Assembly: GCF_008087665.1 (NCBI RefSeq)
Contig: NZ_CP042912.1
Location: forward strand, 5,084,001 to 5,148,000
Reading direction: 5' to 3'
From: Mariniblastus fucicola
GTDB taxonomy: Bacteria; Planctomycetota; Planctomycetia; Pirellulales; Pirellulaceae
Length of the DNA: 64,000 nt
Part shown: positions 1 to 64,000 of the stretch, piece by piece
How positions within the stretch are numbered: position 1 is the first letter of the stretch
Layout: each line of letters begins with the position of its first letter
The notes under the pieces: model-generated
What the model saw: the letters and a program-made list of their open reading frames with translations, nothing else
Database searches by the model: none
What the model was told of the DNA's origin: nothing
Program-made: the position numbers and the translations under genes

Positions 1-125
1 GTGGAGCGATCTGCTTCAACCACAACACCCGTTCGTGCCCATGAACGATCCTGAAACAAAGCGAATTCAAGCGGCCGGCTTAATCGCGGGGATCTGCGAC
101 GGTCGACCAGTTCCTCCGGCTACCG

Positions 126-557
126 TCATCGCAGGAATTGGACCGTTCCAATCAAACCATCTTTCTCGGTATAGCGGACAAGCACTTCGCCACGTTTGCC
201 ACTCTCACGCCACCAATGCTCCAGATCGACGCAGTGCTTCCCAAGGGAGACGCGGGTTGGCACGCTCGCACCGAAGCCACCCTTGGAAAACATCTTGGCG
301 TAACGCGCCCGAAACGCCTCAATACCAGGCGGCTTTTCTTCCTCACCGTCGAATACTCGAACGTCCGCATGGTAACACGCACAAAACCCGTCCAGATCGG
401 CGCGGTTGTACGCGTCCAGCTGTTTGATGGCAAGCGTTGTGATCACTGATTGTTCTGCTTCATCTGCAACAGGCTTATCGACGGGAGGCGCAGGCTTGCC
501 ACACGACGTGAACCCAAAGATGAGGCAACCGACGAGAGCCAAAAGTACTTTGTTCAT
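126..557 (-). CDS. Putative lipoprotein with SnoaL/NTF2-like domain
   Basis: The 143-residue product opens with a lipoprotein signal peptide: a Lys at position 3, a hydrophobic stretch, and the lipobox FTSC with the lipidated Cys at 19. A Pro-rich linker follows, then a single domain (about residues 36-143) whose pattern AYNRADLDGFCACYHADVRV resembles SnoaL/NTF2-like folds, which include polyketide cyclases, ketosteroid isomerases and many uncharacterised binding proteins. No catalytic residues can be assigned. It is the last gene of a same-strand series that starts with the mla genes, but a gap of about 200 bases separates it from the preceding gene, so co-transcription is uncertain. It is likely an envelope-anchored small-molecule-binding or orphan enzyme protein. 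Confidence 0.7.
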   Translation of the reverse strand: MNKVLLALVGCLIFGFTSCGKPAPPVDKPVADEAEQSVITTLAIKQLDAYNRADLDGFCACYHADVRVFDGEEEKPPGIEAFRARYAKMFSKGGFGASVPTRVSLGKHCVDLEHWWRESGKRGEVLVRYTEKDGLIGTVQFLR

Positions 558-754
558 ATGCTAAAAATCACTCTCAGGTTCATGTTGTTTGCCGCACTAC
601 GTGATTCCGACGAACGCCACGCGTTGTGGTTCCAATTTGAAACCGCATGTTTTAAAGACTGTCTCCAACGGAAAGCCATGCCACTTTCTCTCAAAGGCGG
701 TACCTCGAAAGGATCGCCTCAGTTTTCCAAAAAGAGCAAATCGTTTGGGTTGGA

Positions 755-1147
755 TTAGCCCATCGGCACGAAAGCGGTTGCCAGTATCATCAGCACCACG
801 ATTACAAAAATCGATGAACCGACGGCCAGACCGACGATCAATTTCCACTGTGCTGATTTAAAGTCCGCTGACAGTGATCCTGGAATCGGAGAATCCGGGA
901 CCAAATCCGGATACTTTTTCGCAAGCGAGTTCCACTGCAGCAATCGAACAAAGTACCAGATGGGAATGATCAACGCACCCAACGCACTGCAAAGGATACA
1001 AAGGAAAATGGCAAGCCAGAATTGGCTCGCGTCTTTAATAATTGCGTCTGCCTTTTTGCGATCTTTGGGCTGCATATCGATTTCAGCCGGAATCGCCTGA
1101 GCCGCATTTGCAACAACAGGTGCTTTGTAAGGATTTTGACCAGCCAT
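755..1147 (-). CDS. Small two-helix membrane protein of unknown function
   Basis: This 130-residue protein has a polar N-terminal 40 residues, a first membrane helix at about 43-68, a charged cytoplasm-like stretch, and a second helix at about 103-126. The frame is open further upstream into the hydrolase gene, but the ATG at 1147 (MAGQNPYKAP) gives a sensible start and leaves a gap of about 110 bases, so I prefer it. The opening AGQNPYKAP with later paired helices is typical of small planctomycete membrane proteins of unknown role. I do not recognise a named family. It lies downstream of the mla/hydrolase genes on the same strand. Confidence 0.6.
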   Translation of the reverse strand: MAGQNPYKAPVVANAAQAIPAEIDMQPKDRKKADAIIKDASQFWLAIFLCILCSALGALIIPIWYFVRLLQWNSLAKKYPDLVPDSPIPGSLSADFKSAQWKLIVGLAVGSSIFVIVVLMILATAFVPMG

Positions 1148-1256
1148 AGTTGAAAAGCATATACCTAGGACGAGGACGCGGACTACAGAAACGAAATGAG
1201 CATCGCAACAAAATTGCTCGTCGCATTCCATTTTGAAACGCGATGCGTGAAACACA

Positions 1257-2138
1257 TTAGTCGTCGGACCGCTCACCCAGTGCTTCGCTCACAAATCCGA
1301 CGATCTGATTTTCGTACTTCGCAGCGTCGTAAACAAGCAGGTCAGTATGTTCCGCACCTTCAAATATAACCAGTTCCTTTGGAGACGAGGCGACATCAAA
1401 CATACATCGCGTTTCCTGAATCGTCGTGTGTTCATCGCGATCTCCCGACGCGATTAGTACCGGACAATCGAGGGAAGCGACTCGATCAATCGGACAAAGT
1501 TGTTTTGGTGACACCCCTAAGCGAGGATTCAGCTGAACCAGCAGGAGTGGTGCCACGACGTGATGCAGGAATCCCAACCGCATCTGAATCCGATTGTGAA
1601 TGGCCTCTGTGACCGTCGGATAAACGGATTCCAAAACGATTGCATCCACATCAGGATTGGCAAGCAAAGTGGACGCTCCGCCCAGCGACCAACCAACGAT
1701 CGCGACTTTTTCATCCGGGCTGTCGTCACGAACAAAGTCAACTGCCGCGAGTACATCGTGCTGTTCAAGAAACCCGCAGGTAATGTTTCGGCCTTCTGAT
1801 TCTCCGTGCGCCTGCAAGTCAATCAGCAGCGTTGAGTATCCATGCTTGCGAAACAGCCTTGCGCGCGAAAGCATCGAGCGCCGGTCACCACGTATCGGGT
1901 GCAACAGAATGACGGTCGCGTTTGACTCAGACAACGGCAGGTGCCAACCAGACAATGTTGTTCCTGAATCAGAATCGAACTGAACTGACGACGCCGGAAA
2001 GTCTGCGGGAGCCAAGCCAACGGTTCTATTTGCCGGTGCTACCAAAGCGCCGCCGACAAACCAGGCCGCAACAATTAGCGCAACAAACCCGCTGGCAGCA
2101 ACAATTGAAGTCCACTTCCTGATGCGACGCCAATTCAT
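1257..2138 (-). CDS. Membrane-anchored alpha/beta hydrolase
   Basis: The 293-residue product has an N-terminal signal anchor (about 10-33) and then an alpha/beta-hydrolase fold. The nucleophile elbow GWSLGG places Ser at about 151, the acid is probably in SGDRDEH (D233 or D235) and the His is in GAEHTD (H264), so the triad appears complete. HPIRGDRRSM matches the oxyanion-side loop of the family. The substrate cannot be read from sequence; esterase or lipase-like activity on the periplasmic side is the simplest inference. It begins only 8 bases after the MlaD stop, which places it in the lipid-transport operon and makes a lipid or lipid-derived substrate plausible, though this is inference. 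Confidence 0.8.
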   Translation of the reverse strand: MNWRRIRKWTSIVAASGFVALIVAAWFVGGALVAPANRTVGLAPADFPASSVQFDSDSGTTLSGWHLPLSESNATVILLHPIRGDRRSMLSRARLFRKHGYSTLLIDLQAHGESEGRNITCGFLEQHDVLAAVDFVRDDSPDEKVAIVGWSLGGASTLLANPDVDAIVLESVYPTVTEAIHNRIQMRLGFLHHVVAPLLLVQLNPRLGVSPKQLCPIDRVASLDCPVLIASGDRDEHTTIQETRCMFDVASSPKELVIFEGAEHTDLLVYDAAKYENQIVGFVSEALGERSDD

Positions 2139-2146
2139 TTACTTCC

Positions 2147-3358
2147 CTACCGAAATAGTGATCTGGAGCCGGGAGTACCTTTATAGCCCGCGCCAACAGG
2201 TTTGCGCTGCATCGCTCCACGGATCACGCCACCGGGATCTCGGGCAACTTTATCTACAAGGTGACGAGCGTCGTTCATGAGCGGTTCCAGCTTCGTACTG
2301 ACGCGTTTGACCTCCTCGGTAACTTCCTTGACATTGCGAATCGCGGCAAGTGCTTCGTCGTATGCCTCCCGGTTGTTGAACAGTTGCCCCACGGTACCGT
2401 CCTTGTTGCCGAAGGTCTCCTGAATGGTCGCGATCGTTTCTTCGAGCCCTTTGGCTTTCTCGATCAAAGCGCGGATATCCTTCACCCCGCCGTTGATTTG
2501 CTCAACCACTTCCGGCCCGGTCTCGCCAAGGCTGTCGGTGAATCGAGTGACATTGTCGAGGTTCTCGTTGACCTTGTCGCCCACGCCCGCAAAGCCATTG
2601 ATGATCTTGCGGAAGTCGGATATACCCACGCGGACTTCCTTGAAGATCGCTGGCAATGTCTTTACGAATTCGTCCATGTCTTCCTGAAAGTCAGGGTCCT
2701 GAATAGTCGCATTGATCTGCTCGAAGATGCCGTTCACACTGTCAACAGCGACCTCCGCCTTCATGCTCAACTGGCGAATGTCGGCAACCATCTTTTTGAT
2801 GTCACTGTCGTCATCAGTCAAAATTGCGTTAACTTGAGAAGTCAAAGTTTCAATTCCGGTTCCCGCGCTGCCGATCGTTTCACTGGTTTCGCGAATCGAG
2901 GCCAGCGTCATCGAGATATCGTCTTCAAGCTCCAAAGCCGCCTGGATCAGCTCCATCGGATTCGGCTTTACCTCATACCGTTCGACCAGGGAATTGTGGG
3001 AAACCAGCTCGCCTCGCAAATCCTGACGCAGCGGCAAAACTTCCAGGCCCGCGTCACCTAGCACCGATTCGGCACCGATCGAAATCGTTTCGTTGCCATA
3101 GATTCGCTCGCTTTCGCGGATCGCAAGTCGCAACACGACGTGGTCGTTTTCGGTTCTGACGTCGTCAACGCGACCGATCAGGATCCCGTTCTTGCGCACC
3201 GGAGTCCCAACGCGAACTCCCGGAGCGGAGACAGGTTTCAGGAACACGCTGTAGTTGCTGTTCCAACCTTCGCCATTGAGGAAAATCAAAATCGCCAGAA
3301 TCAACAACACGATGATCGTGTAGATTCCGACTCTCAGTTTTTGAACGTTCTCATCCAT
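2147..3358 (-). CDS. mlaD: MlaD-family (MCE domain) lipid transport protein
   Basis: The 403-residue protein has one N-terminal membrane helix (about 10-30) followed at once by an MCE/MlaD domain (about 35-80; KPVSAPGVRVGTPVRKNGIL is the typical core). A long alpha-helical, coiled-coil-rich region runs to about residue 370. MCE proteins form periplasmic hexameric rings that carry phospholipids between membranes, fed by the MlaFE ABC transporter encoded just upstream. The length is about twice that of E. coli MlaD, like other MCE proteins with long helical tails. It lies about 110 bases downstream of mlaF. No MlaB or MlaC gene is visible in the cluster. Confidence 0.88.
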   Translation of the reverse strand: MDENVQKLRVGIYTIIVLLILAILIFLNGEGWNSNYSVFLKPVSAPGVRVGTPVRKNGILIGRVDDVRTENDHVVLRLAIRESERIYGNETISIGAESVLGDAGLEVLPLRQDLRGELVSHNSLVERYEVKPNPMELIQAALELEDDISMTLASIRETSETIGSAGTGIETLTSQVNAILTDDDSDIKKMVADIRQLSMKAEVAVDSVNGIFEQINATIQDPDFQEDMDEFVKTLPAIFKEVRVGISDFRKIINGFAGVGDKVNENLDNVTRFTDSLGETGPEVVEQINGGVKDIRALIEKAKGLEETIATIQETFGNKDGTVGQLFNNREAYDEALAAIRNVKEVTEEVKRVSTKLEPLMNDARHLVDKVARDPGGVIRGAMQRKPVGAGYKGTPGSRSLFR

Positions 3359-3469
3359 GAGCTTGCTTTCTCATCAATCGATTGTTTTGCGAATCAGACT
3401 TCCTGGCTGATTCAATACTCGCGGTACTCTTTCCGCACGGCACATACAACGCATTGCGGCATACAGGCA

Positions 3470-4297
3470 TCAAACGGAATGCTGTGCGGTTCGCAATTCC
3501 ATCAGTCGTTCGCCGGCCTCGCCATTGATAAACTGCTGGACACGCCGATCGCGACAGTGCTCCAACTCGGGCACCGATCCGTCAAAAATGATCTGGTTTT
3601 CGTCTGGCTCAAGTCGTGTCGCTGGCAGCAACATGATGACGCGATCAGGAATCTTCTTCGCCGTATTCATATCGTGAGTCACAACAATGCTGGTCACCGG
3701 ATTTCGGCGACGGGTGCGCATAATCAGCTCGTTGATCACGTCGCTCATGATCGGATCGAGCCCCGTGGTCGGTTCGTCATACATGATCAGTTCCGGGTTC
3801 ATAATCAACGCCCGGGCCAGCCCAACACGCTTCTGCATTCCACCAGAAAGCTCGGCCGGTTTTTTGTACACGACAGAATCCGGTAGCCCGACTTCCGACA
3901 ATCGCGACAGGACCATGTCGTGAATCTGCTGTGAGGTGAAGTTGCCGTGCTGCATTAGTGGAAAAGCCACGTTTTGCCCGATCGTCATGCTGTCAAACAG
4001 CGCAGCGTGCTGAAAAACGAATCCAAATCGCAAACGGAGTCGACTGAGCTGGCTGTCGTTGAGCGTTTGTATCTCCTCATCGTCGAAGAAGACACGGCCT
4101 TGGGTTGGATTGATCAAGCCGATGATCGACTTCATCAGGACCGTTTTTCCGCACCCGCTTTCGCCAATCAGAACAACGGTTTGTCCGGCCGGAATGGAAA
4201 GATTGATGTTTCTCAGAACGGTCTGGCGACCAAATCTGACGGTGAGGTTTTCGACACGAACCAGTGGATCGTTGGCTTCCATAAATTGATCGATCAC
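3470..4297 (-). CDS. mlaF: Mla-type ABC transporter ATP-binding protein
   Basis: The 275-residue ATPase carries a Walker A GESGCGKT (about 43-50), the signature LSGGMQKR, a Walker B ending in YDEPTTGLDP, and the switch histidine in VVTHDM, so it looks catalytically complete. The sequence matches the MlaF class that energises phospholipid transport with MlaE. Its ATG overlaps the TGA of mlaE as ATGA, indicating translational coupling and supporting the long start; an alternative ATG lies five codons in (MEANDP). The partner proteins are the permease upstream and the MCE protein downstream. Confidence 0.92.
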   Translation of the reverse strand: MIDQFMEANDPLVRVENLTVRFGRQTVLRNINLSIPAGQTVVLIGESGCGKTVLMKSIIGLINPTQGRVFFDDEEIQTLNDSQLSRLRLRFGFVFQHAALFDSMTIGQNVAFPLMQHGNFTSQQIHDMVLSRLSEVGLPDSVVYKKPAELSGGMQKRVGLARALIMNPELIMYDEPTTGLDPIMSDVINELIMRTRRRNPVTSIVVTHDMNTAKKIPDRVIMLLPATRLEPDENQIIFDGSVPELEHCRDRRVQQFINGEAGERLMELRTAQHSV

Positions 4298-5193
4298 AGC
4301 AAACTGGCTCCTTCCGGATAGAGCGTAAAGTAGATCGAATCCAGGCCGATTCCGAGGAACAGGTCCAGCACCAAAATGGCAACGAATGAATACACAAAAG
4401 AACTGGTCGATGCCGATCCAACTCCTTCTGCTCCGTCAGTACAGTTGAACCCCTGGTAACAACTGACCATCGCGATCGCCGAACCGAAGAAGATACTTTT
4501 GAACAACCCGACAAACAGGTCGAAGTTGGTAACAAATTTGGCGCTGTTGTGCCAATAGTGATGAATGTCGATTCCGAGGATGTTCACGCAATAGAAGTGA
4601 CCGCCGGCAACGCCCATGAAGTCCGCCATCACCGTCAGTGTCGGAATCAGAAACAGGCAAGCCATGAATCGTGGGACAACAAGGTAGTGCACCGGATTCA
4701 CGCCCATCGCCGAAAGTGCATCAATCTGTTGAGTGACTCGCATCGTTCCTAGCTCCGCCGCCATCGCACTGCCGACTCGTCCTGCCAGCATCGTGGCCGC
4801 GAGTACCGGTCCGAGTTCGCGAAGCAGCGTCATATTGATGACTCCGCCAAGTCTTGTTTCCAGCCCGATCTGTCGAAACTGGAAATAGCTTTGGACGGCC
4901 AGCACCATCCCGATGAAAGTTCCTGTCAGGGCAACGACCGGAAGCGATTTGACTCCGACCTCATAGAAGTTTGGCCAAATAGTGCCGCGACGTGGCAGAC
5001 GTGAGAACATCCAGCGCAGAGTGCGGAGCGAGAACAGCGCAAAGTCGCCGAGCGAAATCAAGCCATTGACCATCGTGTCGTAGGCATTTAGCACGACGCT
5101 ACCGATGTTGCTGGCGAATGCGATCAGCCAGCCGATCACGCCACTCGGGGCGGAGTCGTCAGGTAGTTGAGATGGTGAAGGGATTGAGGCCAC
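4294..5193 (-). CDS. mlaE: Mla-type ABC transporter permease
   Basis: The 299-residue integral membrane protein matches the MlaE permease family. Its hallmark blocks are visible: RQIGLETRLGGVINMTLLRE, LGPVLAATMLAGRVGSAMAA, and the VPRFMACLFLIPTLT helix. It would form the membrane channel of a phospholipid transporter with MlaF. The N-terminal 60 residues are longer than in E. coli MlaE and contain an additional amphipathic segment. Translation starts at GTG (5191-5193). It is the first gene of the operon and is followed by mlaF with a 4-base ATGA overlap. Confidence 0.92.
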   Translation of the reverse strand: MASIPSPSQLPDDSAPSGVIGWLIAFASNIGSVVLNAYDTMVNGLISLGDFALFSLRTLRWMFSRLPRRGTIWPNFYEVGVKSLPVVALTGTFIGMVLAVQSYFQFRQIGLETRLGGVINMTLLRELGPVLAATMLAGRVGSAMAAELGTMRVTQQIDALSAMGVNPVHYLVVPRFMACLFLIPTLTVMADFMGVAGGHFYCVNILGIDIHHYWHNSAKFVTNFDLFVGLFKSIFFGSAIAMVSCYQGFNCTDGAEGVGSASTSSFVYSFVAILVLDLFLGIGLDSIYFTLYPEGASLL

Positions 5194-5373
5194 GGTTTTG
5201 CCGGCTTGGATTTCACGGTGCCGCGGCCCAATTTATTCGGCGCGCAGCATGATTCTTCTGCCCCCTGTAGCTTCTCCTCTTTCTTCGACAACCGCTCGAC
5301 CAAAACTTGAGAACTTATACCTATTGAGCAGAGTTTTCCGGCTCAGATGCTGGCAGCGGTCACGCTAGCGTTG

Positions 5374-6354
5374 CTATTGCTGAGAGTCGGCCGCACCAAT
5401 TCGCTCCAGCCAGCCGTTTTTCCGCATCCACGATTCGCACAGCTTGGGCCAGTTGGTCACCGGCACGTCTTCGATGAAACGCGCCCCAAACCCATGTCCA
5501 CCGGTATCGAACACGTGACAGTCGACAGGGACATCGGCTTCCTTGTAGAGGCGGGCCAACTCCAGAGCGTTCTGGACGGGAACGAAATCATCGAAAGCGT
5601 GAACGATAAATGCTCGCGGAGAATCCTTGTTGAGCTCCATGCCGTCGCGGAGTCCGCCTTCTTTTTTGACCATCCGGGCACCGTAGACCGGCACGATGAA
5701 GTTGGCTCGGGCAGATTGTTTGTCGACATCATCGATCGCATCGTAGCGAGCCGTCGTGAAGGCTGCATTGGCGATAACGTTTCCTCCGGCAGAGAAGCCG
5801 AGCGTTCCAACTCGATCTTTGGCCAGGTTCCATTTCTCGGCATTGTGCCGCACCATGGCGATCGCGCGTTGCAAGTCTTCCGTCGGAGCAGCCGCCGGGT
5901 CAGACTCACGCGCCGTCGGAACGCGGTACTTCAGAATGAAAGCATTGACGCCGATCGAGTTAAGCCATTGAGCGATCTCGGTGCCTTCGAGATCCCAAGC
6001 CAAAATATAGAACCCGCCGCCCGGACAGATGATGACCGAAGTTCCCGTGTTCACGTCCGCGTCTGCCGGCCAGAAATGCAGTTCGGCACTGGAGACGTTG
6101 GTGATCCGCTGCACACGCTTTCCGGCAATCAGTTCTCCGTCGTCTTTGGTTGTGTCGTGCTCTTGCCCGACGTCGAGCCGTTTGTCGGTCGCGGAATCCG
6201 GCCACACCTTAAGAACTTCGGCGTGTTCGGCAGGCTCAACCGCTTTTGCTTTCATCGGCTGGTTCCAGACCAGCCATCCGCCGCCAACCAGAACCAACAG
6301 AAAAACCAGGATAGTAAATTCGCGAGAGAGCCCAAGTTTTGTGAGTGCATTCAT
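5374..6354 (-). CDS. Anchored alpha/beta hydrolase (esterase/lipase-like)
   Basis: The 326-residue protein starts MNALTKLG and has a signal anchor at about 10-28. The catalytic part shows the oxyanion block PGGGFYILAWDLEG, a nucleophile elbow GFSAGG and a C-terminal GGHGFG, which is the layout of the acetyl-esterase/BD-FAE-like alpha/beta hydrolases often annotated as acetylxylan esterase or endo-xylanase-associated esterase. The start was set at 6354 because the upstream open frame lacks features and the anchor follows directly. Planctomycetes carry many such enzymes near polysaccharide-degradation genes, but no glycoside hydrolase lies beside this one. The gene is monocistronic, between mlaE and lexA. 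Confidence 0.78.
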   Translation of the reverse strand: MNALTKLGLSREFTILVFLLVLVGGGWLVWNQPMKAKAVEPAEHAEVLKVWPDSATDKRLDVGQEHDTTKDDGELIAGKRVQRITNVSSAELHFWPADADVNTGTSVIICPGGGFYILAWDLEGTEIAQWLNSIGVNAFILKYRVPTARESDPAAAPTEDLQRAIAMVRHNAEKWNLAKDRVGTLGFSAGGNVIANAAFTTARYDAIDDVDKQSARANFIVPVYGARMVKKEGGLRDGMELNKDSPRAFIVHAFDDFVPVQNALELARLYKEADVPVDCHVFDTGGHGFGARFIEDVPVTNWPKLCESWMRKNGWLERIGAADSQQ

Positions 6355-6440
6355 GGGCCTATCATCGCAGGATTGGAATGCAATTTCCAGAGTTTTGCTT
6401 TTATCGTGAAGCCAACCACACAAATCTGGCTCAGAACTTA

Positions 6441-7037
6441 TCAGAGCTTTCTGACCAAGCCGATTACAACGCCCTGAACGCGAACGTCTTTGCGATAGAT
6501 CGGCTTCATGGTTTTGTTGGCCGGCTGAAGTCTGACTCGGTTCTTTTCCGGGTACCAGTACTTGAGGGTCGTCCCGTTTTCATCGTCGCAAACGACTACG
6601 ATGTCGCCGCGGTCCGCAGTCGACTGTTTCTTGACCAGCACGAAATCCCCTGGAGCGATTTGCGCATCGATCATTGATTCGCCGGTCACCTCCAGCACGT
6701 AGTCTGCCCGCCGTTCGAGCCCGTCGAACTCGAACCGCTCTGCCTGAGCAAACGTTTCAGTCAACGGCCCGGCGGAAATGCGACCAACCAGCGGCAGTCC
6801 GGCGGGAGAACATTTTTCTGTTAGGACAATCGATCGAGCACGGTTCTTCGTTCGTTTAATCATGCCCTTGGCTTCGATCCGCTTCAGCAGACCAGCAACA
6901 CCGTTGGGAGACGAGATGCCGAGGTGGTCGCCGATTTCGCGAATCGTCGGCACATGATTTTTGTGCTCGATCTGCTGCTTGAGGTACTTGAGCACGCGAC
7001 GCTGATTTTTGGTCAAGTCTTTGGTTTCAGGAGCCAT
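6441..7037 (-). CDS. lexA: LexA repressor
   Basis: The 198-residue protein is a complete LexA: an N-terminal winged-helix domain (about 1-72, with NQRRVLKYLK and TIREIGDHLG), a self-cleavage site Ala89-Gly90 in GRISAGPL, the catalytic Ser121 in GESM and Lys159 in TTLKYW. The Ser-Lys spacing of 38 matches the family. LexA represses SOS genes and is cleaved when RecA filaments form. GESM replaces the more usual GDSM, a conservative change. It is transcribed divergently from the SDR gene across about 190 bases. I could not recognise an operator in that gap, so autoregulation is assumed from the family, not seen. Confidence 0.95.
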   Translation of the reverse strand: MAPETKDLTKNQRRVLKYLKQQIEHKNHVPTIREIGDHLGISSPNGVAGLLKRIEAKGMIKRTKNRARSIVLTEKCSPAGLPLVGRISAGPLTETFAQAERFEFDGLERRADYVLEVTGESMIDAQIAPGDFVLVKKQSTADRGDIVVVCDDENGTTLKYWYPEKNRVRLQPANKTMKPIYRKDVRVQGVVIGLVRKL

Positions 7038-7095
7038 CGTTTTGGTCCGACTTTTTTAAGTGCTTCATTTTGTGTTCCGTCGTTTCGCTCACCCG

Positions 7096-7101
7096 ATTAT
7101 A
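7096..7101 (-). promoter_or_regulatory. Candidate -10 element for lexA
   Basis: On the minus strand a perfect TATAAT lies about 60 bases upstream of the lexA ATG, inside AGTATATAATCGGG. No convincing -35 hexamer is found at 16-18 bases, so this is a partial promoter match only. A palindromic LexA operator was not recognised nearby. Confidence 0.3.
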
Positions 7102-7227
7102 TACTTCCTGCCTGTCAGCGGATAAGTCACTTTGTCGATCATCGTCTCCCAAGATTCAAATTGCGGTACAATTCGGATCTTTCGCGTTTACCATCTTTCA
7201 ATCTTCTAAATCTTTCTACATCTCCAA

Positions 7228-7932
7228 ATGGCCGAAACGTCCCCTCCAGTCTGCCTTGTTACCGGTGCCAGCAGTGGAATAGGTTACGCAACGGCGAAGC
7301 GTTTCCTGGCCGAAGGCTATCGCGTCGCCATTTGTGGACGCCGACCGGAATCGCTTCAATCCGCCGCAAATTCGCTCGGAAATGCAGATCACGTGCTGGC
7401 CATTTCCGGAGACATCGGGCTCGTTGAGACGCGTCGACGTCTGGTCGAGTCAACGTTGACAAAGTTTGGACGCATCGATGTGTTAGTTAACAATGCTGGT
7501 GCAGCGCCGCTTGGCGACTTCGAATCGATCGACGAAAGCACATTCGAAACCGTTGTCAGCACGAACATCCGCGCTGTGTTTTCGCTGACTCAAATGGTTT
7601 GGCCGACGCTGAAGAAACAGCAACGCGGTTCGATCGTCAACATTTCTTCGATGGCAGCAGTCGATCCGTTTCCAGGATTCAGTATTTACGGCGCGTCAAA
7701 GGCGTGGCTTGAGACGTTCACCAAAGCCATCGCTGCGGAAGGCGTCGATGACGCGATCCGAGTCTGTTGCGTTCGCCCCGGCGCCGTCGAAACCGATCTG
7801 CTGCGCGGGCTATTTCCCGGTTTTCCGGCCGATCAATGTGTTCGTCCGGATGACATCGCGAACAAGATATGGAGCTGCGTCGCAGATCCGGTAGGACACC
7901 CAAGCGGCGAAGCTTTTACGGTTAGCAAATAA
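7228..7932 (+). CDS. Short-chain dehydrogenase/reductase
   Basis: The 234-residue SDR has the nucleotide-binding TGASSGIG (12-19), the structural NNAG motif (88-91), the catalytic Ser at 140-141 and Tyr154-x3-Lys158 in YGASK, so all classical SDR residues are present. Arg38-Arg39 after the second beta-strand suggest an NADP(H) preference. The substrate is not predictable. The stop codon is followed immediately by the ATG of the pterin-synthase-like gene, so the two are probably co-transcribed, which is compatible with but does not prove a pteridine-reductase role. Confidence 0.88.
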   Translation: MAETSPPVCLVTGASSGIGYATAKRFLAEGYRVAICGRRPESLQSAANSLGNADHVLAISGDIGLVETRRRLVESTLTKFGRIDVLVNNAGAAPLGDFESIDESTFETVVSTNIRAVFSLTQMVWPTLKKQQRGSIVNISSMAAVDPFPGFSIYGASKAWLETFTKAIAAEGVDDAIRVCCVRPGAVETDLLRGLFPGFPADQCVRPDDIANKIWSCVADPVGHPSGEAFTVSK

Positions 7933-8757
7933 ATGGTTCGACTTTCCCGTGAAATCCGCTTCGCCTTGGTATCGCCCGAAGAGCTAGATCAGCAGACGTC
8001 TGATCGCGACCAAAAGAACTCGTGGGCAGCGTGGCCAAACACCTGCCGCATCGCTCCCCAGTTGCGATTGCGTGCCGTGGTGGAAGGCGAGCCCGACGAA
8101 ATGACGGGCTATCTTTGCAACGTCAAACTGATTGACGAAGCACTGCGGCGCTTTGTGAACCAGCAGTTGATCCCTTCGCTTGCCGATTGCTTGCTGAGCC
8201 AGCTTCCGAACGCGGAGTCAGTTTTGCAACAGGCGTTGCAGTTCCTGGAGAACCAATCGCTTGACGGGGCAACGTTGATTTCTGTTTCGCTTTCACTCTC
8301 GCCCTTCCTCTCATTCAACATCGACTCTGGAGCACCTGACATGATCCAACTAACGCATCAGTTTGAGTTCTCCGCGGCTCATCGATTGCATTGCGATTCG
8401 ATGTCGGCAGAAGAGAACGTGGCCACGTTTGGCAAGTGTAACAATCCGGCAGGTCACGGACACAATTACGTGGTCGAAGTGTCTGTTTCGCGTGACGTTT
8501 CAAAAAGCGGCGGTGGCCCAACAGTCGTCGGGGCAGTGGAGCTTGCTGGAATCGTGAACCGCAACGTGATTGACGTGTTGGATCACAAGCACCTTAACGA
8601 AGACATTGCATACTTTTCGGACGTCAATCCGAGCGTGGAGAACATTTCCGCTGCGATTTTCGGATGGTTGAAAAGCGACATCGAATCTGCCGGCTGCCAG
8701 CTTGCCGAAGTCAAAGTTTTCGAGACTCCGAAAACCTGGGCAAGCTTCCGCGGGTAG
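7933..8757 (+). CDS. Tandem PTPS/QueD-like protein
   Basis: The 274-residue protein contains two copies of the 6-pyruvoyl-tetrahydropterin synthase fold. The C-terminal copy (about 137-274) keeps the zinc ligands His150, His175 and His177, the catalytic Cys169 in GKCNNPAGHGH, and the C-terminal Glu in VFETPKTWASF, so it should be active as PTPS or 6-carboxy-tetrahydropterin synthase (queuosine precursor step). The N-terminal copy (about 5-130) has the beta-strand pattern and the GYLCNVKLIDEAL helix but no His triad, so it is probably structural or allosteric. The ATG abuts the SDR stop. The single-domain family length is near 120-140 residues, so this is a duplication-fusion. Confidence 0.85.
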   Translation: MVRLSREIRFALVSPEELDQQTSDRDQKNSWAAWPNTCRIAPQLRLRAVVEGEPDEMTGYLCNVKLIDEALRRFVNQQLIPSLADCLLSQLPNAESVLQQALQFLENQSLDGATLISVSLSLSPFLSFNIDSGAPDMIQLTHQFEFSAAHRLHCDSMSAEENVATFGKCNNPAGHGHNYVVEVSVSRDVSKSGGGPTVVGAVELAGIVNRNVIDVLDHKHLNEDIAYFSDVNPSVENISAAIFGWLKSDIESAGCQLAEVKVFETPKTWASFRG

Positions 8758-8859
8758 TTTCTCTCAACAGGCACACGCTGCTCTATCGGGAACTGGATGC
8801 GTCCAGGCTGTTGCAACTGGCGAGCACAATCTGATGAATTTTCGCAAGGAGACGAATTG

Positions 8860-9876
8860 ATGTTTCGATCTGGTTTGGTGCTTTTCGCAATCACGCTGTT
8901 TGCCGTGACCACACGTTGCGAGTCAGTGGCTCAGGAGACGAACCCGAAAAATTCGAAAGCGAATGAAACCGTCGCTGCTGACTCTGCGGAAGATCAAATC
9001 GATTTCCAGGCAAGCCTGAAGAATCATGTCGAGCATCTCGCGACAACAATTGGCGAAAGAAATCTGCAACACCATGAAGCGCTTTGCGAGGCCGCTGACT
9101 ATGTCGAGGCTCAGCTCAAGAGTTTTAAGCTGACGCCGACAATTCAAACGTTCAAAGTTCGCGGGCTTGATTGTCACAACATCGCTGTGGAAATCAAAGG
9201 TTCGAAGAATCCGGACCAGATCGTGATTGTTGGTGCTCACTACGATAGTGCACGCGGTACTCCTGGAGCCAACGACAATGGCAGCGGCACCGCAGCGTTG
9301 CTGGTGCTGGCAGAACACTTCAGCAACTCAACGCCTGCGTTCCAACCGGATCGCACGCTACGTTTTGTTGCATTTACCAATGAGGAGCCACCGTACTTTC
9401 AGACTCGTGACGAAATGGGGTCATGGGTTTATGCAGAAAGCTGCCGGTTGGAAGATCAGAACATCGTGGCCGTGATCAGTCTGGAAACGATGGGCTTTTA
9501 CACCGAAGAAGCCAACAGCCAAAAATATCCACCGCCTTTGGATCGACTGTACCCGTCTACTGGAAATTTTATTGGTGTGGTCGGTAACATCGGTTCGGGT
9601 AAGTTGATGCGAAAGTTTCTCAAGTCCTTCAAAGCCAACAGCGATGTGCCAGCAGAGGGCGCGTCCTTGCCCGGCACAATGCCAGGCGTGGGCTGGTCAG
9701 ACCATTGGTCTTTTTGGCAAGAAGGTTATGAAGGGCTCATGATCACCGACACCGCTCCATTTCGTTATCCGCACTACCACCGCAAGACTGATTCGCTCGA
9801 CAAAATTAACTTTCCAGTGTTTGCGAAAGTGGTCGAAGGCCTGGTGAGACCAATTGAAGAATTGGTGACGCAGTAA
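8860..9876 (+). CDS. Secreted M28-family zinc aminopeptidase
   Basis: The 338-residue product starts at ATG 8860, preceded by AAGGAGAC at a good distance (8846-8853), which decides against the upstream ATG at 8797. A signal peptide (about 1-25) leads to an M28 peptidase domain. Visible metal and catalytic residues are GAHYDSA (His, then Asp two residues on), GANDNGSG (bridging Asp), NEEPPYF (general base Glu plus Glu ligand) and the late His in PHYHRKTDSLDKI. M28 enzymes release N-terminal amino acids using two zinc ions. It acts outside the cytoplasm. It sits upstream of the sulfatase on the same strand, separated by about 150 bases. Confidence 0.88.
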   Translation: MFRSGLVLFAITLFAVTTRCESVAQETNPKNSKANETVAADSAEDQIDFQASLKNHVEHLATTIGERNLQHHEALCEAADYVEAQLKSFKLTPTIQTFKVRGLDCHNIAVEIKGSKNPDQIVIVGAHYDSARGTPGANDNGSGTAALLVLAEHFSNSTPAFQPDRTLRFVAFTNEEPPYFQTRDEMGSWVYAESCRLEDQNIVAVISLETMGFYTEEANSQKYPPPLDRLYPSTGNFIGVVGNIGSGKLMRKFLKSFKANSDVPAEGASLPGTMPGVGWSDHWSFWQEGYEGLMITDTAPFRYPHYHRKTDSLDKINFPVFAKVVEGLVRPIEELVTQ

Positions 9877-10030
9877 ACGATTGGGCCGAACTGAACAGCC
9901 GATGCGGTGACAAATCGCAGCGAGGTTTCATGCATCCTCGTCCGCGGATTGCTGTTGGGCTTATACTGTAATTGTCGTGCCTGCCGCGAAGTGCCGTCGT
10001 TGCCCTTCAGAATCCTGATTGTGAAAGCCC

Positions 10031-11617
10031 ATGCGAAATCTCTTTCAAACTCTGTCGTTGCCTTTTATCCTGTGTGCATTTTCCGGATTGCTTTCGGTGA
10101 GCAACAGTCAAGCGTGCTGCTTCGACAACGAGGCTGGCAAATCCCAAAAGCATCCCAACATTGTCATGATCCTTGCGGACGACCTGGGATATGGCGATGT
10201 CGGCTGCTACAACTCTGAATCAAGAATACCGACCCCGAACCTTGATCGACTGGCGACACAGGGCATGCGTTTCGTTGACGCACACAGCCCTTGCACGGTT
10301 TGCACGCCAACCCGGTACAGTTTGATGACCGGCCAAATGGCGTTCCGGGTTCCCAACGGCGGACGCGTTTTTTCGGGCGCCGGCGGCCCTTCGTTGATCG
10401 CGCCGAACCGATTGACTCTTCCTCAAATGCTAAAGTCCGAGGGCTATACGACGGCCTGTTTCGGCAAGTGGCATATCGGGCTGACTTTCTTCGACAACGA
10501 AGGTCAGGCGATTCATAATGGCGGCTTCGACGGCGTCAAACGGATCGACTTCTCCCGAGACATTGCCGGAGGCCCAATCGACTGCGGGTTCGATCACTTC
10601 TTTGGGACAGCCTGTTGTCCCACAACGGACTGGCTCTACGCCTACATCGACGGAAAACGCATTCCGAATCCGCCAACCGGAAAGCTGGACAAGTCGAAAC
10701 TGCCAAAGCATCCTTACGCCAACGACAATCGTCCTGGATTGCGAGCGGAGGACTTTGATCTGGAAGAGGTCGACATGAAGTTTCTGGAGAAGAGCCAGTC
10801 ATTTCTGAAAGATCACGTTCGCGATCAACCGGACTCGCCGTTTTTTCTTTTTCACAGCACGCAAGCTGTGCACTTGCCATCGTTTCCCGGCAATAAGTTC
10901 AAAGGCAAAACCAATTCTGGTCCACACGGTGACTTCATTTTTGAACTCGACCATGTCGTCGGCGAACTGATGCAGACTCTGGAAGATCTGGAAATCGCCG
11001 ATGAGACTCTCGTCATTTTCACCAGTGACAATGGACCAGAAGTTCCGACCATCTTTCACATGCGAAAGGACCACCAACACGATGGTGCCAAACCATGGCG
11101 AGGCGTCAAACGCGACAACTGGGAAGGCGGTCACCGTGTTCCGCTGATCGTCCGCTGGCCTGGCAAGGTTGCTTCCGGGTCGACCTGCTCGCAAATCACT
11201 TCGTTGACCGACGTGATGGCAACGGTCGCCGAAATCGTAGAATTCGATTTGCCATCCGATGCAGCGGAGGACAGCTTTAGCATGCTGCCAGCATTGACGG
11301 AACAGGAACAGTCTCCGATTCGCCCTTACCTTTTACAGCAGGGGTTCGGGGGCAAGAAGTATCTGGCAATCCGACGCGGCAAGTGGAAGTACCTGGCGCA
11401 CAAAGGTTCCGGTGGGAACAATTACAGCACGCATGCGATGCTTAAACAGTATCAGCTCGCCGACACGGCTCCCGATGCCAGAGGCCAGCTGTTCGATCTG
11501 GAAACGGACCCCGGCGAGACTCATAACCTTGCATCGCAACACCCGGCGATTGCTTCCGAGCTGGAAAATCTGCTGCGTGAGTCAGTTGCCAACGGAAGAA
11601 GCGTGACGCGCGATTAA
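10031..11617 (+). CDS. Secreted formylglycine-dependent sulfatase
   Basis: The 528-residue protein has a signal peptide (about 1-29) and the alkaline-phosphatase-superfamily sulfatase fold. The N-terminal metal site ILADDLGYGDVG contains Asp50-Asp51. The maturation motif C91-T-P-T-R95 is the classical CxPxR in which Cys becomes formylglycine. TSDNGPE supplies the second metal site (Asp-Asn), and GKWHIG is the substrate-side Lys/His signature. The length is typical of S1-family arylsulfatases, which desulfate sulfated polysaccharides, a common trait of marine planctomycetes. The exact substrate is unknown. The start is ATG 10031. Confidence 0.93.
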   Translation: MRNLFQTLSLPFILCAFSGLLSVSNSQACCFDNEAGKSQKHPNIVMILADDLGYGDVGCYNSESRIPTPNLDRLATQGMRFVDAHSPCTVCTPTRYSLMTGQMAFRVPNGGRVFSGAGGPSLIAPNRLTLPQMLKSEGYTTACFGKWHIGLTFFDNEGQAIHNGGFDGVKRIDFSRDIAGGPIDCGFDHFFGTACCPTTDWLYAYIDGKRIPNPPTGKLDKSKLPKHPYANDNRPGLRAEDFDLEEVDMKFLEKSQSFLKDHVRDQPDSPFFLFHSTQAVHLPSFPGNKFKGKTNSGPHGDFIFELDHVVGELMQTLEDLEIADETLVIFTSDNGPEVPTIFHMRKDHQHDGAKPWRGVKRDNWEGGHRVPLIVRWPGKVASGSTCSQITSLTDVMATVAEIVEFDLPSDAAEDSFSMLPALTEQEQSPIRPYLLQQGFGGKKYLAIRRGKWKYLAHKGSGGNNYSTHAMLKQYQLADTAPDARGQLFDLETDPGETHNLASQHPAIASELENLLRESVANGRSVTRD

Positions 11618-11702
11618 ACAGCACCTCAACCCGCCACCGCGGTATTTGCGAAAGCATCAACTGCAAGATTCCTCCGATCAGCCGATCAAGACGTGAGTCG
11701 CA

Positions 11703-12620
11703 TTAACGCCCGACCAGTCGCGCCAGATACTCTTTCGTGACCGCCGCCGATACGACAAGGTTGTACTCGCTGGGAACGACGATATTGGGACTCGGCGCGT
11801 AAGGTTGGCTGTAAAATCCGGCAGCGATTGGCATCACGTCCAACCCCTGAGACTTGGCCAATCGATGGGCTCGTGGCAGGTGCCAGGCAGAAGTCAACAA
11901 ACCGATTCGCTGGCCCGGATTTGCGTCAGACCACTTCTTGAGATTTTGCATCTCTTCCGAAGTGTTGATTCCGTTAAGTTTCAAGATCGCCTGCGGCGCG
12001 ACTCCCAGCTCTTCAAGCAGCAATGTGGCTTCTTCGTACGGATGCAGATCTTTTTCCGTTGAACGAAACGATTGCAGTCCCGTGCACATCAGCTGTTTGG
12101 CTTTGCCCGCGTGCCACAATCGAGCCGCCTGCACGATGCGGTCTCCCGACTCAGAAACCTGTGGATTGCCAGACAGCCGCGTGGTTGATCCACCGCCGAG
12201 TACAACGACGACATCGAAAGGATCGACATCGGTCAAATCCTGTTCGAAGTACGCTTGTTCGACCGTTCCAGCGTACCAACTGGTGAAGAAGCTGTTTCCG
12301 GCGACCGTCAGCAGCAGCCAACAAAGAAAGCACATCATGGCTGGCCAGGCATTACGATTGATCAGACAAAAGTAGATCGTGACCAACAGCAGGAGCCAGA
12401 GGATCCCGACTGGCATCGCCAACGCTGTGAGCAATTTTTCCAGCATCGTCATCCCGGCGACGGCACCGACGATGGCGCAGAAAACCGCTCCGACAAACAG
12501 CAACAACAGAAAATGCGGCAAGTAACGGAACTTCGTCGACCCACCACCACGCTCAATGTCGCGCGTGTAGTATTCGTCGTACTCGTCTTCCCAGTTTTTG
12601 CTTTTGCGCCAAAAGAACAT
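11703..12620 (-). CDS. YdcF/ElyC/SanA-family (DUF218) membrane protein
   Basis: The 305-residue protein has three membrane helices in the N-terminal part (about 32-57, 63-87, 93-113) and a DUF218 domain after about residue 130, starting DVVVVLGGGSTTR and including the GLQ and SAWHLPRA blocks of the YdcF/ElyC/SanA group. E. coli members act in envelope integrity and lipid-carrier metabolism; the biochemical activity is not settled. It lies 97 bases downstream of the multiheme cytochrome operon on the same strand, so it could be a distal member or independent. Convergent with the sulfatase. Confidence 0.8.
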   Translation of the reverse strand: MFFWRKSKNWEDEYDEYYTRDIERGGGSTKFRYLPHFLLLLFVGAVFCAIVGAVAGMTMLEKLLTALAMPVGILWLLLLVTIYFCLINRNAWPAMMCFLCWLLLTVAGNSFFTSWYAGTVEQAYFEQDLTDVDPFDVVVVLGGGSTTRLSGNPQVSESGDRIVQAARLWHAGKAKQLMCTGLQSFRSTEKDLHPYEEATLLLEELGVAPQAILKLNGINTSEEMQNLKKWSDANPGQRIGLLTSAWHLPRAHRLAKSQGLDVMPIAAGFYSQPYAPSPNIVVPSEYNLVVSAAVTKEYLARLVGR

Positions 12621-12717
12621 GCGGCATCGATATGGTTGGTGGATTGCGAACGCTCATGATACCAAAACCGAACTTAAACCCAATCGCGTGGTCAGCGAAT
12701 CGGCTTGGCCCGATCCG

Positions 12718-14883
12718 TCACCGTGTTTTGTGCCCGCCGACATGGTAGTCATGACAGGTTGTGCAGCTGTTGTCAGTCAACCCTTTCTGATGACAGCTGG
12801 AACAGGTCGACTTCAGGATCGGATGAAAGTTACTTTCGTAATCGGTTCGATCGAGGCTGGCGAAGGAATCGCCGTTGGAAACCGATGCATCCATTTTGTG
12901 GCAATGCGAACAATCCTGCAAAGCTGGTTGAACGAGGTGCGGACGGTGTGAGAACGAAGTGAATTGGCCTAACGCTCCGTTGCGACGATTCGCATTCCAG
13001 TTCATCACCAGAGACCGATCTTCGTTTCGTTTGAGCGTGTGGCAGTAGCGACAGTTGCCAATCGCTCCGGTCCCAGTGAGGGAACGATAGAGTTCGGACG
13101 TGGCCGCACTGGAATCCGCATCGGGTGTGGCCAACATCATCTCAAACCAATGCTTGAGAAATTCGTCCTGATGCCCCGCCGGACGGTAGTAAATTCGCAG
13201 CGACCGATCATCCCGAATCCAACCGGTACGCAGTCCGCTGCCGGTTTCCGGTTTGAGCGCCGAGACCGGTTCTTCGCCGATCGAACGGGGCATTGCTGGC
13301 GAAACGTTTGCCTGTTGAGTCGAAGTTGAGAACGGCGGAGTCACGTTTGGCTCAGTCGCAGTTCGCTGAGGCGACGTTTGTGATTGAAGTTTCGCAGCTT
13401 CAGTGCCTGCCGAATTTTCATCCAGCCCAGCCAATGGGTTCCGCGCCAATTGCTCTTGCGCAGGAACTTTTGCGAGGAAGTCACGCGGGTTGATCAGACT
13501 GGAAACATCGGCGGCTGACGATTCTCCAAACCTTGTTTTGATTTCCGCGTTGAGCCGAGGGAACCAGCGTCTTGCTGCGGCCGCAAACGAATGGCCTTCC
13601 ATTCCGCGAAACATGCCTCGGACCTCTTCCGCATCCAGATCGCGACCGAGCACCGTCTCGATTCTCCGCTCGACCGCAGGAACACCTTTGCGGCTGAGTT
13701 CGTGCAGCAATCGTTTGACCGACCAGGCTAATGTAACCGCTTCTTGCACATCGCGATCGTCGCCAGGATCCAAATCTGCGAACTCAAATGATGCTGGCCG
13801 CGAGTTCAGAATCGGACCGGCTCGCGGATCGGCCATCAGCAGCAACCGCATCGCGGGAGGAAGCGGACCGTCGAAATCTCCCGTCGCTGCCAACGGCCAC
13901 GAGCCGACTTTCAGATTTCGTTTTTCGATGGCTTTCATGTCCAGCATCGGCAATGACAAAACAGCAAACCCGCCGACTCCACTATCAACGATTTTCTTCT
14001 CATGACAGGACGCACACGCCTGTTCGAACGGAGCTTGAACTTTGGCATTCTGCCAGGCATCATCGAGGTGACAGCGACTGCAATCGAACACCGCGTTGCT
14101 TCCGGGAAAGTGCCTGGATGCGTGCGTTGAGTGATCGAAGGCGATATTTTGTCGTGACGCCTTGGGCCAACTGGTGAACTCCGGGTGGTCGCTTTCGAAA
14201 CTGTGATAATTCGACTGATGGCAGCTTTGACATTGAGCATCGGTCATCGCCTGAAGATCCTGAGCCCCTTTGTGCTCCCGATGACAGGCGTTGCAAGCGA
14301 TCTCGTTGTTCGCAGTCACCGGGGGAATCGTCAAGTTTGACACAAAGGATGCGTTTTGAAACTGAGCGGTCGTTTTCGCCAACTGTTGTGGTGCGACGTT
14401 GTGCGGGTTGAGCGCGAAGTCTTCGTTGAGCGAGGCCTTGTGGCATTCGAGACAAAGCTTTGACTGAGTCTGCTTGTTCGAAGCTCCCGAAAACGCATGC
14501 GCCACCCAACCGAATGCGGATCCGGTCGTTCCCGAATGACATGCCGCACACCGATCAGCTCCATGTCCGGCCAACAGTTGCGCGTGGCTTGAGTGCAGCG
14601 GTCCTGGAGCCAAAAACTCGTTGCTGTACGGTGACGAAAGCACGATCATCAAGGCTCCGATCGTGAACGCGATCACGCACAGAGACAGCACCTTGCGTCG
14701 CTGGCGTAGCGACGGCCGAGTCAACGTCGGCTCTTCTTCGCTGAGGTCCCGATTCCCATCGTCGCGAGTCGGCCATGGCTTGACGATCCCTGCAGGAATC
14801 TCAACCGTTGGATCGTGCGGGCGATGATAGAAGGTGTCAGAAAAGTCCTGCAGCCGCAAATCGTCTTCGGAATTCACACTCAT
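12718..14883 (-). CDS. Membrane-anchored decaheme cytochrome c
   Basis: The 721-residue protein has an N-terminal cytoplasmic segment of about 65 residues, one membrane helix (LSLCVIAFTIGALMIVLSS) and a large extracytoplasmic part with ten CxxCH heme-binding motifs: six between helix and midpoint (RCAACH, LCLECH, ACNACH, QCQSCH, DCSRCH, ACASCH) and four near the C-terminus (NCRYCH, DCSHCH, TCSSCH, SCTTCH). A Pro/Ser/Thr-rich linker separates the two heme blocks. The start at 14883 gives an ATGA overlap with the upstream b-type gene, indicating translational coupling. Role: multi-step electron transfer across the periplasm as the terminal component of the operon; its electron acceptor cannot be read from sequence. 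Confidence 0.88.
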   Translation of the reverse strand: MSVNSEDDLRLQDFSDTFYHRPHDPTVEIPAGIVKPWPTRDDGNRDLSEEEPTLTRPSLRQRRKVLSLCVIAFTIGALMIVLSSPYSNEFLAPGPLHSSHAQLLAGHGADRCAACHSGTTGSAFGWVAHAFSGASNKQTQSKLCLECHKASLNEDFALNPHNVAPQQLAKTTAQFQNASFVSNLTIPPVTANNEIACNACHREHKGAQDLQAMTDAQCQSCHQSNYHSFESDHPEFTSWPKASRQNIAFDHSTHASRHFPGSNAVFDCSRCHLDDAWQNAKVQAPFEQACASCHEKKIVDSGVGGFAVLSLPMLDMKAIEKRNLKVGSWPLAATGDFDGPLPPAMRLLLMADPRAGPILNSRPASFEFADLDPGDDRDVQEAVTLAWSVKRLLHELSRKGVPAVERRIETVLGRDLDAEEVRGMFRGMEGHSFAAAARRWFPRLNAEIKTRFGESSAADVSSLINPRDFLAKVPAQEQLARNPLAGLDENSAGTEAAKLQSQTSPQRTATEPNVTPPFSTSTQQANVSPAMPRSIGEEPVSALKPETGSGLRTGWIRDDRSLRIYYRPAGHQDEFLKHWFEMMLATPDADSSAATSELYRSLTGTGAIGNCRYCHTLKRNEDRSLVMNWNANRRNGALGQFTSFSHRPHLVQPALQDCSHCHKMDASVSNGDSFASLDRTDYESNFHPILKSTCSSCHQKGLTDNSCTTCHDYHVGGHKTR

Positions 14884-15719
14884 GCGAGACCTCCACCGTA
14901 GGCGTGAGCCAACAGTCCATGCACGACGGAAAAGATCAACAGGCTCCACGTGATTGCGATGTGCACGAACAGCCACAGCTTGAGCCGACCCTGCATCGCG
15001 GTGTGATAGTCGAGGTCATCTTTCTTTCGAACCATGATTGCCAATTCGCGACTGACTCGCCGATCCTCTTGAGCCAGGAATCGATCAAGCTCTTCGATCT
15101 CAGCAATCAAATGTCGGCGTTTCCGACCTGTTGGGATCAGCATGTAGCCCAACCCACGACGGCATTCGAAAAACTTCGACAGCCGATTGACGTAGAAATT
15201 TGCCAGAACTGGTGTGCTTTCGCAGGACTCCATGACGATCGTTTGGGCGCGCCGCGCGAGGTGCCGTTTGAACGCCGGAATCCGCTCGAAGATCACTTCT
15301 TCTCCAACTGAAGTCAGCTTTCGCGGAATCGATCGCGTGGCCCAGATGCCGTAGATGCCGCTGAAAAACACGACCAGATACAACAGTGCCAGAATCGATT
15401 CAAGCATTCCGTCGGGAACTCGAAACGCAATGTGCATTGCAAAAACGGCAAACGATCCCAAACCGACATAGATGTGCATTTGCATCCAAAATGACGCACT
15501 ACCGATGCCGGCAATCATCGGCAGTCGTTTTCGCATCCCAAACGCAGCCAGCAAAAACAGGCTGCCGATCAACACGTACCCGGTCAGGAAACTACTGTGC
15601 AGTAGCGAACGGTCCATCCACATCACGATCGCAGCCAGCATCGCGATTGAGGCGACGGTCAAAGTAACGTTTCGCAACCGTCGCCGCGAAAGTCGATTCA
15701 TTTGTGAGAGGAACTTCAT
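14880..15719 (-). CDS. Cytochrome b-like membrane protein with two H-x13-H pairs
   Basis: The 279-residue protein has five hydrophobic segments (about 17-36, 43-62, 73-99, 104-128 and 245-272). Four histidines fall in two pairs spaced 14 residues apart: H82/H96 in the third helix and H253/H267 in the last. This is the arrangement expected for bis-His ligation of two b-type hemes stacked across the membrane, as in ferric-reductase/cytochrome b561-like proteins. A 115-residue charged loop lies between helices four and five. It starts one base after the cNMP/Fe-S gene and overlaps the decaheme gene by four bases, so it likely links Fe-S electron donors to periplasmic hemes. No closer family name can be given. 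Confidence 0.75.
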   Translation of the reverse strand: MKFLSQMNRLSRRRLRNVTLTVASIAMLAAIVMWMDRSLLHSSFLTGYVLIGSLFLLAAFGMRKRLPMIAGIGSASFWMQMHIYVGLGSFAVFAMHIAFRVPDGMLESILALLYLVVFFSGIYGIWATRSIPRKLTSVGEEVIFERIPAFKRHLARRAQTIVMESCESTPVLANFYVNRLSKFFECRRGLGYMLIPTGRKRRHLIAEIEELDRFLAQEDRRVSRELAIMVRKKDDLDYHTAMQGRLKLWLFVHIAITWSLLIFSVVHGLLAHAYGGGLA

Positions 15720-15720
15720 G

Positions 15721-17451
15721 CTATTTCTCAGTCCACTCCATCACGTCGTCTGGCGAACTGATATCGATGCGAACCAACGCGTCGTGCGGGCAGGCGCGTT
15801 GGCAGGCAGGCCCAAACGGTTGCTCCAAACACAAATCACACTTGGTTGCTTTGATCACCGGTAGCGAGGTCTCAGAATCGCGAATCGGATTCCCGCGGTT
15901 GTCGTTGACCTGGACCATTTGAATGTTGTGATAGGGACAGTTGTTCGCACAGGTTGAACATCCGATGCACGTTGTATCGTTGATTGCAACGTTACCCGTT
16001 TCGCGATCCCGACCGATGGCTCCGGTCGGACAGCCGATCATGCAAACCGGATCAAGGCAGTGCATGCAGGCGTTGGCGATCATCCAGTGATCGTGCACCG
16101 GACCGTGTCGGACAAAACGGGGATTGTTATCGTGCGTCGAGGCACAGGCCCGGACGCAGTCATCGCAGCGTGTACATCGATCAAGGTCGATCATCATGGC
16201 CTGCGTGCCGTTGATAAACCGGTTTTCTACCAGGAACTCCATCAGCCCCGGTTCCATCGATTTGGCGCGTGGCGTCAGTCGTCGATTCCTTGCTTTCCCG
16301 TCACCAGCGAGGTCAGGCAGCGGTGCCGGAAACGAAGACTCGCGTAGTTGCGGCAGGACAAGTTCCTCAAGCACCGTGACCGGGATCTTTAAAACGTCGA
16401 CAAAGCCCAGCGAACGCAGACTCAGCATCCACGGCCGCTGCTGACCGGTGGCCCAGTTGTGCACGACCTCACGAAAGCCAAACGTGTCTCCTTTGCCCAG
16501 ATACGCGATCGTCTGATGGCCTTCTCCATGCTTTCGGCTCAAGCGAGCGAAGCCGTTGCGAATCAAAACCAGGCCATCAACATAGTCGCCCTGCTCGGCG
16601 ATCAGCGGCTCGTTGAGAATCCGCTGCGAGATGTCTTTCTTGAGAGTGGATTTGAACTTGTGCGACCACTGATAGTTTCCAAAGGTCTGAAAAATCGTGC
16701 GATCGGCGAGTTTGCGAATGACGTCGTCAGGCAAATCGCGAAAAATTTCAGTTTCTCGGAGATGAGCTTGCAGGCTGTTTTCGCGGTATCGTTTTTCAAT
16801 ATGTTGCCCCATGGCTTCATTTCGAAGCATCAACTCGCGGAAGCCCTGCCAACGAATTTCCAGCACGACCATCTTTGAATTCGCGACGACGGTAGCTGAC
16901 CGCGCGGATCGAGTCAGCGCCGAGATCTCGCCAAAGATTTCTCCTTCGCCAAGCGTAATCGAGTGCTCGGGAGGAATCACGCGAGGAATGTCGTGCAGGA
17001 AAACATGCGTTCCGCTGGAGTGATCTCGCAAGCCCGTTCCAGTATCCTGATTGGGCGTTTTGGTTTTCGAGTAGTCGCGAGCTTCCGTCTGATTGGAGTT
17101 TCGCCACAACTGTGCGATCGCTCGCCCCCAGCCTTTTCGTTCCTTGTTGCCACGGCCAAGAACTTCTGGCGGTAAGCTTCGAGTGGAAACAAGTGCTTCT
17201 CCGGACACGATCAGAAACGCACTTCCGCCGTAGTCACCTTCGCGAACAATGATGTCGCCCTTTTCCAACTGCTGCAGTCGCGAATCGTTTTTCAGAATCC
17301 CTGACAGCGGCATCGATTCCGAAAAACTCTCCGGATTCATTGCCGTGAACGGCGCAACCTTCAACAGCCCATCGACGGCTCGCGCGTCCATGTCAGGATC
17401 CAAAGGCTCACTCCAGCGAGCCGGAAATTTGATCCGTGTTGAATTTTCCAT
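15721..17451 (-). CDS. Double cyclic-nucleotide-binding domain fused to four-cluster ferredoxin
   Basis: The 576-residue protein (start at ATG 17451 chosen for an upstream AGGAA; ATG 17481 is possible) has two cNMP-binding-like domains. The first includes GEIFGEISALTRSARSATV, a recognisable phosphate-binding cassette, and is interrupted by an insertion; the second lies at about 230-380. The C-terminal 150 residues hold four Cys clusters of the DmsB/HybA type: CTRCDDCVRAC, CMHCLDPVCMIGCP, CIGCSTCANNCP and CDLCLEQPFGPACQRACP, so four [4Fe-4S] clusters are expected. It has no signal peptide, suggesting a cytoplasmic electron carrier docked to the adjacent b-type protein. Fusion of ligand-sensing and electron-transfer modules suggests gated electron flow, which is inference. 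Confidence 0.87.
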   Translation of the reverse strand: MENSTRIKFPARWSEPLDPDMDARAVDGLLKVAPFTAMNPESFSESMPLSGILKNDSRLQQLEKGDIIVREGDYGGSAFLIVSGEALVSTRSLPPEVLGRGNKERKGWGRAIAQLWRNSNQTEARDYSKTKTPNQDTGTGLRDHSSGTHVFLHDIPRVIPPEHSITLGEGEIFGEISALTRSARSATVVANSKMVVLEIRWQGFRELMLRNEAMGQHIEKRYRENSLQAHLRETEIFRDLPDDVIRKLADRTIFQTFGNYQWSHKFKSTLKKDISQRILNEPLIAEQGDYVDGLVLIRNGFARLSRKHGEGHQTIAYLGKGDTFGFREVVHNWATGQQRPWMLSLRSLGFVDVLKIPVTVLEELVLPQLRESSFPAPLPDLAGDGKARNRRLTPRAKSMEPGLMEFLVENRFINGTQAMMIDLDRCTRCDDCVRACASTHDNNPRFVRHGPVHDHWMIANACMHCLDPVCMIGCPTGAIGRDRETGNVAINDTTCIGCSTCANNCPYHNIQMVQVNDNRGNPIRDSETSLPVIKATKCDLCLEQPFGPACQRACPHDALVRIDISSPDDVMEWTEK

Positions 17452-17499
17452 CTGTGGTTCCTGTCTTCCCGCAGCATCCATGCATTGGGTGAAGGGCGT

Positions 17500-18519
17500 T
17501 TATTTGTATTGGCTGGGCGAGGGCAACAGAGCGTCGACAAACGCCATTTCGCTACCATCATTTTTGACCGCGAACTCGCGACCGGCCTGTTGGATTTCGT
17601 CTGCGACTTCGTTGAGTTGTTCGTAATTGTTGGTGTTCAGTTTGGCTTTGGCAAATGCCTCAAGCACACGTTGTACCTGTTCGTTGTTGAATGCTTTCTG
17701 CAACTCAAACAGCTTCACCGCCGAAGCGGCAGCTCGCTGGGCCACGTTGACGCCGTAAGTCCCGTTTTCGGTCGCGATCGCGGTGGCTCGGGTGCTGAAC
17801 TCAAGATCAGCGATGAGCCCCACGACATGCATCATCCGCAGTCGATCCTGAGACGCCTGCTCGTTAACGGCTCCGTTGCTACGTAGAAAATTGTGCCGAA
17901 TCTGTCCCTGCGAATAGCGCACCAGATCGAACTCGGCAGTTCCCGCAGTGTGACCGCCGATGTTGACAAGGTCTTCGTTGGGGACCATGTGGCAGCTGTA
18001 ACAGTTCATTGCAATGGAATACAGATCACGCGTATTGTTCATGCCGAATTTGGCACTTTGTTTAAGCCGCTTCTTCCGATGCGACTCTGACTCGGATTCT
18101 TTCGTTGCCGTTGGACCGCCGTAGTCATTGTGCAGCGCCAGCCAGTCGCGGGAAGCGCCGTGGCACGACTCACAGGAGATTCCGGATACAGCTTTGTTGC
18201 GGCCATCGATCTCCTGGAGCGTGAAGTGGCAATCGATGCAGACGTTACTGCGTTTGACCGAACTGAGCCCCATCTTCGAACAGATTTCGCGAGCTTTCGG
18301 GTTGCGTGAGAGTTCTTCGAAGGTTTTGAAGTGAGGCGTTTGCCGCCAAACCCGAATTTCGCTTCCATGACAATTGGCACAGGACTCAAACGTCATCACC
18401 TTGGACGGATCGCAAACCAGACCCTGAGCAGCCGCCTGTAAACCGATGTGAGAGACAAGGCACGTGATGAACACGACGGCAGCGGAAACTTTGAGCATGG
18501 ACGCTTTTATTCGGAACAT
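17500..18519 (-). CDS. Secreted tetraheme cytochrome c (c554-like)
   Basis: The 339-residue product has a signal peptide (about 1-32) and four CxxCH motifs: SCANCH (ending H51), VCIDCH (H98), SCESCH (H120) and NCYSCH (H177). The block CANCHGSEIRVWRQTPHFKT resembles the cytochrome c554/c-prime multiheme family. The C-terminal half is helical without hemes. A strong GGAGGT about 8 bases before the ATG lies inside the end of the upstream reductase gene, whose stop is three bases away, so translation is coupled. It probably acts as a periplasmic electron carrier of the operon. Confidence 0.88.
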   Translation of the reverse strand: MFRIKASMLKVSAAVVFITCLVSHIGLQAAAQGLVCDPSKVMTFESCANCHGSEIRVWRQTPHFKTFEELSRNPKAREICSKMGLSSVKRSNVCIDCHFTLQEIDGRNKAVSGISCESCHGASRDWLALHNDYGGPTATKESESESHRKKRLKQSAKFGMNNTRDLYSIAMNCYSCHMVPNEDLVNIGGHTAGTAEFDLVRYSQGQIRHNFLRSNGAVNEQASQDRLRMMHVVGLIADLEFSTRATAIATENGTYGVNVAQRAAASAVKLFELQKAFNNEQVQRVLEAFAKAKLNTNNYEQLNEVADEIQQAGREFAVKNDGSEMAFVDALLPSPSQYK

Positions 18520-18522
18520 CGA

Positions 18523-19809
18523 CTACACCTCCAACTCAAGAGCACCGTCAGGAACCGCAATGCATGGCAAGCAACAGCCAGGATTGCAACTGACTTTATC
18601 CCCCGTCGTGTATCGGACTTTTCCGCTGACGATCGCCGTTTCACATGTGCCGCAACTGCCAGCCCGGCAACCGGATTCGATCGGAATGTCGTTGGCTTCG
18701 GCAAGCTCCAACAAGGATTCGAAACTGGAATTCCAGAGCGCGACTTCATTGGACTCGAGAAACGAAACCGGGTCCGGAGAATCGTGTTTGGTTTCGTTTC
18801 CAGCGGTCGATTTCTTGATCGTCGAAGGGCCGAACTGTTCGTACTTGATGCGCGACGCGTCGATGCCCCACTCTTCCAGGCCCGAGTGCAAAGATTCCAT
18901 AAACGCCGGTGGCCCGCAAAGATAGAACTGACAATTTTCGCCGGGAATGATGGCTTTGAGCAGGTCAATCGAGACGAACCCCTGAACCTGATAGTCGACG
19001 CCTTTGATGTCGTCAGGCTGAGGACGAGAGTAGCAATTGATGACGTGCACGTTTGCGTTTTCGGCAGCTTTCTCGCCAAGGTACTCTTTGAACTGCTGTT
19101 CCTCGCTGTTGCGAACGCCGTGAATCAACACGACGGATCGATTCGGGTTCGTGGCCAGCAAATGGTCCAGCATGCTGACCATCGGTGTGATTCCGATTCC
19201 ACCGGCCAACAGGACGGCGACGTCGTCAGATTGTTCGTCCAGGTAAAAATGGCCCGACGGTGCCTTGATTGGAATTCGATGTCCGACACGCGTACCGAAA
19301 TTGACAATCGTGGAAACCACGCCCGGGCCCTTGTCGCCGCCTCGGTCGGCAACGTGCTTCACCGTCACGCGATAGTACGGATTGCCTGGTGCTCCCGACA
19401 ATGAGTAACAGCGAATCAGCGGTTTTGATTTTCCTTTGGGCTGGAACTTCAGCGTGATGTGCTGCCCGGGCTTGAAACCCGGAATCGGTTTTCCGTCTTC
19501 TGGCGCGAGGTAGACGGACACTGTGTTGACGCACTCGCGAACCATTTTGGTAACGATAAAGTCACGATATCCGTTCCATGCACCGGCATTGCTTTTTACT
19601 GACTTGTTACTGGCACGCAGTCGAATCGCCTCCCGCATCCAGCGGGTTGACTCCTGATGGGCCTGATTGGTGCCAGTCAGAGACATCAAAGTCTGCCCGG
19701 CCCACGAGGCAACGCCCAGCAATGCTGCGGCGCACAGTCCGATGCCCAAGAATAAAATGATGCTGTCGATTCCAAACATGAAGGTAGTGCCAAGTCCGTG
19801 TTGGCTCAT
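18523..19809 (-). CDS. Membrane-anchored FAD/NAD(P)H oxidoreductase with C-terminal 2Fe-2S domain
   Basis: The 428-residue protein has one N-terminal membrane helix (about 14-41), then a ferredoxin-reductase module: FAD-binding RCYSLSG, NAD(P)-binding LLAGGIGITPMVSML, and YLCGPPAFM. It ends in a plant-type [2Fe-2S] domain with CRAGSCGTC and a later Cys. The layout matches the flavohemoprotein-reductase/Hcr/phenol-hydroxylase reductase family, with the unusual addition of a membrane anchor. It should take electrons from NAD(P)H. It is the first gene of the electron-transfer operon, which suggests it is the input module. The [2Fe-2S] domain also contains an extra CC pair of unknown meaning. Confidence 0.87.
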   Translation of the reverse strand: MSQHGLGTTFMFGIDSIILFLGIGLCAAALLGVASWAGQTLMSLTGTNQAHQESTRWMREAIRLRASNKSVKSNAGAWNGYRDFIVTKMVRECVNTVSVYLAPEDGKPIPGFKPGQHITLKFQPKGKSKPLIRCYSLSGAPGNPYYRVTVKHVADRGGDKGPGVVSTIVNFGTRVGHRIPIKAPSGHFYLDEQSDDVAVLLAGGIGITPMVSMLDHLLATNPNRSVVLIHGVRNSEEQQFKEYLGEKAAENANVHVINCYSRPQPDDIKGVDYQVQGFVSIDLLKAIIPGENCQFYLCGPPAFMESLHSGLEEWGIDASRIKYEQFGPSTIKKSTAGNETKHDSPDPVSFLESNEVALWNSSFESLLELAEANDIPIESGCRAGSCGTCETAIVSGKVRYTTGDKVSCNPGCCLPCIAVPDGALELEV

Positions 19810-19968
19810 CCGAATCCGTCAAATTGGGCGCGAAAATTCCGCGCATACCCACTTTCGGTATTCGGCTTCCCGGATGGGCCGCTTGAGAGACCGCCAAGCT
19901 GAAGCGCACAGCTTGAAGCTGGAGGGGTTTGGAGCAAGAAATTGCTAGCGATTTCAGTTTGGCGGTGG

Positions 19969-20301
19969 TCAGCTTTTGGGAACCGCATCGCCAATTTGCC
20001 GCAGCAAATCGAAAGTGTATATTCCGGCGCTGTGACCGTCGGAAAAGTGAATGTTGTAAGCGTAGTTGCCGACCGGATGCATGACTTCGATGTCCAGCGG
20101 GCGAGCTTCCGCAGCCGACAAGACCGTCAGCTGATTTGTTGGCGGGGCAGGCTTTGGATTGATGCGTTCTTCATTGCAGTGAGCACAATGGCAGGCTTTA
20201 CGAAGCGCGCTGTACGGAATTTCGTGCCGCACGTCATCGCTCCATACGATCACGATGCTGCGATCTTCCGTTTTCGTCAATTCAACAGGGTGAAGACTCA
20301 T
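19969..20301 (-). CDS. DUF971-domain protein
   Basis: The 110-residue protein matches the DUF971/gamma-butyrobetaine-hydroxylase N-terminal-like domain: SDDVRHEIPYSALRKACHC at the centre, a CHCAHC pair, and NYAYNIHFSDGHSAGIYTFD near the end, a very characteristic block. Such small stand-alone proteins have been linked to Fe-S or metal-related functions in some bacteria, but no activity is established here. Its ATG overlaps the TGA of the adenylate-forming ligase gene by the ATGA arrangement. Confidence 0.88.
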   Translation of the reverse strand: MSLHPVELTKTEDRSIVIVWSDDVRHEIPYSALRKACHCAHCNEERINPKPAPPTNQLTVLSAAEARPLDIEVMHPVGNYAYNIHFSDGHSAGIYTFDLLRQIGDAVPKS

Positions 20302-21581
20302 CTTTGATCCAGAAACCTTTTGCCTTTCATCTCAAACCGTGGCAGCGATCCAGATTCAACGACCTCTACCTCGACACGCAAACCCAACCGGATCTGAATC
20401 TCGTTCGCAATCCTGTTCGGATCCCCCAAACGGTCCTCAACGCGAACCCTCAGCTGATCCATCTGCCCATCACGCCACGCGATCAGCTGAAATTCGTCGA
20501 CGCTATCAAACCCACGTAGAATTTTCTCCAACGATGTTGGAAAAACGTTTACGCCACGGATGATCATCATATCGTCGGATCGCCCCAGCACACCGCCGTC
20601 GAGAAACACAAACGATGAGTCTGTCTTCCAGGTTGGACGCACGAGGTCTCCGGTCAAGTATCGTAGCACCGGACAACCAAGCCGACCGATTGTCGTGATC
20701 ACCAGCTGACAAACCTGACCTTCGGTGGCAGGCGAATTCTTGTCCAGCGGTTGGTTCGTTTCGACGTCCAAAAATTCTGGAAAGAACTGCGACTCGTTGA
20801 CATACAGCCCGGTTCCGGCAGCATCAGCGAACCCCCACGGTCCGACTTCGGTCGCTCCGGCATGATCCACGACGCCCGCGTTCCATTTGGATTCAATGGA
20901 AGCGCGAATTTCCGGAACGGATCCGCCTGGCTCTCCAGCGACGATGATTTTTCTAACGGCGCTGCTCGCGAGGTCAATCGATTTCTGTTCAGCAACCTGA
21001 GCCATATGCAGTGCGTAGCTGGGCGTGCAAAAAACAATCGTCGCTCGCGAAGACAGAACCAGATCAAGCCGCGCTTCGGTGCTCATCGCTCCTGTCGGCA
21101 TCACCAAAGCCCCGCGTTCGACTGCCGCGTCGAAAGCCGACCAAAATCCGACGAAAGGACCAAAGCTAAACGCCATCAGAACACGATCCGATTCGGTCAT
21201 GTTGGCTGAATCGAGCACGTGTTGCCAAGCCTCCATCCACCACTGCCAGTCGTCTTTCGTGTCCAGCACTGCCAGCGGACGGCCCGTCGTTCCGGAAGTC
21301 CGATGGAATCGACTGTAGTGCTCTCGCGAAAACGACAGGTTCGCGGCATAGCCGTCGTCGCCAATTAGCTCGTGCTTTTTCAGCAACGGCACACGAGCGA
21401 ACGCGTCGAGACTCGAAATGGCATCGGCGCCATCAAGCCGTTCCCGAAAGAACGCATTCTTTTCGCGGACCAGTTCGGCAAACGCAAACAGCTGTTCGGC
21501 CTGGGCGCGTTCAAAGCTGGCTCGGTCTTGAGCCAGTATCTTTTTTCGATGTTCAGAATTGGTTCGTTCCAGTTGCCACAT
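20298..21581 (-). CDS. Phenylacetate-CoA ligase-like adenylate-forming enzyme
   Basis: The 427-residue protein (start MWQLERTN at 21581; the frame is open further upstream but runs into the divergent glycosylase gene) has the adenylate-forming hallmark RTSGTTGRPL, the ATEVGPWG block and a C-terminal lid with GRSDDMMIIRGVNVFP. These place it with PaaK-type CoA ligases, which activate aryl or other carboxylic acids through an acyl-AMP. The substrate is unknown; there are no phenylacetate-catabolism genes here. It is coupled to the DUF971 gene downstream by an ATGA overlap and is transcribed divergently from the DNA glycosylase. Confidence 0.85.
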   Translation of the reverse strand: MWQLERTNSEHRKKILAQDRASFERAQAEQLFAFAELVREKNAFFRERLDGADAISSLDAFARVPLLKKHELIGDDGYAANLSFSREHYSRFHRTSGTTGRPLAVLDTKDDWQWWMEAWQHVLDSANMTESDRVLMAFSFGPFVGFWSAFDAAVERGALVMPTGAMSTEARLDLVLSSRATIVFCTPSYALHMAQVAEQKSIDLASSAVRKIIVAGEPGGSVPEIRASIESKWNAGVVDHAGATEVGPWGFADAAGTGLYVNESQFFPEFLDVETNQPLDKNSPATEGQVCQLVITTIGRLGCPVLRYLTGDLVRPTWKTDSSFVFLDGGVLGRSDDMMIIRGVNVFPTSLEKILRGFDSVDEFQLIAWRDGQMDQLRVRVEDRLGDPNRIANEIQIRLGLRVEVEVVESGSLPRFEMKGKRFLDQR

Positions 21582-21696
21582 GCCTCTATGATATTCGGAA
21601 CTCGCCGACGCCAACAGCCTGTTGTGTCTTATCGCACGTAGCAACGACAACTCGAAACCCCGGCGATCGTTTTCAAATTTCCCCGAACACCTCTGC

Positions 21697-22347
21697 ATGT
21701 CCTTCTCCGCCCAGCACGTCAAAGCCGCCCGTCTGCATCTGCGAAAATCCGACCCCAAACTCGGCGCGATTATCAAGTCTGTCGGCCCGTTCACGACCAA
21801 GGCTCGTCGCGATCGTTTTGGAACGCTGGTTCGATCGATCGTCTCTCAACAAATCGCAACCGCAGCGGCAGAAGCGATCAAAAGTCGGCTGGAAACAGCG
21901 ATTGAAGATAATCGCAAGACAGCTCGCAAGCGTGGTCAGCCTTATTGCCCCAAAACGATTCTGGATTTTTCAGTCGACGAGCTTCGTGAAATCGGACTCT
22001 CGCGACAGAAAGCAACCTACGTCCAGTCCCTGGCCCAGCACGTCGTCGATGGCGATGTTGATTTGGCCGAAATCCACAAACTCGACGATGAAACGATTAT
22101 TGAATCGCTAACGCAAGTCAAAGGTATCGGGCGTTGGACCGCGCAAATGTTTCTCATATTTTCGCTGGCCCGATTGGATGTTTTGCCCGTGGACGACCTT
22201 GGCGTCAGAACCGCGGTCAAAAACGTTTACGGTCTGGGCGATCTTCCGGCGAAATCAGAAATGGAAGAAATCGCCGAGCCTTGGCGGCCGTACGCTTCAA
22301 TCGCCAGCTGGTACATGTGGAGAAGCCTGGAGCTGGACGAGAATTGA
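21697..22347 (+). CDS. AlkA-type DNA-3-methyladenine glycosylase
   Basis: The 216-residue protein carries the HhH-GPD signature: SIVSQQIATAAA near the N-terminus, the hairpin LTQVKGIGRWTAQMFL and the catalytic Asp in PVDDLGVRTAV. This is the DNA-3-methyladenine glycosylase II class, which excises alkylated bases. The start ATG 21697 is chosen because the family domain begins shortly after. It lacks the N-terminal AlkA domain of E. coli, as is common in short homologues. Confidence 0.88.
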   Translation: MSFSAQHVKAARLHLRKSDPKLGAIIKSVGPFTTKARRDRFGTLVRSIVSQQIATAAAEAIKSRLETAIEDNRKTARKRGQPYCPKTILDFSVDELREIGLSRQKATYVQSLAQHVVDGDVDLAEIHKLDDETIIESLTQVKGIGRWTAQMFLIFSLARLDVLPVDDLGVRTAVKNVYGLGDLPAKSEMEEIAEPWRPYASIASWYMWRSLELDEN

Positions 22348-22387
22348 CTGACGATCGGCAGAGCCGCATCCAATCCATCACGACGCA

Positions 22388-23218
22388 TCATGTCGTCGTG
22401 CGAACCAGTTGCTTCAAGGCGTCGAGCAAATCCGACATGTCTTCGCGAGAGATATCCGCCCACTCGTTTGTTTTGTGAGCGATGATTGCGATCTTAAAAG
22501 CGTTGACCGCGTCCAGAACATCGTCCGGCAAATCGGTGAACGACTCGAAAGGCTTGGCAACGAATTCTTCAGGCTCTTCGGCTGAATCCGAACTTTCTGG
22601 TGAACCGTCCGAAGTCTTCGTAGACTTCGATCCGTCACCGCTGCCTTCGTCGCCGAAGTCAGGCCCTTCGTGAACCGGACCTTCGACGTAGTTTTTGTCG
22701 TTCTGACGGTTTTGCTCAGACAGAGCCAGCGTCTGAGATTCTTCGGCCAACTCGGTCGCGACAACGTCACTGGTTCGCGGCTGGTCGTTCGGGTCGCTGC
22801 CAAGAGTTTCCCAACGCTGATGCCGCATCTGCGAAATCGACCACTTGTTCTGGATCGCTCCCTCCAGCCACATCTCGGCGTCTTCCCAATCGAGGGCGGC
22901 GTAAAAGTGACTCCAGTACAGCCCGCTGTAATCCTGATACTCACTGCCGAAGCGATCGAAAGTGCGACGCAGACGACCGACGTGCTGCGGCGTCACACCG
23001 CCAACCAACTGACACCAGGCTTCATCGGAATACTCATTGACCGACGCGTTGGAATCCTTCAGCGACGCGCGCCATTGAGAAATGATCTCGCCTTTTCCCC
23101 AGTTCGTCGTGCTGATCAACTGATTCCATTGCCCGATGAAGGTTTTGGACTGTTCGATCGTTTCGTCAGAAATGGAGACTTCGTTTCCTGGAGCAGCAGT
23201 TTCAGCAGTTTCGGCCAT
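22388..23218 (-). CDS. Conserved-looking hypothetical protein with acidic linker
   Basis: The 276-residue protein has an N-terminal folded half (about 1-150, Trp-rich: GQWNQLISTTNWGKG, DWEDAEMWLEGAI), an acidic Ser/Glu/Asp linker (about 165-225) and a short C-terminal helical unit. The N-terminal half resembles nothing I can name. The start is the ATG at 23218, since an in-frame TTG just upstream is less likely. No signal peptide or membrane helix is present, so it is cytoplasmic. A glycine-riboswitch-like sequence lies about 90 bases upstream. Function unknown. Confidence 0.65.
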   Translation of the reverse strand: MAETAETAAPGNEVSISDETIEQSKTFIGQWNQLISTTNWGKGEIISQWRASLKDSNASVNEYSDEAWCQLVGGVTPQHVGRLRRTFDRFGSEYQDYSGLYWSHFYAALDWEDAEMWLEGAIQNKWSISQMRHQRWETLGSDPNDQPRTSDVVATELAEESQTLALSEQNRQNDKNYVEGPVHEGPDFGDEGSGDGSKSTKTSDGSPESSDSAEEPEEFVAKPFESFTDLPDDVLDAVNAFKIAIIAHKTNEWADISREDMSDLLDALKQLVRTTT

Positions 23219-23299
23219 GTGTTTCAAATTCCTTTTCGGTGTTTAACGGTCAAGCCAAACTAACATCGCTGCTTTCGTTTCCCAGTGACAAAATCCGAT

Positions 23300-23425
23300 T
23301 TCACGCCCGAGTTACCGACGAGTCTAATTGCCTGAGAGTTTTCAACGTCAAACTCGGCGCCGGTGTAAAACTTTGATGCCGCGGAACGGCTGAATCGCGT
23401 TGCTTCCGCGTGGAAAACTCGTTTG
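23300..23425 (-). promoter_or_regulatory. Glycine-riboswitch-like sequence, weak match
   Basis: Read on the minus strand, this leader contains GGCGCCGAG followed about 15 bases later by AAAACTCTCAGGCAATTAGAC. GCGCCGA and CTCTCAGGCAA are two strongly conserved blocks of the glycine aptamer. GAGTTTT at about 23415-23421 can pair with AAAACTC (seven pairs), enclosing a GCGGAA/TTCCGC hairpin. However, the usual 5' GGAGAG and the AGGNGCAA following CCGA are not present. The downstream gene has no known glycine link. This could be a diverged aptamer or coincidence. Confidence 0.28.
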
Positions 23426-23478
23426 TAATAAACGTGTTCGCCTTAAGAACGCCTTCCGATTGCGGTAGACTTGGCAAG

Positions 23479-24243
23479 ATGTCAACTTCCATCCCTCAAG
23501 CTCGACAGATTGTTCACGCGGTGTCTGCCGGAGCACGCAACATGGCGATCGACCAGGCGATCCTCGAATCAACGGTTGCCAGCGGCCGAACGACGCTACG
23601 GTTTTACGGCTGGTCGCCGGCGACGCTTTCGCTGGGCTATTTCCAGAAAGTTGCCGATCGCCAATCCCATTCGCCGAGTGAATCTTGTCCCATCGTCCGC
23701 AGGGCGTCGGGCGGAGGCGCGATCGTTCATGATGATGAGCTGACTTATAGTCTGTGCGTTGCGACGAAAGGATCGATCGCGAAAGCCAACGCGGGATTGT
23801 ATGACCTGGTCCACAATGCGATCCTGGCTGCGCTGTCAGAGCAGGGCATCGCTGCTGAGCTTTACGAGGCTGCGCCAGATCAGGAAGTCAAAGCCAGCAA
23901 AGCCGATCCGTTTTTGTGCTTCGAGCGTCGTGCCGTCGGCGACATTATTTTAGATGGCGCCAAAGTTGGAGGCAGTGCTCAGCGGCGTCTAAAAAATGCG
24001 TTGATTCAGCACGGAAGTTTGCTGCTGTCGCGTTCGAGGTTTGCGCCCGAACTTCCGGGACTGAAGGAACTGAGCGGAAAGCCGATCGACGAATCTCGGT
24101 TGATTGAGAGTATCAGCGCGAAAGTTGCCGATGCGATGCAGGTCAAGTTTGTCATCGGCGAACTATCCACTGACGAATTGAATCGAGCCGCTGAAGTCGA
24201 ATCGGAACGGTTTGGATCCGAGAGCTGGTTAAACAAGAAGTAG
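23479..24243 (+). CDS. LipM/LplA-like octanoyl- or lipoyl-transferase
   Basis: The 254-residue protein belongs to the biotin/lipoate A/B protein ligase family. It shows RRASGGGAIVHDDELTYS, the family substrate-binding signature, and CFERRAVGDIILDGAKVGGS, where the Cys falls at the position used as acyl-enzyme nucleophile in LipM-type octanoyltransferases and the Lys in GAKVGGS is the conserved lysine. Lipoate attachment to 2-oxoacid dehydrogenases and GcvH is the family role. LipM versus LplA cannot be decided from sequence alone; the absence of the LplA C-terminal domain favours a transferase. Start at ATG 23479. Confidence 0.82.
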   Translation: MSTSIPQARQIVHAVSAGARNMAIDQAILESTVASGRTTLRFYGWSPATLSLGYFQKVADRQSHSPSESCPIVRRASGGGAIVHDDELTYSLCVATKGSIAKANAGLYDLVHNAILAALSEQGIAAELYEAAPDQEVKASKADPFLCFERRAVGDIILDGAKVGGSAQRRLKNALIQHGSLLLSRSRFAPELPGLKELSGKPIDESRLIESISAKVADAMQVKFVIGELSTDELNRAAEVESERFGSESWLNKK

Positions 24244-24293
24244 ACAGGCTGACCAGACGATGACTGTGCGCCTGCTGACTTTCATCTTGCGGC

Positions 24294-24833
24294 CTACTTC
24301 AACCGCGGCAAGCCTGCATCCACGCGGTTCTGCTGGACCAACTGCCAGGCTTCCGGACAGAGCTTCAAAAACTTGACCAGCTGCGACGTCGACAAACCCA
24401 ATCTTTGCTTGGCCGCCGAACTCAAATCGAACTGGTAGGCAAAAACCCAATCGAGGGCTTCGGCAACGAGTGCGGGAAAGTCTGCATGTTTCGGGCTGAC
24501 GACAAGCTTGCCGCCCACGGCGCGACTTCGCCACATTTCGCTGGGCAAAGCAGCCTCATCCTGAACCGGTTTGTCGCATCGGAGGGAGATCGCCAGATTC
24601 AAACGCAATCGAAAAACCGCTGCCTCTCGATTGTCCAGCTGACTTCGACGCTCGCTGGCCTGCCCGCTGACGCCGCTTTCACGATGGGTCACCACAATCG
24701 CGGTTTCCGTTTTATTTCGATGCTGTCCACCGGGTCCGCCGCGGCGAGTCCGCTGAGTGTCGCAACCTGACAGCAACTTCTCTGTCGGCCAGGACGCTGG
24801 ATGTGGATTCGTTAATGGATCTGAATCTGGCAT
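24294..24833 (-). CDS. GGQ-domain release-factor-like protein
   Basis: The 179-residue protein carries the peptidyl-tRNA hydrolysis motif in RRGGPGGQHRNKTETA, the GGQ loop of class I release factors, followed by SERRSQLDNREAA, a block shared with RF-1-domain proteins. It lacks codon-recognition domains, so it is an ArfB/YaeJ-like or planctomycete release-factor-like protein, probably in ribosome rescue. The C-terminal helical extension of about 80 residues is not the basic ArfB tail. It converges on the lipoyltransferase gene with 50 bases between stops. Confidence 0.82.
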   Translation of the reverse strand: MPDSDPLTNPHPASWPTEKLLSGCDTQRTRRGGPGGQHRNKTETAIVVTHRESGVSGQASERRSQLDNREAAVFRLRLNLAISLRCDKPVQDEAALPSEMWRSRAVGGKLVVSPKHADFPALVAEALDWVFAYQFDLSSAAKQRLGLSTSQLVKFLKLCPEAWQLVQQNRVDAGLPRLK

Positions 24834-24943
24834 TGAGGTTACAAACATTCGCGATTCGCGGACAACCGGTCAACGACAGTAGAGCGTATCGCCGGGAGTG
24901 TCTACAATTGGGCGGTTTCCAATTCCCGCCCCATTATAAATTT

Positions 24944-26809
24944 ATGAAGAAGCTCGGCCCCTACGATTTTGAAGGAACGCTCGGCCGTGGCGGAATGGGC
25001 ACAGTCTTTCGGGGAACGCACCGCGAAACGGGTGAGCTGCACGCCGTCAAAGTCCTTTCGCCAGTCTACTCGCACGACGATCACTTTCGCGGACGATTTG
25101 AATCTGAAATCAACGCTCTGCTGCAGTTGGATCATCCCAACATTGTGAAACTGATCAGCTACGGTCAGGAAGACGGCATGCTCTATTTTTCGATGGAGCT
25201 GATCGAAGGCAACAGCCTGTTCCAGATGCAAAAAAAAGGTCATCGTTTCAACTGGCGAGAGTGTCTGCAAATCGCCAAAGACGTCTGTCAGGGTTTGCGG
25301 CACGCACATGATCGCGGCATCATTCATCGCGATCTCAAGCCCGGCAACCTTTTGATGACGCAATTCAACTCGGTGAAGATCACGGACTTTGGAATCGCCA
25401 AAAGTTTCGGCAACAACCAGAACACGGGCGACAACATTCTTGGCACGATGGACTTCATGAGCCCGGAACAGGCCAAGGGAGAGCCGGTTACGTTTCGCAG
25501 CGATCTGTACAGCCTGGGCGCCGTGCTTTATACGCTGCTCTCGGGTCGGCCTCCGTTCACTGCCAACTCGATCGAAGAATCGTTGCGCAATTTGACTCGT
25601 GTTCCGGCGCCGAAAATTGGCAAAGCCGTGCCTAGCGTGCCGAAGGAAATTGAAGACATTATCGCCAAGCTGATGGAGAAGAAACCAGAGAAACGGGTTT
25701 CGACCGCACTGGCGCTGAACCATCGCCTCGAAGATATCGAAGAAGCTCTCAAGACGTACAGCGAAGCCAAAACCGCCGAAACGGGAAGCTTGAAGAATCC
25801 GACAGAGGATGACGACGAGCATCTTACGCTCAACATCGGCAAGGACATGGCCACGATTACTCACATCACCGACCATTCGACGTCCAGCGGCTCAAAGGGA
25901 GGCGCATCAAGCTCACACGCCGCGATGCCGACCCGAGCTGATAAAACGGTTGTCGACAGTGCCGTTGTCTCCAGCGATTTGCCTGAATCCACCGGCCGAC
26001 CGCGCAGTGACTTTCACAATCGGGTCAGCCCAATGGAGCGGGCTTCCGCGTCGCAGGCTGAAGAAGATCCCATCGAAGCGCGATACGGCAAAGGAGTCCT
26101 GCGAACGCTGTTGATGCTGCTGGCGGTCGTTTCGCTCGCAACGATAGGGATGTGGACTTCGTATCAAACTCCCTCTGCAGACCAATTGTACGCTGAGATC
26201 CAGTCCAATCCGCCGTCGGCAGTTCTCGAGCAGTGCGAACGGTTCATGGAGTCATATCCGGAAGACGAACGGGCGGATATCGTCAAACGAACTTTTGAGT
26301 TTGGCAAAGCAACCAAGTATTACTCGCAGCTTTCAAACAAGCTTGAGGCACGATCGAACTTGATCGGTAAAGCTCGACTGACGGAGATCGAGCGACAGTT
26401 TTTGCAGATCGCGAATCTTGCGAAATCGAATTTCGAAGCCGCCAACAACAGCATGGATGCCTTCGTTCGCGTTCATGATTCCAACCCGGACATGTCGCAG
26501 CGTGATCGAGAATGTGTCGATGCCGCCAAGATTTTCAGACTGAAGATTCGTGAGGACGCTCAGCGACAAGCCAAAACGAACCTCAACAGTATTCGCAACG
26601 CCATGAAGCGTGCCGCAGAAGACGAACCAGCGGAAGCTGCCAAAACCTATCGTTCGATCATCGCGTTGTACGATTCGATGAGCGAAGCGTCCAACCCCGA
26701 AGTTCGCCAACTGGTAAAACAGGCCAAGCAATTGCTGGCCAAACTTCCGCTTGGGGATGCTCCGGACGACGCTTCAACTTCGCAGCAGGAACCGTCGGAC
26801 GATGAATAG
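24944..26809 (+). CDS. Transmembrane serine/threonine protein kinase
   Basis: The 621-residue protein begins with a Hanks-type kinase domain: glycine loop LGRGGMGTVF, HAVKVLSP (ATP Lys), IIHRDLKPGN, ITDFGIAKSF and MDFMSPEQAKGE are all present, so it should be active. A Ser/Thr-rich juxtamembrane segment leads to a single membrane helix at about 388-405 (LRTLLMLLAVVSLATIGMW). The remaining 210 residues are helical, possibly TPR-like, and extracytoplasmic. The start MKKLGPYDFEG at 24944 places the kinase domain at the N-terminus. The last eight bases overlap the next gene. Confidence 0.9.
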   Translation: MKKLGPYDFEGTLGRGGMGTVFRGTHRETGELHAVKVLSPVYSHDDHFRGRFESEINALLQLDHPNIVKLISYGQEDGMLYFSMELIEGNSLFQMQKKGHRFNWRECLQIAKDVCQGLRHAHDRGIIHRDLKPGNLLMTQFNSVKITDFGIAKSFGNNQNTGDNILGTMDFMSPEQAKGEPVTFRSDLYSLGAVLYTLLSGRPPFTANSIEESLRNLTRVPAPKIGKAVPSVPKEIEDIIAKLMEKKPEKRVSTALALNHRLEDIEEALKTYSEAKTAETGSLKNPTEDDDEHLTLNIGKDMATITHITDHSTSSGSKGGASSSHAAMPTRADKTVVDSAVVSSDLPESTGRPRSDFHNRVSPMERASASQAEEDPIEARYGKGVLRTLLMLLAVVSLATIGMWTSYQTPSADQLYAEIQSNPPSAVLEQCERFMESYPEDERADIVKRTFEFGKATKYYSQLSNKLEARSNLIGKARLTEIERQFLQIANLAKSNFEAANNSMDAFVRVHDSNPDMSQRDRECVDAAKIFRLKIREDAQRQAKTNLNSIRNAMKRAAEDEPAEAAKTYRSIIALYDSMSEASNPEVRQLVKQAKQLLAKLPLGDAPDDASTSQQEPSDDE

Positions 26810-28025
26810 TCTACGACGTGTTTGCCCTGGATGTAGCTGCCTCTGCGATGGCCTGACAACGGCTGCTGATTCCAAAGTGCCTGTCGAAGCACTGTCCTGC
26901 AACGTCGGTGCCGCCTGGTTTGCCGATCGTATTGAAGCGGCTCAAGCAACGCAGAGCCAAACGAAAATTCAGTCACAGATCTCTGACACTCAACTGGCCG
27001 AAGTCCGCGAGCTGCTCGATAAAGCAAATGCGCCGCTGATCACAGGGATTGAAAACCTCTCGACGGCAGCGCAACAGTCTGCAGTCAGAGTCGCGGACCG
27101 TTTCTACGCGGGGATCGATTCGGGCTGGTCCAACGCTGCTCGCGGATCCATGTTTTCGCTCCAACGCTACGGAAAAGTAACCGCAACGCTGGGCGAGGTC
27201 GCCAATCGATCGGACCTGGTGGTGCTTTGGTTCTGCGATCCGGAAACGACGCACCCTCGATTCGTGGAGCGATTTGTTCGTAACGAGGATAAGCCGAAAA
27301 AGCGACTGATTGTGATCGACGAAACGAAAACGGCGACCGCAGTACTGGCTGACGAATTCATCCGTGTCTCTGCCGCGGACGCCCAAACGTTCGCTCAACA
27401 GCTTCGCCTGGAACTCGCCGGTCACCGTGAAAATTCCAGCCTGATCACAGCCATGACTTCGGCGAACTACGGCTCACTCTTCGTTGGAAAACCATCAGGC
27501 GTCGACGCAAATTTTGATGTCACTACTGACCAGTGGTTTCAGCTCGTCCGGTCGCTCAACGACCACACACGGTTTGTGATGGGATCACTTCGTAAGGACC
27601 GCAACGGCATTGGGGCGAACAATGTGCTGGCTTCGCTGTCTGGCTTTCCCGACGCCGTTCGCTTTACCAAGAGCGCCGAGAGCGGACCAAAGCACAACGG
27701 CTTGGAGTACTCGACGACGTCCGTGATCCGACGCCGCGAATGTGACTTGCTGGTCGTGTGTGATATGGGAGTCAGCGAACCTTTTGAAAATCATCTGGAT
27801 GAGGAGACCATTGCTTGGCTGAAATCCATCCCGGTGATCGTCCTTTCTGACCGACCTGCAAGCCAATACCGGACTGCGACGCTTCATTTCGTCACTGGCA
27901 CGCCGGGTTGGACAACGGCTGGAGATTTCGTGCGCACCGACGACGTCCCTATCCCAATGCCGGCGATCGAAGGCACCGATTTGCAAATTGCCCAGCGCCT
28001 GTTCGACGGCTTGATCTCTGGATAG
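26802..28025 (+). CDS. fhcB: Formylmethanofuran dehydrogenase/Fhc subunit B
   Basis: The 407-residue protein matches FmdB/FwdB, called FhcB in bacteria, which belongs to the formyltransferase/hydrolase complex of the tetrahydromethanopterin-dependent C1 pathway known in methylotrophs and planctomycetes. The N-terminus RVCPGCSCLCDGL keeps the Cys cluster that binds [4Fe-4S] in archaeal FwdB, and the remainder follows the molybdopterin-oxidoreductase fold (LVVLWFCDPETTHPR, LLVVCDMG). The start ATG 26802 overlaps the kinase gene by eight bases, implying coupling. The other Fhc subunits are not in this window. Confidence 0.85.
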   Translation: MNSLRRVCPGCSCLCDGLTTAADSKVPVEALSCNVGAAWFADRIEAAQATQSQTKIQSQISDTQLAEVRELLDKANAPLITGIENLSTAAQQSAVRVADRFYAGIDSGWSNAARGSMFSLQRYGKVTATLGEVANRSDLVVLWFCDPETTHPRFVERFVRNEDKPKKRLIVIDETKTATAVLADEFIRVSAADAQTFAQQLRLELAGHRENSSLITAMTSANYGSLFVGKPSGVDANFDVTTDQWFQLVRSLNDHTRFVMGSLRKDRNGIGANNVLASLSGFPDAVRFTKSAESGPKHNGLEYSTTSVIRRRECDLLVVCDMGVSEPFENHLDEETIAWLKSIPVIVLSDRPASQYRTATLHFVTGTPGWTTAGDFVRTDDVPIPMPAIEGTDLQIAQRLFDGLISG

Positions 28026-28169
28026 ATCAGCTCTGCGACGATCTCTGCGTGCAACGGGAACGATTGCACCGCACGACGCCGTGGAAGCGAATCCAACGAA
28101 ACTCACTGTTCGGGTTCAAGGCACCGCGATATATTGCTGACTTCCCAAAACGTCACCGATCGCCATCCC

Positions 28170-30962
28170 ATGAAAACTGACGAAATTCGCCAACGCTATC
28201 TCGATTTTTTCAAATCAAAAGGGCACACCGTCTGCACCAGCGACGTGCTGGTTCCCAAATGGGACCCGACGGTTCTGTTCACGCCCGCGGGAATGAATCC
28301 GTTCAAGGATCACTTTCTGGGGAATGTGGAACTTGAGTTCACACGCGCGACCAGTTCGCAAAAATGCCTTCGAACCGGCGACATTGAAAACGTCGGCCGC
28401 ACGGCCTATCACCACACCTTTTTTGAGATGCTGGGCAACTTCAGCTTTGGTGACTATTTCAAAAAAGACGCCATCCATTGGGCCTGGGAGTTTCTGGTCG
28501 ACAAGCAATGGATGGGGATCGATCCCGAACGCCTGACGGTCACTGTTTACCTGGACGATGACGAAGCCTCCGACATCTGGCACAAGGAAGTCGGCCTGCC
28601 GCTCGATCGCATAGAACGGCTTGGCGAGCACGATAACTTTTGGCCAGCGGGAGCTCCGACCGACGGTCCCGATGGAGTCTGCGGTCCGTGCAGCGAAATT
28701 TTCTTTCATCCCGACGATGGACCTGAATGCGAAATTTGGAATCTGGTTTTTACGCAGTTCAATCGCAGTGGCGATCCGCCAAACAACCTTTCTCCGTTGC
28801 CAAGCAAGAACATTGACACGGGCATGGGCCTGGAGCGAATGGCGGCAACGTTGCAGGGAGTGGAGACGAACTTTCATATCGATTCGCTGCTGCCGATTGT
28901 GCATGCGGCAGCGGAAGTTTGCGGCATCAAATACGAAGCCAACACAGACAACGGTCGTCGCATGCGTCGCATCACGGATCATGTCCGCGCGTGCACGATG
29001 GCGATCCATGAAAATGTCTTGCCGGGAAAAGAAAAAGAAAACTATACGGTTCGCCGATTGCTTCGCCGCGCAGTTTTGCAGGGCTATCAAATCGGACTCC
29101 GCGATCCGTTTTTGGCTCAACTGGTCCCCGCTGTTGTTGATTCGCTCAAAGTTCCCTATCCAGAGCTTGCTCAAACGGTCGACAGTGTTCAGAAAGCGAT
29201 CACGAACGAGGAAAATGACTTTTATCATCTGATCGAAAACAACCTTCGTTTTGTCGAGCAAATGATCGAAGACGCGAAACAAAGCAAGGCCACCGAGATC
29301 GACGCTGCAGAAGCGGCGCGGCTGTTCCAGACTCGCGGCGTTCCACCGGAGTTGACTTCCGAGTTGGCTGCAGAAGCTGAATTGGGTTTCAACTGGGATA
29401 ATTACCAGGCTGAAATGGCCCGGCACGGCGCTGCCAGTGGAACACTGGTCGATGGCGTCATGGGGAACTCCGGACCGATCGACGAGTTCAAGAACAAGCT
29501 GAAAAAGACGACTTTTACCGGATACGATTGCACTTCGGGAACGGCGACGGTGCTCGGGATCGGCGATGTAGAAACTTCGCTGGAAGAAATCGATGCGTCC
29601 AACGGCCAGTGCGTGGTCGTGCTTTCCGAGACTCCGTTTTACGCTCGGTCCGGCGGTCAGGAATCGGACTTTGGCACGCTGACCAATGACGGCGTCGAAT
29701 TCGAAGTCATCGATATGGAGAAAACGGGCGACCTGTTTATCCATGTCGGCGTTGTAAAATCTGGCAAGCTAAAAGTCGGCGACGAAGTGACCGCAACGGT
29801 TGATCCGGAACGTCGCGCCGCTGTTTGTCGTGCTCATTCGGCAACGCATATTTTGCACTACGCATTGCAACAGAATCTTGGCGAACATGCGACGCAACGT
29901 GGCTCGCGAGTCGACGATGACAAACTGCGTTTCGATTTTGCGAACCAGGGAGCCATCCCGAGCGAAACGCTTTCGGCGATTGAAACGATGACGCTGGAGA
30001 AGATCAGCGAAGGCGTCGACGTGAAATGGGAAACTGTATCGCTGGACGATGCCAAGAAGGCCGGAGCGATGATGCTGTTCGGCGAAAAATATCCAGACCC
30101 GGTCCGCATGGTATCGATCGGCGGTTTCAGCAAGGAGCTTTGCGGCGGCACGCATTTGAACAACAGTTCTGACGTGATGGCGTTTGAGATCGTTTCGGAA
30201 TCCGGAACGGCAGCGGGCACGCGACGAATCGAGGCGCTTACCGGAAAGCGTGCGATCGAAAACCAACAGGAAGTCAAAGCCGCGTCACAGGAAGTCGCCA
30301 AACTGCTTGGCGTCGACGCGTCGCAAGTCGGTTCGGCCGTGAAGGGACTGTTCGGCGAAGTTCGCGACCTGAAAAAACAGGCGGCTTCCGGGAAAGCGAA
30401 TTCTAAACCTAACGATACGAAGCTGCCGGCGGTCAATGCGAAAGCGGGCTATCTGGAGATCCGTAATGAGCTCTTTTCAGCGGCGTCGCTGCTGAATGTT
30501 CCGACTTCCGAGATTTCGGCTCGAGTCCAATCGTTGTTGAGCGAGAAACAGTCCTTGTTGGAGCAAATCGAGAAGCTTGCCGTAGCGGCCGAGTTGTCGG
30601 CTGATGACCTGATCGCCGAGGGCGTGCAGAAGGGGGAAGTTTTGGTGATTTCGAAGTCGCTTCCGCTGGCTACGCCGGACCTGATGCGTCAGTTAATCGA
30701 CCAAATTCGGAAGAAAACCAATCCTGTGGCGGTGTTTTTTGCAACTTCACCGGGTCCTGGGAAGGTAATGCTGATCGCTGGCCTGTCGCGAGACCTCGTG
30801 GAACGCGGTATAAAGGCTGGGGATTGGGTCAAAACTGTCGCGCCCGTTGTGGGCGGAAACGGCGGTGGGAAACCGGACCTTGCTCAGGCAGGGGGAAAAA
30901 ATCCGGAGAACATTGAACAGGCGATTCAAGAGGCCGTATCGTTCATTGAATCCAAAATCTAA
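28170..30962 (+). CDS. alaS: Alanyl-tRNA synthetase
   Basis: The 930-residue protein is a full alanyl-tRNA synthetase. The class II catalytic domain comes first (motif 1 region around LVPKWDPTVLFTPAGMNPFK and the later GMGLERMAATLQG as motif 3). The editing domain has the zinc motif SATHILHYAL (HxxxH) and LCGGTHLNN (CxxxH), and a C-terminal oligomerisation/C-Ala region follows. The start at ATG 28170 matches the family N-terminus MKTDEIRQRYLDFF. The length is about 50 residues more than E. coli AlaRS. It charges tRNA-Ala and clears mis-charged Ser or Gly. Confidence 0.97.
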   Translation: MKTDEIRQRYLDFFKSKGHTVCTSDVLVPKWDPTVLFTPAGMNPFKDHFLGNVELEFTRATSSQKCLRTGDIENVGRTAYHHTFFEMLGNFSFGDYFKKDAIHWAWEFLVDKQWMGIDPERLTVTVYLDDDEASDIWHKEVGLPLDRIERLGEHDNFWPAGAPTDGPDGVCGPCSEIFFHPDDGPECEIWNLVFTQFNRSGDPPNNLSPLPSKNIDTGMGLERMAATLQGVETNFHIDSLLPIVHAAAEVCGIKYEANTDNGRRMRRITDHVRACTMAIHENVLPGKEKENYTVRRLLRRAVLQGYQIGLRDPFLAQLVPAVVDSLKVPYPELAQTVDSVQKAITNEENDFYHLIENNLRFVEQMIEDAKQSKATEIDAAEAARLFQTRGVPPELTSELAAEAELGFNWDNYQAEMARHGAASGTLVDGVMGNSGPIDEFKNKLKKTTFTGYDCTSGTATVLGIGDVETSLEEIDASNGQCVVVLSETPFYARSGGQESDFGTLTNDGVEFEVIDMEKTGDLFIHVGVVKSGKLKVGDEVTATVDPERRAAVCRAHSATHILHYALQQNLGEHATQRGSRVDDDKLRFDFANQGAIPSETLSAIETMTLEKISEGVDVKWETVSLDDAKKAGAMMLFGEKYPDPVRMVSIGGFSKELCGGTHLNNSSDVMAFEIVSESGTAAGTRRIEALTGKRAIENQQEVKAASQEVAKLLGVDASQVGSAVKGLFGEVRDLKKQAASGKANSKPNDTKLPAVNAKAGYLEIRNELFSAASLLNVPTSEISARVQSLLSEKQSLLEQIEKLAVAAELSADDLIAEGVQKGEVLVISKSLPLATPDLMRQLIDQIRKKTNPVAVFFATSPGPGKVMLIAGLSRDLVERGIKAGDWVKTVAPVVGGNGGGKPDLAQAGGKNPENIEQAIQEAVSFIESKI

Positions 30963-31038
30963 TCTACAAATTTCGACCCGGCTGGGAACAGAGTTCGCTT
31001 GACCGGTTTAACCTCAAAATCTTATGGAGTTTTCATCA

Positions 31039-32013
31039 ATGCGAACCGCATTCCTTTCTTTGGCCGTTGTTTCACTTTGCCTGGTGACTGCACCGGCCTT
31101 CGCTCAGCAAACACCGCTTGAAGCGAAAGAAAAATCGGTTATCCGTTTCGACGTCAACATGGACAAGATTGTCAATTCGGAACTTGGCAAGCAACTTGAT
31201 CTGCAAGACAAGATGCAAACTCTTCCTGGCGTTGACCCGGAAGAAATGGATCCATCATCAATTTCACGCGTGTTTGGATCACTTAGCCTGCCGGACAACG
31301 TTCAGGCGTTTCAGGGCATGGGGCCCGGTGCTGCACTGCCGATGGAGTTGTTCTCACGCGTTGAGTTCAACAACAGCGAGTCGCTCTCTGGCCTGTTGAA
31401 AAAGATGTCCGAAGAAAGCGAAGAGGTTTCTATCGGTGGCAAGACTTTCATGAAGCAAACTGATCCGGATGCTCCGGAAGGAATGCTGGCTCAGAAGATC
31501 GACGACAAGACGCTTGAAATGGGTACGGAAAAGTATCTGACTCGTGCTGATCGCGAAGTTGCGACCGACGGCTTGAATAAAGCCTGGAAGATGACGCCAG
31601 ATCACGCGGTTCGGATCGTCGTCGACGTCGATGGAATGGCTGCACTGAAAGAAGAGATCATCGACATGGTCGCTCAGACACAGCCAAACGCGATCGCTTA
31701 TGCGGAACTTTTGAACAACATCACCAACCTTCGAATCACTGTCGACCTTGATGGTGACGAGCTGTTGACACTTTGTGCAACTGGAAAAGACGAAGAACTG
31801 GCAGAAGAGTTCGCTGACGGACTCGATTCATTGCTGATGTTCGGAAAAATGGGCTTGGATCCTGCTCGTGCTCCAAACGAAGAAGCAGCTTCTGTCATGA
31901 AGAAAATTGGCGATGCACTCGAAGCGAAGCTTGACGGTACCGAAGTCAGCATTCGCATCCCACGACCTGAAGGCTTCAACGAAGTCGTCGGTGGATTGTT
32001 CCCTGGCTTCTAG
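31039..32013 (+). CDS. Secreted hypothetical protein
   Basis: The 324-residue protein has a clear signal peptide (MRTAFLSLAVVSLCLVTAPA then FAQQ). A GGAG at about 31026 supports the ATG 31039 over the ATG at 31024. The mature part is acidic with alternating helix and strand; SVIRFDVNMDKIVNSELGK suggests a periplasmic globular protein. No conserved catalytic motif is visible and I do not recognise a named family. It is monocistronic and followed by a strong terminator. Function unknown. Confidence 0.75.
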   Translation: MRTAFLSLAVVSLCLVTAPAFAQQTPLEAKEKSVIRFDVNMDKIVNSELGKQLDLQDKMQTLPGVDPEEMDPSSISRVFGSLSLPDNVQAFQGMGPGAALPMELFSRVEFNNSESLSGLLKKMSEESEEVSIGGKTFMKQTDPDAPEGMLAQKIDDKTLEMGTEKYLTRADREVATDGLNKAWKMTPDHAVRIVVDVDGMAALKEEIIDMVAQTQPNAIAYAELLNNITNLRITVDLDGDELLTLCATGKDEELAEEFADGLDSLLMFGKMGLDPARAPNEEAASVMKKIGDALEAKLDGTEVSIRIPRPEGFNEVVGGLFPGF

Positions 32014-32041
32014 GCTACTGCAAAGTCACTTCGATAAACAG

Positions 32042-32073
32042 AAACGGCACTGATTCGCTCAGCGCCGTTTTTT
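32042..32073 (+). terminator. Rho-independent terminator after the 31.0-32.0 kb gene
   Basis: AAACGGCACTGA and TCAGCGCCGTTT form an 11-12 bp stem with one mismatch and a five-base loop, followed by a run of six T. It begins 28 bases after the stop codon of the secreted protein gene. Confidence 0.8.
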
Positions 32074-32137
32074 CGTTTCTATTTTTCAGCTCACGTGCGT
32101 GGTGACATTCGCGGGCGCGTATTTTTTGATCGACGAA

Positions 32138-32401
32138 TTACTGATCGTAGGCGGGAACTGGGGAAGCCAATGCGGCCCATTCGACTTCCAGTTCATTCTC
32201 GATTGACGTCACGCCTTCGATCCCACGAAGCGCTTCCTGAGCCATCTGCTTTTCGAAATACGTTTCGGTAGATCCACAAAGCACAACACGTCCGCGATTG
32301 GTGCGGACCTTGATTCGACGGGAATCCAAATGTGGATTGTGGACGATTGCTTTGGCGATCTGTTGGTGCAGAACAGAAGTTGAGATGGAAGTCAGTTGCA
32401 T
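32138..32401 (-). CDS. BON-domain protein
   Basis: The 87-residue product (ATG 32401) is a single BON domain. It shows LHQQIAKAIVHNPHLDSRRI, the strand VRTNRGRVVLCGST, and GIEGVTSIENELEV, which is the beta-alpha-beta pattern of BON domains that associate with membranes or lipids. No signal peptide is present from this start; the frame is open further upstream but without recognisable content. It is convergent with the secreted hypothetical gene beyond its terminator. Confidence 0.78.
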   Translation of the reverse strand: MQLTSISTSVLHQQIAKAIVHNPHLDSRRIKVRTNRGRVVLCGSTETYFEKQMAQEALRGIEGVTSIENELEVEWAALASPVPAYDQ

Positions 32402-32607
32402 CGTATTGAACAGATTGGGGAGGAGATGAACTTGCGACAGAACTATGTAGCTTGCCGTTAGCGAATGCCGCGATAGAACTTGATTCCAGTCTGGAAATGA
32501 GGGCGCCGCGAGGGAAAATCCCCGCCCACAGAATGCAGAATCCGTACAAACTGCCACAAACTGTCGATCGTCAGAGAAACGCCGCCTGAGTGGCCAGTCG
32601 TCCCGAT

Positions 32608-34299
32608 TTAGATGCCGAACCAGTTGGCAGAACGCACCTTGCGAGATTTTGCAAAGTCCGTCGGGCGTGGCGGCGGAGTGTATTTTCCGTAGCTCTTGAT
32701 TCGCTCAAGCAGGACAAGAATTCGCTCTTTCAAAAACTGATTGAGCAAGTCCTTGTTTTCTCGAACATGGCCCTCGTCATCGAGACAAAGCCGAATCATG
32801 CTTTCCTGTTCCTGGATCCCGCCGTTTCGGAATGAGTCGACCGGACGCATGCTCAGCGTGATCGCTTTTCCAGCGTAACCAGTCGTACGAAACTCAAGCG
32901 ACATCTCATCCTGGCTGGCGAGTTCGTCGTAGATCTCGGACGCGCGATCCAAATCGCCAGACTCAATGTATAGCTCACCCAGACGACATTTGGCGCGGAG
33001 ATTGTACAGCTCAGTTTTGTGCACGTCGGTCGTTGCCGCATTCGGCGGAAAATATTCACCAACTGCTTTCCAGAGCAATTTACGACGCTCGAAATCATCC
33101 GCCGGAATCTCTCTCGAGTTCCAATACGCGGAAAGATATTGTTCTTCGACATCGCACTCCATGGGGACTTCGAGTTCCTCTGCGACTTCGAGGTCATCGT
33201 TGCGAAGATTCTTCAACCCGGAATACTGATCGGCGATCTGACTGCCACCCCACCACGCAACCAGTGAAAGCAAAATCATCGCGGGCACGACCAGCCACAA
33301 CGGCGAATAAGTCCGACGTCCTTTTTTAGGACGAACGAACGACTCCGTTTGCGCGACTTCATGAAGCATCGGAATTCCCGCCACCAGCTCGCGGCTGTGC
33401 ATTTGAACTTCGAACAGCTTCCAGTCAAAACCGTTTGAGGCTTCCACATTGATCGCCTGCAACATCTTCATCAATTGCATTGGCGATTGCGGTCGGTCTT
33501 CCTTTTTCTTGCTTAACATCGCATTGACGATAGTGTCGAGTTCGCCTGGCAAATCGCTGCGATGATCACTGATCAAACCCGGTGTTTCCGAAGTATGCTT
33601 GACCGCGATCACCAGCGGCGAATCTCCGTCGAACGGAGGCTGACCGACAAGCATGTGATAGAGCGTGACTCCGAGCGAGTAGATGTCGCTGCGAATGTCG
33701 ACTTCCGCGCCTTCGATCTGCTCCGGGCTCATGTACAGCGGCGTGCCGACGGTGATCCCGGCTCGCGTCAGTGTATTGTCAGCCTCGTCCCCGACACGTG
33801 CCAGCCCGAAGTCAGCGATCTTGATCTCGCCGTTGGACGTCAACAAAATGTTTTCGGGTTTGATGTCGCGATGCACGACATCGTGTTCGTCGCCTTTTTG
33901 TAACGCCATCGCCGATTGCCGCAAGACGCTTAACGCCATGTCTGGCGGAACCGCTCCGTAACGACCGAGATACTGTTTCAGGTTTCGACCGCGAACGTAT
34001 TCTTGAGCGATAAAGTGAAAACCATTCGCTTGGCCGACTTCAAAAATTTGCACGATGTTGGCATGCACCAAACCGGCTGCAGCTTGAGCCTCACGTTTAA
34101 ATCGGTCGACGTAGCCTTCATCGTTGGCCAGATGCTTCTTCAGAATCTTTAGAGCGACGTTCCGCTTGAGCGACTCCTGGACCGCGAGATAAACGTCTGC
34201 CATTCCGCCAGACCCAAGTCGGCGCAGCAGGCGATAGTCACCGATCTTCAGTCCAGCAAGATCTGAGTGCGATTGAGAATTGTCAGCGAGATGTTCCAT
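32608..34299 (-). CDS. Transmembrane serine/threonine protein kinase
   Basis: The 563-residue protein begins with a kinase domain. All key motifs are intact: RLGSGGMADVYLA, VALKILKK (ATP Lys), VVHRDIKPEN, IADFGLARVG and TPLYMSPEQIEGAE. A Lys-rich segment precedes one membrane helix (SPLWLVVPAMILLSLVAWWGG, about 321-341). The remaining extracytoplasmic part of about 220 residues is helical and Glu-rich. The start at 34299 was chosen because the kinase domain follows at once. This is the second Hanks-type kinase of the window. It differs from the first in the C-terminal domain, so it likely senses a different signal. Confidence 0.9.
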   Translation of the reverse strand: MEHLADNSQSHSDLAGLKIGDYRLLRRLGSGGMADVYLAVQESLKRNVALKILKKHLANDEGYVDRFKREAQAAAGLVHANIVQIFEVGQANGFHFIAQEYVRGRNLKQYLGRYGAVPPDMALSVLRQSAMALQKGDEHDVVHRDIKPENILLTSNGEIKIADFGLARVGDEADNTLTRAGITVGTPLYMSPEQIEGAEVDIRSDIYSLGVTLYHMLVGQPPFDGDSPLVIAVKHTSETPGLISDHRSDLPGELDTIVNAMLSKKKEDRPQSPMQLMKMLQAINVEASNGFDWKLFEVQMHSRELVAGIPMLHEVAQTESFVRPKKGRRTYSPLWLVVPAMILLSLVAWWGGSQIADQYSGLKNLRNDDLEVAEELEVPMECDVEEQYLSAYWNSREIPADDFERRKLLWKAVGEYFPPNAATTDVHKTELYNLRAKCRLGELYIESGDLDRASEIYDELASQDEMSLEFRTTGYAGKAITLSMRPVDSFRNGGIQEQESMIRLCLDDEGHVRENKDLLNQFLKERILVLLERIKSYGKYTPPPRPTDFAKSRKVRSANWFGI

Positions 34300-34341
34300 G
34301 GGCGGCAGCAAGTCAAAAACCTTTTTCCGATCCGTCGAAAT

Positions 34342-34370
34342 ATTATGTTTCACTCGAAACACAAAGACAA
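34342..34370 (-). promoter_or_regulatory. Candidate sigma70-type promoter for the kinase gene
   Basis: On the minus strand TTGTCT (34365-34370) and CATAAT (34342-34347) are separated by exactly 17 bases, about 45 bases upstream of the kinase ATG, in an AT-rich stretch. Each hexamer matches the consensus in four to five positions. It is a sequence match only. Confidence 0.4.
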
Positions 34371-34453
34371 TGACGATCCAAGCGTACGTGAGATTGAGAA
34401 AATGGTTCTGATTTTCCTGAAAAAGATCTTTCTTACGGTAAAAAACCGATTTT

Positions 34454-35155
34454 CTATTTTCGAACCGACGACATTCCTCCATCAATGCCCCAAACTTGCC
34501 CCGTAATCCAGCTACTTTTTTGGCTTAAAAGGAACGCTCCTGCCTCCGCAAGGTCGTCAACACTGCCCGTTCGACCTAACGGATACTTCTCCCCCAGTGC
34601 CTTTGCTTTCTCCGGATCCGCGAAAAACTTTTCAGTCAGCGGAGTATCGGTCAGCGCCGGAGCCAAACAATTCACTCTCGTGTGAGGTGAAAATTCTGCA
34701 GCGAGGGTACGCGTCAAGCCTTCGATTGCCCCCTTCGAAGCGGCAATCGAAGCGTGTGCATGCATCCCCTGAGCAACCGCCACGGTGCTGAAAAGCAATA
34801 CGCTCGATGCGCCATTTTTCTTCAAACCGGAATGCGTTGCCTGCAGAACTTTGACCGCGCCGACAACGTTCAGCTCAAAGTCTTCCCGGAAGATCTCAGG
34901 CTTGAGCGATCGAAATGAACGCAGGTTGATGCTGCCCGGACAATACGCGACGCCGTCGATCGAATTCGGCAACCAGGATTTGTCGACATCATCCGTCGTA
35001 ACATCAAACACATGGTGCGTGACTCCGGGAAGCTGCTCCGCCAGCGCGGATCGACTCAGCACGATCACTTGATGGCCGGCAGCGGACAAACGCTTCGTAA
35101 TCCCCAGACCAATTCCCTTGCTTCCACCGACAACGATAAAGTTTTTTTCGCTCAT
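34454..35155 (-). CDS. Short-chain dehydrogenase/reductase
   Basis: The 233-residue SDR has GGSKGIGLG as the dinucleotide-binding motif, YCPGSINLR in the region of NNAG (diverged), a Ser in LLFSTVAV, and SIAASKGAIEGL where the catalytic Tyr is replaced by Ala (AASK in place of YxxSK spacing) or the Tyr lies elsewhere. The rest follows the classical SDR C-terminus (PALTDTPLTEKF, GQVWGIDGGMSS). The absent canonical YxxxK tyrosine is notable: catalysis may be altered. The gene lies 150 bases upstream of the kinase gene on the same strand; substrate unknown. Confidence 0.83.
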   Translation of the reverse strand: MSEKNFIVVGGSKGIGLGITKRLSAAGHQVIVLSRSALAEQLPGVTHHVFDVTTDDVDKSWLPNSIDGVAYCPGSINLRSFRSLKPEIFREDFELNVVGAVKVLQATHSGLKKNGASSVLLFSTVAVAQGMHAHASIAASKGAIEGLTRTLAAEFSPHTRVNCLAPALTDTPLTEKFFADPEKAKALGEKYPLGRTGSVDDLAEAGAFLLSQKSSWITGQVWGIDGGMSSVRK

Positions 35156-35454
35156 AGCCTGCTTTCGATATCAAAGAACTCAACTATCTCTGACCCGAAA
35201 ACTCGAGCCAACCGTAACGGGTCGCAAAACCGTCCAACTGTTTGACACCGCTGCAAATGGATTGTTCGCCCTCACGCCCTCTCGAACAGCAATCGGGTAA
35301 TCCTTACTTCCCGTTCGCTTTGTGTGACAACTCCAACTCGAACGCGAGATGCTGAAACCAATCACAGAACCGGAATTAAGTGCAGCATCGGCGCATTGAG
35401 TGGCATATTTGAGCGTGCGTCAACAGAAAGTGCAAAACATTCGGAGCGTGGTCG

Positions 35455-37197
35455 ATGGGAAATCAAAGTCGAAGAATCACCAACAGGCGGCGTCGCTCCG
35501 GCATTTCCACGCGCGGCTACAGCGTGCTCGAAAATCGCAGGTTGCTGGCTGTATCAGTGACTCTGGAAGGAAGTGTGCTGACCATCGTTGGTGATGGTGT
35601 CGCGAACGACGTTTTGGTAGAAGACAATCCCGTCGACAACACCTACGACGTGACTCTGGATTTCGAAGTCACCGAAACTCCTGTCGCATCCTTTCCTCAG
35701 GCGTCTGTCGATTCCATTGAATTCACTGGACGTAGCGGCGACGACATCATGCGGAACTCGACCAGTCTGCCGATGCTCGCCTACGGCAATGCAGGAGACG
35801 ACACATTCTTCGGTGGCCAGGGCATCGATCGCATCTTTGCTGGCAACGGTGCAGACATTCTGTTTGGCTCCGACGGAGAAGATATTCTCAACGGCAATGA
35901 CGGCCACGACGCGATCTATGGCGGTGACGGCAATGACCTGATCAACGGCGGCCCCACCAATGATTCGATCTTTGGCGGTGCGGGAGACGACGTAATCTAC
36001 GGTGAACGCGGTGACGACGTGATCTTCGCGGGCGATGGAAATGATACGGTCTTTGCATTCACAGGCGAAGACACGATTTACGGTGATGGCGGAGACGACT
36101 TGCTGTATGGCCAAGCCGGCGATGACACCATTTTCGGCGGGGACGGCGCCGACCGGTTGCGTGGCAATCCGGGAGCCGACGATCTCGATGGCGAAGAAGG
36201 AAATGACTTCGTCAAAGGTGATCAGGACGACGACATCATGGAGGGCGGAGATGGCAATGACACCATGCATGGCTGGACCGGCAACGATCGCATGACCGGT
36301 GGCGCCGGCAATGACCTGATGTACGGCCAGGACGGCGACGACTATATGAATGGCAACGATGGAAACGATGTCGTTCGCGGCGGCAATGACAATGACCGTC
36401 TCTACGGCGACGCGGGTTCAGACATCGTTCGTGGCGACGCAGGACTTGACGGAATGGCGGGCGGCATCGGTGCAGGTGTTGACCGACTGTTTGGGAACGA
36501 TGGAGCAGATCGTTTCCTGACGGAGTCAACGGACTTGATTATGGACGAAGTCGGCGAAGATGCCGTGCTGATTTACGAGAATAGCGACTCAGACTGGACC
36601 GATGCTGAAATCGAGTTAATGGATACGGCGCTGGAAGTCATGCATCACAGGACGTTGAGCACGCTGCTGCTTACGGATTCGATGACGTCAGACAATTTGA
36701 CTTTCACCAAAGTCGCTGAGATCGCTGGCACTGCGTTTGGTTCGAATACACTCTCGGACAACGGCGGCGTTTTCACGCGGTCAATTCAGTTCGAGGAATT
36801 CGACGAAGAAGGCCTGTTTGACAAGTCCGATTTCATGACTTCGGTCTACGTGCAGATTGCGCGCAACTGGAATACGTCGCAACAGTTCCAGCAATTGGGC
36901 CTGATGGGATCCCCGACTTCGTTTGAAGATTTTATGGCGTTGAGCACGTGGACCCCGGAATCGAACGGAGATCCTGGCATCTTTTTCGAGTTGTCCAACG
37001 ACGGTCAGTGGTACTACGACTCGTCTTCTGAATTCACTTTCTCAAACGATGATTCCGACCCGGAAGACAATCCGTGCGAAGATTTCGCCACGACGTGGGA
37101 GTACTACTTCGACCGCTACTCAAGTGGCAGCAGTCCTATCGGCATGCAGGACAAGTACGATTTCTTCGACGCGTTGATGACGTTCGGTGATTCGTAA
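35455..37197 (+). CDS. Calcium-binding repeat surface protein with LENRRLLA motif and degenerate metallopeptidase-like C-terminus
   Basis: The 580-residue protein starts at ATG 35455 (GGAG eight bases upstream). The basic N-terminus ends in the SVLENRRLLAVSV motif, which is common at the start of planctomycete surface proteins (LEPRxLL type). Residues about 100-350 are a long run of GGxGxDxxxG-type nonapeptides (for example GGDGNDLINGG), which bind calcium in RTX proteins. The last 210 residues resemble a zinc-metallopeptidase fold: YVQIARNWN (465-473) occupies the place of HExxHNW, and CEDFATTWEYYF (541-552) matches the family NPxEDFAET block. The zinc His and Glu are lost, so this domain is probably non-catalytic. 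Confidence 0.8.
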   Translation: MGNQSRRITNRRRRSGISTRGYSVLENRRLLAVSVTLEGSVLTIVGDGVANDVLVEDNPVDNTYDVTLDFEVTETPVASFPQASVDSIEFTGRSGDDIMRNSTSLPMLAYGNAGDDTFFGGQGIDRIFAGNGADILFGSDGEDILNGNDGHDAIYGGDGNDLINGGPTNDSIFGGAGDDVIYGERGDDVIFAGDGNDTVFAFTGEDTIYGDGGDDLLYGQAGDDTIFGGDGADRLRGNPGADDLDGEEGNDFVKGDQDDDIMEGGDGNDTMHGWTGNDRMTGGAGNDLMYGQDGDDYMNGNDGNDVVRGGNDNDRLYGDAGSDIVRGDAGLDGMAGGIGAGVDRLFGNDGADRFLTESTDLIMDEVGEDAVLIYENSDSDWTDAEIELMDTALEVMHHRTLSTLLLTDSMTSDNLTFTKVAEIAGTAFGSNTLSDNGGVFTRSIQFEEFDEEGLFDKSDFMTSVYVQIARNWNTSQQFQQLGLMGSPTSFEDFMALSTWTPESNGDPGIFFELSNDGQWYYDSSSEFTFSNDDSDPEDNPCEDFATTWEYYFDRYSSGSSPIGMQDKYDFFDALMTFGDS

Positions 37198-37199
37198 GG

Positions 37200-38132
37200 T
37201 TACAGCCCGAGTGCCGCATCCATGTTGGCAGAGACTTCCTTGAGTCTGGCCATATCCCCCCCGCCGACTTCTGCCGCAGCATAGCCGTAGAAGTTGATTT
37301 CAACGAGCGCTTTGCGGACGTCCGCCCAGTCCAAATCGCCTTCTCCAATTTTGGTGAACCTGTTTTGTTCTCGCGAGAAACCTTTCAGGTCCAATTTCAC
37401 GATTCGTTTCCCGAGCTGACGAATCCAGTCACCCATGCTGCCGTATTTCCAATGGTTGCCGATATCGAACTGCATTCCGACAAACGGTGAGTTAAACGCA
37501 TCGACAAACTTGACCAGCCGCTCAGCGGTCTGATTTGAATCTCCGTCGTGATCGTAGTGCATGCGATTCCATACGTTTTCGATCACGATCGTGACGCCAT
37601 GTTTTGCAGCCGTGGGCAAAGCTTTGGAAATGTTCTCGATTGCTCTCGCATCAATTTCCTCTGGCGTGCCGTCTTTGCCATGCCCGGCAACCAGCAGAAC
37701 GGTCGTGCCACCAATCGCATCCGTCTGCTCGATTGCGTCGATGAGATCTTTGAGGGCAGCCGCTCGCATGTCAGCATCAGGACTGGAGTGCGTCAGCTTC
37801 CAGTGTGAACCGCAGACGGTGCCGTCGACAGGCAGGCCACTTTCGGCGACGGCTTTATTGGCATCTTCGACCGAAACGTCGCCTGAAAAACGCAGCGGAG
37901 AATCGAGCTCAATGGCAGCAAAGCCTGCTTCTTTGGCAGCTTTAAACTTGTCGGTCAACGTTCCCTCAACACCGACCATGTTGTACTTGAGCGTTTTATA
38001 GATTCGATCACCAAGTGCAATGTCCTGCGAAATCGAATGCATGGAAGTGCGACGGAAACTTGCTGGAACTGGTTTGACCGCGATCCCGGTTGCGGCGACA
38101 GCGGACGATGTCAAAAACGTTCTGCGATTCAT
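37200..38132 (-). CDS. Secreted TIM-barrel sugar phosphate isomerase/epimerase-like protein
   Basis: The 310-residue product starts MNRRTFLTSSAVAATG, a Tat-type signal peptide with the RR-x-F motif. The rest matches the xylose-isomerase-like/AP-endonuclease-2 TIM barrel: FAAIELDSP, HGVTIVIENVWNRM, GMQFDIGNHWKYG and KLDLKGF carry the expected metal-binding Glu, Asp and His. Planctomycetes encode many exported members of this family, assumed to act on sugars. It ends three bases after the stop of the repeat protein (convergent). REPIN-like repeats follow its 5' side. Confidence 0.85.
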   Translation of the reverse strand: MNRRTFLTSSAVAATGIAVKPVPASFRRTSMHSISQDIALGDRIYKTLKYNMVGVEGTLTDKFKAAKEAGFAAIELDSPLRFSGDVSVEDANKAVAESGLPVDGTVCGSHWKLTHSSPDADMRAAALKDLIDAIEQTDAIGGTTVLLVAGHGKDGTPEEIDARAIENISKALPTAAKHGVTIVIENVWNRMHYDHDGDSNQTAERLVKFVDAFNSPFVGMQFDIGNHWKYGSMGDWIRQLGKRIVKLDLKGFSREQNRFTKIGEGDLDWADVRKALVEINFYGYAAAEVGGGDMARLKEVSANMDAALGL

Positions 38133-38190
38133 GATGGAGCCTATAACTGGATATTGATAACTTGATGATACCAAACGCCGCGAGTTCAAT

Positions 38191-38255
38191 GTGGCTGCGG
38201 CGTCTCGCCGCAGTGTAGCGAGTAAACAAAAACTGCGGCGGGACGCCTCAGCCAC
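38191..38255. repeat. REPIN-like inverted pair, copy 1
   Basis: Two 24-base units in inverted orientation occupy 38191-38214 and 38232-38255, separated by 17 bases. The first reads GTGG followed by CTGCGGCG-TCT-CGCCGCAG-T, an 8 bp perfect stem with a three-base loop. The second is its reverse complement with two changes. The layout (tetranucleotide GTGG before a GC-rich hairpin, paired head-to-head) is that of REP doublets. It lies five bases from the stop of the RAYT gene. Confidence 0.85.
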
Positions 38256-38260
38256 GAAGA

Positions 38261-38935
38261 CTACACATCAAGCTGATATTCAACGGCACGCAAACGAAAC
38301 TGGCCTTCAGGCACACCGGCCCTCTCTGGATTCGAGCGAATGTAAGCCTGAATTCTCAACAGCTCTTCAGCATCGCGAACAATGTGATCATGCGATTCCT
38401 TCATCCACACCACCCCCTTTTCTTTCAACGCAGCATTGATTGCATGGGCACTAAAACTCTTCACTGAATGCAGAATGTCTTCAAGCTCGTACCTCCCAAG
38501 CGGTGTCAACAATGCATGGACATGATTCGGCATGATGACCAAGTCTCCGCACTCAACCCTTTCACCATGGAAGTGAGTCATTGCGTCGAATACGATCAAA
38601 GACATATCTCGATTTCGCATTATGCAATCGCCGTGAGATCTATCGAGTTCATTGAAGAGCTTTGACGAAAACGCTCGGCAGAACATCAAACGATCGGCCT
38701 TGCTGAGTTTCTTTATTACGTCAGAGTCGTCACTACATTCGCCAACGCGATGTTGCAGCCAAGCACGCTTTTCCAGCGTCCATTGATCAAGAACTCCTTG
38801 CGGTACGGAATCAGCCAAACGAAAAGTGACGAAATAGGTACAGCCGGTTTGACGCCAGTGAGGCAAAAATCCGTGGTAGTAAACTCGACCTTCACCATTA
38901 TCGTCAAATGGTTGAAATCGAAGTTTCTCTATCAC
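38261..38935 (-). CDS. REP-associated tyrosine transposase (RAYT)
   Basis: The product from GTG 38935 is 224 residues and matches the Y1-transposase/RAYT group. It contains MPNHVHALLTP (the HUH metal-binding motif), the catalytic Tyr in RIQAYIRSNPERAGV, and the conserved tail EGQFRLRAVEY. The frame is open upstream to 39046, but that part is the REPIN-like repeat, not protein. It starts 18 bases from REPIN copy 2 and ends five bases from copy 1, so the gene is tightly enclosed by the repeats it is expected to process. RAYTs nick and join single-stranded REP DNA and are usually stable single-copy genes. Confidence 0.88.
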   Translation of the reverse strand: MIEKLRFQPFDDNGEGRVYYHGFLPHWRQTGCTYFVTFRLADSVPQGVLDQWTLEKRAWLQHRVGECSDDSDVIKKLSKADRLMFCRAFSSKLFNELDRSHGDCIMRNRDMSLIVFDAMTHFHGERVECGDLVIMPNHVHALLTPLGRYELEDILHSVKSFSAHAINAALKEKGVVWMKESHDHIVRDAEELLRIQAYIRSNPERAGVPEGQFRLRAVEYQLDV

Positions 38936-38952
38936 GATTCGACTCCGAAATT

Positions 38953-39012
38953 GTGGCTGTTGCGTCTCGCCACAGTTTGAAAGGATGCACTGCGGCGAGA
39001 CGCCGCAGCCAC
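38953..39012. repeat. REPIN-like inverted pair, copy 2
   Basis: Units 38953-38976 and 38989-39012 are inverted to each other and related to the copy near 38.2 kb. The second unit is the exact reverse complement of the first unit of copy 1 except for no more than one base. The first unit has three changes (GTTGCG in place of TGCGGCG pattern). It ends seven bases after the metH stop and precedes the RAYT start. Confidence 0.85.
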
Positions 39013-39018
39013 GACTTT

Positions 39019-42000
39019 TTAATATCCCAATACTGGCGAAAGCCAACGCTCAATCTCTTCGACCGATTCGCCTTTGCGTTTTGCATAGGCCTCAACCTGA
39101 TCCTTGGTCACCTTGTTAACCGAGAAGTAGCGTGACTCCGGGTGAGCGAAATACAGTCCACTGACCGCAGCACCTGGCCACATGGCGAAGGACGAAGTCA
39201 GCGAAATTCCGGTCGACTCTTCGACGTTCATCAAATTCCACAGCGTTGCTTTTTCCGTGTGATCGGGGCAAGCCGGATAGCCAGCCGCAGGACGAATGCC
39301 ACGATACTTTTCCTTGATCAGTTCTTCATTGGAAAGCCCTTCTCCGGCGCCGAATCCCCAATCCACGCGGGCTTGCTGATGCAGCATCTCGGCGAAAGCT
39401 TCCGCCAAACGGTCAGCCAGAGCCGAAACCATGATCGCGTTGTAGTCGTCCAAATCTGCACGGTACCTGGCAGCCAACTCATCGCATCCGTGCCCCGTCG
39501 TGACCGCGAAGCCTCCGATGTAGTCCTCTCGTCCGCTGTCGACAGGCGCGATATAGTCCGCGAGCGATCGGAATTGATCGATGCCTTTGCGCTGCCACTG
39601 CTGACGAAGCATGTGGAATCGAGTCAGCTCTTTGGAACGCGTTTCATCAGTGTACAGAATGATCGAATCGCCTTCGCTGGCCGCCGGCCAAAAGCCATAC
39701 ATGCCGCGAGCCTGCAGCAGGCCTTCTTTCGTGATCTTGCCAAGCATTTCCTGGGCATCAGCGAAAAGTTTTTTGGCTTCGGTTCCAACAACTTTGTCTT
39801 CGAGGATCTTGGGGTACTTTCCGTGAAGCTCCCAGGACATAAAGAACGGAGTCCAGTCGATGTATTCGGAAATCTTCTCAAGCGAGACCGAAGAATCGCC
39901 TTCGCTGCCGGAAGTCCACGCATCGTTGGCGACTGAGCCCAGAGTTTTGGTGCCCGTGAACGATGGCTTGTTGATTTCGACGCTCGACCAATCGGTGGCG
40001 AAACGTTTTTCGAAAGCTTCGGCGCACGGAATCAACGTCATCTGACGCTCCTGATATCCGGCGACCAGCTTATCCTGCAACGCCGCGTTCTCGGCCATGA
40101 ATTCCTTTTTCAGATCCTGATTGATCAGACGATCGACAACGCCGACGCTTCGCGAAGCATCCAAAACATGGATCACGCCGTGTTCGTATTGAGGCGCGAT
40201 GCGAACAGCCGTGTGCTTGTCGCTTGTTGTCGCTCCACCGATTAGCAGCGGCATCTTCATGTCCAGCCGCTTCATTTCCTTGGCAACATAAACCATCTCG
40301 TCGAGGCTTGGCGTAATCAAACCTGACAGTCCGATCATGTCGACATCATGCTTAACGGCTTCCTCAAGAATCTTGTCGCAGGAAACCATGACTCCCAGGT
40401 CGATGACTTCGTAATTGTTGCAGCCAAGCACCACGCCAACGATATTTTTGCCGATATCGTGCACGTCGCCTTTGACCGTCGCCAACAAGATTTTCCCGCG
40501 GAAGCTCTGACTCTCGACACCCGCGTCGATCTTTTCCTGCTCCATGAACGGCAGCAAATGAGCCACGGCTTTCTTCATCACACGAGCCGACTTCACAACT
40601 TGTGGCAGGAACATTTTCCCGCTGCCGAACAGATCGCCAACGACAGCCATGCCGTCCATCATCGGGCCTTCGATAATCGAAAGGCAGCGGTCGTACTTCA
40701 AGCGGGCCTCTTCGGTGTCGTCGACAACATATTTGTCGATTCCTTTGACCAGAGCATGCGAAAGGCGTTCTTCGACCGTGCCTTCGCGCCACGTCAGATC
40801 TTCCTGTCGCTTCTTGCCACCCTTGCCGCTGGCTTTGACGGTTTCGGCGAATTCCAAAAGTCGATCGGTGGCGTCAGGACGTCGGTTGAGCAACACATCT
40901 TCGACATGTTCCAGCAAGTCCTTGGGAATCTCCTCGTAGATCTCAAGCTGCCCCGCGTTGACGATTCCCATATCGAGCCCGGCCTTGATCGCGTGGAACA
41001 GGAAGGCCGCATTGATGGCTTCGCGAACGACGTTGTTACCGCGGAAGCTGAACGAAACGTTAGACACGCCGCCGGAAACTTTTGCACCCGGGCAAACTTT
41101 CTTGATCTGTTTCGTGGCTTCGAAAAAGTTGACCGCGTAGTTGTCGTGCTCCGACATTCCGGTGGCGATCGTCAGAATATTCGGATCGAAGATGATGTCT
41201 TCGGGAGGAAAGCCGACTTGCTGCGTGAGGATATCGTAGGCCCGCTTGCAAATGCGAACTTTTTCGTCCGCTTCAACGGCTTGGCCATCTTCATCGAACG
41301 CCATCACGACGGCAGCGGCACCGTAGCGGCGAACGAGTTTGGCTTTTTCGAGAAAGTCTGCTTCGCCTTCTTTGAGGCTGATCGAGTTCACAATCGCTTT
41401 GCCCTGAACGGCGCGAAGACCGGCCTCGATGACGGACCATTTCGAACTGTCAATCATGATCGGCACCGCGGCAATGTCTCCTTCGCCGGCGATCAGACGC
41501 AAGTACTTGGTCATGGCTGCTTCGCCATCAAGCAACGCGTCATCCATATTGATGTCGATCACCGCAGCGCCGCCTTCGACCTGGTCGCGGGCGACTTCGA
41601 TGGCTTCTTCGAACTGTTCTTCGCGAATCAGTCGGGCAAACTTTCGAGAGCCAGTAACATTCGTCCGTTCACCAACCATCAGAAAGTTCGCGTCTTCCCG
41701 CATCGTCAGCGGACGAGCGCCCGAAAGTCGCGTTAGCGGTTTGATATCGTTTCGTTTGTGAGGCGAGATTCCTTTGACGGCTTCCGAGATGGCTTTGATG
41801 TGAGCCGGCGTCGTGCCGCAGCAACCTCCGACGATATTCAGCCAACCTGACTCGGCCCACTCTTTAATTATGACGGCCATGTCTTCAGGTGAAAGATCGA
41901 ACTCGCCCATCTCATTGGGCTTTCCAGCGTTAGGATGGCAACTGATGTAGGAGTGCGATATTTTCGACAACTCCTCGATGTCCGGTCGCATATTTTCAGG

Positions 42001-42765
42001 GCCAACCGCGCAGTTCATGCCGACGCTGAGCATTGGGAAGTGTGATACGGAATTCCAAAACGCTTCGACAACTTGACCTGACACAAATGTAGCGTTGTCT
42101 TGAAAGCAACCTGAAACCATCACCGGAATTGAATTGCCGCTGTCCTCGAAGTACCTCGCGATCGCGAACAAACAGGCTTTCAAATTCAACGTATCGATCA
42201 CCGTTTCGGGAAACAGAATATCGACGCCGGCCTCAACCAGGGCTTTCACCTGAATGTAATACGAGGCTTCCATTTCTTCGAAGTCCGTATTGCGAAACGC
42301 CGGATCATTGACGTCGGTGCTGATCGCAGTCTGCTTTGACGTCGGCCCGATCGAGCCGGCAACGAACCGCGGTTTGTCCGGAGTCAGTGCCGTGAACTCG
42401 TCGGCTGCCTTGCGAGCATTGGCAACGCCAGCAAAGTTAATCTCGCGGACGATTTCTTCAGGGAATTCAAAATCGCTCAGACCGACCAGGCTCGCCTGAA
42501 ACGTATTGGTCTCGATAATGTCGGCTCCGGCTTCGAGGTACTGACGATGCAGCCCCGTGATCTTTTCCGGGTGTGTCAGCCCGAACACATCGGTGCAGTT
42601 CTTCAAATCGTGGTGCCAATCCTTGAAGCGTTCGCCACGGACCTCTTCTTCAGACAGGCCCAGCCCAAAGATCATGGAACCCATAGCTCCATCGAGGATC
42701 AGGATCTCCTGCTCAAGGCGTTTGAGAAAAAGTTCGGTACGATTAGTTTGAGTTGCGATCGACAC
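39019..42765 (-). CDS. metH: B12-dependent methionine synthase
   Basis: The 1248-residue protein is full-length MetH with the usual four modules: a homocysteine/zinc domain (about 1-330, with [12 protein letters not shown] supplying two of the zinc Cys), a methyltetrahydrofolate domain (about 360-620, with [10 protein letters not shown]), the cobalamin domain (about 660-900, with [14 protein letters not shown] holding the DxHxxG lower-ligand His), and the reactivation domain (about 920-1248, with [12 protein letters not shown] binding AdoMet). It transfers methyl groups to homocysteine. Translation starts at GTG 42765. No cobalamin or SAM riboswitch could be recognised in the 280-base upstream gap. 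Confidence 0.96.
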
Positions 42766-43045
42766 GGCGTTTCACGATAGGGGTTCCAGGCAAAAACCCT
42801 GCATCGGCACGAGCAGCTATCATTCCGCGAAAAAGCGACGGAAAATCCGCCAAACCCCGGAAAGGCTTGCGCAAAAGATGGCTCGAACGAATATTGCAGG
42901 CGTGGCGGCGTGACGAGACTTCGAGCGTGCACACGAGAAAAAAGCTGAGAGCATTTTAGCCCTCAACGGCTGATTGCTCAAGAGTTTACCTCCCAGGAGC
43001 CGATAACCTAACCCGTATAACCGCTTCAAGAACAAGGGTGACGGC

Positions 43046-44497
43046 ATGTCTTCCTCGACCAATCCCAAGCCCGTATTCCGCCAAACACGAGGCTCAAAGG
43101 CCGCTATCATCCGACCGGTGAACCGTCGGGATGGTAAACAGACGTTCGTGCGAATCGACATGGCAGAAAATGCTGTCAAACCGAATGCACGAGCGTTGCA
43201 GCTTGAAGACTACGTGGCTCAAATCCGCACTGCCGCCGAACAGCCGGTTCAGACGCCTGAGAATCAGCCTGCTGACGTTGCCGCAGAATCGCAACAGACG
43301 CCTTCGCCAGCGGCTTCGATCGTCGACGATATCGCCCAGCAGCAGAAAACGGCAACCGCCGAACTGACTCACGCGGATCACGTGGATGTGTTGCGAGCGG
43401 TGGCAAAGCTGGATGCTGGCTACCAGTGGATCGCCGAAAACAACCGCAGTGCGGCTACAGAGAGCAACGACATTGGAGCCCGCGTCGCGGCAGCGCCAAC
43501 AGCCGCTGACACCACGATTGAAGCTTCGGTTCCGCAAACCACGACTCAGCCTTTGTCGCAGGATCTGGTCAATAGCATCGCAACAGCGATCGCTTCCGTT
43601 CTGACAGACCAACCAGAAAGTAGACTGATCCAGAAAGTCGAAAACGGCACGACGGATCCAACCAGCGGCTCAACGGCAGATTCGGTTGAAGACGAAACGC
43701 TGCGTCTGTCGCCTGAATTACCAAGGCCTGAATACACGTTGCCGGTATCCGAGCACAGCTTTGTTGCTCGTCAGAACAAAATGCCTCAGACCAAAGCGTC
43801 TCAGACCGAAACTCCTGCAGCGACGCACAAGGTTTCGCTGACGGCGGCGGCTTGGGATGTGCCGAAATTCCGCTGGCCAAAAGTCTCCGATCAAATCCTG
43901 GCGATCGACGGAATTGTGAACGGACTGGCCGACAACTGCCAATCAATCCTTTCACCTTTCGGGAAAACGATTGTTGTCACGGCACCGACGCGAGGACAAG
44001 GCACGACCACGATGTCGATTACATTGGCTCGAACCGTTGCCGCCAGAGGCAAACGAGTGTTGCTGGTCGACGCCGACATTATGCAGCCCGATCTTTCAAA
44101 AACGATCGGTATCGCAGGCGTTAACTGGTACGAGAAAAAGATCGCTCAGGAACCCGTTGGCGAATGCATTGTGTACGGAAAAGAGTCAAAAATCTGCGTG
44201 ATGCCACTTAGCGGCCCGGTTGCCAACGTCGCTCCTTACAGTGCTCCGATTTTCGATGTCCTTGAGTCGCAAATTGACAAGGTTCGCAGTGAGTTTGATT
44301 TAATAATCGTCGATGCCGGACCTGTTTGGCAAATCGTTGACGAAATCAGCAGCGACAGCCATCTGGTCGATGTCGCGATGCTGGTCAATCAGGACACGTA
44401 TTCCAATGGCTTTGCCGAGGCACGTGAGCGATTGATGGACCGCGGAATCTTCAAGTTCATTGCCGCCCAGAACTCAAGCGCCCGCCGCGCGGGCTAG
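43046..44497 (+). CDS. CpsD/BY-kinase-like protein with non-canonical P-loop
   Basis: The 483-residue protein has a long, low-complexity, Gln/Ala/Thr-rich N-terminal region (about 1-270) and a C-terminal BY-kinase/ParA-like ATPase fold: Walker A' RVLLVDADIMQPDL (337-350) and Walker B FDLIIVDAGP. The P-loop reads PTRGQGTTT (314-322), where the position of the invariant Lys is Thr320. There is no C-terminal Tyr cluster. The stop codon TAG is the first TAG of an inserted repeat element, so the natural C-terminus may have been changed. Role in exopolysaccharide assembly is inferred from family and the GT39 gene downstream. Confidence 0.72.
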   Translation: MSSSTNPKPVFRQTRGSKAAIIRPVNRRDGKQTFVRIDMAENAVKPNARALQLEDYVAQIRTAAEQPVQTPENQPADVAAESQQTPSPAASIVDDIAQQQKTATAELTHADHVDVLRAVAKLDAGYQWIAENNRSAATESNDIGARVAAAPTAADTTIEASVPQTTTQPLSQDLVNSIATAIASVLTDQPESRLIQKVENGTTDPTSGSTADSVEDETLRLSPELPRPEYTLPVSEHSFVARQNKMPQTKASQTETPAATHKVSLTAAAWDVPKFRWPKVSDQILAIDGIVNGLADNCQSILSPFGKTIVVTAPTRGQGTTTMSITLARTVAARGKRVLLVDADIMQPDLSKTIGIAGVNWYEKKIAQEPVGECIVYGKESKICVMPLSGPVANVAPYSAPIFDVLESQIDKVRSEFDLIIVDAGPVWQIVDEISSDSHLVDVAMLVNQDTYSNGFAEARERLMDRGIFKFIAAQNSSARRAG

Positions 44498-44582
44498 GCA
44501 CTGTTTGGTAAATGTGAGCGCCTTGCCGATCATGTTTGGCCGCGTTGATGACATGAAAATCAATTTGTCAAACAGTGCCTAG
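44494..44582 (+). repeat. Palindromic-ended short repeat element, copy 1 (89 bp)
   Basis: The element runs from CTAGGCACTGTTTG (44494-44507) to CAAACAGTGCCTAG (44569-44582), perfect 14-base inverted ends. A second copy with the same ends and matching interior (GTGAGCG, CCTTGCCG, CATGTTTGG) lies at 57077-57211. The TAG at 44495-44497 is the stop codon of the CpsD-like gene. It has no coding capacity. Its right CTAG is the target site of the IS element that follows. Confidence 0.85.
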
Positions 44583-46115
44583 TACTACAGCGCTAGGTTG
44601 AACCCCAGTAGCATCGTTTGATTTTGCTTACTTTGATGCCAATTCTCCGGAGTTTTTTGCGAGTTCTCTTGGCGTGTGATCGTGTTGCTTTTGCGTTTCG
44701 TTGTTGGTGGTACTGAATCGTAGCGGCAACCCGGTCCAGTAGCGCCGACGATGCCCGCCCCTTAAGCCACCAAGTCTGGACCAGTGCCGATACGGCGTCG
44801 TGAACCTGATAGACGGTGAACCCTGATTTTTTTTCCCCCGAGCTTTTCTCGCATCTTCGTCAAGAACAGGTAGCTTACGCACGACAGAATCATGTGTCGT
44901 TTGAGCCCGAGATACTTCCGGCCCTCCCAGGCGTCGAGTCCAATGTCCTGCTTTTGATCCTGGAAGCAACGTTCGACATGCCAGCGGCTGAAGGCAACGA
45001 GCAACAACTTTTGAACGCTTGTTGCAGCCGGCGCGTTGCTGAGAAAGTACTTGATTTCATCCGGCTTGAGTGGGTTACGAGCCACCAACAAGTGCCAACG
45101 CTTGCTCGAAACACACTTGCCGTCAGGACGATAGATCATCGCATGCTTGACTTCCCAGACCATGGGACCTTTATCTCCATCTTTGACGCGATAACGCTCC
45201 CATGACTGATTCGTGAACCGCGTGGATTCTTCCAGCAGTTTGCGAAACGGCTGAGCTTTGGGATTGTCTTTGGCAACTCGCGCACCTTTTTGCGGCCGAC
45301 CACGACACGGATCTTTGGGAGGATGTTGGAGCCCGGGTTTCTTGATCCAGCCGGTCATTGAAACTGGAACCTCGCCGATGAATAACTGTGCTTTGGCATC
45401 AAGAGCTCGTAAAAACGGGCCTTTGGAGCCGTAGCCTTCGTCAAAGGTGATCCACTCAAACTCCAGACCGTTGGACAGCGCGCGATCGTAAAGCTCCAGT
45501 GCGATCTTCCACTTTGGCTGATACACCATTTCGTCGGGGATCCCGGCAACGCGACAACGCTCGCGATCTTCAGACCAGCTCTCAGGAAGGAACAACTCAC
45601 CATCAAGCAAGCAGTGAAAGTCATCCTGAGCAAAAGCAAGATGAACCGTCACCATGCAGTTATCGGTCTTGCCAACCTTGCCACACCACTGACGCTGAAC
45701 GCCAGGCGTCTTGGTGCCTTTCTTGACATCGCTCGTTTCGTCAAACACGCCGATGGCACGCTTGCTACCGCGCTCCGTTGCCACCATCTGTTGCAGACGA
45801 TCTCGCACGGCGTCTTCATTCCATGCGTATTGAGCAAGAAACTCCTGAAGCGTGCGAACGGGAACTCCGGCAGCCAGTGCAATGGGCTCAACACTCTTGC
45901 GAGCAAGGTTTGATAGCTGACCCTGAACATACGTTGGCATATGAGCACGGGTATCTTTTCGACTAAAACAATCGGAGAACCGATTCAGAAAACGTGTCAA
46001 AGCTGGTTTCATCTGACGAATCCAAGTACCATCCATCAAAGCACCTCCTTGTGCATGAACGATATAGAATCCCAAATTTCAACTAATTCTCAAACATCAA
46101 CCTAGCGCTGTAGTA
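44583..46115 (-). mobile_element. Complete IS701-family insertion sequence with CTAG duplication
   Basis: The 1533-base element has 19-base perfect inverted ends TACTACAGCGCTAGGTTGA at 44583-44601 and the complement at 46097-46115. It is bracketed by CTAG at 44579-44582 and 46116-46119, a four-base target duplication as expected for IS701-type elements. It contains one intact transposase gene. It sits exactly in the terminal CTAG of the short repeat element, and 18 bases before the start of the GT39 gene. Confidence 0.92.
44762..46036 (-). CDS. IS701-family DDE transposase
   Basis: The 424-residue transposase is intact. Its likely catalytic triad is Asp in GVFDETSDVKKG, Asp in ITFDEGYGSKG and Glu in WHVERCFQDQKQDIGLD. 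KKGTKTPGVQRQWCGKVGK is a hallmark block of IS701-type enzymes. Start at ATG 46036 is decided by a perfect AAGGAGGT at 46043-46050, a stronger ribosome-binding site than most genes of the window have. The upstream in-frame Met at 46075 is not needed. Confidence 0.92.
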   Translation of the reverse strand: MDGTWIRQMKPALTRFLNRFSDCFSRKDTRAHMPTYVQGQLSNLARKSVEPIALAAGVPVRTLQEFLAQYAWNEDAVRDRLQQMVATERGSKRAIGVFDETSDVKKGTKTPGVQRQWCGKVGKTDNCMVTVHLAFAQDDFHCLLDGELFLPESWSEDRERCRVAGIPDEMVYQPKWKIALELYDRALSNGLEFEWITFDEGYGSKGPFLRALDAKAQLFIGEVPVSMTGWIKKPGLQHPPKDPCRGRPQKGARVAKDNPKAQPFRKLLEESTRFTNQSWERYRVKDGDKGPMVWEVKHAMIYRPDGKCVSSKRWHLLVARNPLKPDEIKYFLSNAPAATSVQKLLLVAFSRWHVERCFQDQKQDIGLDAWEGRKYLGLKRHMILSCVSYLFLTKMREKLGGKKIRVHRLSGSRRRIGTGPDLVA

Positions 46116-46133
46116 CTAGTTAGTAGCGTTTCC

Positions 46134-47744
46134 ATGAAAGAATCGGCCATCGCGTGGTTTGCTCTGGCCATCATCATTGGCGTCGGGATCTATCTTCGTG
46201 CGGACGCCGTCTTTGAGCCAATGTGGCTCGACGAATGCCACACGGCCTGGACGGTCGATGCTGATTCGCTGTCGGTCGTCGCTGGTCGGGCCGCGGACGG
46301 AAACCAACCGCCGCTGTATTTCGGACTGGTCTGGGCGACGACTCAACTGCTGGGCATGAGCGAGTTCGCGTTGCGACTGGTTTCGCTGTTGGCCGGGAGC
46401 AGCTTGCTGATTGTTGCTCCATGGTGGGCGCGAACGTTGACGAACCGATGGAGTGCGGCATTCCTGGTCGCTGGCTTGATCGCTTTCGACGGACAGTTCA
46501 TTTTCTACGCCAGCGAAGCAAGGTCGTATGCTCTGGTCCAGCTAATTGGCTTGCTGCAGGGAATGGCCTTCTGGAAAATACTGTTCGATGTCGAAGCGCC
46601 GAATACGCAATCTGCTGCGAAGCAATCGCTGATTTGGAAAATGCTCGTTTGGACGTCGTTTTCGATCGCGCTGCTGTTCTGCCATTACACGAGTGCGTGG
46701 ATTCTGATCGCCGAAGCAGTTTTTGTAGTACTGGTGGCTTGGAAGCGCCGCCAATTTCCGCTCGAATTTCTGGTCGCAGGCATCGTGATCTCTGTCGCGA
46801 TGGCTCCCAATTTCTGGAACATGTCGACCGTTTTTCGTCGCAGAGCCAACTGGGATTCGGTCTCTTCGACTGCTCAGCTTTGGCAAGACGTGGAGCCGTG
46901 GTTGGTGCATTGGATGCTGGTTCCGATCGGATTCGCGTTTGCCGCATGGCTTTTTGGCTTCATTCAACCGTCAACGCGATTCGATTCAGCAAGCAACTCA
47001 ACGGACCAGCCTCTCGAACCGAATGGCAAACAGTTTGGTTGGCTGTGGATTTTCATTTGGGCGATCATCGGCCCGCTTGGCATCGCTGCGGCACATTGGC
47101 TGAACATTGCTCCGATGGCGCTGGTTCGCTATTCGATTGTCTGCTGGGTCGCGATTGCGTTGTTTGCGACTTTCCCTCTCAAACAGTGCTCGCGTCGACT
47201 GTCCTGGATTGTCGCCGTCGTCATTCTCGGAAGCAGTTTTTTCGGAAATTGGTGGGTGCAGGAAGTCGTTCAGTTTCGGCAGCCTCCTCGATTTCGCAGT
47301 GAGGACTGGGTTTCAACTGTAAGCCAATTGGCGGAATCCGATTCGACGCAGCCCATCTTTCAGTTTGCAGACGTCATTGAAGACATCGACGCAGTTGCAA
47401 TAACCGACCCTCGGTTCCAAACCTACCTGCAATTCCCGATCCTGGGCGCTGACGCAGTCCGTGCTCCTGACCGGAACCGGCTGGCGGAAAGTCATCATAT
47501 CGCAGCACTTCCAACCTGGAATCCTCAGTTTACCAACGACCATTTGGATTGGATCCGCGAAGCAAAAGGATGCTGGTTTATCGTCCGCGGCAACCTCGAC
47601 TACGCGGTCATCATTCCAGGCGAACTGGAAGGCTATTTAAAACAGTCGATCGAGTTCAAATTCATTCCCAACGATCGAATGCCGGATAGCCAAGTCCATT
47701 TGATTCGTGTGAGACTGGTCGACGACGTCGAAGCCGCTCAGTAG
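46134..47744 (+). CDS. GT39-family glycosyltransferase, multi-pass membrane
   Basis: The 536-residue protein has at least nine hydrophobic helices and begins with the GT39/ArnT layout: a first helix, then PMWLDECHTAW with the Asp-Glu catalytic site, and GNQPPLYFGLVW. Such enzymes use polyprenyl-phosphate sugars on the outer face of the membrane. The soluble C-terminal part of about 150 residues follows the last helix. It starts 18 bases after the IS, whose insertion may have separated it from its original promoter. The CpsD-like gene on the other side suggests a common role in exopolysaccharide or glycan assembly, as inference. Confidence 0.85.
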   Translation: MKESAIAWFALAIIIGVGIYLRADAVFEPMWLDECHTAWTVDADSLSVVAGRAADGNQPPLYFGLVWATTQLLGMSEFALRLVSLLAGSSLLIVAPWWARTLTNRWSAAFLVAGLIAFDGQFIFYASEARSYALVQLIGLLQGMAFWKILFDVEAPNTQSAAKQSLIWKMLVWTSFSIALLFCHYTSAWILIAEAVFVVLVAWKRRQFPLEFLVAGIVISVAMAPNFWNMSTVFRRRANWDSVSSTAQLWQDVEPWLVHWMLVPIGFAFAAWLFGFIQPSTRFDSASNSTDQPLEPNGKQFGWLWIFIWAIIGPLGIAAAHWLNIAPMALVRYSIVCWVAIALFATFPLKQCSRRLSWIVAVVILGSSFFGNWWVQEVVQFRQPPRFRSEDWVSTVSQLAESDSTQPIFQFADVIEDIDAVAITDPRFQTYLQFPILGADAVRAPDRNRLAESHHIAALPTWNPQFTNDHLDWIREAKGCWFIVRGNLDYAVIIPGELEGYLKQSIEFKFIPNDRMPDSQVHLIRVRLVDDVEAAQ

Positions 47745-47749
47745 TGGCT

Positions 47750-48187
47750 TCAAGATCGACGACGCGACTTGGACTGCCACTCTTCCCAATACGCGGTAGC
47801 GGTTTCGAGTATCAATTCGAGCGGAATTTCGCGGCCCGAATCGAGCCGAACGGAACCGCAAGGCGAACTTGTTTCCAGCACGCCACAATCGGTGAAAACG
47901 CGACAAACTTCGCCGTCCATTTCCGCATTCAGAATTCCCGGACACTGCTCAACGATCGCGGCAAAGTCAGCAATCCGATCGGTTTCATCGGTGCAAGAGT
48001 AGGGTAGAAACGAGAACTTTTTACACTCGGAAAGCGTCACCACAAAGTGCTCGCCAGGCTCGGAAAATCGTTTTCGCAGATACTCGATACCGACGAACAC
48101 CGTCACGGTTCCGGGGATCGAACCTTCGACTTGATCGATACATCCATCGTGAAAGACGTCCCAAATGGTTGGAAAGAATGGCTCCAT
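47750..48187 (-). CDS. Hypothetical small cytoplasmic protein
   Basis: The 145-residue product has no signal peptide or membrane helix. It shows EGSIPGTVTVFVGIEYLRKRF, repeated strands, Cys-containing blocks (SECKKFSFLPYSC, CPGILNA, VCRVFTDCG) and an acidic-then-basic C-terminus. I do not recognise a family. It is separated by four bases from the upstream sufS gene on the same strand, implying co-transcription with the cysteine desulfurase; a Fe-S-related function is possible but unsupported. Confidence 0.6.
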   Translation of the reverse strand: MEPFFPTIWDVFHDGCIDQVEGSIPGTVTVFVGIEYLRKRFSEPGEHFVVTLSECKKFSFLPYSCTDETDRIADFAAIVEQCPGILNAEMDGEVCRVFTDCGVLETSSPCGSVRLDSGREIPLELILETATAYWEEWQSKSRRRS

Positions 48188-48191
48188 CTGG

Positions 48192-49436
48192 TCAACGCAA
48201 TCGCGTTACGACTTTCTGCAACACGTCGAAAAACTCCGTCACCTCGTCCTCGGTGTTGTACAGATAAAAGCTCGCCCGACAGCTGGATTTTAACCCCAGA
48301 TAATCATGCAGCGGCATCGCACAGTGGTGCCCGGCACGAATTGCAATGCCTTTTTGATCCAGCAAAACTGAAACATCTTGCGGTGAAACTCCTTCGATCA
48401 CAAAGCTTACCAAGCCGCTGCGATCGTCCGCGGATGGTCCGAGAATTGTCAGACCTTCGATTGCCTGAAGCCGGTCATACGCGAGCTTCGTCAGTGTGGC
48501 CTCGTGAGCCGAAATCGCAGCCAGACCGAGGCCTTCGAGGTACTCAACGGCCGCGCCCAAACCAATCGCCTCGACGATCGGCGGAGTTCCCGCTTCGAAT
48601 TTTGCAGGCAGCTCACCAGGCGTGAAGCCGTCGATCGTGCAGTCGCTGATCATACTGCCACCGCCGTGAAACGCTGGAATGGATTCGAGCAGTGCTCTAT
48701 TCCCCCACAGGATTCCAATCCCCGACGGCCCCATCATTTTGTGTCCTGAGAAAGCCACGAAGTCCGCGTCCCAGGCTTGCACATCGGTAGGCTCATGAGG
48801 AACTGACTGCGCCGCGTCGACAACCAGAATCGCGCCGGCGGCGTGAGCCAACTGCGCGACTTTTGGAACGTCCACGATCGTTCCCAGCACGTTCGAAATC
48901 GCCGCGACCGAGACAGCCTTCGTTCTCGGACCAATCATGGACTCAAGGGCGTTCATGTCGAGGTTGCCGGAGGCATCGATTGGCGCAAACTTGACCACCG
49001 CGCCGGTTCGCCGGGCCAACTGTTGCCAAGGCACGATATTGGAATGGTGCTCGAAAATCGTCAGCAGGATTTCGTCGCCTTCTTTGACGTTCGCGTCGCC
49101 CCAGGAACGCGCAACCAGGTTCAGCGACGCAGTCGTGCCAGCGGTAAAGATGACTTCCGCGTCTTCCGGTGCATTAATGAAACGCTTGATCCGCTGACGA
49201 GCTTGCTCATACTGATCCGAAGCCTGTTCGCTCAACCAGTGAATGCCGCGATGCACGTTCGCGTAAGTCGTTCGGTAGCATTCGTCCATCGCGTCGATAA
49301 CGGAATTCGGTCGCTGCGAAGAAGCCCCGCTGTCGAAATAGATCAAGGGCTTCTGACGATGGATCGTCTGCTGGAGAATCGGAAAGTCCTTGCGGATCGA
49401 TGCGACGTCGAATTCTTTTTCAATGGCAGATGTCAT
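48192..49436 (-). CDS. sufS: SufS-type cysteine desulfurase
   Basis: The 414-residue PLP enzyme matches SufS: FDSGASSQRPNSVIDA near the N-terminus, the PLP lysine in FSGHKMMGPSGIG, and the C-terminal RAGHHCAMPLHDYLG with the catalytic-loop region, followed by SCRASFYLYNTEDEV. It liberates sulfur from cysteine for Fe-S cluster assembly. SufBCD are not nearby. The 145-residue gene downstream is four bases away and likely in the same transcript. Start at ATG 49436. Confidence 0.92.
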   Translation of the reverse strand: MTSAIEKEFDVASIRKDFPILQQTIHRQKPLIYFDSGASSQRPNSVIDAMDECYRTTYANVHRGIHWLSEQASDQYEQARQRIKRFINAPEDAEVIFTAGTTASLNLVARSWGDANVKEGDEILLTIFEHHSNIVPWQQLARRTGAVVKFAPIDASGNLDMNALESMIGPRTKAVSVAAISNVLGTIVDVPKVAQLAHAAGAILVVDAAQSVPHEPTDVQAWDADFVAFSGHKMMGPSGIGILWGNRALLESIPAFHGGGSMISDCTIDGFTPGELPAKFEAGTPPIVEAIGLGAAVEYLEGLGLAAISAHEATLTKLAYDRLQAIEGLTILGPSADDRSGLVSFVIEGVSPQDVSVLLDQKGIAIRAGHHCAMPLHDYLGLKSSCRASFYLYNTEDEVTEFFDVLQKVVTRLR

Positions 49437-49516
49437 AAATGAGTTGACTCACTCGCTTGCGATTCAGGACGATTTGTTGCGATTCGAGGCGATTCAGGTT
49501 TGAATAATTTGAAACC

Positions 49517-50698
49517 TCACCGTGACTTGACCGAAGGAGACCGATACGGGTTCACGGGCTGGTCAGGTTCTTCTCCATTATCAACGTCATTTGTGATTTG
49601 GGTATCCGTTTCGTCGTTCGATTTACGATCCAGCCAGTTCTTTTTCAACCGAATGGCCCGATCGAGGAACTGCCACACGCCGTCCTTGTTGCCGAACCCC
49701 CGGATCGGCATCACATGAATCAAAGCCAGGTCGGTGCGGATTCCGATGAATTCGGGCGCCACATAAAATCTGGATCGCTCGTTCCAACCGTTGAATGCAG
49801 CCAGATCTTCATTTCCGATCGCCCAACCACCTTCGAACAGGCGCACTCGATAAGTCTCGGGCCGGAAACGCGGCACGCCAGTGATCCGCTGTCGGCGAAT
49901 CCAGAATCCGACCACAAAGAGCAGTACGAAAGGATTAAGGCAGATAAACACCAACATCGAGGGCCAATCCAACCGGTTCGGCGGCAGTGAAGCGAACAAC
50001 AAGACGACGGCGACGATAAAAATAACCGCGAAGATCAAAACCGCGTACCAATGTCCTGTTCGATTGACTGACTCCACGTCCTTGAAGCTGAACGTGGGGT
50101 CGTGGATCGGTCGAATTGAAGTGGACTTCGCGGCGACGAGCAGATCTTCGCGAGTCAGTTCGAATTGCCACGATTGCGAATTCTGCGAGTTGGCTGGCTC
50201 GAGCAGTCGTCGATACATGTCAATCGGTTCAGTCGATTCTGCGGGATGGTTGCGCCACGCCGCAATTTGATCTCGAAGCGACTGACACCGGGCTTCTTCG
50301 ACGACTCGCTTTGGCAGCAACGAAAATCGCTGGTTGCGTGAAAACAGAAAGTCATGTTTCGTCTCGATGACTTCATCGATTGAATTCCATTTGACGAAAG
50401 TCGTCGTGTCGCCACACTTTTCGCGTTTGCCGACTGGCGTCACTTCGATCGAACGAGGAAATTCGTGCCGCGTCGTTCCTCTCAGCCTCGAAAATGCCGG
50501 TACGAAACTGGCCATCAAAACCAAAACCGTTCCGGCGACGACAACCGACCACATTTGCAACCAGATCAGGCAAAACGCAGTCGGAATAAAACAGCAGCAC
50601 CAGAGAACGGCAAACATCCACGGCCCGACGACTCGTGACGTGTTGAGCCGGTCAACCCGCTTCCGCTCTTCTTCGTTGTATTCGAATTGAAAATTCAT
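49517..50698 (-). CDS. Membrane protein with YcxB-like segments
   Basis: The 393-residue product (start MNFQFEYNEEER at 50698) has four hydrophobic helices in two pairs: one pair after the first 25 residues, one near the middle. Each pair is followed by a soluble segment of YcxB-like type: WNSIDEVIETKHDFLFSRNQ with FSLLPKRVVEE, and later WNERSRFYVAPEFIG with IRGFGNKDG. The protein therefore appears to be an internal duplication of a two-helix plus YcxB-like unit. YcxB-like proteins are of unknown function. The C-terminus is acidic and polar. Confidence 0.62.
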   Translation of the reverse strand: MNFQFEYNEEERKRVDRLNTSRVVGPWMFAVLWCCCFIPTAFCLIWLQMWSVVVAGTVLVLMASFVPAFSRLRGTTRHEFPRSIEVTPVGKREKCGDTTTFVKWNSIDEVIETKHDFLFSRNQRFSLLPKRVVEEARCQSLRDQIAAWRNHPAESTEPIDMYRRLLEPANSQNSQSWQFELTREDLLVAAKSTSIRPIHDPTFSFKDVESVNRTGHWYAVLIFAVIFIVAVVLLFASLPPNRLDWPSMLVFICLNPFVLLFVVGFWIRRQRITGVPRFRPETYRVRLFEGGWAIGNEDLAAFNGWNERSRFYVAPEFIGIRTDLALIHVMPIRGFGNKDGVWQFLDRAIRLKKNWLDRKSNDETDTQITNDVDNGEEPDQPVNPYRSPSVKSR

Positions 50699-50853
50699 GC
50701 AGGCCAATTTGGTTCCGGGAACAGAGCAGCACTGGGCGACGACATGGCTTCTCGCACTCGTTTCGCAGATCATCGGACGGAAAATAGCTTGACGGCGCCC
50801 GGCTTAAGCTCCATCCTGCTAATTATACCCCCGCGTCCATCGAGCGATTAGAA

Positions 50854-51693
50854 ATGAAGATTACATTCACGCATCAATCCCGTACGTTCGAAGTCGACAT
50901 GTCGCAGGGCCACGACATTTCGCGCGTTGTTCGTTTCCTCAACGGGCCCGAAATGGACCCGGCGTTCGTCCCCAAAGCCTCACGTGCTCCGTTTTCGTCG
51001 GGCGGATTTGTGGGAGCCGTCGAAAAGGGTGGTTCGTGCAATGTGGATCGACTGGACTGGATTCCGCATTGCCACGGAACACATACCGAGACCGTGGCAC
51101 ATATCCTGAAGTACCCCTGGCAGGTGCTTTCGAAAGAGCAGGAACATTCGGTTCCGGTCGTCAGCGATTTTTGCCCAAAGAAATTTTTCACCGCAGCGCT
51201 GATTTCAGTCGCGCCCGTCAAAGCGATCGACTCAAACGACACGTATCGGCCGAACTTTGGCGACACGGATCGAATTGTTTCGGGGCAGGGCATCGAGAAA
51301 GCTTTGCAGGCAATCGATGTTGGCAAAGTCGACGCCTTGATTCTGCGGACCGATGACCAGCTTTATGATTTCAACAGCGGCCCCGAGACTCCGTTCCTTT
51401 CCGTCGAAGCGATGCAAGCGGTTGTGAAGTCGGGCGTCGATCACCTGCTGTTGGACCTTCCTTCGGTCGACCGGCTCAACGACGACGGGCATTTGACGTC
51501 ACATCACATTTTCTGGAACGTGCCGGAGCATGAGTCGGTGGCGACAAAGGACAGTTGGCTGCACAAGACGATCACGGAGATGGTCACGATCGGCGCGGAA
51601 CTGAACGACGGGCTGTACTTGCTGAACCTGCAGTGCTCTCCGGTTGTTTCGGACGCAGCACCATCTCGCGCCGTGATCTACCCGGCGCATTGA
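50854..51693 (+). CDS. Cyclase/kynurenine-formamidase-like metal hydrolase
   Basis: The 279-residue protein is a member of the cyclase family (KynB/isatin hydrolase-like). HCHGTHTETVAHILKYP supplies the metal-binding His-x3-His and downstream His of the family motif HxGTHxDxPxH, although Glu-Thr replaces Asp-x-Pro. Other family marks are DALILRTD and GVDHLLLDLPSVDR. Members hydrolyse amide or ester bonds using Mn or Zn; here the substrate is unknown. Start at ATG 50854. Confidence 0.8.
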   Translation: MKITFTHQSRTFEVDMSQGHDISRVVRFLNGPEMDPAFVPKASRAPFSSGGFVGAVEKGGSCNVDRLDWIPHCHGTHTETVAHILKYPWQVLSKEQEHSVPVVSDFCPKKFFTAALISVAPVKAIDSNDTYRPNFGDTDRIVSGQGIEKALQAIDVGKVDALILRTDDQLYDFNSGPETPFLSVEAMQAVVKSGVDHLLLDLPSVDRLNDDGHLTSHHIFWNVPEHESVATKDSWLHKTITEMVTIGAELNDGLYLLNLQCSPVVSDAAPSRAVIYPAH

Positions 51694-51719
51694 TTTAACG
51701 AGACGCTGCAATCAACGGG

Positions 51720-52940
51720 CTATCGCACGACGTCTTCCGCGCCCAAAACGACTGGTGCTTCGGTTGCGTAGACGGACGCCGGAGTATCCGATTTTTTTCG
51801 CGACGAGCGCCACGCCATCACGGCAGCGGCAACTCCGACGATGATCAATGGAATCGCGAACAGCGGTCGAACGGCGACCCACGCGAAGGCGATCGTGAGA
51901 GTCGTTAAAACGATTGCCATCAGGAACGCGACAAAGCTGATGATGCCGCGAGTCATCGATCCAACCAGCGGAATCGAATCGGTAAACGCACTCAACACAC
52001 CAAAGATCATGGTGAATCCGATGAAGCTGGCAAAGAATCCGCCGGCACGCAGAATCCAGGCCCACATGGTGTTCTCGCCCTGCATTTTGTCAAACACTTC
52101 GGCCGCACTGAAGTCGCCCACATAGAGCCGCTCAAGCTCTTCGCCATTGGTCGTCGAATATGGCCTGAGTTGCTCTGGCTCATTTTCGTTCACCGCCGAA
52201 ACGAGACTCACACGAGTCGGTCGAACAATGTTGAACGAAATTCGCTGGTCACCCAACATCGGAACTTCCGGACTTGGTTTGCCTTTTTCGGACCAATACA
52301 AATACTCGCCATCTGTCGAAGCATTAACGAGAATGTCTTCCGGCAATGCGGCAATCAACTCGTCGGTCCACTCAATCGTTTCGCCGGAATGGATGCTGCC
52401 CGTCAGACTCTTGTTAAGCAGGTAGGCTCCAAGGTTAACCCGTTTGGCCTCAAGTTCTTCTTTCCCAAACTTCGGCAACGGGTTTTCGTGACCATTGCGA
52501 CGCTTGAAGCTTGCGCTGTTTTCCCGCCCCGAAACCCAACTCTGTCGATAAGTGTAAGTCTTCGTTTTCTTGTTGCCACGTTTCTCAGTTTTTTCATCCT
52601 CGACCCACTGGAACATTTGCACTTTGCGAGTCAATCGAATCGCCTGTTCTTCAATCCCGAAGTCTTCGTCGCGAAGTCTTTCTTGCGTGTCAGCTTTGCC
52701 GTTGAGGTGAATCAGTGTTCCGCCGAGAGATGGAGACGCGACTGCCGGGTCGGCAACGCTTTGCACAAGTCCGGCGCCCTCATTGAGACCGTGAGTCCGA
52801 TGGATCGTGCGGTACTCATTCCACGAGAGCAATCCGATCGAAGCCGGAACAAGGACGAGGCCCATTAGCGTGCCAAAGATGGCGTTCTTGATTCGCGAAA
52901 AAAATCCGGTTCGTGTCGTTGTGGTGAATGTGTCAGCCAT
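51720..52940 (-). CDS. TMEM43-family membrane protein
   Basis: The 406-residue protein begins with one helix (IKNAIFGTLMGLVLVPASIGLL, about 16-37), followed by a large extracytoplasmic domain with LSWNEYRTIHR and QSWVSGRENSASF, and ends with three or four helices (about 292-372). This architecture and the domain pattern match the TMEM43 (LUMA) family, found in planctomycetes and eukaryotes, where it is an inner nuclear membrane protein. Its bacterial function is unknown. It is transcribed alone. Confidence 0.8.
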   Translation of the reverse strand: MADTFTTTTRTGFFSRIKNAIFGTLMGLVLVPASIGLLSWNEYRTIHRTHGLNEGAGLVQSVADPAVASPSLGGTLIHLNGKADTQERLRDEDFGIEEQAIRLTRKVQMFQWVEDEKTEKRGNKKTKTYTYRQSWVSGRENSASFKRRNGHENPLPKFGKEELEAKRVNLGAYLLNKSLTGSIHSGETIEWTDELIAALPEDILVNASTDGEYLYWSEKGKPSPEVPMLGDQRISFNIVRPTRVSLVSAVNENEPEQLRPYSTTNGEELERLYVGDFSAAEVFDKMQGENTMWAWILRAGGFFASFIGFTMIFGVLSAFTDSIPLVGSMTRGIISFVAFLMAIVLTTLTIAFAWVAVRPLFAIPLIIVGVAAAVMAWRSSRKKSDTPASVYATEAPVVLGAEDVVR

Positions 52941-53419
52941 GGCAAATTCTGTGCAATCGTTGGAAGGAAGCTGTGTTACTGGCTATCGTTTCAAAACGTG
53001 GCTTTTGAATCGGCATGCGCCGGAAAAAAACGCGAGCCAATCTGGAGGCAGGACTCAAAGAAGCCGCATCGCCACCGGATGATCCCATCGTACCGAATTT
53101 TCAGCTGGAAATGACAACCTGACGCTCCGAACCGAAACGCATCGGAAATCGGACGTTTTGGTCAAAAGAGCCGTGAAAATTCACTTATTCGCAGCGAAAA
53201 CGCCGCAAACACAGGCTGATAGCCTACGCTCCCCAGGCTGTGATTCAGCGTTCACAAGCGTATCCCGACGAACTCGTAGGAACATGCGGCAGGGGCACCA
53301 GACAATACGAGCACAAAGAAGTGCAAGCGAATGAGCGAGGCTTTTTCCGCCGAGATCGCTCGTTCGCCAAAGATTCAAAATGTAGGCAAACGAAAGAGAT
53401 GGAAGCCCGCCGAATTCCT
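52941..53419. other. Intergenic region without a convincing gene
   Basis: The 479 bases between TMEM43 and the MBL-fold gene hold no ORF with recognisable content. The only candidate is a 35-codon plus-strand frame at 53015-53122 (MRRKKTRANLEAGLKEAASP), which has no good ribosome-binding site and is not called. No tRNA, terminator or promoter pattern stands out. Confidence 0.6.
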
Positions 53420-54061
53420 CTAGCCGAGATCCTGCAGAAACGGATTGGTGGCTTTCTCATTTCCAATCGTCGACGGCGGCGAGTGGCCGTTGATAAATTG
53501 CATGTCGTCGCCCAGCGGAAGAATCTTTTCTGCAATGCTGTTCATCAGCTTCTGATGGTCTCCGCCGGGCAAGTCGGTCCGTCCGATGGAACCTTGAAAC
53601 AGGACGTCGCCCATCAGCGTCAGCTTCGATTCGCGGTTCACGAAAACCACATGGCCCGGTGCGTGCCCTGGCGTATGCAGCACTTCGAATTGATGTTCGC
53701 CAACCGAAAGCACGTCGCCTTCGGAAAGCCATCGGTCTGGCGACGCGTTGAACATGCCGCTCAAGCCATAGTTGGCAGCGACCATTTCGATATTGTCCAA
53801 CAACATTTTGTCGTCCTGATGAGGACCCACGATCTCGACGCCCAGCAACTTCTTCAATCCTTCGGCGCCGCCTGCGTGATCAAGATGGCCGTGCGTCAGC
53901 CAGATCGCTTCGACTCTCACGCCCAGTCGCTCAACTTCGCCCGCAATCTTTTCTGGCTCGCCGCCGGGGTCGAGCACGATTCCGGTCAGCGTTTTGTCAT
54001 CAAAAATGATCGAACAGTTTTGCTGATATTCAGTGACCGGGACGACTTGAACTTTGAGCAT
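53420..54061 (-). CDS. MBL-fold metallo-hydrolase
   Basis: The 213-residue protein has the metallo-beta-lactamase motif THGHLDHAGG (HxHxDH), with further ligands in HTPGHAPGH and DVLFQGSIGRTD, and the short hydroxyacylglutathione-hydrolase-like layout (glyoxalase II group). The N-terminus IFDDKTLTGIVLDPGGE is typical. It probably hydrolyses a thioester or an ester; the true substrate is unknown. It lies about 48 bases downstream of the DUF1294 gene on the same strand. Confidence 0.88.
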   Translation of the reverse strand: MLKVQVVPVTEYQQNCSIIFDDKTLTGIVLDPGGEPEKIAGEVERLGVRVEAIWLTHGHLDHAGGAEGLKKLLGVEIVGPHQDDKMLLDNIEMVAANYGLSGMFNASPDRWLSEGDVLSVGEHQFEVLHTPGHAPGHVVFVNRESKLTLMGDVLFQGSIGRTDLPGGDHQKLMNSIAEKILPLGDDMQFINGHSPPSTIGNEKATNPFLQDLG

Positions 54062-54109
54062 AGGATTGCAATCGGAAGTGGAGTGAAAAAGAAAGCGGCC
54101 GGAGCGAAA

Positions 54110-54385
54110 TCACAGAAGCTGAAACCAGGCCACGATCACCATGCCAAGGTTGGCAACGACGGTAAACCAGTACGTGATCTGGAAAGACTGCTTTTGCGTT
54201 TTGTGGCGAAAGTACTTTTGTCCCATCAGCGCGCCCGGCCATCCGCCCAGCAACGACAGGACATGCAAGTTTCGTTCAGGCACACGCCAGCCATCGTTTT
54301 TGGCCTGACGTTTGTCCCAACCGTACAGCACAAAACTCGCGGCGCTCAAAACCAGCATCGCGATCAGGTAGTAGAGAACTTGCAT
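54110..54385 (-). CDS. DUF1294 membrane protein
   Basis: The 91-residue protein has two or three helices and the DUF1294 core YGWDKRQAKNDGWRVPERN, then LLGGWPGALMGQKYFRHKTQK, which is highly characteristic. The start ATG 54385 overlaps the TGA of ilvE (ATGA), so it is translationally coupled. Function unknown. Confidence 0.85.
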   Translation of the reverse strand: MQVLYYLIAMLVLSAASFVLYGWDKRQAKNDGWRVPERNLHVLSLLGGWPGALMGQKYFRHKTQKQSFQITYWFTVVANLGMVIVAWFQLL

Positions 54386-55317
54386 CACGAAACAGCAACG
54401 GGAACGGCGTCCAGCCAGCCCCATTGATCTTCGGTCGAACCGTCAAACAAACCGAAGAAGGCGGATTGGAGCTTCTCCGTGATCGGTCCTCGACTTCCGC
54501 AGCCGACCTCGATTCCATCAACGCTGCGGACAGGAGTCACTTCTGCGGCCGTTCCGGTCAGAAACATTTCGTCAGCCGTGTACATCAACTCACGCGGCAA
54601 CGCCTGCTCAACGACTTCAAGCCCCATCGTTTTGGCCAGTGTCATCACCGAGGCACGTGTGATCCCGCCAAGAATCGCGGATGCCAACGGCGGCGTGTAG
54701 ATTACGCCATCACGGATCAGAAAAACGTTTTCAGCAGAACCTTCGCTGATCGTGCCTTTATCGGTCACGCTAATGCCCTCAACGTAGCCATGACGACGGG
54801 CTTCGCCACCGATCAGCATCGCATTGAGATAGTGCCCGCCGGCTTTCGCCAAAACGGGAATCGAAGCACTCGTGGTTCGGCTCCAGGACGAAACACAAAC
54901 GTCGATCCCCTTCGTCATTCCTTCTTCGCCCAGATAGTTGCCCCACTCGAAGGCCACAATGATCGTCTCCACAGGGACGTCCGCGCTGGGGACGACACCC
55001 AGAGAACCCGCACCATAAAAAGTCAACGGGCGAATGTAAGCGTTGTACAAATTGTTGTCGGCGATCGTATCCCGGCACCCTTGCATCAGCTCTTCCTGCG
55101 TTTGCTCCAAAGGAATGCGATACATTTTGGCCGATTCGCAGAAGCGTTTCATGTGCGCGTCAAGCCGAAAGATCGCCCGTCCGTCTTTAGTTTTGTAGCT
55201 TCGCACACCTTCGAAAATACTGGTCCCGTAATGCAGGGCGTGCGACATGACGTGAACGTTGGCACTGTCCCAGGGGATCAGCTGACCGTTCATCCAGATT
55301 GATTTGCTTTTGTTCAT
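54385..55317 (-). CDS. ilvE: Branched-chain amino acid aminotransferase
   Basis: The 310-residue PLP enzyme matches the fold-type IV aminotransferase IlvE: HALHYGTSIFEGVRSY, RPLTFYGAGSLGV, the PLP lysine in AKAGGHYLNAMLIG, GYVEGISVTDKG and the C-terminal MFLTGTAAEVTPVRSVDG. It transfers amino groups between glutamate and branched-chain 2-oxoacids. It is the first gene of a minus-strand set of three (ilvE, DUF1294, MBL hydrolase). The C-terminal residues run in to the DUF1294 gene. Confidence 0.94.
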   Translation of the reverse strand: MNKSKSIWMNGQLIPWDSANVHVMSHALHYGTSIFEGVRSYKTKDGRAIFRLDAHMKRFCESAKMYRIPLEQTQEELMQGCRDTIADNNLYNAYIRPLTFYGAGSLGVVPSADVPVETIIVAFEWGNYLGEEGMTKGIDVCVSSWSRTTSASIPVLAKAGGHYLNAMLIGGEARRHGYVEGISVTDKGTISEGSAENVFLIRDGVIYTPPLASAILGGITRASVMTLAKTMGLEVVEQALPRELMYTADEMFLTGTAAEVTPVRSVDGIEVGCGSRGPITEKLQSAFFGLFDGSTEDQWGWLDAVPVAVS

Positions 55318-55414
55318 TTGGCACCTGAAATATGTGGCTGGGTATCGTTAAGATACGGCTGATTTACGTTTCATTCAAACGGTGGCACGATCGAGTTGCG
55401 GGAGCACAATCGCG

Positions 55415-55903
55415 ATGAGTCTGGAAATGAAAGAACTGTTGGACACGATTCCCCAAGTCGGATCGCTGGATTGGATCGGGGTTCGCCCGGGTCGCGAAGA
55501 ACCAATGAATTCGCTGCAGAGCGTGGAAGTTTGCCTCGAAAACGGGCTCGTCGGCGACCGCTTTGCCGGAAAAGCAGGCGCCAAACGACAGGTCACGCTC
55601 ATTCAAAAAGAACATTTTTCCGCCATCGAGTCGATCATGGGCTGCGATGAAATTTTGCCGGAAACGCTTCGTCGCAACCTGCTGGTTTCCGGGATCAACC
55701 TGCAGTCGCTTAAAGAAAAGAAATTTTCGATCGGAGAAGTCGTTCTTCTTGGGACCGGCAATTGCCCGCCGTGTTCAAAAATGGAAGTCGCCCTCGGTCC
55801 CGGTGGCTACAATGCGATGCGAGGCCACGGTGGGCTGACGGCGAGCGTCGTGACCGCGGGTAAGATCTCGGTTGGCGACGAAGTCAAACTGCTTGTCGAA
55901 TAA
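55415..55903 (+). CDS. MOSC-domain protein
   Basis: The 162-residue product starts at ATG 55415 (GGAG about 11 bases upstream) and consists of one MOSC domain. VGDRFAGKAGAKRQVTLI, LRRNLLVSGINLQSL and NCPPCSKMEVALG are present. The Cys in the last block is the conserved MOSC Cys. MOSC domains bind molybdenum cofactor or act in sulfur carrier roles; no partner gene is adjacent, so the role is unknown. It is divergently transcribed from ilvE. Confidence 0.85.
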   Translation: MSLEMKELLDTIPQVGSLDWIGVRPGREEPMNSLQSVEVCLENGLVGDRFAGKAGAKRQVTLIQKEHFSAIESIMGCDEILPETLRRNLLVSGINLQSLKEKKFSIGEVVLLGTGNCPPCSKMEVALGPGGYNAMRGHGGLTASVVTAGKISVGDEVKLLVE

Positions 55904-55970
55904 TCCCGGCTGCGCAGAATTCAATTTTCGCGTCGACCACCCAACTTCCGACGACTTCAGAATACAGATC

Positions 55971-56993
55971 ATGAACAACACCAAGACATCTTTTTTCCTT
56001 CTGCTGATCACCCTGATTTTGCCTGGACTGGTAGTCGCTCAGGGGCCTACACCGGAATTCAACCCCGACGCGGTTGCTTCGGATGATTCGACGATCAAGT
56101 CACGGGCTTTTCGGTTTGTCTACGGCGCGTCGCTGACAGACTTGGAACCGGGGGCCAAGGTTCGGGTCTGGATTCCGATGGCGACCAGCAATCACGAACA
56201 GGATGTTGACCTTGAGTCCGTGACTTTGCCTGGCGAGTTCAAGGAGACCAAGGAAGAGAAATTTGGCAACTCGATTATCTATTTCGAGGCCGTCGCCAAT
56301 GAGAAGGGCGAAGTCCCGTTGGAAGTCAGCTATCGCGTCATCCGCCGCGAACTCACGGAACTCAATCGCGAACACGTTCCGCAAAGCAACGAAAAATGGC
56401 TGCAGGCGTCTGCAAAAGTTCCCAACGACGAGACGCTTCGCAAAGCCTTGATTGAAGATTCGAAAATCGGCGACGAAACGATCGAGGTCGCCCGCCAGTT
56501 GTACTTCGGCGTCAACAAGCGGATGAAGTATGACAAGCCTGCGGACAAGCCCGGATGGGGGCAGGGCGATTCGCAATTCGCGTTTGAAAAGTGCTACGGA
56601 AATTGCACGGACTTTCACAGCCTGTTCATTTCCGCGGCGTTGAATCTGAAGATTCCTTCGCGATTCGAAATCGGGTTTCCAATCCCGGAAGAACGTGGGG
56701 CCGGGAAAGTCGGCGGCTATCACTGCTGGGCCAAATTTCTGTCGGACAACAAATGGGTCCCGATTGATATCTCGGAAGCCGACAAGAATCCTGACATGGA
56801 AGAGTATTACTTCGGCAACCTGACAGCCGATCGTGTCACTTTTTCGGTTGGTCGCGATCTGGAACTGCAACCTGCTCCTGCTGCCGGACCGATCAACTAT
56901 CTGGCATATCCTTACGCTGAAGTGGACGGCAAGCCGCACAACAAATTCCGCAAAGAGTTCCGCTACGAGGACATCGACACTACGGGGACGTAG
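55971..56993 (+). CDS. Secreted transglutaminase-like protein
   Basis: The 340-residue protein has a signal peptide (about 1-24, ending VVAQ) and a transglutaminase-like domain in the C-terminal half, with the Cys in YGNCTDFHSLF, His in GGYHCWAKF and Asp in WVPIDISEAD, so the triad is complete. The N-terminal half is a beta-rich domain (KVRVWIPMATSNHEQD). Such bacterial proteins act as peptidases or transglutaminases. Start at ATG 55971. It is followed by repeat element copy 2. Confidence 0.85.
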   Translation: MNNTKTSFFLLLITLILPGLVVAQGPTPEFNPDAVASDDSTIKSRAFRFVYGASLTDLEPGAKVRVWIPMATSNHEQDVDLESVTLPGEFKETKEEKFGNSIIYFEAVANEKGEVPLEVSYRVIRRELTELNREHVPQSNEKWLQASAKVPNDETLRKALIEDSKIGDETIEVARQLYFGVNKRMKYDKPADKPGWGQGDSQFAFEKCYGNCTDFHSLFISAALNLKIPSRFEIGFPIPEERGAGKVGGYHCWAKFLSDNKWVPIDISEADKNPDMEEYYFGNLTADRVTFSVGRDLELQPAPAAGPINYLAYPYAEVDGKPHNKFRKEFRYEDIDTTGT

Positions 56994-57076
56994 TAAGTAA
57001 GCTGTCGCGGTACGCTGAAAGAATCCAACGCCGGCGATTCCACTTTAGCGGAGCCATGGCAACGCCACGTCGATGC

Positions 57077-57211
57077 CTGGCACTGTTTGGCAAATTGATT
57101 TTCATTTCGTCAACGCAGCCAAACATGAGCGGCAAGGCCCCAGCCGCCGTTAAAAGCGCCACGGAACGGCGGCTAGCGCCTCGCCGCTCACATTCACCAA
57201 ACAGTGCCTAG
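57077..57211 (-). repeat. Palindromic-ended short repeat element, copy 2 (135 bp)
   Basis: The ends GGCACTGTTTGG (57079-57090) and CCAAACAGTGCC (57197-57208) are inverted. On the minus strand it reads TAGGCACTGTTTGGTGAATGTGAGCG at its start like copy 1, with about 46 extra interior bases that hold a 10 bp hairpin (AGCCGCCGTT 57142-57151, AACGGCGGCT 57165-57174). The TAG at 57208-57210 is the stop codon of the DUF1499 gene. It has no coding capacity. Confidence 0.85.
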
Positions 57212-57717
57212 TTCATCGCCGAGCGAATTTTCTCCACCCGCTTTCGGTTGGCTCCCATGTCGGAGTATCCAACCCGCGACGCGCTGCGAAAGTGGATGAC
57301 TTCTTCGGCTTCGTCCAGCAAAAACTCAGTGTCGTCGACGAATCGAAACACCAAGCTTTTGACTTCGAAATGCAGGTAGTTGCCGTCCTCCGTGATCAAT
57401 TCTGAACGGGGAATTTCGGCCGCAATCTTCTGCTTCAGTTTTTCCAACGGCTGATCAACACCAGTGACATCGATCGGCTCCATGAAAAATGGTTCCTGAT
57501 CAGTCATCGACGAAACGCAATTCGGCGAATCGGGTACTGCCGCGAGTTTTCCGCCGTGAAGCCCAAGATGCGAAGGTCGTGCTGCAGTCATCGATAAAAC
57601 AATCAGTCCAGCCAAAAAGATCAAACTCAATACTACGATTTTGCGAACGACTCGCTGAACAAAACTTCTCCTCGGCAACCCTTTGGGAACCCGGGGCTCT
57701 CCCGCGACGTCATTCAT
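57208..57717 (-). CDS. DUF1499-family protein
   Basis: The 169-residue protein has an N-terminal membrane helix (about 26-46) and the DUF1499 domain: PDSPNCVSSMTDQE, PFFMEPIDV, NYLHFEVKSLVFRFVDDTEF and VIHFRSASRVGYSDMGANR, the last being very typical. Its function is unknown. The start overlaps the stop of the 144-residue gene upstream (ATGA). Its stop codon coincides with the start of repeat element copy 2. Confidence 0.88.
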   Translation of the reverse strand: MNDVAGEPRVPKGLPRRSFVQRVVRKIVVLSLIFLAGLIVLSMTAARPSHLGLHGGKLAAVPDSPNCVSSMTDQEPFFMEPIDVTGVDQPLEKLKQKIAAEIPRSELITEDGNYLHFEVKSLVFRFVDDTEFLLDEAEEVIHFRSASRVGYSDMGANRKRVEKIRSAMN

Positions 57718-58148
57718 AAAAGTCTTTTTACCAAACCGATTGCGAACAGAATTGCCACACAGAATAACGCCATTCCAAGCAGAGACCAGATGTCGCGACG
57801 ACGCCCCTGACGACTTCTCGCGGTCATCATATCGGCCGACAAAACGGCAAGCTGCTCTTTCTGCTCAGCCTCAGAGTCACACAAAATGACTTTGGTCTGG
57901 TGACCAGTCGGTTTGCGTTCATCATCAATCGCGATCCCCCAGACCGGAGTCTGTTGAGGAGATTTATTCGTCGGGGAAGCTTGCGGCCGGACGCGCCCCG
58001 TAAAACGGAACAGCTGCTCCCAGCCAGGTCGCTTGATCGCGTGTAGTTCCACCGACTCAATCACGGTGGAACCGGTCTCAAACCCGTTTTGCTTCAGCCA
58101 GTCACCGATGTCTCGCTCAGTGACTCGATTTCGAATTAGGTCTGCCAT
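57714..58148 (-). CDS. Hypothetical tail-anchored protein
   Basis: The 144-residue product has a soluble N-terminal part (about 1-110) and one C-terminal membrane helix (about 120-141), so it is probably tail-anchored with the bulk in the cytoplasm. The TERDIGDWLKQNGFETGSTV start and a Pro/Gln-rich stretch are seen. No family is recognised. It is coupled to the DUF1499 gene by an ATGA overlap. Confidence 0.65.
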   Translation of the reverse strand: MADLIRNRVTERDIGDWLKQNGFETGSTVIESVELHAIKRPGWEQLFRFTGRVRPQASPTNKSPQQTPVWGIAIDDERKPTGHQTKVILCDSEAEQKEQLAVLSADMMTARSRQGRRRDIWSLLGMALFCVAILFAIGLVKRLL

Positions 58149-58250
58149 GAAAGCTATTCTAGCCGGTTGGAATCGGTTTTAGTTTACGGTCTAACTAAGG
58201 ACGCTCCCTATCCAACCGTTTCTCCGAAAGCGTTTTAACCCGACGAGCTC

Positions 58251-58721
58251 ATGGACAAAATGGAAATTGGCGTCGCTCTGATCCGAAAGATGGACAGAAG
58301 AATCCACTGGCTGGGCAAATTCGATCGAGCCAACAATCAAATTGACTTCGTCATCGCACATCGCCTCGAAAAAGAATCGTGGCGCGAATCGATCATCCGC
58401 GAGGTTGCCTGGGAACTCGATATCGATCGCAAGCGAGACTTCATTGTTTCGAACATGGCTCAACTGAACATCAACCTCGAAGCCACACTGCCGGGTCAAC
58501 TGGAACCGGTTAGTGTTGCCTGTGCGTTTTACAATGTCGAACTCTATCGGAAATCTGCCATTGAGCAGATCGATGGCAACGCAGATTTGGTCTGGTTGAG
58601 CTCTTCCGAAATTTGCAACGGCGTCACTGACAATGGAACGCCTCTCAACCCCCTGGTCGTGTTGCTCAACGAAGAAGCAGACGTCATCCAGCACTGGGAA
58701 TCCGACGCAACCGGCGAGTAG
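58251..58721 (+). CDS. Nudix-like protein with degenerate Nudix box
   Basis: The 156-residue protein has a Nudix-fold pattern. The box region ESWRESIIREVAWELDI follows REVxEE but with Trp in place of the first Glu of the EE pair and Asp in place of Gly, so metal binding and hydrolysis are probably weakened or lost. The preceding beta-strands and the later VACAFYNVELY and ADLVWLSSSEI fit the fold. It may be a non-catalytic binder or a hydrolase with unusual requirements. Start at ATG 58251; the Met three codons later is possible. Confidence 0.6.
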   Translation: MDKMEIGVALIRKMDRRIHWLGKFDRANNQIDFVIAHRLEKESWRESIIREVAWELDIDRKRDFIVSNMAQLNINLEATLPGQLEPVSVACAFYNVELYRKSAIEQIDGNADLVWLSSSEICNGVTDNGTPLNPLVVLLNEEADVIQHWESDATGE

Positions 58722-58953
58722 CTTTTTCGCAAACCGGGTTTGGCAGCAACTTTAAGCCTCCATTGGTCACGAAACAAAACGGGACGCGGTCCGTCAACGA
58801 TCGGTCGGTCATCGGCTTAACTGCTAGCGGAATTTTTCTTCTCAAGTTCAAGTTTTGGCTAAAGCAGTGCTGTTTACGCAGGTCGGCACGGTTGCTAATC
58901 TTCGCCGCGGTGAACAGGCAGTTGGCCATTCACCGATCGCGGACGATCCGATC

Positions 58954-60165
58954 ATGGATGACGGAATGACGAAAGAGACAACTCATTGGAATCTCGCCAG
59001 ACAGATTGTTTCGCTATGCGCAATTTTGCTGATGGCTTTAACGGGCTGCCAGCCTCAATCGCGAACCAGCGGCGGGCTGTTTGGAATGGGGAACCAGTCG
59101 ACGTTCAATTCCAATTCGTCCTTCAATCGTTCTTCGTTCAATAATCCATTCGGCAGTTTCGCCAACAACACAGGCGCTGCGGCAACACCGGGAGCTTTCA
59201 CTCCAAGCTCGCCCTTCGGCCAGTTCTCACCCAGCAGCGGCACATGGCAATTGCCGAACGCGACAGGATCCGTTGCCGCCAACCCCGCCGGAGTCGGTCA
59301 ACTTGGGCAACCGGGAATGGCTCGTGAGTACGATCGAATTAGCCAGCAAATCGGCGCCTACGACGCGGACAATCAATTGCTCAACACGGAAGTCGCGACG
59401 CTGAAACAGAAACTTGAGCTTGCGAATCAGTACAACCAAACTCTAAAGCAACAGCTGGCCGACACTTCTGACCGCGTGCTGCAAACCGGCAACCAGCAAA
59501 AGATCGAGCAGCAACAATTCGCCAGCATGAAACAGCAGATACAACAGCTGCAACAACGTGTCGCCGACCAGGATCGATTGCTGGCTCAGAGCCAACAGCA
59601 AGGCCCCAACTGGCAGGGCAACGGTAACAACCCGTTCCAGAACAGTAACTTTCAAAACAACTCCGGCACGTTTCAAAATTCAAGCTTCAGTTCGACTCCT
59701 GGATCGGCAACGATTCGGGCCAACAATGGCCTGATGCAAAAACTGAACTCGATCAACATCCCCGGCGGCAACGCTCGCATGGACGGGGATATCATTCGCA
59801 TCGAGTTCCCGACTGACCGCCTTTTCACCAGCGGCAGCTACCGAATCCAGGCGGCTCAACTTCCGTTGCTGCAGAACATCGCCTCGACGATTCGCCAGTC
59901 GTTCCCGAAACAGATCGTTGGTATCGAAGCCCACTGGGACGGTACGCCGCTCAGCCCGCCCGGCACGACCGATCATCAGCTGACCGCGACGCAATCGCTT
60001 GCCGTGTTCGATGAACTTGTGCGTCTTGGATTGCCGTCCCGCCAACTGTTTACAATGGCGATGGCCAGCAACCGTCCGCGGCACCGACAGCAGAATGTTG
60101 GCGGTGTCAGCCCCAATCGACGCATCGAGTTGGTGATCTACCCGGAAAGCTACGACGGTTCATAG
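58954..60165 (+). CDS. OmpA-like lipoprotein with coiled coil
   Basis: The 403-residue protein has a lipoprotein signal ending in LTGC (Cys32 counting from ATG 58954; ATG 58966 is an alternative), an Asn/Ser/Gly-rich segment, a coiled coil of about 100 residues (QLLNTEVATLKQKLELANQY and following Gln-rich heptads), a second Asn-rich linker and a C-terminal OmpA-type peptidoglycan-binding domain (about 270-395), with GIEAHWDGTPLS and NRRIELVIYPE. It likely tethers the envelope to peptidoglycan or a surface structure. Orthologous function is unknown. Confidence 0.83.
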   Translation: MDDGMTKETTHWNLARQIVSLCAILLMALTGCQPQSRTSGGLFGMGNQSTFNSNSSFNRSSFNNPFGSFANNTGAAATPGAFTPSSPFGQFSPSSGTWQLPNATGSVAANPAGVGQLGQPGMAREYDRISQQIGAYDADNQLLNTEVATLKQKLELANQYNQTLKQQLADTSDRVLQTGNQQKIEQQQFASMKQQIQQLQQRVADQDRLLAQSQQQGPNWQGNGNNPFQNSNFQNNSGTFQNSSFSSTPGSATIRANNGLMQKLNSINIPGGNARMDGDIIRIEFPTDRLFTSGSYRIQAAQLPLLQNIASTIRQSFPKQIVGIEAHWDGTPLSPPGTTDHQLTATQSLAVFDELVRLGLPSRQLFTMAMASNRPRHRQQNVGGVSPNRRIELVIYPESYDGS

Positions 60166-60340
60166 GCAAAACAGCCCGTTTTGCTCTGAATTCCCGTATT
60201 GGCCAGATCTCTGCGGCCAAAGACTTCCAAAAAAAGTTCGGATTGAGTGTCCTGAATCCCTCGCCGATTGCATCCTGATTGCATTCAGTTACGATCCCAT
60301 TTAGGGACGTATGAGAACTTTTTGAGAATCTGGGATGACC

Positions 60341-61396
60341 ATGAAAAAGATTTTGCTGCCTGCTGTTTGCCTATTACTGCTGACGATTTCACTCGCAACT
60401 TCGTCACACGCCCAAACGAAATCTGCCCTTGGGGCGCTCGCCGTTTCTCCGGACGGCAAAACGCTTGTCGCCGCCGGTTACAACCGCGTGATGTACGTTT
60501 GCAATCCGGACGATCTGACGGTCAACAAACGGATCTATCTGAACATCGTGCCTTACGAGGCCTTTTTCTCATCCGATGGAAGTTCGTTGGTCATTTTCTC
60601 GTCTGACAAAGTGATAACGATCTACGACACCGCAACATGGAAACGTAAAGCCGAAATTAAAAAGACTTACGACATCGCAATCGCGTCCAAGACGAACGAA
60701 ATGGTGGTGATGCACGGGACGAAGTACCGGGACAGCAAACGGTTCACCCCGGTCGCAGTTTACGATTTGTCGACCGGTGAGAAGAAGTGTGAGACGTCAT
60801 TCGAGATGGATGGGTATGCGATCGGGACCAACGAAGACGCTTCGCAAGTCATTGTGATCAGCCGCGCACGCACCGATGAATCGGAAGCCAAAGAAAAGAC
60901 TCCAAAAGAGCTTGAGGGGATGGAACGTGATGAGTTTGAGCAAAAACATGACGGCCGAATCGCCGACGTGTTGTGGCTCGATGGGGAACTGAAAGAAACC
61001 AATCGATACTCTTCGTTCTACAGCGATTCGGGAAACAACGTCTGCTTGATCAAGGATCACGTAGCGACGTTTATTGTCTACCGAAACCGCTGTGCGACCC
61101 TATCGCCGGACGGTGACATCAAACTGTTCCGCACCGGGACCAGTTACAACTACGGCATCGGTGTTTCGCCCGACGGAAAGACGCTGGCCTCTGGTGGACT
61201 GGCGACCGGCATGGTGATGGACATCGACAAGAAGACGTCGATCAGTTTCGACCACCCACGACTGCCGGGATTCCCTGAGTACTTCTACGGCTTTGCGTTT
61301 GGCGCCGACGGAACGATTTACGGCGGCACCAGCGCGTGGCGTATCATCAAAATTTCTCCCGAGGGTGAAGTCCTCAGTGAGACCCCGATTTTCTGA
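60341..61396 (+). CDS. Secreted WD40-like beta-propeller protein
   Basis: The 351-residue protein has a signal peptide (MKKILLPAVCLLLLTISLAT then SSHA) and a beta-propeller-like body with repeats of GALAVSPDGKTLVAAG, IGVSPDGKTLASGG and YGFAFGADGTIYGG type. Start is the ATG at 60341; an ATG six bases before it cannot be excluded. Such exported propellers are common in planctomycetes, and act as binding scaffolds. No catalytic motif is present. dtd follows 43 bases later. Confidence 0.75.
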   Translation: MKKILLPAVCLLLLTISLATSSHAQTKSALGALAVSPDGKTLVAAGYNRVMYVCNPDDLTVNKRIYLNIVPYEAFFSSDGSSLVIFSSDKVITIYDTATWKRKAEIKKTYDIAIASKTNEMVVMHGTKYRDSKRFTPVAVYDLSTGEKKCETSFEMDGYAIGTNEDASQVIVISRARTDESEAKEKTPKELEGMERDEFEQKHDGRIADVLWLDGELKETNRYSSFYSDSGNNVCLIKDHVATFIVYRNRCATLSPDGDIKLFRTGTSYNYGIGVSPDGKTLASGGLATGMVMDIDKKTSISFDHPRLPGFPEYFYGFAFGADGTIYGGTSAWRIIKISPEGEVLSETPIF

Positions 61397-61439
61397 TCGG
61401 TCAGTGTTTTTCAGCGCATTCATTGACACGGAAGTTTTC

Positions 61440-61889
61440 ATGCGAGCGGTTATTCAGAGAGTCAGCAAATCCCAAGTCGATGTGAATGGCGAAACCATCG
61501 GCTCCATCGGCAAGGGCTTGCTGGTGCTGTTGGGCGTAGAAAAGGGCGACGGAAAGTCTGACTTTGACTACGTGCTCGGCAAAACTCTCGGGCTGAGAAT
61601 CTTTGAAGATGACGACGGCAAGATGAACCTTTCGGCGACTCAGGTTGGCGCGGAGTTGCTGGTCATCAGCCAATTCACACTGCTGGGCGACGTCCGCAAA
61701 GGCAGACGGCCAGCGTTTACTGCGGCGGAAGATCCATCGATTGCCGAGCCAACCTATTTGCGATTTGTTGAGGCCGCGCGGGCATCGGGGCTAAAAGTGC
61801 AAACGGGCATTTTCGGCGCCGACATGAAAGTCCATCTACTCAACGACGGACCAGTCACAATCTTGCTGGACAGCAAAAAGACATTTTGA
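61440..61889 (+). CDS. dtd: D-aminoacyl-tRNA deacylase
   Basis: The 149-residue protein matches Dtd: MRAVIQRVSKSQVDVNGETI at the start, the substrate loop SQFTLLGDVRKGRRPAF and the C-terminal NDGPVTILLDSK (family motif NxGPVT). It removes D-amino acids from mischarged tRNA. The start at 61440 matches the family length of about 145-150; the open frame runs upstream into the propeller gene but without coding features. Confidence 0.94.
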   Translation: MRAVIQRVSKSQVDVNGETIGSIGKGLLVLLGVEKGDGKSDFDYVLGKTLGLRIFEDDDGKMNLSATQVGAELLVISQFTLLGDVRKGRRPAFTAAEDPSIAEPTYLRFVEAARASGLKVQTGIFGADMKVHLLNDGPVTILLDSKKTF

Positions 61890-61958
61890 TCTGCTTTGCA
61901 GCATGTTTTGGCGTGAGGCCGAATTGCCACGCAATGTTGATGCCACGCCCCACGAGGG

Positions 61959-63485
61959 CTAAGCCAGCTTTTTGCGTATCGTTACGTCGTCCTTGCTGAT
62001 CTCAACCTCATAGCCCGCTTCAAGCAACTTGTCGCGGTACTCGTCGGATGCCGCGTAGTCTTTGTCCTTGCGAGCCGCCACCATCGCAACCCGCCACTGC
62101 TCGGCCTGGTCGTCACCGCCGCCATCATCTGAGCCCGTCGCCTGATCGCCATCCATGCCTTCGTTGAGCGGAGCAAGTTGCAGCACACTGTTCATCGCTT
62201 TCCAGACCGCCAACGATTCCTGTGGATCGGGATGGTCGCCGCGAACCCAAGGATGCATGACTCCAAGTGCTTCCGCAATGTTCAGGTCATCGCCCAAAGC
62301 CGCAGCAAACGCGCCCAGCACCGGATGGTTTAAATCGACTTCTGCCGTTTCGCCACCCGTTTTCGATTCAAGCTCGGCGCGGAACTTCATCAGCCGCTGG
62401 ATCGTACTCGCAGAATCGACCAGGCCCTTCGCCGTAAAGTTCATATTGGTGCGATAGTGGGCTTTGATCAGCTCAAAACGCAACACTGCCGGATGGACAG
62501 GTTTCCCCATGGGATTCCCGTCCTTGTCTTTGACCTTGCCTTCGAAAACGTCGCGCGCGGTGTAAAAATTACCCAACGACTTGGACATCTTTTCGCCTTC
62601 GACAAACAGGAATCGGGCGTGGATCCAGAAATTTGCGAACGAATCCTTGCCGCTGCATCCGCAGCTCTGCGCGATCTCGCATTCGTGGTGTGGAAAAATC
62701 AGGTCTTCGCCACCGGTGTGGATGTCGATCACGTCGCTGCCGAGCAACTTCGACGCCATCACGCTGCATTCGATATGCCAACCGGGATAGCCGACTCCCC
62801 AAGGCGACTCCCATTTCATGATGTGTGCTTCATCGGCTTTCCAGAGCAGAAAGTCAGCCGGATGTTTTTTCGATGACTGATTCGAAGCTGAAACGCGACC
62901 GCCGGCTCCACTTTGCAGTTCGCTCATCGTGTTGCCGCTGAGCTTGCCATAATCTGGAAAGCTCTCGGTGCTGAAGTAAACCGCGTCGCCGGCAATGTAA
63001 GCGTGGCCTCGTTCGAGCAATCGTTGGATCATGTCGATCATGCCATCGATGTGCTGGGTCGCCCGCGGCACTTTCTCCGGATACTCGAACGCAATCTTGT
63101 AGCCCAGCTTGCGACTGTCATCCATGAAGGCGTTGGTGTAGTAATCTGCGATCTGCCAAGGATCGTTGGGATCGTCGATTTCGCCTTCGGCAACGCGACC
63201 GGATTTCTTGTTTTCTTTGACGCGATCGCCGGCCTTTTTCATTCGGTCTTCTTCGCCCTCGACCATATGGCCGACGTCCGTGATGTTCATCACGTGGTCA
63301 ACTTCATAGCCGCCGAGTTCCAGGGATCGTCGCAGCAAATCGCCAAACAGGAACGATCGAAAGTTGCCGATGTGGGCAAAGTCATAGACCGTCGGGCCGC
63401 AGGAATACATGCGAACCTTATTGGGCTCAAGCGACTTGAACTCTTCGGTTGAATTCGTGAGCGAGTTGTAGAACTGAAATTTCAT
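61959..63485 (-). CDS. cysS: Cysteinyl-tRNA synthetase
   Basis: The 508-residue protein matches Cys[20 protein letters not shown] at the N-terminus, where HIGN is a common variant of HIGH, then [28 protein letters not shown] and KMSKSLGNF (class I KMSKS). The zinc Cys28-type residue is in CGPTVYD. Start at 63485 ([11 protein letters not shown]). It converges on dtd with about 70 bases between stops. Confidence 0.95.
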
Positions 63486-63805
63486 GGTGCTGTGATTGCT
63501 GTGAGGTTGCGAAGTGCTAAACGGTATCATTTCAGCCGTTTTTCCTCGATACCGCTTGGCAAAAGATCGGAATTCGAGAGCTCCGCGAGAGCAATGAAAC
63601 CCGGCCAGAAAACGAACTGTCCTTGCGGAATATGCGGAAAATATCAATCACGTAGACTGTACATCCGTGGGCGAGCCAATTTTTTTCGTTTTTTTCGCTC
63701 ACTTATTAGCGTCGCATTTAACATTGGGTGACAGGCGCGACCAGGGCAATTACTATCCGGGTCTCGCCACCCACGATTCTTTCCTACAACTGATTCTGTA
63801 TCACC
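63486..63805. other. Intergenic region without a convincing gene
   Basis: The 320 bases between cysS and the partial secreted gene are AT-richer than the rest and have several T runs around 63680-63710. A plus-strand frame from 63592 reads [20 protein letters not shown], reminiscent of a SEC-C motif start, but it continues into non-descript sequence and is not called as a gene. No tRNA or clear promoter was seen. Confidence 0.55.
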
Positions 63806-64000
63806 ATGAATGTTCGCAACGTTTTCTCGCTTGCCATAGTCGCACTTGTGGCTTGCTGCTCACAAGGGTTTGCACAAACGTATTCGCTTGGATACGACCA
63901 GACGCGCTACGACGTTTCGCCAGGCGATTCAGTCGACGTAACGCTGATTCTTACCGAAGAAATCGCTGACGGCGAAACCGCCCGCTTGGCAGGCGGCGGG
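63806..64000 (+). CDS. Secreted protein, 5' end only
   Basis: The ATG at 63806 opens a frame that runs off the window end. The first 24 residues form a signal peptide (MNVRNVFSLAIVALVACC then SQGFAQ). The mature start, TYSLGYDQTRYDVSPGDSV, resembles the opening of planctomycete exported proteins that often carry a C-terminal PEP-CTERM tag, but the tag lies outside the window. Sixty-five codons are visible. No function can be assigned. Confidence 0.55.
   Translation, partial: MNVRNVFSLAIVALVACCSQGFAQTYSLGYDQTRYDVSPGDSVDVTLILTEEIADGETARLAGGG

Follow-up and report, generated by a model that had tools for sequence, protein, structure and literature searches.

Introduction

The Hmc, Tmc and Ohc complexes of sulfate reducers, which join a periplasmic multiheme cytochrome c to a membrane b-type cytochrome and a cytoplasmic 4Fe-4S protein, are among the closest described relatives in layout of the locus reported here; to our knowledge they contain neither cyclic nucleotide-binding (cNMP) domains nor an NAD(P)H flavoprotein. 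Multiheme conduits are usually viewed as wires whose control lies in gene expression and in the acceptor present. In porin-cytochrome conduits such as MtrCAB and the Geobacter Ext/Omb systems (PMC5585712), the gene for a multiheme cytochrome lies next to that for an outer-membrane barrel. A porin-multiheme complex of Verrucomicrobia, from the same superphylum as the organism studied here, was proposed to carry out extracellular transfer (He et al. 2017, PMC5615132); it has eight hemes and a porin with at least 20 transmembrane motifs, and the words "cyclic" and "cytochrome b" are absent from the main text of that article. Porin-cytochrome complexes are also mentioned in planctomycete MAGs, in an article whose main text lacks "cyclic" and "multiheme" (PMC10732223). 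A search of the open-licence literature found no paper joining "multiheme cytochrome" with "cyclic nucleotide-binding domain".

Here we describe a five-gene set from the planctomycete Mariniblastus fucicola, located in a 64,000-nucleotide stretch of contig NZ_CP042912.1 (positions 5,084,001 to 5,148,000), hereafter the window.

Results

Table 1. Features of the five-gene locus, in window coordinates.
Feature	Position	Strand	Description
RED	18523..19809	-	membrane-anchored NAD(P)H reductase, 428 aa
TetraC	17500..18519	-	tetraheme cytochrome, 339 aa
cNMPFd	15721..17481	-	two cNMP-binding domains and ferredoxin domain; 586 aa, or 576 from start 17451
Phosphate-binding cassette, cNMP domain 1	16894..16935	-	residues 183-196
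Four-cluster ferredoxin domain of cNMPFd	15763..16200	-	residues 428-573, Fer4 families
CytB	14880..15719	-	membrane protein, two predicted bis-His b hemes, 279 aa
DecaC	12718..14883	-	decaheme cytochrome, 721 aa from ATG 14883

Five genes on one strand, all present as open reading frames with the ends given in Table 1, occupy positions 12718-19809. They are separated by 3 bases (RED to TetraC), 18 bases from ATG 17481 or 48 if the later Met at 17451 is the start (TetraC to cNMPFd), and 1 base (cNMPFd to CytB), while the TGA of CytB and the ATG of DecaC overlap as ATGA; the spacing and overlap given in an earlier, sequence-only reading of this DNA were thus confirmed. The DecaC frame as originally listed begins at GTG 14976 and is longer; a 710-aa relative (L032) aligns from query residue 32, which is ATG 14883.

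RED has a transmembrane helix at its N-terminus (judged by eye), followed by FAD_binding_6, NAD_binding_1, NAD_binding_6 and a C-terminal 2Fe-2S domain (Fer2), all above the Pfam cut-offs. R133, Y135 and S136 are kept in 28/29 aligned homologues, and C381, C386, C389 and C416 in all 29. The FAD, NAD and 2Fe-2S domains are common to NAD(P)H reductases of the PaaE, BenC and HCR-like NADH oxidoreductase types, which RED resembles, but RED differs from them in its membrane anchor, and every NCBIfam match listed (25 of 26) falls below its curated cut-off.

TetraC, which carries a signal peptide (by eye), belongs to Cytochrome_C554 (above the Pfam cut-off) and passed a scripted filter for exactly four CxxCH motifs. 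These motifs and four other histidines (H63, H130, H190 and H209) are invariant in 24/24 proteins, one of the 25 available (L054) being a contig-end piece. DecaC, with an N-terminal tail and a transmembrane anchor (by eye), scores above the Pfam cut-offs for Cytochrome_C7, the MtrC/MtrF-like domain PF22113, Paired_CXXCH_1 and Cytochrom_c3_2, and passed the corresponding filter for exactly ten CxxCH. In the 24 of 26 proteins used for its ligand count, the ten CxxCH and nine further histidines are present in 24/24, and a tenth (H680) in 23/24. Because conserved spare histidines equal the c hemes in number in both cytochromes (24/24 for TetraC, 23-24/24 for DecaC), these proteins would be conduits rather than catalytic heme enzymes, and a tetraheme or decaheme enzyme of the NrfA or HAO type, with a heme lacking its distal histidine, was rejected.

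CytB has no Pfam family above cut-off and matched no NCBIfam model. H82, H96, H253 and H267 are invariant in 30/30 aligned homologues, which supports the two b hemes proposed earlier, as predicted hemes. Its predicted structure is confident (pLDDT 91.6), and nothing convincing in the PDB identified it as NarI, FdnI or a cytochrome b561: a profile search found no chain below 0.01, and Foldseek found no fold match at 0.001 (best 0.12). Sphingobium homologues reached 22.1 and 24.2 bits against Ni_hydr_CYTB, below the cut-off of 30.1. CytB represents a conserved membrane cytochrome family for which PDB searches gave no solved structural relative.

In cNMPFd, cNMP_binding and several Fer4 families scored above the Pfam cut-offs; Pfam detected neither a DNA-binding nor a kinase nor a cyclase domain. 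The sixteen cysteines for four 4Fe-4S clusters are each kept in 38/38 or 37/37 proteins, and the best solved match of the ferredoxin domain is HycB3 (1.5e-15). The C-terminal 145 residues are like the four-cluster ferredoxins of the HycB/HydN/DmsB type but, unlike them, are fused to two cNMP domains and partnered by CytB instead of a molybdoenzyme or NrfD protein.

The two cNMP domains, previously called gate-like, differ in this respect. The phosphate-binding residues of domain 1 (G184, E185 and R194) reproduce the Gly-Glu ... Arg cassette of cyclic nucleotide-binding domains and are kept in 38/38 proteins (the window, 27 core loci, L059 and L141-L149), as they are in 29/29 of a smaller alignment, so the description gains support for domain 1. 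It loses support for domain 2, in which the cassette Glu is replaced in all 29 proteins of the smaller alignment (L 20, F 6, V 1, I 1, M 1), the one without the nine Verrucomicrobiota proteins. The best solved matches of domain 1 are cGMP-dependent kinases (PKG), from 3.7e-9, with cAMP kinase subunits behind (4.3e-5 to 8.6e-4). The residue directly after the cassette Arg, a selectivity position in PKG (PMC3080414), is Thr or Ser in 32/38 proteins and Ser, not Thr, in the window; an isolated PKG domain with Thr is reported to prefer cGMP only two-fold (PMC3080414). The cassette is common to domain 1, PKG and cyclic-nucleotide-gated channels, whereas the output of cNMPFd is an Fe-S electron carrier and not a kinase or ion pore.

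cNMPFd was found in 62 genomes. From 39 of these, 40 places were taken, which with six others gave 46 neighbourhoods; 27 core loci (L032-L055, L060, L076 and L077) were used for gene order, and the other 19 were left out for a distant cNMPFd or a mis-called frame (L059). Ten Verrucomicrobiota loci (L141-L150) brought the total to 37, of which 30 have enough flank; several are close kin and not independent (for example L052/L077 and L045/L046/L048). The genes are not scattered in these planctomycete and verrucomicrobial loci: CytB adjoins cNMPFd in 29/30 and DecaC is beside it in 29/30, RED is near in 26 (20 on the same strand, six divergent) and TetraC in 24 (21 and three), and all five genes stand in the window order in 13. 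The misses are L150, a short second copy with no DecaC found, and L142, whose CytB lies inside a mis-started 728-aa frame that the script passed over; RED is absent from the examined flanks of L045, L046, L048 and L150. Among the uncounted loci, L057, L061, L066 and L067 carry CytB and a ten-heme DecaC and L065 a ten-heme DecaC, and no heme proteins were seen in L056, L063 and L064. Distal partners vary by lineage: TetraC, an LVIVD-decaheme protein (L143, L145, L146 and L149), or 15- and 17-heme proteins (L071 and L072). Such conservation of gene order and ligands across distant genomes puts the five-gene set beyond chance.

In a plasmid homologue from Sphingobium herbicidovorans (L078), a pyridine-nucleotide FAD oxidoreductase domain and the cNMP/Fe-S part are fused in one polypeptide. 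In this species and in strain TomMM15, the genes after cNMPFd encode a CytB-like protein, a cytochrome with ten hemes and a metallophosphoesterase; the last of these bears the annotation CpdA in TomMM15.

No named system matching the five-gene set was found in Pfam, NCBIfam or the open-licence literature. Subunits of nitrate, nitrite, sulfite, DMSO, formate and Hmc/Dsr/Qrc systems were considered and rejected, all NCBIfam matches listed (25 of 26 for RED, 25 of 66 for cNMPFd, and all for the other three proteins) being below their curated cut-offs; the earlier view that the set matches no nitrate, nitrite or sulfite system agrees with these matches, among which no named complex reached its curated cut-off. 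The one-operon combination of periplasmic multiheme c, membrane b-type and cytoplasmic 4Fe-4S proteins is that of Hmc, Tmc and Ohc, but DecaC reaches only 21.1 bits for HmcA (cut-off 400) and cNMPFd 34.4 for HmcB (cut-off 420), outside those families, and Tmc and Ohc families are absent among the matches listed.

A pentaheme cytochrome was detected in 36/62 genomes with cNMPFd vs 7/232 others (Fisher 1.6e-22, uncorrected for kinship; threshold 1e-50, with a query from G083, itself operon-bearing). Thus 26 of the 62 have no pentaheme at this threshold and seven genomes have one without cNMPFd; in the family to which M. fucicola belongs, one genome has a pentaheme but no cNMPFd (G205) and another a distant cNMPFd but no pentaheme (G274). 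Wherever a pentaheme was seen in the 37 core loci, the locus held a barrel as well, and L053 has a barrel alone. The arrangement that marks porin-cytochrome conduits, an outer-membrane barrel gene adjoining a multiheme cytochrome gene, is therefore found in many relatives; in M. fucicola the pair lies 0.33 Mb from the operon and not beside it (L121, genes 7016-9406 and 4794-7019, with a 4-base overlap). The pentahemes of L034 and L052, like DecaC, exceed the cut-off of PF22113, while those of L046 and M. fucicola fall below it, and one pentaheme searched against NCBIfam gave no family above cut-off.

The model of the M. fucicola barrel (mean pLDDT 61.9) is almost entirely strand from residue 355 onward, ends in a C-terminal F and has 17 strands at least eight residues long, as in a barrel fold; its first 340 residues are mostly below pLDDT 50. 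Its best PDB matches are MOMP, AlgE and OpdO, with E from 1.5e-10 and target TM 0.42-0.66 among the 50 matches listed. In contrast to MtrCAB and Ext/Omb, the barrels here look like AlgE/OccK porins, and those scanned match no family above cut-off; the inner-membrane entry is likewise an NAD(P)H chain and not CymA, CbcL or ImcH.

A class III cyclase lies within 8 kb of the operon in 7/28 genomes and 3/17 genera (0.28 genera expected, P 0.0023), a limit that was set after the list was seen, with G245 and G176 near it, and which at 5 kb leaves 2/17 genera. Two of six other genomes add to the 7/28. Some of these neighbours are FHA-cyclases. The two cyclases of M. fucicola are about 3.8 and 3.4 Mb from the operon in coordinates, with none beside it, and when cyclase queries were run by BLAST against the ten Verrucomicrobiota loci, no cyclase was detected. 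In class III guanylate cyclases, Glu replaces Lys at the first purine site and the second Asp is also replaced (PMC4215837). Seven of nine aligned cyclases (L045, L046, L048, L123, L033, L036 and L042) have Asp at the first purine site, neither Lys nor Glu; it is Lys in L122, an unlinked cyclase of M. fucicola, and an adenylate-type Lys in L125, which adjoins the pentaheme of G245. L036 and L042 are without the transition-state Asn. The two cyclases compared with solved structures both match 2w01 best, a protein with Glu at the first purine site.

Discussion

Conserved ligands and gene order give good support to the earlier proposal of a chain from NAD(P)H through FAD and 2Fe-2S, four 4Fe-4S clusters and two b hemes to c hemes, and the FAD/cNMP/Fe-S fusion of L078 backs its placement of the flavoprotein before the Fe-S protein. 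NAD(P)H would reduce the FAD and 2Fe-2S of anchored RED, which would pass electrons to the four 4Fe-4S clusters of cytoplasmic cNMPFd; CytB, with its two b hemes, would then carry them across the membrane to DecaC at the periplasmic side, from which TetraC would take them onward. Extracellular conduits had been set aside in the sequence-only reading. Because relatives are linked to outer-membrane pentaheme/barrel pairs, an extracellular conduit is now the leading reading, and the locus is probably an inner-membrane NAD(P)H-to-periplasm conduit that forms part of such a route. In many relatives the next station would be the pentaheme cytochrome and its barrel, making the whole an extracellular electron route in which the pentaheme may sit in the barrel and reduce outside acceptors. 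By distribution, the outer-membrane pair is probably the next station in M. fucicola as well.

The combined reading, a conduit and cyclic-nucleotide control of some kind, we consider slightly more likely than not. In the more specific form of the proposal, which we advance tentatively, domain 1 of cNMPFd would bind a cyclic nucleotide (perhaps cGMP) that a class III cyclase, perhaps of the FHA type, produces. This binding would open or close the step between RED and the membrane, so that the passage of electrons from NAD(P)H towards the surface would be switched directly, at the protein. The cNMP domain could instead steer assembly or stability and not electron flow.

The latter idea belongs to the strongest competing explanation, which we nevertheless regard as unlikely: an ungated inner-membrane supply of electrons to periplasmic reductases, in which RED, cNMPFd, CytB and DecaC would serve the periplasmic cytochromes present in each lineage, with cNMP domains as a structural or assembly aid and the outer-membrane pair as a separate system. 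The lineage-specific distal partners, the distance of the pair from the operon in M. fucicola and the missing cassette Glu of domain 2 would all fit such a supply. The strong co-occurrence of pentaheme and cNMPFd does not, nor does the pocket of domain 1: its Glu and Arg are kept in 38/38 proteins, yet the Arg is lost in three of four members of the 15-17-heme group (L071, L074 and L075; kept in L072), so the pocket appears to drift where allowed.

The chain might also run in reverse, taking up electrons from an outside or periplasmic donor (a reduced compound of iron, sulfur or nitrogen) and passing them by way of TetraC, DecaC and CytB to NAD(P)+. Nothing in the sequence fixes electron direction, and the best known member of the Cytochrome_C554 family, to which TetraC belongs, accepts electrons from hydroxylamine oxidation. 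We find uptake improbable, as RED resembles, though below cut-off, enzymes with NAD(P)H as their electron source, and transfer from c heme to NAD+ is uphill, with no energy input evident in the gene set. Least credible is a redox sensor in which the hemes report the outside redox state to a cyclic nucleotide system through cNMPFd as regulator, for although cNMP domains and the FHA-cyclases beside some relatives belong to signalling, cNMPFd has no output domain of the kinds searched for, and sixteen predicted bis-His hemes with a flavin reductase exceed a sensor's needs.

If the gated conduit is correct, it would define a candidate path by which planctomycetes and verrucomicrobia pass electrons from NAD(P)H out of the cell. 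With a second-messenger pocket in the Fe-S subunit, and cyclases near in some lineages, cells could switch electron export at once. Such a system would be an electronic counterpart of the cyclic-nucleotide-gated ion channel, and a new type of respiratory control across planctomycetes, verrucomicrobia and some alphaproteobacteria.

Results

Five genes on the minus strand (see table) form the operon, transcribed in the order RED (a membrane-anchored FAD/2Fe-2S NAD(P)H reductase), TetraC (a tetraheme cytochrome of the Cytochrome_C554 family), cNMPFd (two cNMP domains and a four-4Fe-4S ferredoxin domain), CytB (a membrane protein with two predicted b hemes) and DecaC (a decaheme cytochrome), with successive gaps of 3, 18 (or 48) and 1 base and an ATGA overlap at the CytB/DecaC junction. 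The genome, a single contig of 6.57 Mb, holds one full-length cNMPFd. All five genes are present in the closest relative found, a Pirellulaceae MAG (L032) whose cNMPFd is 84% identical over the best segment, and homologues of the GBBH-like_N, AMP-ligase and DUF218 genes lie on the two sides; as in the window, the GBBH-like_N/AMP-ligase homologues are upstream.

Positions of the operon, its flanking genes and related features (window positions; contig positions for the barrel and pentaheme genes)
Feature	Position	Remarks
Five-gene operon	12718-19809	minus strand
GBBH-like_N and AMP-ligase genes	19969-21800	upstream, 159 bases before RED; 4-base overlap between the two
DUF218 gene		downstream of operon
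DecaC N-terminus	about 14883-14620
Insertion-like stretch of cNMPFd	about 17190-16970	residues about 97-170
Barrel gene	5432793-5435018	741 aa
Pentaheme cytochrome gene	5435015-5437405	overlaps barrel gene

Cofactor ligands are highly conserved. RED retains its flavin motif in 28 of 29 homologues and its four 2Fe-2S cysteines in all 29, while eight of the 16 cluster cysteines of cNMPFd are kept in 38/38 proteins and the other eight in 37/37, one aligned protein not covering the latter. CytB carries H82, H96, H253 and H267 in 30/30 sequences, two pairs each with the 14-residue spacing that two b hemes would need. TetraC has four hemes and four spare invariant His, and DecaC ten hemes and ten spare His (one of these in 23/24); because spare His and hemes are equal in number, no heme of either protein seems open to substrate. 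Hydrophobic segments, charges and signal peptides, judged by eye, would place RED and cNMPFd in the cytoplasm and TetraC in the periplasm, with DecaC membrane-anchored by a predicted helix and its tail in the cytoplasm. CytB is modelled with confidence (pLDDT 91.6), but searches of the PDB found neither a similar fold at 0.001 nor a related sequence below 0.01.

Before its transmembrane helix, the N-terminal tail of DecaC has conserved Cys columns in 21 of 24 aligned proteins, arranged as CG...C..GP...G.C repeats, often in two copies; the proteins of the window, L032 and L050 have no such columns. These cysteines are a possible extra metal site, which would have been lost in the window's lineage.

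Of 294 genomes sampled from the window's phylum, 62 have a cNMPFd homologue (1e-20), as do 10 of 194 from that of the Opitutales locus L034 (1e-60), taken to be Verrucomicrobiota. Gene order was counted in the 30 of 37 core loci with enough flank, several being close kin. CytB and DecaC each adjoin cNMPFd in 29/30 (both in 28/30). RED lies upstream in the same orientation in 20 and is divergent in six, and for TetraC the corresponding figures are 21 and three; the window's full order recurs in 13/30. From these neighbour counts, the stable core is RED-cNMPFd-CytB-DecaC. A remote form on Sphingobium megaplasmids (L078, L079) comprises cNMPFd, a CytB-like protein, a ten-heme cytochrome and a metallophosphoesterase, named CpdA in one record. 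In the one scanned, L078 of S. herbicidovorans, a pyridine-nucleotide oxidoreductase domain is fused to the N-terminus of cNMPFd, and a weak FHA-like stretch in the ten-heme protein scores below cut-off. Both plasmid loci also carry a divergent gene for a 1320-1330-aa LVIVD multiheme protein. A third form sets cNMPFd beside a 15-heme cytochrome (L071, L072, L074), with a 17-heme one in L071 and L072, and in other genomes of the phylum cNMPFd-like proteins have no heme genes in the fetched flanks (L056, L063, L064).

Near the operon, 14 of 30 loci encode a pentaheme cytochrome and a barrel-type protein (459-606 aa). In an alignment of 14 barrel proteins, every one ends in Phe. One such pair lies 0.33 Mb from the operon in the window's genome; in the model of its barrel, the C-terminal part contains 17 strands at least eight residues long, and the best structural matches are MOMP, AlgE and OccK porins. 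The pentaheme is found in 43/294 genomes (1e-50), of which 36 belong to the 62 cNMPFd genomes (Fisher 1.6e-22, kinship ignored), and in 26 of the 28 genomes with a strong cNMPFd match (1e-80 or better; absent from G023 and G164). Seven genomes have it without cNMPFd (G205, G024, G194, G257, G155, G213, G278). In Verrucomicrobiota loci L143, L145, L146 and L149 an LVIVD-decaheme relative (domain confirmed in L143) takes its place, following a 787-807 aa protein with a terminal Tyr in L143 and L146.

Discussion

The operon resembles in architecture the Hmc, Tmc and Ohc transmembrane complexes of sulfate reducers and, once its outer partners are included, porin-cytochrome conduits; an MtrC/MtrF-like domain passes its cut-off in DecaC and in two of the four pentahemes scanned. 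The five-gene system with cNMP domains matches no named system in Pfam or NCBIfam, and no description was found in the open-licence literature searched. Its core is very probably an inner-membrane conduit from NAD(P)H to the periplasm. An NAD(P)H reductase most simply suggests outward flow, and we lean slightly towards the conduit serving an outer-membrane route in M. fucicola.

The first cNMP domain of cNMPFd has the cassette FGE...R.A, with G184, E185 and R194 in 38/38 core proteins; across 48 aligned proteins, distant ones included, Glu is kept in all and Arg in 45, being lost only in L071, L074 and L075. The corresponding Glu is absent from the second domain in 29/29. By eye, a long insertion-like stretch separates the early strands of domain 1 from its cassette. 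Domain 1 probably binds a cyclic nucleotide. Its best matches among solved cNMP proteins are cGMP-dependent protein kinases (PKG), and the position following the Arg is occupied by Thr in 23 of 38, Ser in nine (including the window's), Val in four, Ala in one and Asn in one. PMC3080414 reports that Thr here confers cGMP selectivity on PKG, which falls roughly 4-fold with Ser and 27-29-fold with Ala or Val, and that the isolated domain prefers cGMP only two-fold. That cGMP is the ligand of domain 1 is possible, though less likely than not.

Class III cyclases occur in all 28 strong cNMPFd genomes, so that mere presence tells little and position is more informative. One lies within 8 kb of cNMPFd in seven (G048, G069, G181, G227, G152, G245, G176), or 3/17 genera against 0.28 expected (P 0.0023); the 8 kb limit was chosen afterwards, and at 5 kb the count is 2/17. 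Further genomes add two of six (L033, L036). One group is divergent from TetraC (L045, L046, L048; about 80% alike), another from RED (L033, L036, L042; 33-36% alike). An FHA domain exceeds the cut-off in L046 and L033 and is not detected in L036 or L042; the window's genome has a cyclase related to the first group, L123 (33% to L046 along its length), whose FHA match falls below it. Both groups and L123, seven cyclases in all, have Asp at the adenylate-cyclase Lys position. For the two tested (L123, L033) the top solved match is 2w01 (Cya2). PMC4215837 terms Cya2 a guanylyl cyclase and gives that purine-site position as Lys in adenylate and Glu in guanylate cyclases, the latter varied at a second site. 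The cyclase L125, beside the pentaheme in G245, has the adenylate-type Lys, which slightly lowers the odds for cGMP, and two of the seven have no transition-state Asn; cGMP is therefore a lead and no more than that. Binding of a cyclic nucleotide to domain 1 of cNMPFd may alter electron flow through the conduit, at slightly below even odds.
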